Below, piece after piece: positions 1 to 34,805 of a stretch of DNA of 34,805 nucleotides (positions are counted from its first letter, which is position 1; every line of letters starts with the position of its first letter). The position numbers and the translations under genes are program-made. The notes below the pieces were generated by a model. That model saw only the letters and a program-made list of their open reading frames with translations, was not told the origin of the DNA and did no database searches. This DNA is from Chromera velia (taxonomy: Eukaryota; Sar; Chromeraceae), in the NCBI GenBank assembly GCA_018398765.1, contig JAHBMJ010005131.1, positions 22,501 to 57,305 of the forward strand, in the 5' to 3' direction.

Positions 1-382
1 ATGTGTTCTCCAGGACCTCAGAAGACCATGCATCTATGCACGTCAGATCGATCGATCGATCGAGGTAACACCCATGCACTGCATGTATTGCAACACACTA
101 ATATGTTGCAATGCACTGAAGGCATATTAAATTGGTTGGAGGCTTGATCGACTACCCTTCATTCATTTATAATTCATCGATTGATCGGAGGGAGGCATTG
201 CCACTGACTTCCGTTCGTATCAGTCGACCAAACAGCCTGGCAGAACATCGACTCGTCCTTCTGTTCTGTAAAGAGGGCACAGCATGAAGCAGGTAGATAC
301 TTTTTCTCTTCTATAGGAGTGTGAAGGCTTATTGAAGACGTTTAAAACAGGGAGGTAATCCATTGATTTGTGGTCCTTTCAG
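1..382. other. Non-coding left edge with a short GATC repeat
   Basis: I see no convincing coding segment here. Positions about 45-62 hold a short (GATC)n run. A similar run recurs at about 15229-15246 between the two CBM20 genes. The rest is AT-leaning unique sequence leading to the acceptor-like site at 381-382. Confidence 0.5.
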
Positions 383-608
383 AAGGCCACCAGTTTCAAA
401 ATCTGTTCCTTATACCAAGAATGATGTTAGAGGAAATTGCTCCTCTTTTTCTTTCACCACTGGGAGGACAGATAGACACAGTTACATTGGGAAGCGCTCA
501 AGTGCAGCACAATCATGAAGCACAGGCTCCTGATGAGGCATATTTTTACCACCTTTATCGCCAGGGCAGTAGTCGTGTCAACATGGAAGAGCTGATTTAT
601 CCGTGCAG
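383..608 (+). CDS. Candidate internal exon, unknown protein
   Basis: A stretch of 74 full codons is open between a good acceptor (pyrimidine-rich run ending in CAG at 380-382) and a good donor (CAG|GTAATT at 606-612). It starts and ends mid-codon, as an internal exon would. The composition looks protein-like, with no low-complexity bias, and the last residues read MEELIYPC. I do not recognise the family. No partner exon can be assigned: a foldback element lies about 250 bases downstream and a decayed reading frame after that, so this may be part of the same broken gene. It could also be a chance open stretch. Confidence 0.3.
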
Positions 609-854
609 GTAATTTGGAGGTCGGGTCACATCATCAAACAAAGGGCAACCTCTGCTTTACTCGTGATATATCACATCTCCCTAAAGCTTCTAAAACGGCA
701 AAAGCGTAGGGGGCAGCACTCCAAATGCCCTCCATGTTTTAGCTATGTCTCTTAAAATATTATAGATGAAATATGAAGAAACCATTAATTAAAACTAGTA
801 TATTCAGTAGATTTTGGAGCATCATGTTGGGTTAGTTAAAACTTTGTTTTTCAA

Positions 855-1480
855 ATGTTGGGCTATGTTTTTATTTCTTCCAGCTCTGTCGCCAGGTTCT
901 GTTAGGCTTAGGGTCTCTTGGGCTGTATTAGGCCTGTTAGGCGGTGCTCAACAGTACAAATGGCCCAACAGCAGCCCAACATCACTTTAAAGTGCATAAC
1001 AAACATTGTAGAGCCTTTTAGACCAACTAAAAAAACATGCAGTAAAAAAAAAACAAAATTAAAGCTAAACGTTGCTTCAATATGAGCTTTATAGTCTTTA
1101 TGAAACGTAAAAAATGGTTGTTTGAAAATGAACCACATTTTTTAGAGGTTAAAGGTCTTAACACCGCCCCTCACTTTCAAACAACGATTTTATACGTTCT
1201 ATAAAGACTCTGAGTATAAAGTTCATATTAAAGCAACATTTAGCTTTAATTTTGGTTGTCTTGATTGCGTGTTTTTTAGTTGGTCTAAAAAGCTCTACAA
1301 TGTCTGTTATATACTTTAAAGTGATGTTGGGCTACTGTTAGGCTATTTGTACTGTTGGCCCAGTGTTGGGCACCGCTCAACAGGCCCAACACAGCCCAAT
1401 GCCCAACAAATTTAAACCTGGCGACATGACATCGTTCAACTTTGAGACACCACAATGATACCACAATGTAGCCCAACATA
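855..1480. mobile_element. Foldback / MITE-like element with long inverted arms
   Basis: Two arms of roughly 270 bases are imperfect inverted copies of each other. The left arm runs from about 887 to 1137 and the right from about 1165 to 1426. Both inner ends begin with the 12-mer TGTCGCCAGGTT read inward (887-898, and its complement at 1415-1426). The match may extend outward to an ATGTTGGGCTA motif at 855-865 and its complement at 1469-1479. The arms share a CAACATCACTTTAAAGT block and GGGCC/TTGGGCT-rich ends. There is no transposase ORF, so it would be non-autonomous. I could not identify a clear target-site duplication. Confidence 0.6.
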
Positions 1481-1489
1481 TTAATGACC

Positions 1490-2543
1490 AAGTGCGGCCC
1501 CCTAGGGCGAAAGCTGCTTCAAAGCCTGTTTTTCTCACGCTTCAGAATCTCTATAGGATACTGGAGTATTTGCAGATGTACCAGGAATCTGAGGTTTATG
1601 TATCATGAGTGCCTGAACAACTGGCAAGCTTTCGATAGTTCGATCAGCCTTCTACTGCCAGGCTTGCACCCACGACTACGACTTGGAAATAAAGTCTAGC
1701 ATCCTTTCAGGAATCCCGATGAACTCCCGCTTCTTCCAGACTTTGGTGGTCATTGTTGGTCTTTCGATGGTCGCCTTCTTCGTTCTGTGTGCTAGTCTCA
1801 TGGGAGCCACTCTGAATGAATGGGGTGCTTAGAACGAGTTCGGATTCGATCTGGTCACCGTCTCGTACCAAACAAAAGATGGTCAACAAGAGTTCATGAA
1901 GCATGCCTCCAAGTGGATTCAAATAGCACTGCTGGGCTTTGTTAGTATAGAAATGACTGGCTGGGTCTTGTGACTCTTCATCTGCCTCTTCGCGTGCATT
2001 TGCAACCTCGGCAGGCAGAGCATCGCATTCTACTCTTTCCACCAAAGAGAAAACAGACGTCTGGAATAGAATGTATGGCGAGGGTTCGACCCCGTTGCTC
2101 AAATGAGATTTTTTACTCCAAGCCGCTTATGCTGTATGCCAACAAAGCGCTCTGATGAGTCTGATCCATGCCCTCGCCTGTACTTCTGTCTTGAAGGAGC
2201 TAGCGGCATTTGTAATTGTTGTTTAAGCTGTCTATTTGGTGGACCATACTAAGGTGGAGGTGACTTTGGGGGTGACGGTAGAAATTCTGACAGCCAGGTG
2301 GCAGACAATTGCTGTGGTCTGTGTTATTCTACTTTTTGCTGGATCTGCTGCTTCGCTGGTATGCTTCTGGCTGCCTTGATCTTCATCGTCTCTCCTTTCG
2401 TTTGGTTCTACCTTCTGCTGCGAAAACTGATCGTAAGGAGGTTCTCAGTGAAGAACTTCGAAGAAGCGCCGTTGGAGATGGGTTTGAAGATGGGTTGGAT
2501 TGCACTGTCAATGTTTGAGGAGTTGAAAACATTGAAATTATGA
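1490..2543 (+). pseudogene. Decayed multi-pass membrane protein with in-frame stops
   Basis: From an ATG at 1719, a single frame reads as a coherent membrane protein for 274 codons to a TGA at 2541-2543. It is interrupted by four in-frame stops: TAG 1830-1832, TGA 1971-1973, TAG 2067-2069 and TAA 2250-2252. Hydrophobic segments occur at about 1743-1805, 1920-2005 and 2320-2430. The last is preceded by a Cys-rich stretch (CNCCLSC, later CCGLC and CWICC). The same frame stays open upstream to about 1611, and a coding-looking stretch in another frame covers about 1500-1605, which suggests a frameshift near 1605. About 13 stops would be expected by chance over this length. A true gene with short introns hiding the stops is the alternative. 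The family is not recognised. Confidence 0.4.
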
Positions 2544-3499
2544 TTGAATCCAGGGGGGTGTTTCACATATGGGGAGAAATTTGTATAAGATTGCCATTAA
2601 TTATGATATGCTTTGTAATCTAATTTGTAACATTCCTAACATTTAAAAGAAATTTTGGACAACTTCCTGGACAAAGTAAAAAATTGAAGTCAAATTCCTA
2701 ACATCTTAATTGAAAGTGTTTTTTTTTTTTTCTATCGATCCGTTTTCTATTATTTGTAAATCTATTTAATTAAATTCACGTAAATTCACTGATTAAATTC
2801 ACTTAAATTCATCTAAATTCACTTCAAGTTATAAATTCATTAAGGTATCACTTAATCAATCAATTAATGAATCAATCAATTTATGAATTTACTAACTAGC
2901 AGGATCTAGCAGGGTAGTCCGAGTTTAGGTCCGAGTTTAATTAATGTGTTAATTCTTCAATATCATTCATACATCCATTTAAAGAGACTAAAAAAGACCA
3001 TTTTACACGCGGACCTGGGCATAAGCAGGGTGGGCCTATAGCTATTGAGCAACATGAAAACTTAGTTAAAATATGGAAGATAGCTTTTTGTTTAAACTAG
3101 TGTTCAAATCTAGCTTTAAATATCGACTCAGATTCGACTGCCGGCATTCGATCATGTAGGTTGAATTTTTGACTGCCGTATGTGACCTGGAGTCCTGGAC
3201 TCGGAACTGCTTGCCTGCAATTGCATCACACAGCCCCATAGGACGGCCCCTGTTCATTTCTGATAGACAATCTGGTGTGGCACGCTGCCCCCTTTGTCAC
3301 CAAGTCCGCGTAGGACATACACACGAAAAATAATCAGCGAGGTAACGTGCAGCGTGCCACTCCGAGTACCCTCCACCAATATGGGGGCATCCACCAATTT
3401 GGGGGCATTTCAACTTCCCCATCAAACAATCTGCATCCATCGAAAGGGAAAAGAAGACCTCTCACTGTCAGCCAGCAAGAAAAAGACAGGCTCTGTCCA
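2544..3499. other. AT-rich intergenic DNA with AAATTCA repeats
   Basis: No gene seen. Positions about 2760-2850 hold at least six copies of a TAAATTCA-like 8-mer at irregular short spacing. A T-run lies at about 2719-2730. The 3' end of the FKBP-like gene on the minus strand sits at 3500, so its 3' UTR should lie in about 3300-3499. Confidence 0.5.
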
Positions 3500-4204
3500 T
3501 CAAACAACTTTCTTCAACGTGATAAGGTAGTACAAGGTCGTCCTGGAAGGAATGTCCCCGATGGAATACCGAGGATAGGTGAAGGCGTCGAGTGCTACTA
3601 TTTCCCTTGTCTCTCCGACCGTCATTTTCAACAAATTTGCTTCAAGTGCCTTATTCACTTCTTTCACCCCCAACTGAACCTCGAGGGGTTGCTTTAGCGA
3701 ACTCGTAGAGAAAACTAAAGTTCCGTTGAAATCATCGCGCCAGACGTCGCAGTCAATTTGAACAATATCCAATTTATCCACCTTCTCATCTGACCCCTCC
3801 TGTACCACCCTGTACTGTAACCCTGGCTCCATCATAGTATACCCAGGAATCTCTTTCACCTCATAGGGCAGCTTGATTATTGGTCCTTCCTGCTTCTTTT
3901 TCTTCGGTAGGGGCACTGCATTTAGGACCTTTGAGAGAGGACTCTCATCCTCAGCCGACTGGGCCTGAGCCGTTTGAGCTCCCCAGAAAAGGGCAGGCAT
4001 CAAGAGAGCTGGACGCAATAACTTCAAACTGATGTGCCGTCTCCGAGATTCATCGTGTCTCCCGTCTCCTTCTGAATTCAAAGAGACCAAGCGCCGCTGA
4101 GCAGAACCACCACTTCGGAAACCAATCGGTTTGCTCAGAAAGCCTTGAGCACTTGCAAATAAACAGAAAAATACCGCCAACCCCAAGGATCCCCCTTTTC
4201 GCAT
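3500..4204 (-). CDS. FKBP-like protein with tripartite thylakoid-lumen targeting signal
   Basis: Single-exon gene. I prefer the ATG at 4204 (234 aa) because it places the basic and hydrophobic signal peptide at the N-terminus; an in-frame ATG at 4243 would add 13 residues. Residues 1-21 form a signal peptide ending ASAQG before F22, the small-residue/Phe junction seen in proteins imported into red-lineage complex plastids. A Ser/Arg-rich transit-like stretch follows to about residue 53. Then come RRR (54-56), a hydrophobic run (about 58-79) and AQA at 79-81, resembling a twin-arginine-like lumen signal. Residues about 125-234 match the FKBP peptidyl-prolyl isomerase fold (GLQY...VVQEGS, PLEVQLG, KMTVGE, TLYYLITL). 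Canonical active-site residues look degenerate: the usual VIxGWE is VNKALE here. It may therefore be a lumenal chaperone or assembly factor, not an active isomerase. Confidence 0.82.
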   Translation of the reverse strand: MRKGGSLGLAVFFCLFASAQGFLSKPIGFRSGGSAQRRLVSLNSEGDGRHDESRRRHISLKLLRPALLMPALFWGAQTAQAQSAEDESPLSKVLNAVPLPKKKKQEGPIIKLPYEVKEIPGYTMMEPGLQYRVVQEGSDEKVDKLDIVQIDCDVWRDDFNGTLVFSTSSLKQPLEVQLGVKEVNKALEANLLKMTVGETREIVALDAFTYPRYSIGDIPSRTTLYYLITLKKVV

Positions 4205-4724
4205 GACGACAGTCGCTCCTTCGGGCGGGACGTCCGACCTCATTTGCGTTCCTTTCAGCTGGCGAGTTTCTCAAAGGCGAAGATCGGATTCAAACTACTT
4301 CCACTTGACCTTACCACGGTGGACACCAGAGAGCGCGGACTGCCCGAGATTTCAGATCTACAAGAAGTTCTGAGAGAGGCTCAGACTCATGAAGTGGCAA
4401 AAAGTCATGCACTAGCTCTGGTCCGATCATTCGGACCCGTCTTCGTGAAGGGCCCCGGAAAGTGCGCGCGAACCATGCATCCAAGGGGGATCTCATCTAT
4501 TCTCATCTATTCTCATCTTCTTGCATGAGATCGAACGAAGATGAACGGAGCTCAATGAGGCTCACTCCTCACTTCCTCGCTGACCTTTCACTCTTCAATC
4601 ACTTTGGTTCTCTTATTTCGTAGGTTGACAAGGCTTTTACACGGTGGTCTGGTCTCCTGTACGGGTCCTGCCCTCGGATGACTCTCTTCCTTTGAATTTT
4701 ACATTCCTTCTCTCATTGAATCAC
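4205..4724. promoter_or_regulatory. Divergent intergenic region, FKBP-like / NOL10
   Basis: About 520 bases separate the divergent starts of the FKBP-like gene (minus) and NOL10 (plus), so both promoters should lie here. A tandem 10-mer TCTCATCTAT occurs at about 4494-4519 (two copies plus a partial third). I see no convincing TATA box. Confidence 0.45.
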
Positions 4725-7700
4725 ATGCTGAAGAGTCTGAATGTCAACGGGGTGAAGGTGTACAACCTTTCTGCAGGGAAGACACTCCCCCAATTCCTCG
4801 ACGACGCGCAGAAAAATTCAAAATCCCTGAAGAAAAATGAAGACTTCAGACGACGCATCGAGCTCATTCAACACTTTGACTTCCCGATCGCTTCCCAAAA
4901 AGTTGCCGTCTCCGAGAATCAGCAGTTCATTGCAGCTGTCGGGATCTACCCCCCCGAGATCCGCATGTATGAAACCGCCACTCTTGGAATGAAATTCAGT
5001 CGTCGGTTGGATGCAGAGGTCGTTGATTTTCTTTTTCTTTCGGATGACTACCGAAAACTCGTTTTCCTGCTCGGAGACAGAACTTTAGAGTTCCACGCTC
5101 AAGGGGGGAGGCACCACAGGATACGAATTCCCAAAATGGGACGTGCGCTTGATTACCACCCAGAGACTGCTGAGCTGTTGGCGGTAGGGAGTTCAAATGA
5201 GATCTATAGAATCGATCTAGAACAGGGGACGTACAGCTCACCTTTGCTGTCAGCAACAGAGGGGTTGAATTTTGTGAAGGTCCACCCGTCTCTTCCCATT
5301 GCCACCGTGGGAGGAGACGGGGGGATTGTGGAGGGATGGGATCTCCGCGCCCCCCGTGCCGTCTCGAATCTGTCCCTAGATCCTGAAACTGCCAGAAGTG
5401 CTGGAGGGGAGCCTGGAGGGGGCTATGCAGCCACCTGTGCTGATTGGTCTCCTGATGGTTTGCACATTGCCGTGGGGGACTCGGAGGGAGTTGTTCGGGT
5501 TTTTGACTTACGGTCCTCTAAAGCGCTGTGCACACGGGATCATCGAAATGGGCTGCCTATCAAAAGCGTCCAGTGCATGCAAAGGGAAGCGTTGACGCTT
5601 GGAGGGGGAGGGGGGAAGAATGATGACGTAGACGACTTTGGCTTAGACATGCAGGGAGAGGGGGCAGGTGCCCATTTGCTGGTTGCCTCATTGGATGAGC
5701 GTGCGGTGAAGATTTGGTCCTGTGAAGGGTTGAGGAGTTCAGGGTCGATGTCGTCCTTTGAGTCGTCTGGAAGGGGGATGGGAGGCATGGAGGGGGGGAC
5801 GCGCATGGTGGCATCGGTGGAGACTGGCAGCGTCGCTAATCAGGTTGGTCCAGTCAGTGCGCGCATCGTCAAGGCCTTTTCTCCCCTTCTCCTTTCCTGA
5901 CCAACCAACTTCGTCTTTTTATTGGATTCTAGCATATGGCTGGAAACATTGTAATGAGATTGATGGGTTTATCTTTCGTTCATGCTTACTTATCTATGGT
6001 GAGGGACTGAGGCGTATGTCGTGCGGTTGAGACGAGACGTGTGTGGAAGAAACCTTGAAGAGGAAGCGAATGGAAGAAATTGCGCAGATTTCCAACCGAT
6101 CTGACTTTGTTTTTTTTTCGTGAAGCAGAACGCGAGCTTCTTCTCTTCCCGGATGTTGTCGCAATGGACCTTCTCCGCCCTTGTTTGACAGTCGATCTTT
6201 CGCCTCCATGCGTATGCACTGCCTGCTTGTTTGGTTTTCTTCCGCCTCTATGGAAAGAGGGAGAGAGAGAGAGAGAGACTTGATTCGGTTCGTATTTGCA
6301 GGCGTGCGTGTTTCCAGACAGTGGGTTGTTGATGATTGCCCAAGACTCCCCTCGCATAGGTCTCTTCTTCATTCCTGCTCTCGGGATGGCTCCACGGTGG
6401 TCGGTCGGGCTGTCTGATTCTGGTGATCGATGCTTTTTTTTTGTGACTCTTTCTTTCGCTTCCATTCTGTCCTCCTGCGGGTTTGTCTGCCTGTTGTCTG
6501 GATGCTGATTTTGAAGTGACCATGCACCCTTTGCAGTGCCGTGCTGCAGCCTCCCCAATCTCTCCATTCTCTCTGTCTGGTTGTGAATTGTTGGGAGTTT
6601 GTAGCATGTGTGTATGTGAATCCGCGTGTCTTTGTCTCTCTACGTCTAACGCATTGTCCGTGAGTGAATATGTCCTTTGTTTAAATCTCTTTCTCTCAGG
6701 TGCGCTTACCTAGAGGGTCTCATTGAGGAACTGGAAGAGGCCCCCGCTACCTCCGTGTTTGACGACTACCAATTTGTGACGAGGGCACAATTGCGGGAAC
6801 TGGGGGCAGAGCATCTGGTTGGTTTGTTTGTTTGTTTCTGAGGCTTTCTTTGTGTCTTTCTCTGTCTCTCTTTCTGTCTCTGTCGCTGTCTGGCTGTCTT
6901 TGTTTGTCTCTCATTCTCTCTGTCTGGTCTTTTTGAACGAACTTTGTAGGTTGGCCTTTTGTCAGCATACGGAAGGCAGGTGGAAGGGGCGCAGACAATG
7001 AAGGGAGAATGGCATCTGGCGCGTCTCTCATTCTGAAGGAGACGCTTGAGTGGTACGGGAAGGAAGGAAGGAAAGAAGAGAACAGGTAACTGAACAGAGG
7101 TAGACGGCGTCTGCCTGTCTGTCTGTCTGTCTGTCTATCTGTCTGTCTGTAAACCCACCCGAACGGGAGAAAGAAATGCAAAGAGACGATCAAAGCAAGA
7201 ACAGAAGCAGCAGCAATTCCCCCACCTCCTCCCGCCGCCCCCGCCCCCGCCCCCCCTCTTCCCTCTTCATCGGCCTCCTCATCCCCTGCAGATCCCCCTC
7301 CACAGGCTCCCCCTCCTTCGTCGTCCCTTCACGCCTCCTCTTCCTCCTCCTCCTTCTCCTCCTCAGCAATCCCAGCAGTAAACGCAGAACCTACAGCCCA
7401 CCCCCCAGCCCACCCTCCAGCCGTTTCGGTATCTTCATCTCCTTCAGCCATTTCGTTTGCTTCATCTTCTTCGGAACCCCCTCCTCCCCCCCTCCCGCCC
7501 GCCCCCCCGCAACAACCCCCTTGGAGAAGATCGTCACCAGGAAAGTCAAGAAGATTGCACAGAATAGATGAGAACAGTTCCAGTTCCAGTGCAGCCGCCC
7601 TTGCCGAACCCGTTCCAGCTCCCGCCCCCATCCCGGTCTCTACAGACCAACAACATCAAGACCCACACTCCCAAGAAGGGATGGAGGGGGAGCTCCCATC

Positions 7701-9963
7701 CCCCATCACACCTGGATCCGCCCCTTCCCTTTCACCCCACAGCGAGCGCGCAAACAATGGGTCCACGTATGACTCACCGTCAGAGCAGGAGTCCTGAGGA
7801 GAGAGAAGAGGTTTTAGAGAAGGTTCAAGCAACTGAGCACCGTCGCTCCTTTGGTATGGGACTTTGGAGAGTTTCGTTACCGCCGAAAGAGTCCTCCCGC
7901 AAGATACGAAGACACAACATCAGAAGAAATCCCCCTCCGCAGGGACGCCCCCCCACCCCCCCACCTCTGTCTAAAGAACATGACGGTGCCGGTCCCCACG
8001 TGCAGTTTTCTTTTTTCGTTTTGTTGTCATTTTTAATTTTTGTTGGTTTTTCTTGCCTTGTTTTCTTTTCTTCTCTTTCTTGTCTTGAGTGGAAGCAGCA
8101 GAGGAGTAGCGTGTGAAACCAGTGATCACGTGAAAGTCTGTCGGGAGGTGGAGAGGCAAGGGGCGCTTAACTCTCACCTTTCGGGCCCCCTGCCCACTTT
8201 GTCTGAGTTGTCGTGATGTTCCTTTGTCTTTGTTGCTTTCTTTCTTTTTGTCTATTGTGTCCATGAAGAAAAGAAGGGAGAAGAAGAAACATATAGTCTG
8301 TCTGTGGTGTTCATGAAGAAAAAGAGGGAGAAGAAGAAGAAACACATAGTCTGTCTGTCTATCTGTCTATCTGTCTGTCTGCCTGCCTGCAGGTGGGGAC
8401 AGGGATGCTGCGTGCGTACATGCACGGGTTCTTCATGGACTCCCGACTCTACAGGTGGGAGTGTGGGGGGGTGGGAGGGTGCATTTCTTTCTTTGTTTTC
8501 TCTTAATTCTCTGTTGTGTGGGGTGACGGTGCGTTGTGTCCCCACGCACGTGTGTTTGTGCGCTTTGCGTTGGTGGTTACGAGCATGCATGAGCTACTGC
8601 GTCCGTGGGCTTGCGTGGTCGGCTTCGGCCTGGTCCCGCCATCATGTTTCGTTGAGCGTTGGGCTTCGAAGAGCAGGGAAGGGGAGGAAGAGGTGAGGTT
8701 GTTTGTTCTGCCAGCAGGTGCCTCTGAGGTGTTTCCGCGAGGCTTGAGCTAGAATGCCTCTTCGAGTGGACTTTGGTTTCGCTTGAATGGTGTCCTGCGG
8801 GGTCTTTCGAGGAGTCATGCTGCCTGAAGAATGAGGATTGATTTCAAGAAAAGAATTTCTTGATTGTTGTTCTGCTGCAGGTCGCTCCGGGAGGTAGCAA
8901 CTCCTTTTGCAATCGAGGAGATGCGAAAACGGAGAGTTCAGGTCAGTGAGGGGATAGAGTTCGGGGATCTTTTCGCAGTGGATTGATCGATTGATGTTTA
9001 TGTATGTATGTATGTATGTATGTATGCATGTGTGTGTGTATGTGTGTGTGTGTGTGTATTTCTGGCATCCTTTCGTTGTTTGTTTGCTTATTTTCTCCTC
9101 AATGGCTGCCCGGTCTCCACTTCTTCGTGTAGAAGCTTCTTGTCATTCGTTTTTTTTGCATTCTTGTTTTCTCTCTCTTTCTCTCTTTTCCCCTCTCACT
9201 TGTTGGCTGCCGCCTTCTACCCTTCTCGTAACAGAGGGCTCGTCTGCGGCTCTCCCTGTGCAAAAGCGTGTGGATGCTCCGGGGGCTTCATGAGCGTGAT
9301 GATGATGCATGCGGATTCTGGTGCATTCTGCTGTTGCAGGAGCGGATGGATGCTTCGAGGAAGATGCGCATAGAGGCGTCAAAGCGCCCAGGCGGTGTGA
9401 ACTCTGCACTTGAGGAGAGCCTGAACAAGGCACTGAATGAGGGGAAAGAGGAGGGAGCGTCGCAGAAACGGAAGAAGGCGGCCGAGCAGGCAGAGGCGAT
9501 TCTGTCAGATGACCGTTTTGGTCGTCTGTTTTCGAATCCAGATTTCCAAATTGAGGAAGTGGATGGCCCGAGTCGGTCTCCCTTTCCCTCGGCAGTTTCG
9601 CTTTCTTCTTCTAAGGCTGGGGGGGGAGGAGAGGATGAAGAGGATGATGAGGACGGACCCGACGCTGTCATGCGCACAGACGCGGATATGCTGGGTGAGT
9701 CTGACGAGGACGAGGAGGCCGGTGGAAGTCGGGGTCATCCGAATGGGAAGATGAAGAGACAGAGAAGGTCGGAAGAGGAGGAAGAGTCAGGAGATGAGGG
9801 GGACGATGAAGCTTTTCGTCTTTTGGCGGAGGGGGGGAGTGGATTAGCTGCTGGGCTGGTGGCGGGAGAGCGAGGGAGGGATAGAGAGAAAAGCGGAGGG
9901 GTCGAGAAAGGGAGGGGTGGGAGGGGTGGACGAGGGGGCAGCGGGAGGGGGAAACGGAAATAA
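4725..9963 (+). CDS. NOL10: NOL10 / Enp2 nucleolar WD40 protein (ribosome biogenesis)
   Basis: Six exons resolved by homology and GT-AG sites: 4725-5843, 6302-6399, 6700-6817, 8393-8454, 8881-8941 and 9340-9963. Phases all match and give 693 aa; human NOL10 is about 690. In yeast the family (Enp2) acts in the nucleolus in early 40S/SSU-processome assembly. The start is MLKSLNVNGVKVYNLS, matching the family N-terminus. The WD40 propeller spans about 1-420 (RRRIELIQ, SDDYRKLVFL, FDLRSSKALC, HRNGLPIKSV). The conserved stretches FDDYQFVT and LRAYMHGFFMD lie in exons 3 and 4. The NUC153-type motif DDRFGRLFSNPDFQIEE lies at about 543-559. An acidic region (about 570-660) is followed by a Gly/Arg-rich RGG-like tail (about 672-693), common in nucleolar proteins. 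Intron 3 (6818-8392) is unusually long and contains another reading frame. Confidence 0.95.
7009..7797 (+). CDS. Possible nested or cassette two-exon ORF in NOL10 intron 3, Pro/Ser/Ala-rich
   Basis: Two open segments join in phase: 7009-7085 (ATG at 7009, donor AG|GTAACT) and 7170-7797 (acceptor GGGAG|A after a CTGT-repeat pyrimidine tract, TGA at 7795). Together they give 234 aa. The N-terminus MASGASLILKETLEWYGKEG is followed by a basic stretch, then a long Pro/Ser/Ala-rich disordered region. In that region Ser, Pro and Ala codons vary freely at third positions (TCT/TCA/TCG/TCC, CCT/CCC/CCA), which argues for protein-level constraint and not a simple repeat. The first segment is also open upstream to an acceptor at 6948-6949, so these could instead be cassette exons of NOL10. 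A further open, coding-looking stretch (PLVWDFGEFRYRR) at about 7820-7990 may belong with it. Function unknown. Confidence 0.35.
7105..7150 (+). repeat. (CTGT)n microsatellite, NOL10 intron 3
   Basis: Imperfect CTGT/CTAT tetranucleotide run. It sits directly upstream of the candidate acceptor at 7168-7169. Confidence 0.85.
8348..8392 (+). repeat. (CTGT)n microsatellite forming the NOL10 exon 4 polypyrimidine tract
   Basis: A CTGT/CTAT run passes into GCCTGCCTGCAG and ends exactly at the exon 4 acceptor (AG 8391-8392). The repeat is therefore the pyrimidine tract of this splice site. Confidence 0.85.
8995..9060 (+). repeat. (GTAT)n / (GT)n microsatellite, NOL10 intron 5
   Basis: A run of TATG tetranucleotides passes into alternating TG within intron 5. 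Confidence 0.85.
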
Positions 9964-10861
9964 TTGATTCATGCTACTTCGACTCGGAACAGTTGCGGAG
10001 AAAGTGGCACTCTTCCAAATCATCAGACTTCAAGGTTGCCAGTGTTGAAAGTAAGTAACCATTTTTTCCCTATAAGAACTATTCATTCATGAGGAATTAA
10101 GAGAACGATTTTCAAATATTTTTCACAAATTTTAATTAATATTAAGACTTCATCTCTAGTCTCCGAGTCTAGAGCGATCTGCGCTGATCTTTTGCTAGAT
10201 CTTTTAACACTCATAGCTCTGACAGTGCATGCTTATAGGAAAGTGCAAGTCGACTCGGATGTATGGGCCAGACAGCGCGCAACAGTAATGAACTAGTGAT
10301 CGAATTAACTGCGGGGTAACTCAAAAACTACCTCTCATTTGCTATAGCCCATTTAAAATAGATTTTATCATATTCTTAGTGTTATTCTATCCATACATGA
10401 TACTTGTAGATAATACTGCATGTTTCTTTGTTTTTATCCGTCTTTCTAGCAGTCTTTAGAAAGACTACTAAATCGAATAAGATTAAATAAAATAGGACTA
10501 AGTAACTTTGTAAGTCTGTGGAGACTTGACTCGATTCGTCACTCGAAGTCTAGCTTAAAGTTTCGAACGATAATGAGATAAATATTAATATATGTTGCTA
10601 TGTTTTTATATGGGAGACTCTAGTTTACCATTAGGTTTGACACAATACGAACTCAACTTAATCAAATCTAATCACTTGGGATCCTAAAAAATATTGCATA
10701 TATGAATTACAGTATAATATATGTATGTAAACATCTAAATTTTCCTTCAAAGTTTGCACGGATCCTTTGCTCGCTTCTCGGAGTCTAAAATAAGTGAATA
10801 TACAAAGCTATAAGTACACGCACTATCGAACGTACGAAGTGGACGCATATGCAGTACATCA
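9964..10861. other. AT-rich intergenic region
   Basis: No gene seen. It runs from the NOL10 stop to the start of the repeated 3' flank of the CBM20 gene. Stops are dense in all frames and no RNA gene is evident. Confidence 0.55.
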
Positions 10862-11469
10862 CGGTGTAAGACGAGCCGGTCAAAGGACAGTTCAAGCACA
10901 GTTGAAGAGAGTTGAGGCATACAAGAGGGAAAAAGGATACACAAGCAAACAGACACGCTTCTCCACGAACAGCCACACGCAGAAACACACAGAACTTGAA
11001 GAAAAAATGACGGAAAACCTGTACAGACCCAGAAGGAAAGAGCACGAGGCATCTTGTCCTCTTGCATCGGCTGATGGACCAAAGGGAAGACGAAGACGGA
11101 TAAAGAGACGGAGGCGGGGCAGATCCATTAAAAAAACGAAGAAGAACGATAGACGAAAAGAACGAATCGGGTTGCATGCTCTCTTCACTGCACGCACAGA
11201 CGAACGCTTTCCCCTCACGTACCTGTCCGTCTTGTCTACCAGACAAGCGATCGCAGTCGCACACAAGAGCAGAATGTGCACACAAATCTTTTATGAGAGA
11301 AAGAAGAAAAAGAAACAGTGAGAGGAGAAAGACAAAGACAAGAAATCGGGCACAAATGGAAGGAACGAGGGAAGCGAAGACATGCTCAGAAAAATGTCAG
11401 AAAGACACCCAGGCAGCCACTCACAGACAGACACACAGAGGATGCGAAGGAAGAGAGGCAGCAAATCGA
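10862..11469 (-). repeat. 3' flank of CBM20-repeat gene 1, duplicated in inverted orientation at 30537-31130
   Basis: Read on the minus strand, this roughly 600-base non-coding flank matches the plus strand at 30537-31130 almost end to end with small indels. Shared blocks include CTCATAAAAGATTTGTGTGC, GCGATCGCTTGTCTGGTAGA and CTGTGCTTGAACTGTCCTTT. Similarity stops abruptly near 10862, where this copy enters AT-rich DNA and the other copy enters a repeat-gene fragment. Confidence 0.8.
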
Positions 11470-13896
11470 TCAAGGAGGCAGAGAAGAGACCTGCTTGCAC
11501 TCATGGCAGTATCGACGCTCCCTTCGATGAACACAGAAGGCCCCCCCTCCGCACTCCTTGCAAAAGTAGCGCTGCCGGCCGTGCTCACAGATTCCCTGTC
11601 CTCCGCACTCTTTGCACCGAGAGCGCTTGCGACCGTGCTCACAGATGCCCTTCCCTCCGCACTCCTTGCATTTAGAGCGAATGCGGCTGTGCTCAAAAAT
11701 ACTCCCCCCTCCACAATCTTTGCACTGAGTGCGCCTGCGACCGTGCTCACAGATGCCCTTCCCCCCGCACTCCTTGCACCTGTGTCGCTCCCGACCGTGC
11801 AGACAGATGCCCTTCCCTCCGCACTCCTTGCACTGAGAGCGCCTGCGACCATGCTCACAGATGCTCTTTCCCCCGCACTCTTTGCACGTAGAGCGCCTGC
11901 GACCGTGCTGACAGATGTCCTTCCCTCCGCACTCCTTGCACTGAGAGCGAATGCGACCGTGCTCACAGATGCTCTTCCCCCCGCACTCCTTGCACTGACA
12001 CCGCTCCCTGCCGTGCTCACAGATGCTCTTCCCTCCGCAGTCCTTGCACCTGTGTCGCTGCCGGCCGTGCTCGCAAATACCCTTTCCTCCACACTCCTTG
12101 CATGTGGAGCGTACTTTTTCATGCGGACAGAGGATATTTCCGTGTCGGTCCCTCTTGACCTCTCCTGTGTGCGCTCTCTTCTTTCCCACTCTTCCCACAC
12201 CAATCCCCCCAGTGCTATTGACTCTACGTGCAGGCTGCTGCTGGACGTCCCTCCTGGAGGTGACCGTCACGTCGTCTCTGTTGTCTGTGTGACGGTGGGT
12301 ATGGGGACATTCGGGTCCCTCTGCGGGCCCTGCGGGTTCTCTCAACTCACCCAATGATCCCTCCCCTTCAAATGGCTCCCTTTCCATTCCCCCCTCTTCA
12401 CGAAATGATCCGCAGACTGCAGCCTCACGATGACACACGACTTCGTGATTCTGGATCTTGACGCGGTCAAAGGAGAGACGCTGAAGAGAGGAATCGTGCT
12501 GAGGGACTGACGAAAGGCAAAATACCGCATCCACCCTCCCTGTCACCACCGCTTCCTCACCTCCCCTTCTGTCAGACTGAGATTTGGAGACGGCAACGGA
12601 AAGAGAAGAGAGACGGCGGCGCTTTGGACCCTCACACACGGTAGACGGACTCAAAAACGCTCCCTGTGTCTGCATCTCACACGATGACCGATTCTCCCCA
12701 ACTATCAGACAAGGACCACGCCTCCCCGTCAGACCTTTCACACTTTCTGCACTCTTCCCTCTCAACACCCCCACTCCTTCCCCCCTCATCCCCTCCCGCC
12801 TTTTCAGAGCTGCAGGTGCGAATCGAATTGTCTGATCAGAAATGTCATGGACCCTTTCCCCCCCCATCACATCAGATCCCCGCCTCTGCAGATGCACAGA
12901 TGCAAAGGTCTCATAATGACCCCAGGGAACAGACCCACCGTCGCTCTCAGCAGAGTCAGCAGACGCCATCAGAATGTGTGCCGTCTCAGAGGCAGTCACG
13001 ACTCCCACCCTTCCACCTGCTGCCTCACTGATCTCTCTCAAGGACTCCCTCCCACCGCCATCACCCTGCTGTCCCGATGCCCTGCTTCTGCGCTCTGCAA
13101 GCTCAGTTTCTGGTTGTATATCTGTCTCTCTTCCCTTCTCTCTTTCCTCCCCACCCACTCTCTCTGCCCAAGTGCCAGTCGAAGGAGCAGCAGAAAGGAC
13201 ATTCCCGGAAGCAGAAAGCGAGACATCACTGACTGTGAAGCCCCCCTCATGCGGACCTCCGAATTTCTCCCCTGCGATCGAACCCGCCTTCTCCCACTCA
13301 TTCTCTTTGTCAGTCTCGAACTTTGAGGAGACAGAAGGGGGCGTGTCCTGTTCAGGTTCGAGTTGCTGCTCCGCTAACACCATGTCTTCCAATCTCAACG
13401 GAGTCACCTGTGTATCTCCATCTCCCCAACGCCCACCAAACAACGCATACCCACCACGAACGACCTCCACCTCCCGCGGCCCACACCCCAAAGGCTCCCC
13501 CCACACGCACCAACAACAGTCCTGATTTCGACTGTGTGAAGGAGCTGCTGCTGAGATCGTTGAAATGACTGCAGATGAGGATTTGGGACCGTCTACCACC
13601 AATCTTCGGTCGTCAAACGTCATTGGTTGAGGAGACTCAGTGTCGGCACTTGGTGTGACAAGGGCAAACTGAAATCGGACTTCAGAGCCAGCACTGTGCC
13701 GTATCGGAAAGGACATCCACACGCCTGGGAAGGCAGGGTTCTTCACTCGGTGGAGGGTGATACCGCGACTCGCATCCCACCCTCCGAACTCAGAGCTGCT
13801 CCCGACAACCACCAGCGTCTGCCCCTCCCGAGGCTCCACACCGGAACCGGCAAAAAGCACAACGCCCGTCTCCGCCTCCATCACCCTGATAGTCAT
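11470..13896 (-). CDS. CBM20 starch-binding module + CxHx6CxxC repeat array protein (gene 1)
   Basis: Intact, apparently intronless ORF of 808 aa. Residues about 8-100 are a CBM20 carbohydrate-binding module: VLFAGSGV, then GQTLVVVGSSSEFGGWD with the conserved Trp, then GVWMSFPI and EVRFQFAL. CBM20 domains bind starch or glycogen-type glucans. Residues about 100-588 are a Ser/Gly/Glu-rich, probably disordered linker with a basic KRRR patch. From residue 589 there are 12 tandem 18-residue units of the form ICEHGRRRSQCKECGGKG, each with Cys-x-His-x6-Cys-x2-Cys. The first (LCPHEKVRSTC) and last (FCVHRRERRYCHEC) are divergent caps, and the tail is QVSSLPP. Unit 9 reads IFEHSR and has lost its first Cys. 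The spacing suggests one metal ion per unit, but this is inference. Its paralogue lies head to head at 15615. I know of similar Cys repeats in algal proteins but no established function. Confidence 0.85.
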   Translation of the reverse strand: MTIRVMEAETGVVLFAGSGVEPREGQTLVVVGSSSEFGGWDASRGITLHRVKNPAFPGVWMSFPIRHSAGSEVRFQFALVTPSADTESPQPMTFDDRRLVVDGPKSSSAVISTISAAAPSHSRNQDCCWCVWGEPLGCGPREVEVVRGGYALFGGRWGDGDTQVTPLRLEDMVLAEQQLEPEQDTPPSVSSKFETDKENEWEKAGSIAGEKFGGPHEGGFTVSDVSLSASGNVLSAAPSTGTWAERVGGEEREKGRETDIQPETELAERRSRASGQQGDGGGRESLREISEAAGGRVGVVTASETAHILMASADSAESDGGSVPWGHYETFASVHLQRRGSDVMGGERVHDISDQTIRFAPAALKRREGMRGEGVGVLRGKSAESVKGLTGRRGPCLIVGENRSSCEMQTQGAFLSPSTVCEGPKRRRLSSLSVAVSKSQSDRRGGEEAVVTGRVDAVFCLSSVPQHDSSLQRLSFDRVKIQNHEVVCHREAAVCGSFREEGGMEREPFEGEGSLGELREPAGPAEGPECPHTHRHTDNRDDVTVTSRRDVQQQPARRVNSTGGIGVGRVGKKRAHTGEVKRDRHGNILCPHEKVRSTCKECGGKGICEHGRQRHRCKDCGGKSICEHGRERCQCKECGGKSICEHGRIRSQCKECGGKDICQHGRRRSTCKECGGKSICEHGRRRSQCKECGGKGICLHGRERHRCKECGGKGICEHGRRRTQCKDCGGGSIFEHSRIRSKCKECGGKGICEHGRKRSRCKECGGQGICEHGRQRYFCKECGGGAFCVHRRERRYCHECKQVSSLPP
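11494..12132 (-). repeat. 54-bp tandem repeat array encoding 12 Cys/His units
   Basis: Eleven 54-base units (11539-12132) plus a 45-base terminal unit (11494-11538). Adjacent units are nearly identical at DNA level, which suggests homogenisation by unequal exchange or gene conversion. The unit length is a multiple of three, so copy number can change without breaking the frame. Confidence 0.92.
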
Positions 13897-15614
13897 ATGT
13901 CAAGTTGTCGGGTAACACAAACGTGAGCTCCCGAGTGACCTCTGCACGCACATCAAAAGCCAAACACCATGTGTGCTTCGACCTTGCCACAGCAAAGAGC
14001 CAATGTCACAACGCAGAGCTCGAGCAACAAAGTCAGTGCGGAAGTCTCTCTGGAAGTTCACCAAGTCTCACTGACTTGATTCTGTTCGATTTCGCAATAT
14101 TTGAGTGTGTCACGAGGGAGACACACAGGAGCTCAGAAAGCACCACTCCGAAAGGAGATGTGATCACGACCAACAGGCGCAGCGACGATTGGGAGACTCA
14201 ATTCCTTCGCCACTTGAGTGTCGCTTTGAATCCTTCGATGACTCTCTCCCTCAGTCTCTGATCAGCAGACGAGGAAGAGACCAAGGAACCCTTCAGGGTC
14301 TTGGTGTGCACAGCTGACGTGCGTTGATTCTCAGCTTGAAATCCGAGCGCAGCTCCACGTGTTTGAGGCAGGAAGAGCAAGCTGCGCCAGAGAGGCGAGT
14401 CTGAGGCTCTGAACTATAGGCAAGAAACTCTGCTCTTAATTTGACAACGACAGTCAGAATTAACTCCTGGCCTCCTGCTGAGAAAGCAAGTCTGAAAGCT
14501 GGCGACCCACTTCCTGTATATATAAGAGGGACAACTATACTCTTAGTAACGACCGGTGCATTGTGCAAAGTGTCAGACATTGAAGTTGATGAACTTTGAA
14601 GAAGGATCCACAGTGAGATTAATTCATTGAAGTGTCATGAAGTGTCAAGGTCAGAAATCCATCAGATGCATGCATGCAATGGCATCAGGAGGTCGCAGCT
14701 AGGAAGTCGCGTGCGAAATTTTCACTGCGAATCCTCGAGACGCGCGGTTATCGCGCGGTTGTGTTGTCAACTCTATATACGATTCAACCTTCGATCTTTT
14801 TGAATATATAGAGTCGATCTTCTGAATATATAAAAGGGTCAAAAGTGCTTTCTCATGTATGTACTGTTCCAGCGCTCTGATTTGACAGTGAGTGATCAGC
14901 GAGTGATTCTGACTGAGAGAGAGAGAGAGGGTGCACGACTCTGACTGCATGATGCTGGCAGAATTCAGATTGCTTCCAGTTAGAGAGCGACGAATCCGGG
15001 GTCCAGCGGCTCGATCGATGTATAGAGTGTTTGTCGCCCCTTTCTTTGTATCTGTGAACAGATCGATCCATCCGTCTGTGGACTCTATCAGCCTGTAGAT
15101 CGCGGCTCTGAGATCCACAACTCTTTTGTGTGACCCTTATTTTTTGTGTTGAAAGACAAACTAGCCTCTGTCCGCAACACACTCTCCTTCCTGTCTCTCT
15201 CCCCCACCTGGCCGAGGAAGTCGACAGCTGATCGATCGATCGATCTGACGGCAGGCTTGGAGGTGAGTCAATGTGAGTTCTCTCTGTCATGCAGCACTTC
15301 ATGGTCGCTTCTTACTTCTTGACAGGAGAGTGTTCAGACAGGCTTGTAGGTCTATCTTTCAGCTTTGACTCGTCTCGGCTTCGGGGATGGAGTGACACCG
15401 CCAGTGACACGTGGCCGCTTGTCTGAATGTGTCTGAATGTCTGTGCTATTGTTATTCGTGTTAAGACTGTGTGAAAATTGGTGCAGGTCTGTGCAGGTGA
15501 CCATCAAGCGAGCGCGAGAACAACAACGGGTGGAGCCAACTGCGATCCCTTTTCGATATTAGATCAGTTGTCGATTGAAGTTGAATCCGTCTATTCACCT
15601 TTATCGGGCTACTC
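13897..15614. promoter_or_regulatory. Divergent intergenic region between the two CBM20-repeat genes
   Basis: About 1.7 kb with no convincing ORF. TATA-like TATATAAAAGG lies at about 14826-14836 (plus orientation), and TATATAAGAGG at about 14518-14528. An imperfect inverted repeat spans about 14770-14813 (CTCTATATA...TATATAGAG). A (GATC)n run lies at about 15229-15246, just before a donor-like GAG|GTGAGT at about 15260, possibly in a 5' UTR exon of gene 2. A short minus-strand ORF (13790-13990) overlaps the gene 1 start in another frame and I do not accept it. Confidence 0.45.
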
Positions 15615-17773
15615 ATGTATATTGGCACAATGAAGGGGTTCATCGCCTTTGTTGCGCATTGCCCGGAGGTGCGAGAGAATTTTATTAATCAACGCGTTGT
15701 GGTGGTGGGAGAATGTGCTGAGCTGGGAGGGTGGGAATTGGGTGGTGCGTTGTCTCTCGCCCCTGCACCGTGTGGGCGTCCTTGGTGGGTGTCGAGTGAG
15801 GTGGAAGTGAATCTCCCAGAGTCCTCTAGGGGTGTCTCTGGAGATTTCGTGAATGGGATGGGGGTGGGGGGAGAGGGTGGGGGTGTGGGGGTGTCAGAAT
15901 TGAAGTTTCGACTGTTTGCGATTGCGAACGATGGTGAAGAGACTGAGGCTTCACATTCTGGCAACCTCATGTGTCTTGAGCCGCTGAGGGGGGAAGACTT
16001 CCGTATCGTTCGTTTCGTTAGTGGGCCACCTCTTTCTGACTGCTTTTCGGTCGGAGAGAGGGGTGTCAACACACTCCATGTCGGTGCAGAAGGGGGGAGA
16101 GATCATCAGAAGAGGGAGGTGGTTGGGATTTTGGTGGAATGGGGGGTCCCGGGGAGTGTGCAGCTCGCTCTCCTCCCTCTGCACACGAATGAGCAGACAG
16201 AGCACCCGCAAAGAGAGTCTGAGCGTCCTGGTTTGTCTGGCCCCCAGTCAGACATTGCATGTCCCCCTTTCTCAGAGGAGAGGGTACAAACATAAACCAG
16301 AATGTCAACAGAAACGACAGAAGACCATCAGAGCAAGTCAGGCATCCGAGTCTTCGTTTGTCCCCCTCCACCCGCTGGAGAGTCGAAAGCACCCGCTGTT
16401 CACAGGGGAAGAGAAGAGGAGGAAGTGTGTGTTGACCGTTCTGATTCAATGACAGTCTGCAACCGCCCGACCAAAGCCAAGTCTCTCGTTGACAACACAA
16501 TCCCCCGTTCGCGCCCTTCGAACTCCACCCACCTGTATTCACGTGATGACGGGTGTGGTCAGAAAGAAGAGAGGGAGGGGGTACACAGGTCATCGGTTTC
16601 CCTCAAGCGTCGTCGGTCAGAGAGTGCCCTCGCTCAGGTAGAGGCTGACGAGTGCGATGAGGTGTCTGGCTGTCCCGGTGAGATGGGTTGTGGGGGGAGG
16701 GGAATGGGAGGGGTTGCGTGCGGGAAGAGAAGCAGCGTCGGTTGACTGTTTCTCTTTCGGACTCCGCTCCTCTCTCTTCTGAGATGTGTAGAGGGAGGGG
16801 TGATCCGATCGCTGGGGGGAAAGGGGTTGTGCCTGAGAATGATCATCGAGGCGGGGGGGGAGGAGAGGTGAAGAGGAACCGCCATGGGCAGACTCTCTGC
16901 TTGCATGGACGGGTTCGCACCAGATGCAAGGAGTGCGGGGGGGGTTCTTTGTGTGAGCACGGTCGGCAGCGCTCTCGGTGCAAAGAGTGCGGAGGGAAGA
17001 GCATCTGTGAGCATGGTCGCAGGCGCTCTGAATGCAAAGAGTGCAGAGGAAAAAGCATCTGTGAACACGGTCGCAGGCGCTCTCAATGCAAAGACTGCGG
17101 AGGGAAGGGCATATGTGAGCACGGTCGCATTCGCTTTCAGTGCAAAGAGTGCGGGGGGAAGGGCATATGTGAGCACGGTCGCAGGCGCTCTGAATGCAAG
17201 GAGTGCGGAGGGAAGAGCGTATGTGAGCATGGCCGGCAGCGCAGCAAGTGCAAGGGGTGCGGAGGGAAGAGCATATGTGAGCACGGACGCAGGCGCTCTG
17301 AATGCAAAGAATCTGGAGGAAAAAGCATCTGTCAACACGATCGCAGGCGCTCTCAATGCAAAGAGTGCGGAGGGAAGGGCGTATGTGAGCACGGACGGCA
17401 GCGCTCTGAGTGCAAGGAGTGCGGAGGGAAGAGCATATGTGAGCACGGTCGCAAGCGCTCTGAGTGCAAGGAGTGCGGAGGGAAGAGTATTTGTGAGCAC
17501 GGTCGCATTCGCTCTCAGTGCAAGGATTGTGGAGGGGGGAGTATTTGTGAGCACGGCCGCATTCGCTCTAAATGCAAGGAGTGCGGAGGGGGGGGCATTT
17601 GCGAGCACGGCCGGCATCGCAGCAAGTGCAAGGAGTGCGGCGGGAAGAGTATTTGTGAACACGGAAAGCAGCGCTACTTCTGCAAGGAATGCGGAGGGGG
17701 GGCCTTCTGTGTTCATCGAAGGGACCGTCGATACTGCCAGGAGTGCAAGCAGGTCTCTTCGCTTCCTCCCTGA
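15615..17773 (+). CDS. CBM20 starch-binding module + CxHx6CxxC repeat array protein (gene 2)
   Basis: Paralogue of the gene at 11470, transcribed divergently. The likely start is the ATG at 15630 (MKGFIAFVAHCP); an in-frame ATG at 15615 adds five residues. The first 130 or so residues form CBM20: QRVVVVGECAELGGWE, RPWWVSSEVEV and LKFRLFAI. The C-terminal part, open from about 16682 to the stop at 17771, holds 16 tandem 18-residue Cys/His units and the same VSSLPP tail. The two parts are not in one frame. The first ends at TAA 16293-16295, the same frame stays open from there to 16745, and the array is in a different frame. An intron from a GTAC donor at 16284 to an acceptor at about 16731-16734 would keep phase, but its acceptor lacks a pyrimidine tract. 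A nonsense mutation plus a frameshift is the alternative. Unit 8 (CKESGG) has lost a Cys. Confidence 0.7.
16895..17749 (+). repeat. 54-bp tandem repeat array encoding 16 Cys/His units
   Basis: Fifteen 54-base units (16895-17704) plus a 45-base terminal unit (17705-17749). Units alternate among a few variants at the HGR-x-R positions (RRRS, QRS, IRS, KRS). Two units have lost a key Cys or nearby Gly (CKESGG, CKECRGKS). Openness in other frames and on the antisense strand is a by-product of the repeat. Confidence 0.92.
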
Positions 17774-18700
17774 TCGATTTGTTCCTTTCTCTTCTCGGCT
17801 GTTGTCATTCCTGCATGTGTTTGTCGACACCTTTCATCATCTCTCTGTGTCAATGAAGACTTCTGTCTGGTTGGTGAAGAGAGGGGAGGGGGCGGGAGGA
17901 AGGTGTGTGCTCACAGGGTAAGGAGATGCTTTGCGTTTCTGCGTGTGCGCGTGGGATGAGGCCTGTCTGAGATCTGGCAAACGGCACTCGTCTAACTTTC
18001 TTCTCTCGGCTGAGCTCACGTGCCTTGATTCGATCGGGGCCTTCCTTCTCTTTTGTTACTCTCCTTTGTGACCCGTTCCTTGTTTCCGAGCCCTCCCCTC
18101 TCTCCCCGTTTTCTTTCTGGGTCCTCTACATTGAATGCATGAATCTTTCTTGGCAAGTGGTTCCTCAAGAAGAAGATCGGGGAGAAGCGAGGCGGAATCG
18201 AGTCGTCGTTGATTGTCTCTCAGATGTCGTGCTGGTACTAACAGTCGGAGTCAAAGGGAGATACTTCGCTTGGTACTTTGCTGCCCCTGTTTCTTTTGCT
18301 TTCCGCGTTTGCAGCTTTGTGTTTTTGTTCTGTTTGTTTCTTTTTCTTTGTCTGTCTGTTTGTGTCTGTGGACCTTTGCCTTGGTTGTCTGTCTCTGAGC
18401 CTGCTGGTCGGAAGACAGAAAAGGGAGCTGCATGGTGAAACTGTCAGAAGAGGCACTGGCAAGCATCAGTTCAGGCAGAATTGAAGAAAGAAGGGAGAAG
18501 GGCAAAACAAGAGGATTTCTGCATTGTTCCTTTGCAGGGTACTTCAATTCACAGCCGGTTGGTGAGGAAAGCAGCCGACTGTTTAAAATGTCCACCCAAA
18601 TGTTTTCTTCGAATTCATACTAGCTTTCTGCCGGCCTGCGACTTTGTGTGCCTGGTTTTTTACACACTCACGACAGTAAAGAGCAACTGATTGACAAATA
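17774..18700 (+). other. 3' flank of gene 2, no supported gene
   Basis: Only the first bases after the stop (TGATCGATTTG) resemble the flank of gene 1; the rest differs from the 10862-11469 flank. Open stretches such as 18025-18438 are dominated by T-rich, Phe/Leu/Val/Cys-coding sequence and have no motif I recognise. Confidence 0.45.
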
Positions 18701-20720
18701 TAGCAAACTTGATTTCACCTAGGATCTGACTGTCATCGCTGAACTTTTCTTTTAGTGGACTGCGGGGCAACCTGGAACTCTGTCCTGTCCTTTGCCGCAC
18801 TGGCCTAGGCACTGGCACTCTGTTTTATTTTATTTTGTTTGTCCATTCATTCATTATTCTTTCTAAGTTTTTTTTTTTTTAATATATTGAACTAGTATAT
18901 AGTACTAGTACATGGATCCAGCAATATCAAATCCTATAGCTTTAAAGACCACTAAATGCTAGTAAGTGGCTGTATAATAGCCTGTATTAATAGTATTTGC
19001 CAACTATATTAAATTGGAGGGGGGCTATTTGAAATATGTTCCTCAATTAAACTATCTATATAGTAGTATATAGTACGTCTTGTGGAGTCCTACCCTGTGG
19101 CGCCGCCCTCTGGACCTTCGCATACGCTGTATCTGAATGAGCCCGCATGCCGACGCCATGCTCCACCGCAATGCGTATACGTATGCAGTCTGCCTGTACG
19201 TGTCGCACTCGAAGCTCTACGGATGCATACAAGTCTACGTTTGGCCTCTTAAGCAACATGTTGCCTGAGTAACATGCTTCCTATGGCAGGTTTGAGTCGA
19301 AGTCCGCCGAACTCCTTGAATTGAATCTCTAATTGAACCTATAGAGTCGGATTCATTTGGAGTCGGAAGAAGTCTGAAGATAAAGCTCTATAGAACCTCT
19401 TAGAGGCAAAGTAGGATTGAGACCTCGTTTATATACGTGGACCTGTAAGATGTTGCTTGAGTTAGTGTTGCTCACGTTCCTTCTCTAGATCTTCTCTAAG
19501 GTTCTTGTCCTCGCTTTATCTTCTGTCTAGACGCCATAAGACGGCTAGACAGGAGGGACAAAGCAGTCTGGCATTTCGTTCTCTGACGGTTTTCAATAAT
19601 ATTCAAGAGAAAACAGTTTAAAAACTTACAACGTTATACAACGTTATCATCAGTATCATACGTCATCACCATCGGCCTCGCTATAAATAGGCCGCATTTA
19701 TATAGGCGTCTGGCGTTCGGTGGCAACGCACGAAGCAGTTTCGACTGCCAGTTCGGTTGTTGACAACAACAGTTCACGTTGATTTATCCGAGCATTTATC
19801 TTTAATTCAACCAAGATATTTTTTTTTCATCTTTTTTTCAAACTCTTCTACTTCCGGAGGAGGATGATGCTTGCAGCATTATTACATAATTACAATATTT
19901 AAGTTATATATAATTTAACTTTAATATTTGTAATTCAGCCGCTATATATTATGAATTCATCCTATAAATGTATGATTGAAATCAAGATAATTTATATGCA
20001 ATCGTTTTTAACTAGCATAAGACCTCTATAAGACAAAACGGCGACAGTGCTCTAGGGTACCACTAATCAATAATCACTAATTCTTAATCGTTAGTATTCA
20101 TCCATTCCTAAATATATTCCAAAGTTCAAGTTACTCACGCTGTTCAAGTTACAGTCTAGGTTACAGTCCAACTTTGAATCTTTATAATTCCATGCAGTCA
20201 CATTTTTCACAGACTCACAGTCTGTATATAATTTTCAAATTTCAGGGTGATTGGACATACTGGCCTAGATGCTGGCCCATCTGTTGCCCGGTAATATACC
20301 TCTTTTCTTTGTTTAAACTCTCAGATAGCACTTTTGTCCCGCATCAATCCTCCCCCAGACCCAGCCGGCGACTTTTACCGGCTGTGTATGATACAAATGC
20401 TGGGTGATGTAGACACAGGTGTAAAAGCCCCCTGGCAGAGACTCAAAGGAAGTCAGCGAGGCATGCACAGGAGTTGTGAAGGGAGACTGCAGCTGCAGAT
20501 CGCGCCGCACTCCATAGAGATGAATTGAATTTGACGCAAAAGAATAGACACAAACACAAACACACAGAGAGCCAGACGCAACTGTGTAAAAGGTGAAGCA
20601 GGGAGAATAGAGCGATAGGAAGCAAGCACAAAGAAAAACAACAGAAAAAAAGGCCCGCTGACGGTCTCTTCTCGAAGCAAGAGAAAACACGAAAACGCGG
20701 ATCGGCAGGTACCGACCCTT
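18701..20720. other. AT-rich intergenic region with a dispersed repeat
   Basis: No gene seen. Positions about 19637-19780 resemble about 31900-32020: both contain CATCGGCC, then ATAGGCGTCT and CAACGCACGA in the same order. A GC-richer patch at about 19080-19260 has a short minus-strand ORF that I do not accept. Confidence 0.5.
19637..19780 (+). repeat. Dispersed repeat, copy 1
   Basis: Shares ordered blocks (CCATCGGCC, ATAGGCGTCT, CAACGCACGA, AGTTCGGTT) with about 31900-32020, with indels between them. Probably an old non-coding interspersed element. Confidence 0.55.
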
Positions 20721-20727
20721 CGTTTCT

Positions 20728-20729
20728 CC

Positions 20730-20772
<43 letters not shown>
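20728..20772 (+). repeat. (CT)n microsatellite
   Basis: About 20 CT units, intergenic, downstream of the 3' end of the secreted-protein gene on the minus strand. Confidence 0.9.
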
Positions 20773-20773
<1 letters not shown>

Positions 20774-21203
20774 ACAAACAAACCTGATGACCATCAAGAA
20801 GCCGCATGCGACGCGTGCGAATCGATTCAAAGAATATGATGAACAGATTGTACTGACATGCTGATGCAATTCAGTCGACCTCAGTCGACATTTGTCACCA
20901 AACAACCTGGCAAACATACTTGAATTTGAATTCCAAAACGCTCTTTGCTTATTTTTCTCTTTTTCACTTTCCTGTTCACGTTCTTTCTTCCTTCACCCCT
21001 TCCCTCCCCCTCTTCTTTTACTAACACGATTTCGCGTCTCACGTCGCCGGACTCTGAGCGAAAGATCAATTTGTCGCTTTGATTTTTTGTTTCTCTCTGG
21101 AACAAATCCCCGGAAACGTGCCTAACACAGCTGCCCAATTGACCTCTCTTTAAGCATATCCAACACAAGCATGCATACTCTCCTGCTCTCTCTCTGTCTC
21201 GAT

Positions 21204-21507
21204 TTAAACACGCAGTTCCTGGAGCTTGACGGGCTCCACGGGTGCGGGGGGGTTGGTGGGTTTCTGGCCTCCACACCCGGGCACGTCGGGCCACTCGAAG
21301 GGGATCCCTCTGGCCTCTGCGAGACGTCCAATGGCAAGAGCATGGAAGAACAGCTGGAGGGCCTGCACGTCCTCCAGAGAGATCTTGTGGGGGACCTGCG
21401 GGCAAGGAGAGAGGGAGGATGGATGTCATTTGTGTGGACCACATGCAGACACACAGAGAGGGGGGCAAGCGTCTGCACAATCGGACTCGCTGGCAATGGA
21501 CACAAGA

Positions 21508-21541
<34 letters not shown>

Positions 21542-21652
21542 ACTTCTCTTTTTCTCCCGGCACACAAGGGAGGTAGTGAAACAGAGAGGGGGGTATGAAT
21601 CAATCGACTTGGCCCTCCTTCTGAATTGCTGATGAACCGAAACGTTTCTTTG

Positions 21653-21684
<32 letters not shown>

Positions 21685-24108
21685 TTTCTCTCTGTCTTTC
21701 TTTCTGTCTGTCTTTCTTTCTTTCTTTCTTTCTTTCTTTCAACAACGAAGCAGATCGGAGGGTGCCCTGCCTGCATGCCGACCTTCTCAATGACGGTCTC
21801 ACTCTTGGACCCGAAGATGTTGCTCTTGGTCTTCTGCCAGAAGATCAGATCAGGGGCCAGATGGAACATGCCGGAGTAGTCAACGATAGCCCAGTTGGAG
21901 CAGGCCTCGTCGGTCGGGTGGTTCTTGAAGATCTGCAGTGAGGGGACAGATACAGACATTCATTTGTGCACGTATTTACTCTCTGTATGAAAAAGAATTC
22001 TGTATGAAAGTAATTACATGGAGCAACCCTCGTCGGTCGGGTGGTTCTTGAAGATCTGCAGTGAGAGAACGAACATACAGACATTCATTTGTGCACGTAT
22101 TTACTCTCTGTATGAAAAAGAATTCTGTATGAAAGTAATTACATGGAGCAAGCCTCGTCGGTCGGGTGGTTCTTGAAGATCTGCAGTGAGAGAACGAACA
22201 TACAGACATTCATTTGTGCACAAGGAAAGGAAACAAATGAGGACAGATCCAGAATCATCCTGCGCAAACCTCAGAACAGAACGCGGGCGCTTCTCCTCCT
22301 CGCCTCTGGAGCCTGGCACAACAAGCTTCTCGGCGCCATCAGTAGGATACTCTTTATCTCTTTGCATACCTGTTGATGGACCTAAATACATCATTTCAAT
22401 CCCCTGGCTGTCCCTTCCCTCTCGGCCCACCTTCATCAGTCTAACGGTTGAGTCTGCCGTGTTTGTGAACTGCATATCGTCTGCAGTGAAGTTGGTTCCC
22501 CTGGAGTATTCCCATGCGATCAGTTGTCCCCTCATCTTCTCCTTGTCACCCCCGAAGGCCCAAAGGACGTCATGGAAGTAGGCGTCAACAAAATCAACGG
22601 ACTGCAGAAATGAATGAATGAATGAATGAATGAATGAATGAATGAAAGGATGAAGGAAGGAAGGAAGGAAGGAAGGAAGGAAGAAAGGAAGGAAGGAAGG
22701 AAGGAAGGAAGGAAAGGAAGGAAGGAAGGAAGGAAGGAAGGAAGCAAGGGTCCGAGTGATTGGGGACACGCATTTGTGGAAAGAACACATCGATAAAAGG
22801 AAGGAATAAATTGAAGCAACTGCAGGATCATGTCGTGAAGCCGACAGGTCTTCACAACATCAACAGCATTCACAAGAGACTGTCGACATTCACGCGTGGA
22901 GAGGGAAGGAATGATGGAGTCTCTGGTGGTGTACAAACGCTGCCACATGCAGAGACGAGCGGGATCCCAGACCACCCACTGACCCAGAGCGAGAGAGAGA
23001 GAGAGACTTGTCCATTCCTTTGCCTGACGGACCTTGCTGTCATCCAGACACTCGATGACGTTGACCACGCTCTTAGACTTGAACTGATCGAATCCCAGGC
23101 AGGTCTGCTCTCCGATGATCTGGCTGGTGCTCTTGGTAGAGAAGATACTCAGGACCTCCTTCACTGCGTGCACTGCAGAGGTGATCCCCTCATCGAGAAT
23201 CTTCATGCTTCCAGAGAAACTCTTGTTCTCCTTCTTCTCAGGCTCCTTCTCCTTCTTATCCTCTGCAGCGCCGGCCCTCAGAGCGGGACGGAAAGGAGCA
23301 GGCAGAGCAAGAGGGGCGGAGGGAACTTCCACACCGGCAGCTCTGGCAGTGCCCACGATGGACAGACGGCTGAGGAGGTTGAACCCTGTGGTGATGTCAT
23401 CAAGACACTCAGGAGATGCGGAGGAGACTGTGTGGAATGCGTGGCTGCAGTCACCAGAGTAACAGATGTCAAGGACTTCCTTGCGCACCACCCCGGCGCC
23501 CTTGCAAGGAGACTGGTCCTCTGTCTTCAAGGGCTTTGCGATACCCAAAGTCCACAAGGAGAGCTTGGACTTCAACACTTCCCTCATCATGATATCTCTC
23601 GTGGTCTCACACTCGACAAACATGCTGTTGAAGGTGAAAGCAGTCTCAGAGACGGCTGCAATGTGAAGGTAAGCAGCATCTCCGTTTTTGCATCTCTTCT
23701 TGAAGACTGCAATGCCTGCAGGGATGGCAGAGGACTGGGCATCCGTCTCTCTGGTCATCATCTCAGAGAGAAGGTCAGAAGGGGTCTTGGTGGGGGCAGA
23801 GGAGGCGGAGCTCTTCATGGAATCCCAGCTCTGCTTGGCAACTGCACCAAAGCCACTGGAGGAGACTGCCGTCTCGTTTCCGTACATGGTGTAAAGCTGC
23901 ACCAGTTCCTTCTTCAGGACATCCCGGGGGCTGCAGAGAAGAGGAAAGGGGGGGGGCGTGAGCAGACGTGGCGATTAGAGGACACAAGAGGCAGGCTAAC
24001 CCGCAAGGGGGGAGAGGAAGAGGAAGAGACCCACCGAGAGGCGAGCTGTGTGACGGCCACCTCGGCCACCGCTCCCGCAAGGAGCAGCATACAGCAGAGA
24101 AACTTCAT
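21204..24108 (-). CDS. Unrecognised secreted Cys-containing protein, 5 exons
   Basis: Exons on the minus strand: 24035-24108, 23033-23930, 22431-22601, 21783-21932 and 21204-21395. All have GT-AG borders and matching phase, giving 494 aa. The donor of exon 4 is the least certain (GTCGGC at 21782; extension to about 21750 is possible). Residues 1-15 (MKFLCCMLLLAGAVA) are a signal peptide with an Ala-rich cleavage site and no membrane segment follows. The mature part has about ten Cys residues (for example CYSGDC), a Pro/Ala-rich stretch at about 225-245, a Lys/Glu-rich stretch at about 248-261, and two CLDD motifs about 120 residues apart. The C-terminus is Pro-rich. No plastid-type Phe junction follows the signal, so secretion or an endomembrane site is likelier. 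I do not recognise the family. Intron 3 carries three tandem copies of the exon 4 acceptor region. Confidence 0.7.
21505..21541 (+). repeat. (CT)n(CA)n microsatellite
   Basis: A run of CT followed by a run of CA, within intron 4 of the secreted-protein gene. Confidence 0.88.
21648..21741 (+). repeat. (TTTC)n microsatellite abutting exon 4 donor region
   Basis: TTTG passes into TTTC/TGTC tetranucleotides within intron 4 of the secreted-protein gene. On the sense strand it is a GAAA run starting about 40 bases after the proposed donor. Confidence 0.88.
21905..22220 (-). repeat. Tandem triplication of an exon 5' end with its acceptor site
   Basis: Three copies, about 123 and 125 bases apart, each contain the acceptor CACTGCAG followed by the first 12 codons of exon 4 (IFKNHPTDEACS). 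Only the lowest-coordinate copy (exon start 21932) continues into the full exon. The other two (exon-like starts at about 22055 and 22180) run into ATGTAA after 13 codons. Confidence 0.88.
22606..22744 (+). repeat. (AATG)n(GGAA)n microsatellite next to exon 3 acceptor
   Basis: On the sense (minus) strand this is a TTCC run followed by a TTCA/CATT run ending in TTTCTGCAG. It lies immediately upstream of exon 3 of the secreted-protein gene and supplies its pyrimidine tract. Confidence 0.9.
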
Positions 24109-24718
24109 CGTTCCTTTCTTCAAGTCAATAGATAGAGTAGTGGTTACGCGGCCTAGGCGAGCTGTACGTACGTGTCTGTGTGAGATGGGAGAGGTTCTTC
24201 TCAACTTGAGTCTCATTGAATTGACGAATCACTTGCCTTATAATTGCAAACTTTGAGGTTCCGGTTCACCAATGTTCACCATGCAGTGTCCCGGAAAGTT
24301 CCTATCTGGCGTCATGACGCTTTCCGGGACTGCTCGCACGCGGATTCAATGCATGCGTGCGTCAAAGTCTCCCGCGGACTGAGCCGCGTCCACTCCATTC
24401 ACTAGCTGAGTCAGACTGTCAGACGAATCCCCTCACTCTTCTCAAATGCAGGTTTCTCTTCTCGCTGCTGCTTGACAGTGCTTATTCATTGAAGCGTGTC
24501 GAGCCCTGCCATAGCCTGAACGTGAGCCGCAAACGACCGGGTGGCTGTTTCCTAACACCTTTTCAGTACGCGTGTTGTGTTGACGGTGTTGCTGTATCAG
24601 CATTTGTATCAGCGTGCCTTGATTGGGATCCAGGGCTACGTTCCATCGTGAGGCTGAGGTGGCCAGTGCCAATATCTTAGTGGTTTGATACTTGCGTGCG
24701 TTCTGGCAAGCAAGCGAG
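24109..24718. promoter_or_regulatory. Divergent intergenic region, secreted-protein gene / VPS28
   Basis: About 610 bases between divergent starts. It contains an 11-base perfect inverted repeat, GTCCCGGAAAG (24288-24298) and CTTTCCGGGAC (24320-24330). Between the arms lies a 12-base perfect palindrome, GCGTCATGACGC (24309-24320), that shares one base with the right arm. This is a candidate binding site for dimeric factors in a shared promoter. Confidence 0.5.
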
Positions 24719-26869
24719 ATGACGGAGGTCAAGCTGGACTCGTCAGAAGTGGTAAGTCAATCGTTTCCGTCCCGTCTCTTAAGTGGAAAGTTACACAGAG
24801 CATGCAGGTTCCGCGTTTTCATCCAAGTTTTGTTTAAGCCGCAAGGTGGCTACTTTTGACCATCCTCATGCAACCCTATCTGCTTCCGCAGATCCCCCCC
24901 TTCTGTAGCCTCTGTGCACATGGCGCACCTGAATCAGTCTGCCTGTCCTTCATTTGTCCTCCGTCTCCTCGCATCGGACCTCCTTCCTGTCTTACCACTG
25001 CCTCCATGAAGGATTCCCTGCGTCGCCTGACTCGTCTGTTTGGCTCTCTGTCGTTCGTGTCTGACGGCCTGGCCCCTGATGATGTTCTGTTGTCTGCCTG
25101 ACTCTTCACCTGTCTGATTGCGTCCTTCTGCCCATCTATCTGGCTGCCTACCTGCCTTGCTCAGTCAATAATTCCTTCCATCTGTCTGTCTGCTGTTTGT
25201 CTGTTAGCTTCTTTCTCTTGTCTATTCTGGAATCCGTGTCCACGTCTGTCTGTCAGTGACTGCCTTTTTGCCTTTACCTTATGTTTTCCGTTTGCCTCTC
25301 TCATTTCATCCCGTTCGAATTTCTTGTTATTTCGCACATGCCGGTCTGTGAATTGATGCGCGGGTCTGACAAGAATGTCGGACTGGTCTGCAATCTTGCG
25401 CAGCGTATTGGACGGAAAGTGACTTTTTTTTTCCTGCAGCGGGACCTCCAGCACCAAGCGAATATGTATGCATTGATCAAGACAGTGGAACATCTGGTAC
25501 GTTGGTCCGTCAGAAGAGAAGAGAAGAGAAGAGAAGAGAGTTGTCTGTCTGATTGCCTTTGAAGGTGATAAAACGACTGGCCATGCCACGCACACAAAAA
25601 CAGAGGGACAGTCAGACAGAGCATGAACACAGACCGCTCCACAGTATGTCATGTGATGTCAGAATATTCGGTTCCTTCATATGTATGCTTCGTTTCTGTC
25701 TTTCTTCATCGGACTGCCAGATGAGTCACGTTTCCTGTTTCTCTCTATCAGCATTTAAATTCTCTGAACCTGCATTTGGGTTGATTTTCTGTCTCCTTCG
25801 CAGCCTGATCTCCGTTCTTCTTTCCGATGTTCATTTCTTACTTGACTTGCATGTGCTCTCCCTGCAGGAGCGTGCGTTTGTGAATGGTCGTGTGAGTGAG
25901 AAAGACTACGAGGAGAAGTGCTTCGGGATGATCGCCCAATTCCGGACTCTCCAGGGGGCTTTGAAAGACAAATACCCGGACTTGAGGGAATTCATGAGGG
26001 TGAGCGGTTTTGCATATTTGTGTTGATTTGATTGGTTTTGCATTTTCGTTAGATGACTTGAAAGACAAATACCCGGACTTGAGGGAATTCATGAGGGTGA
26101 GTGGGTGTGTGGGTGCATGGGCAGAAGGAGGGGTCTGTCATTGATTTGATTGGTTTTGCATTTTCATTTGAAGACTAGAACCCTGACTGACATGAATATT
26201 GTTTAGATGTTTTCTTTTCGTTGGTAGGGGGAAGAATGATAACATGATTGTGCACTGCAGAAAGGAACGAAAGGAAGAGAGAGAAAGCGACTCGGCAGGG
26301 GTAGCTGACGGCGGAAGATGGGCATTGTGCAAAAAGGGAAGGAAGGGAAAGGAGAGAAAGCGACTCTGGAGGGACAGTGTAGAGTCAATTTGTTTTTGCA
26401 CGGGGAGTCTCTCGACTTTGGGCCTGGTGCTGATTTTTTTTGTCGACTGTCTTCTAACGTCCATAACTGCTTCCTTACTTTACATTTCGTTCTCTCCTCT
26501 CATCGCTCCCCTTCCTTTTCCAACTTCCAAGAGCTTCTCAAAGGGGAATTCATAATCTGACTGAACCCCTCCCCAATTTTCGTTTTCCGACTCTTCTTTC
26601 AGCATTCTTTCTTGTGTCATCATGCATCGCCTTCCCTTCTTTCCCCTTGTGTCGACTCCTTTCAGGAGAATAGAATGGACTGCACTCTTGCTGCGGACAG
26701 ACTGCTGGGGTCTGGACTTCCGGCAACGCGGCTGTACGCATCTGGACAGGGGGCTTCGGAAAGTGACGGCAGACAGAGGGCTCTGCAGACCTTCAGGGTG
26801 TCCGGGTGCTTCATTACTTTGCTTGATGCGCTGAAGTTGGGAGAGAAGGCGGTGGATGGGGTCGGTCGG

Positions 26870-26902
<33 letters not shown>

Positions 26903-26958
26903 TCTGTCTCTCTCTCTCCCTCCCCCTCCCTCCCCCTCTCTCTCTCTTTCCTTCTCTC

Positions 26959-27008
<50 letters not shown>

Positions 27009-27040
27009 TGTGTCTCTCTGTCTCTATGTCTCTATGTCTC

Positions 27041-27077
<37 letters not shown>

Positions 27078-28125
27078 GCCAGTGAGGGTTTTGCCCGCAT
27101 GCGCTCTCGATGTGTCTGTGTGTATGGGGGAGATAGAGAGATAGAGAGTTTTTTTTTCTTTCTGGCTTTCCTTCCTTGTTCTCTCGCCAGACTGTCTTCC
27201 TTTCCTCAATTAATCAATCCACCTTTCCCTTGCTTACTTGCTGTCGGTGGCGGCGTCCGTGCAGATCCAGCCGTTGGTGGTGGACCTTGTTTCAAAAATA
27301 AACCAAATCTCCGACCTGCCCCCGGAGCTGGAAGGGGTCGCACGGGTAAAGGGATGGTCAGTCGACCGTTGAGTGAGGGAATAAAGGAAAGAAGGAAGGA
27401 AGGTTTTTGGAGGAGGAGGAGGAGGAGGAGGAGGACAGCGATAGCAGAGAAAGAAAAACGAGGTAATGAGAGAGAACGGTTGGAGCCTGGCTGTAGAGTA
27501 ATCTCTTCTCGCGTGTCCCCTCTTCACTCCCTTCTTCATTCATCTCAGCGTTTCTGTAGTGAATGTAAGCACTCATAAGTTGTCTTCGCTTTCACTTAAT
27601 CTCCACTTCCCCCTCCCCCCCTTTGAATCCTCAGGGTGTATACCCTCAACCAGATGTCGGCAAGTGACGACTTGAGTGAATCTCAACTCAGGTCAGGGCC
27701 CTTCTTTCTTCTGCCTGTCACAGTCGGAAGGACAATTTCTTTCCCCTTCCTCTTGCGCGCTTGAGTGCTTTGATGCCGGTGCAGCGGACTCCTCGAATCT
27801 GAACAGAGCATCTGACCTTGATGCTGGCTGAATTAATTGAACTGATGTGAAACTGCTTTTTGATTCATGTACATTTTTTTGGGGATGAACCCATGCATTG
27901 GTTTGTTCTCTTAATTTCCGTGTCTTTGGATCTTCTGTCCTTCTTGTACAGCTGTGCCCCTCAATTCTCTGCATACTTGCATGATCGACTACATTGCATT
28001 GGAATGAGTGACTAAAAGATTGAACGGATCCAAGTGCTGGTTCACCTACCTGCAGGCAAGTGACACACGACGTCGACCTTGCATACAGCGCGTTCGAAAA
28101 CTGGCTGCAGTCGTCGCAGCAGTGA
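24719..28125 (+). CDS. VPS28: VPS28, ESCRT-I subunit
   Basis: Seven exons resolved by homology and GT-AG sites: 24719-24751, 25440-25496, 25868-25999, 26666-26860, 27265-27356, 27635-27691 and 28056-28125. Phases match throughout and give 211 aa; human VPS28 is 221. ESCRT-I acts at endosomal membranes in sorting ubiquitinated cargo into multivesicular bodies and in other membrane scission. The N-terminal core (about 1-105) contains NMYALIKTVEHLERAFVNG and DLREFM. It is followed by the family's MDCTLAADRL and the CFITLLDALKL helix. The C-terminal four-helix domain contains IQPLVVDLVSKI, DLPPELEG, QMSASDDLSESQLR and DVDLAYSAFENWL. The Trp codon at the exon 5/6 junction is split TG|G and aligns with the conserved Trp of human VPS28. 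The 5' end is short: it lacks the Pro/Gly-rich leader of animal proteins. Intron 3 carries a duplicated exon 3 end. Confidence 0.95.
25961..26175 (+). repeat. Tandem duplication of the VPS28 exon 3 end with its donor
   Basis: The 39-base end of exon 3 (encoding LKDKYPDLREFMR), its GTGAG donor and the following TTGATTTGATTGGTTTTGCA block are repeated 97 bases downstream, with a small insertion in the second copy. Using the second donor would read through a TGA at 26024-26026. The second copy is therefore a decoy or relic. Confidence 0.88.
26870..27078 (+). repeat. (CT)n/(GT)n/(CTGT)n microsatellite block, VPS28 intron 4
   Basis: About 200 bases of mixed CT, TG, CCCT and CTGT tracts, starting about ten bases after the exon 4 donor. 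Confidence 0.88.
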
Positions 28126-28589
28126 TAAAGTCTTGATGTTTAATTGATTCCCTGAGTCTAGGATTCCCTACATAAATGCAAATATAAATGCACAATGCAT
28201 TTAAGAATGCCACCGTGTGTAGTGAAAGGGCCGGACGAGGCTGGCGTACATCAACTAGTACATCAATTGGCAATTGCACTTAAAAAGGTCTAGAGACAAA
28301 TTCACATAATTTTTTTATATTTACTACTATGTACATACATATCTATAGATACAAATATAGTTATAGATATTTGAATTTTTTTTTAAAAAGAAAAAGTGTA
28401 AATAATATATAGCATAGCGTTAGTTCTATAGACATATTTAGCCATTAATTACCTCTCCGTTATATAATTCATTGATTGATTGATTGATTGATATGTTCCG
28501 CCCTAGGGCCTTCCCGCTATGTCTATCTGTCGCCAGAGCTAGCAGGGCGGGGCGTTCCCCAGCCTAAGCTGAGGTATCAGACCCCGCCC
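28126..28589. other. AT-rich spacer ending in a GC-rich hairpin
   Basis: No gene seen. A (TGAT)n run lies at about 28470-28490. It is followed by a GC-rich patch with an inverted repeat, AGGGCGGGG (28544-28552) and CCCCGCCCT (28582-28590). Confidence 0.5.
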
Positions 28590-29045
28590 TCAGGGCCCGC
28601 CAGAGTCTGTTGCCCTGGCCACTGCTGCATGATTGTTCGTTGTTCGAGCCACGGCTCTGGATCCGCGTTGGCTTTCTGGCTTGAAAATTGATCTGAAACG
28701 GTATGTGATTTGGGCTTCCTCGCTCTTTTTGTTTGCTTTATCAATCTTCTTCTGCAGCTTCCTCCTTCCCCACCCTAACGCTCCTTTGGTCATCTCTAAG
28801 TTATCAATTGTCTCCTCATATTCTTTTGTTAGTTTCTCGATCGCCCGCTGCCTTCCGGTGATTCCTGCATGTCTGGCCGCCAGAGCGTCTCCCTCTATGT
28901 GTCCGTACCGTCCTGGGCACTCCTCAAACACCCTCCATCTGAATGACGCCCATCCCAAAAACTTATCCGGTATAGAGAGAAACGGAGGGGAAGAAGCGGT
29001 AGTGGACCACACTTGAAGCTTAATTGGAGAGCCCACAACCACCAT
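28590..29045 (-). CDS. Hypothetical ORF with a short coiled coil
   Basis: ORF of 151 aa. The N-terminal half has a compositionally normal sequence (WASFRWRVFEECPGRYGH). Residues about 68-112 are rich in Glu/Lys with heptad-like spacing (AIEKLTKEYEETIDNLEM, then KLQKKIDKANKK). I do not recognise it. It lies downstream, on the same strand, of the CRN-like fragment and may be a piece of the same broken or spliced gene. No splice partner could be assigned. Confidence 0.35.
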   Translation of the reverse strand: MVVVGSPIKLQVWSTTASSPPFLSIPDKFLGWASFRWRVFEECPGRYGHIEGDALAARHAGITGRQRAIEKLTKEYEETIDNLEMTKGALGWGRRKLQKKIDKANKKSEEAQITYRFRSIFKPESQRGSRAVARTTNNHAAVARATDSGGP

Positions 29046-29567
29046 CCACCTATACTAGGTTCTGCACGCAGTTCAAAATGCCCATGGCTTGGAGGCCACG
29101 CTCTAATGACGTACTAGAAAAAGGCTCCGAGCCTGAGTCCAGTAGGTTTAACGAGGCATCTCTGATTCTACTAAGCTTTCGTCTAGCGCATCCAGTAGGC
29201 TGATTAAAGCCTCGATCACTTATGTGCTAACGCATATAAACGGAACAAGATGGAAAGGGACAACTAGACTGCTGGCAGTGCAACAGTAGCCTGAGCTACC
29301 AACTTGAAGGCCAGGCCCGACGAAATCTGTGATAAACGCTCGGACAGGCAGAGGGGGGGGCATGCAGCGTTTTACATACGAGCCCATTGTTTTTTTAACT
29401 CTTTGTATCCTTGATACGCAGAAACACCTAGAGAAACAAATACCTAGACACCTACATAGGGAAGGTCTTTGAAGTAATGCCTTTCTACGCACATACATTT
29501 CCGAGTTGGAGTCACGCAGTGCCAGCCTCATGTATTCACAGGCGTCGGTTTGACGGAGCGTCTGTAC

Positions 29568-30233
29568 CTACGAATAAGGCAGCGGCAACAAAAGGCACTC
29601 AGGTGCGTGGCCTTTCCCTGTCCACCTGCAGTAGAAACCAGAGTGCTCCGGCGCACCTGTGTCCTGCGGATCTGCAGGAACCACGAAAACGACCTTATTC
29701 AGTCGTGATGAGCGTGACGGTCCAGCTAACTTGGCGATGTCCTTGAAGTCCTTGAGTTTGTACTGCTTATGAGGCCCTATGGCCATCTGCAGTCCGAAAG
29801 GGAAGGAAACAGCGTCGAGGACAGGGAACGTTCTGATGGAGGGGCGGCCGTAGTCGCCCTCTCCAAGACCTTCAAGATCTTGTTTCGAACGTGAAACGGA
29901 CTTCACCGTCGTACCGAACTGGACATCCTGGGTCTCTGCTGGTGAACGCGTGCTCCGGATCCCGTCCTCCTCGCTCGCATTCTTCATCTTCTCTGCTCGA
30001 AATGTCTCCCCGCTGATCAGCTTTTCGTGAGCAAACCACTCGAAGAGGTTTCCTCGCAACCCTCCAGCCATGTCTCCATGTCCACGGAGATCCGTCAGAA
30101 GCTTTGCTACGTCTATCATCGCCTTATCCCCCCAGCCCTTCAGCACCGCGTCCCTGGCCTGAAGGGAGCAGAAAGCCCACGATTTGAAGGTGAAATCCTC
30201 TTTTGCTTCCGGACGGACGGAACGGAGCTGCAT
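29568..30233 (-). pseudogene. Crinkler (CRN)-like nuclease-fold domain fragment
   Basis: ORF of 221 aa from an ATG at 30233. Motifs resemble the C-terminal restriction-endonuclease-like domain of CRN (Crinkler-RHS) proteins in spacing and order: LRGNLFEWFAHEKL, then SGETFRAEKM, then a YGRP...FPVLDAV segment, FGLQMAIG, and KVVFVVPAD. In CRNs the FVVP motif is followed by more sequence. Here the frame ends soon after, unless a donor at the CAG|GTGCGC site is used. No N-terminal CRN domain or kinase/GTPase partner is seen. Its 5' end abuts, in opposite orientation, a fragment of the Cys-repeat gene at 30252, so the upstream part is missing. The call rests on remembered motif patterns and should be confirmed by profile search. 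Confidence 0.45.
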
Positions 30234-30251
30234 GATCTCGCACGGAAGAGC

Positions 30252-30536
30252 ATCTGTGAGCACGGTCGCCGGCGCTCTCAATGCAAAGAGTGCTGGGGGA
30301 AGAGCATCTGTGAGCACGGTCGCAGGCGCTCTGACTGCAAAGAGTGCGGAGGGAAGAGGATCTGTGAGCACGGTCGCATTCGCTCTCAGTGCAAGGAGTG
30401 CGGAGGGAAGAGTATTTGTGAGCACGGCCGGCAGCAATACAGGTGCAAGGAGTGCGGAGGGGGGGGCATCTGTGTTCACCGAAAGGACCGTCGATACTGC
30501 CATGAGTGCAAGCAGGTCTCTTCTCTTCCCTCTTGA
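30252..30536 (+). pseudogene. C-terminal fragment of a CxHx6CxxC repeat gene (fragment A)
   Basis: Five intact repeat units (30252-30512), then the tail VSSLPS and a stop. The frame is open upstream only by chance across the antisense of the CRN-like ORF. There is no CBM20 module or linker. The last unit (CVHRKDRRYCHEC) is closest to gene 1, and its 3' flank is a copy of the gene 1 flank. It is therefore a truncated duplicate of the gene 1 3' end. The first unit has CKECWGK in place of CKECGGK. Confidence 0.8.
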
Positions 30537-31130
30537 TTGATTTGCTGCCTCTCCTTCTCATCCTCTGTGTGTCTGTCTGTGAGTGCCTGCCTGTGTGTCT
30601 GTCTTTCTGAAACTTTTCTCTCCTCCGGCAGCTTTCCTCGTTCGTTCACTTTGTTCTTCTTTCTCTCATAAAAGATTTGTGTGCACCTTTTGCTCTTCTG
30701 GATGTGATGTTCTGCATGCGAATGCGATCGCTTGTCTGGTAGACAAAACGGACAGGTGAGGGGAAAGTGTTCGTCTGTGCGTGCAGTGAAGAGAACATGC
30801 AAGACGGGCTCCTCTTTTCCGATTCGTTCTTTTTATCGATCGGTCTTCTGTATTTTTTTGATGGATCAGCCCCATTTCCGTCTCTTTATCCGTCTTCATC
30901 TTTCCTTTTATCGGAGTTGGTCGATCAGCCGATGCAAGGGGAGGAGATGCTTGGTGCTCTTTCCTGTCTGGGTCTGTACAGGTTTTCCTTCATGTTTTCT
31001 TCTGTGTGTCTCTGCGTCTGGCTGTTCGTGGAGAAGCGTGTTTGTTTGTGTATCTTTTTTTCCTCTTGTATGCTTCATCTATCTTCAACTGTGCTTGAAC
31101 TGTCCTTTGATTGGCTCGCCTTACACAGTG
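30537..31130 (+). repeat. Inverted copy of the gene 1 3' flank
   Basis: Aligns over its whole length to the complement of 10862-11469. Similarity ends near 31130, at TTACACAG, exactly where fragment B of the repeat gene begins. Confidence 0.8.
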
Positions 31131-31546
31131 CAAACAATGTGGAGGGAAGGGCATTTGAGCACGGCCGCTTGCGACATCAGTGCAAGGCCTGTGGAGGAAA
31201 CGGCATCTGTGAGCACGGCAGGCAGCGAAGCAAGTGCAAGGAATGTGGAAGGAAGGGTATTTGTTAGCGCAGACGGGTTTGCACCAGATGCGAGGAGTGC
31301 GGAGGGGGGAGTATCTGTGAGCGTGTATGGTCGCATTCGCTCTCAGTGCAGGAGTGCAGGGGTAAGAGCATATGTGAGCACGGTCGCATTCGCAGTCAGT
31401 GCAAGGAATGCGGAGGGGCGGCCATCTGCGAGCACGGCAGACAACGCTCCCATTGCAAGGAATGTGGAGGAAAGGGCATCTGTGTTCACCAAAAGAATCG
31501 CCGATTCTGTCAGGAGTGCAAGCTGCTTTCCTCTCTGCCTCCTTAA
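31131..31546 (+). pseudogene. Degenerate CxHx6CxxC repeat gene fragment (fragment B)
   Basis: About seven repeat units with broken reading frames. A two-base loss lies at about 31153 (CATTTGAGCAC where CATTTGTGAGCAC is expected). A TAG follows at about 31264-31266, and further frame changes occur near 31320-31350. The last three or so units are in frame (31346-31546: CEHGRIRSQCKECGG, then CEHGRQRSHCKECGG, then CVHQKNRRFCQEC) and end LLSSLPP. One internal unit resembles unit 1 of gene 2 (GFAP/RTRCxEC context). It is downstream of fragment A and in the same orientation. Confidence 0.8.
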
Positions 31547-32912
31547 TCTTTTGCTTCCCCTTTTTCCCTCTCCTGTCTCTGTTTTTGTCTGCTTCGAGAA
31601 GACCGACCTGCTCGTGTGCATGACAGGATGGGAGGGTGGGTGGCTCGGGGTTCTCCTCATCTCTAAGTCATGCAGCATCAGTCCCGGCGAAGAGGCCAAC
31701 TGCACAGATCACACAAAACAGGCCAAGGAGCCATTCTACTTCCACAAAGAGAAAACATTCTTCAGCAACTGAAATAAACAGAAACTAATTAACGCAATGC
31801 ATGATATCAAAGATACGTAGCGAAGTTAATCCGGGGCTCTAAGCTGCGTGCAGAACAGATCTAAAAAGTTAGACAAACGCCTGAAGTAGGCTGTCTAAAG
31901 CGCTGAAGCCGTCATCATCATCATCATATGCCATCGCCATCGGCCTATGAATAGGCGTCTAGCGTTTGACGACAACGCACGAGGTAGTTCGGTTCTTTAC
32001 ACACGAGATTTCTGTACGTTTCTGCATGTGTTAGCTGCTGCACGAAATAACCTAACTTCAAAACAACCCTGAAAAGCCTTTAGCCTGGCCCAACGGCTCA
32101 GTGACTGGGCTCACACGCCGCAATGACACACGGTTATGCTAAATTACATTATGAATATATAACTAATTATATATAAATACTATTGAGCTCATTTTTGGCT
32201 TATCATGAATATTCAGTTCTCAATTTAAGCCATTATAGCATCAATACTATGCTATGGCATGCTATGCTATAAACATCATATGCTATTAAAAATGAAAACT
32301 ACAATTTTTGTAAAATGAAGCAAAAATGTTTTAATATATAAAAATAATTCATGAAATTGATTTATCAAATTGAATCAAATCTTACTAAGACTAGTACTAA
32401 GATGAAAACTTGAATGAGGCTTTGCTACTAGCTTTGCCACTTTGACCGCTTTACAGCCTTTGCAAGCTCATAACTATCTGTTTTCCAAAAAATCGTGCAT
32501 TTATATAAATTTGCAAGTTTTTCTCGGCAGAAAACCTCAGTGTCCTAGTCTGTGTCAAGTCTCGACTTGACACTCAAGTCCGCCTTTCGGGGGTATCTCT
32601 ACTGAACGGCATATATGGTGGCCATTGCCAGCGTCTGCATGTCCAAGCACATCTATCGGAGCAGTCCAAACAAGACAGCATCCTGAGTGTTCCCTTCTTT
32701 TCTGGCCACTGAAATTCCTCTCTGAAGGGAATTAAAAATTAAGAAGAGCAGAACCCCACCAGGCTGTCCGCAGAGAAAGGCTGACCCAACCATACAAAAA
32801 TGTTCCTCATTCCTCTCACTTCAATCAAATCAAATTAATTTCCTGTTTCTAGCTCACGAGACTTTTCTTCCTTTTAGTCAATGACTTTTCTCACGATTAA
32901 AACCCCTCCCTT
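31547..32912. other. AT-rich intergenic region with dispersed repeat
   Basis: No gene seen. An AATAAA-type signal lies at about 31771. The stretch 32130-32420 is very AT-rich, with short GCTATGCTAT repeats near 32250-32290. The 3' UTR of the aminotransferase gene should end just left of 32913. Confidence 0.5.
31900..32020 (+). repeat. Dispersed repeat, copy 2
   Basis: Shares ordered blocks with 19637-19780 (CCATCGGCC, ATAGGCGTCT, CAACGCACGA, AGTTCGGTT). A short CATCAT run precedes it. Confidence 0.55.
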
Positions 32913-34617
32913 CTACTTCTTTGCCTGGAGCTGCTTGATGGCCTCTCCCAACCTCTGGATGCCCACGTCGATGTCCGCAGAGTTGTAGTAAGAGAATGAC
33001 AGACGGAGGTACCCAGCGTAAGCCTTGCCGAAAGAGGTGCCGGGAAGGAACCGGACCTGTACGTACACATACACACACGCCCGCGCGCACGCGCGCGCGC
33101 GCACACACACACACACACATGCATTCGCATATATGCAACGAAGCCAACAGAGTCAAGCATGTGGCGAAGGAGGAACAAAGAAGTCCTTTTCACAAGGAAA
33201 CTGAGAAAGAGAAACCAGTGTTCTTATCAAGTCTTCGTCGTCAATTCAATTGAAAAGGTTAGACGAAAGACACACTCGAAAAAAAAAAACAGAAAAAATA
33301 AAAACTAGTCAGGCACAATCGAAGGAAAGAGACTCAGAAGAGATCCCCTCCCACCCTCATGCTGAGGAATAACAGTGCTGCCCCTCACGTTCAGAAACCC
33401 CCAAGCAAACTCTGTGTTGGCCCGGCAAAGACACAGTCAAGAAAAATTTTCTCACTCTACTCAAGCACAAACGCGTTTTCCTGACATGCGGAGAGTCACC
33501 ACCTCAATTCCCCCTTCCCCCCCCAACGCTCACTTTGTTGGCAACAGCGACGTCCAGCAGCTCTGTCGAGATCACACCATCAGGGAGCTTCAGCAAAACA
33601 AAGTAACCACCTGAGAAGGAACCGGACAAAAAGGAAGAGAAAGGGGAAAAGTCAACCTGAGAAGAGAATAAGAACAGTCAGTAAAGGCTAGAAAGAAAAT
33701 GCTGCTCCCCTCTCCTTCATTCACCGTATTTGTTGCGAGTGCGTGTTTCAAATTTCTCCGGCTGGCAGGGTCAAAGCTTGATCGATCTACACACTGGAAA
33801 AGTCTCGACATTTCTCTTTGCGTATGCGCCAAATTATTCCTCTCGGCATCCAAAACAAACTCCCACTCACTCACTTATTCATTCACTCGCTCACTCACTC
33901 GTTCACTCACTCACTCACTCGCTCACTCACTCATTCAATCACTCACTCACCAACTCACTTATTCACTCACGCACGCACGCACGCACGCACTCACTCATTC
34001 ACTCACTCACCGACTCACTCACCCACCCACCCACTCACTCACTCACTCCCTCACTCACTCACACATTCACTCACCCACCCACTCACAAACAAACCCAGAG
34101 GTTCTTCAAATGAGCATCCGATGGGGACGAGGTACTTCGTGCAGCACTCCATCAGGTGTTTGCATCTGCACGGCGCAAAAAAACAGAGAGAAAACACAAA
34201 CACACAGAAGGAACAGAAATGGCGAGGAAGGCAGAGATCTATTTCGGGGCAGAAACCCAGAACAGACACAGAGAAAAGCAATTAGAAATAAGGCGGACGA
34301 CCCGAGCCGAGGGAGGAAGGAAGGACGGAAGGGAGGAAACAAGGAATGTCTACTGGAGATTCCAGGCGCTCCCAAACTTCATGCATGATCCTGCCATGGG
34401 CATGTATTGCCTCCTCCTTTTCTCGTCCCCCCTAAGCCTTCCCAGTCGAGAAAAAAACACACCAAAAGAGCTGATCCGTTCCATGCACTGTCATCTTACC
34501 TGGTGTGCAACTCCCCCCTAGTCCAGTCGAGATGCTTCTTCTGAAGACCCGAATCGATGGCCTTGTGCACCACACCGCTCATCACAGGGTTAATCCCGCC
34601 AGAGGAGTCAAACATTC
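32913..34617 (-). CDS. PLP-dependent class I/II aminotransferase, 3' part (2-aminoadipate transaminase-like)
   Basis: Four C-terminal exons on the minus strand: 34500-34617, 34095-34165, 33534-33610 and 32913-33056. All have GT-AG borders and matched phase, encoding the last 134 or so residues. The 5' exons lie beyond the right edge. The order of motifs fits the C-terminal domain of fold-type I aminotransferases of the 2-aminoadipate/aromatic aminotransferase-like group: DSSGGINPVMSGVV, DSGLQKKHLDW, GGYFVLLKLPDGV, VRFLPGTSFG, GYLRLSFSYY and GIQRLGEAI. In this family the Arg of the YLRLSFS motif binds the substrate carboxylate. The catalytic Lys region is not in the window. Substrate cannot be told from this part. 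Introns carry long microsatellites. Confidence 0.85.
33058..33120 (+). repeat. (CA)n/(CG)n alternating tract at an acceptor
   Basis: Alternating purine-pyrimidine run of CA and CG immediately upstream (sense strand) of the last aminotransferase exon. The acceptor is preceded by TG/CG repeats, not a pyrimidine tract. Confidence 0.88.
33858..34088 (+). repeat. (ACTC)n microsatellite, about 230 bases
   Basis: CACT/CATT/CACG/CACC tetranucleotides fill most of an intron of the aminotransferase gene. The tract lies next to the donor of exon 34095-34165 (sense GTTTGTTTGTGAGTGGG). Confidence 0.9.
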
Positions 34618-34805
34618 CTGAAGGAAGGGGGGGAGGCAGGCAGGCAGGCAGTGTATGGAAACCTGCGGAGGTTTGGAGAGGTCTTCGGCTGTTTTCTCCT
34701 TTTCCATTTTCGAACTCTTACACAGGGGACACGTCACGCGCGGAGAGACCTACGAGTGTAAAGAGACACCTAGATAGATAGATACATTTATATACCCATG
34801 CTCGG

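Follow-up and report, generated by a model that had tools for sequence, protein, structure and literature searches.

A dispersed family of divergently arranged genes with CBM20-type domains and Cys/His repeat arrays in Chromera velia

The window, by which we mean the whole stretch of 34,805 nucleotides analysed here, carries two genes in divergent orientation that belong to a large dispersed family in the genome of Chromera velia, and in this family a CBM20-type N-terminal domain is combined, through a long linker, with an array of 18-residue CxHx6CxxC units. Our preferred reading, which we hold tentatively, is that the pairs form a diversifying family of intracellular, probably nuclear proteins that would bind nucleic acid and carry a glucan-binding domain. 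The host is photosynthetic, as 58 matches to the light-harvesting family in its genome indicate. In what follows, A and B denote the minus-strand and plus-strand gene types, C-numbers are contigs of the Chromera velia genome, which was searched as an assembly of 177.8 Mb in 4,040 contigs, and L-numbers are fetched loci, among which L039, L044, L045, and L047 are IMG/VR viral contigs. The features of the window are collected in Table 1.

Table 1. Positions of the gene pair, its parts, and related features within the window
Feature	Position	Strand	Basis or remark
Repeated unit of about 8 kb with both genes	10747..18752		blastn, 80.7% over 8,269 columns to L015 (C2353) 1159-8868
Open frame, 809 aa	11470-13899	-	Single uninterrupted frame
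Gene A	11470..13896	-	Begins at 13896 or at 13881 (MEAET, the start seen elsewhere in the family)
Gene A array, 12 units of 18 residues	11482..12129	-	Unit count in the translation
GPKRRRLSSLS, nuclear-localisation-like basic cluster in the A linker	12598..12630	-	Run of four basic residues
WGEPLGCGPREVEVV...GGRWG block, putative last CBM20 strands after the insert	13423..13515	-	Placed by eye
Gene A CBM20, N-terminal two thirds	13637..13881	-	Pfam PF00686, 28.2 bits against a cut-off of 23.3; frame residues 22-84
Intergenic stretch between the divergent genes	13897..15629		84-88% identical in five close copy pairs
CBM20-like N-terminal region of gene B	15630..16080	+	PF00686, 20.8 bits, under the cut-off of 23.3
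In-frame TAA breaking gene B	16293..16295	+	Frame alignment with other copies
SLKRRRSESALAQ, basic cluster in the B linker	16599..16637	+	Run of four basic residues in 7/11 B linkers elsewhere
Site of a 10-base deletion that shifts the frame of gene B	16683..16684	+	Relative to L010 and L026
Gene B array, 16 units of 18 residues	16898..17761	+	Stop codon ends at 17773
Remnant array pieces of an A-type 3' end	29946..31543	+	5 and 3 strict units in open frames

Copy number, pairing, and integrity of the genes

A 64-residue array query gave at least 214 matches in the host genome, which is a lower bound from the scoring of 150 of 1,506 candidates, and queries made from the N-termini of A and B gave 45 and 60 matches, respectively. 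The pairing count took 37 of the 45 A rows and 48 of the 60 B rows, with distant paralogues, second gene pieces, and cross-hits set aside. The initial annotation had described a head-to-head pair in the window, and this arrangement recurs in the family, since 32 of the 37 type-A matches lie head-to-head with a type-B match. The gap between the paired matched stretches measured 1,428-1,785 bases in 31 pairs and 2,876 bases in one. Four of the five unpaired A matches are no more than about 1.9 kb away from the end of their contig, the fifth being that of C2131, and 15 B rows have no A partner (second pieces not counted). Full-length matches to the B query were 65-98% identical throughout the genome, except for one at 61%. 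With this number of array matches and this frequency of pairing, the CBM20/array pattern exceeds chance. A published study reports that closely spaced genes (<1,000 bp) of Chromera are head-to-head above chance expectation (PMC4501334), so the divergent layout may in itself be less special.

The 12 and 16 units counted in the initial annotation were recovered in our translations: 11 and 15 of them, respectively, are strict CxHx6CxxC units, and the single deviant unit has F at the first Cys in gene A and S for a Cys in gene B. The common SSLPP tail was likewise found in both genes. As for the proposed fusion of CBM20 and array within one protein, it holds for gene A, where a single 809-aa frame contains both parts, and other copies also keep CBM20 and array in one frame. 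It fails for gene B of the window, whose CBM20-like start and array are in different frames, separated by a TAA and a 10-base deletion. In alignment, the frames of L010, L026, L012, and L020 run straight across both sites, and L012 and L020, too, have bases at the deletion site (after 16683). Because the frames of four copies align through both sites, no intron is required, and by this alignment the window copy of the plus-strand gene is disrupted, barring an assembly error.

The same mixture is seen across the family. CBM20 and array are held together in nine of 17 A frames, and L026, among the other eight, runs into N; 11 of 15 B frames have at least one array unit in frame, although two of these 11 have merely one or two. 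Two further genes, A of L017 and B of L019, were not picked up by the patterns used to find the frames. Both genes are open, arrays included, at five loci (L009, L010, L014, L016, and L024). The family consists of intact, constrained members and many broken ones. A distant paralogue at L038:1261-3255 (C3079) has a CBM20 domain, eight units, the motif AKRRRRR, and then at least nine more units.

Both genes are contained in the repeated unit of about 8 kb. Other close matches of this size join L009 957-9382 with L013 and L009 1164-9160 with L016, and blastn of the window against the fetched stretches gave no match longer than the unit. A partial unit copy is present in the same window, as positions 30251-31083 match L015 2180-1284 at 78.6%, in the region of the remnant array pieces, which correspond to the 3' end of the A gene in L015. 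In close pairs, homology ends 0.7-1.1 kb past the array stops and the neighbours differ, and a stricter earlier comparison found few loci that share DNA beyond the coding parts. The unit may be viewed as a mobile or selfish element, with array proteins that bind the DNA of the element itself and a CBM20 domain that is incidental. The occurrence of units on many contigs with a constant divergent layout would agree with this explanation, as would the ends of homology and the differing neighbours in close pairs, the many broken copies, and the resemblance of the array to nuclease arms. Nevertheless, four units tested end-to-end had no terminal inverted repeats above shuffles, no common end sequence was seen among the units compared, and the A and B genes scanned had no integrase, transposase, or nuclease match. 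In addition, CBM20 is better kept than the intergenic DNA. We therefore consider a mobile element rather improbable.

Several other features were noted in the window outside the unit. A NOL10-like beta-propeller (4629-5897, plus strand, 148.7 bits) and a NUC153 match (9232-9960, plus strand, 22.1 bits against a cut-off of 20.5) are perhaps exons of one NOL10 gene. An FKBP domain (3503-4270, minus strand, 38.8 bits) has a leader that resembles, by eye, a signal peptide followed by a transit peptide, as for import into a complex plastid, and a tandem repeat of 125 bases is present in 2.6 copies with 96% match at 21896-22221.

The 18-residue unit and its relatives beside nuclease domains

None of the arrays scanned was matched above cut-off by a Pfam or NCBIfam model, and a comparison of the array with solved chains and PDB folds gave no convincing match (the array model had a pTM of 0.46). 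The window array matches PHROG family 37414, whose function is unassigned, with an E value of 2.8e-7. Foldseek against BFVD returned six viral proteins with E up to 0.001, two of which, from Pithovirus LCPAC304 and Pithovirus LCPAC404, bear the names DnaJ central domain protein and endonuclease, respectively. On the viral contigs, the array is followed by an HNH endonuclease match to phrog_3118 in L039 (E 4.3e-13), by phrog_3118 in L045 (E 1.9e-8), and by a phrog_3322 endonuclease in L047 (E 3.3e-29). L044 encodes two array proteins near each other (3857-4606 and 6138-6704) in which an endonuclease VII-like motif can be recognized by eye; no family match naming this motif was obtained for them.

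The same association is found in the host. Five loci with an array match and neither an A nor a B match were fetched, and about a dozen further contigs have such matches as well. C1055, C99, and C3610 are HNH genes in which the array is followed by GWHVDHIVP...NLQPMW; they match phrog_1035, endonuclease VII, with E values of 1e-8, 2.2e-8, and 2.7e-5, respectively, and Pfam gave no match for them. C571 is a B gene truncated by the contig end, and C3644 is an array alone in which no nuclease domain was found. C1171 is also an array alone, with no nuclease domain found by Pfam/NCBIfam-type profiles, so the array need not accompany nucleic acid. On C1917, array and HNH matches are close together on one strand. 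The HNH (WHVDH) domain itself was matched 124 times in the genome, frequently twice on one contig at a spacing of about 1.3 kb (for example C1055:8730-9065, C53:24537-26279, and C3256:78089-79948); so many HNH domains are unusual in a nuclear genome. At L054 (C1055), 23 strict units precede the HNH domain, and units of the RNYC and RSKC types mostly alternate there, which gives a higher-order period of 36 residues.

Since the repeat is fused to HNH/endonuclease VII-like domains both on viral contigs and in three host genes, we infer by analogy that the array would bind nucleic acid. The A and B frames scanned have no nuclease domain C-terminal to the array and end in SSLPP-type tails. The initial annotation had suggested that the array could load many metal ions or bind an anionic partner on a starch granule. 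An anionic partner still fits, but in view of the nuclease fusions, nucleic acid is more probable as the partner than metal loaded at a starch granule.

The variation between units is concentrated at three positions. In a set of 483 units, drawn from the window and from 19 loci, positions 6, 8, and 9 had amino-acid entropies of 2.95, 2.77, and 3.20 bits, and no other position exceeded 1.99 bits; only units keeping C, H, C, and C were counted, so the constancy of these ligands is by construction. In 26 viral units, the values at positions 6, 8, and 9 were 2.52, 2.54, and 2.89 bits, and positions 16 and 17 were equally variable (2.51 and 2.73 bits). L027, which overlaps the window, was excluded from the entropy set and from the dN/dS set for CBM20 and linkers. 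A constant scaffold with a few variable residues resembles the design of modular recognition families.

The arrays also diverge beyond the DNA around them. Five close pairs have CBM20 parts that are 90-96% identical and intergenic DNA that is 84-88% identical, and the flanks are 85-91% identical in three close pairs. Array identity is 69-87% (four close pairs, seven arrays) and falls below the intergenic value of its own pair in 7/7 cases, although mis-paired units inflate the array divergence. The linkers of four close pairs are 89-94% identical in six comparisons and 68% in one. When arrays were compared unit by unit, their ends were kept and their interiors were scrambled, most clearly in L009/L016. 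Four comparisons gave dN/dS values of 0.71, 0.83, 1.08, and 0.53 for positions 6, 8, and 9 taken together; for the remaining unit positions, the values were 0.09, 0.12, 0.07, and 0.11. The former set is compatible with relaxed constraint alone and is no proof of positive selection.

Such values bear on the explanation that this is a decaying multigene family, in which the arrays drift and the variable residues have no specific recognition. Decay would agree with the neutral-range dN/dS of positions 6, 8, and 9, with the linker dN/dS of about 0.7, with the broken gene B of the window, and with the survival of 9/17 A frames, another one running into N. However, the scaffold residues are tightly constrained (dN/dS 0.07-0.12), CBM20 has dN/dS values of 0.38 and 0.47, and the five loci named above have both genes open with their arrays. 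We regard decay as a quite unlikely account of the whole family.

The CBM20-type domain, the linkers, and the probable location

The claim that both N-termini are CBM20 domains stands for gene A and falls short for the window's gene B: at the Pfam CBM_20 cut-off of 23.3 bits, gene A passes (28.2), whereas B fails in the window (20.8), in L009 (20.7), and in L026 (19.5). The B gene of C3256 exceeds the PF00686 cut-off with 28.5 bits in the genome search. Nine A and eleven B frames were aligned. In the A frames, LGGW or LGEW is kept (FGGW in the window copy), as is VWMSFP. An insert follows, and then a WEP...R block, which in the window is WGEPLGCGPREVEVV...GGRWG; it is conserved across the nine frames and resembles WEP...NR of L029 and L033, which are stronger CBM20 proteins of this genome. 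The block was placed by eye, the alignment program having left it unplaced, and L038 is without its Trp. The dN/dS in CBM20 is 0.38 for A and 0.47 for B, with a median synonymous distance of about 0.40 in both, broken copies included.

Glucan site 1 presumably consists of two Trp and one Lys, with residue roles taken from glucoamylase. The first Trp is present in 9/9 A frames, and the second is kept, as judged by eye, in 8/9 A frames and replaced by Leu in 11/11 B frames; the Lys position has Gln in A and Arg in B. From these residues, starch binding by type A is plausible, and starch binding by type B is doubtful because its second Trp reads Leu in every frame.

The linkers are long, and basic clusters are frequent in them. 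Four basic residues in a row are present in 8/9 A linkers, where 0.58 was expected from shuffles, and in 7/11 B linkers, where 0.88 was expected. No leader sequence was seen by eye in the A and B proteins. The KRRR clusters together with this lack of a leader favour the nucleus over the granule, and the proteins are probably intracellular and nuclear.

These observations also weigh on the explanation that A and B are starch-granule proteins, whose CBM20 docks on cytosolic starch and whose array either stores metal or has an anionic partner, for example phosphorylated glucan. Gene A does exceed the CBM20 cut-off with its site-1 aromatics kept by eye, a unit has a net charge of about +2.4, and the CBM20 proteins SAGA1/SAGA2 are reported to organise starch in Chlamydomonas. 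Nevertheless, this type of array accompanies nucleases, the linkers contain basic clusters, and the second Trp of B is Leu throughout. Metal storage, for which the Cys/His ligands are the single argument, leaves the three hypervariable positions unexplained, and a starch synthase search gave just two weak exon matches. We regard the starch-granule explanation as unlikely, and we return to nucleic-acid-binding proteins with a glucan-binding domain as the preferred reading.

Proposed mode of action and comparison with known systems

According to the preferred reading, the CBM20-type domain would serve as a glucan sensor or tether, and the long, variable linker would carry a basic, nuclear-localisation-like cluster. 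Each 18-residue unit may coordinate a single metal ion, presumably zinc, with its Cys-x-His and Cys-x-x-Cys motifs, and the array would form a nucleic-acid-binding arm like those on some HNH/endonuclease VII-like enzymes. Residues 6, 8, and 9 of the unit would probably contact the target, unit turnover would alter the target preference, and CBM20 may localise or regulate the binding of nucleic acid. We also considered a further-reaching proposal, that this is a new recognition repertoire in which three variable residues per unit read nucleic acid approximately unit by unit, CBM20 couples binding to the carbohydrate store or anchors nucleic acid on glucan, and the array has a common origin with the arms by which HNH-type enzymes of viruses and algae bind DNA; we judge it quite improbable in this full form.

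If the array binds nucleic acid, the alga would have multiplied a short zinc module into a large and rapidly changing family that is joined to a glucan-binding domain. Gene control or genome defence could then be connected with storage carbohydrate, and designed recognition might make use of the short unit, which at 18 residues is about half a TALE repeat. Regardless of function, a repeat without Pfam or NCBIfam cover above cut-off in the proteins scanned recurs beside HNH/endonuclease VII-like domains in an alga as well as on viral contigs.

The open literature that we searched contained no description of a fusion of CBM20 with a CxHx6CxxC array. To our knowledge, none of glucoamylase, SAGA1/SAGA2, and laforin, the last of which we take to be a CBM20 protein, has such an array. 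Like the starch-binding domain of glucoamylase (1AC0), the N-terminal part of A is a CBM20 by Pfam, and it matches 1AC0 weakly (E 0.0089); the pair departs from these CBM20 proteins in an insert ahead of the final strands and in the Leu that replaces a site-1 Trp in B. RNF213, presumably a ubiquitin ligase with single zinc domains and no repeat array, is a partial parallel. It likewise reportedly combines CBM20 and zinc-binding modules in one intracellular protein. The HNH/endonuclease VII-like array enzymes (L039, L044, L045, and L047; C1055, C99, and C3610; Pithovirus LCPAC404) are built with the same unit of 18 residues (CxHx6CxxC), in which positions 6, 8, and 9 vary, but they carry a nuclease domain, whereas the A/B pair carries CBM20 and gave no nuclease match. 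KRAB zinc-finger proteins, TALEs, and PPR proteins combine a constant scaffold, a few variable residues per unit, unit turnover, and many dispersed copies. The array resembles them in placing a few hypervariable positions on a constant scaffold, and it differs in its unrelated unit and in the accessory CBM20, its contact with bases being putative.
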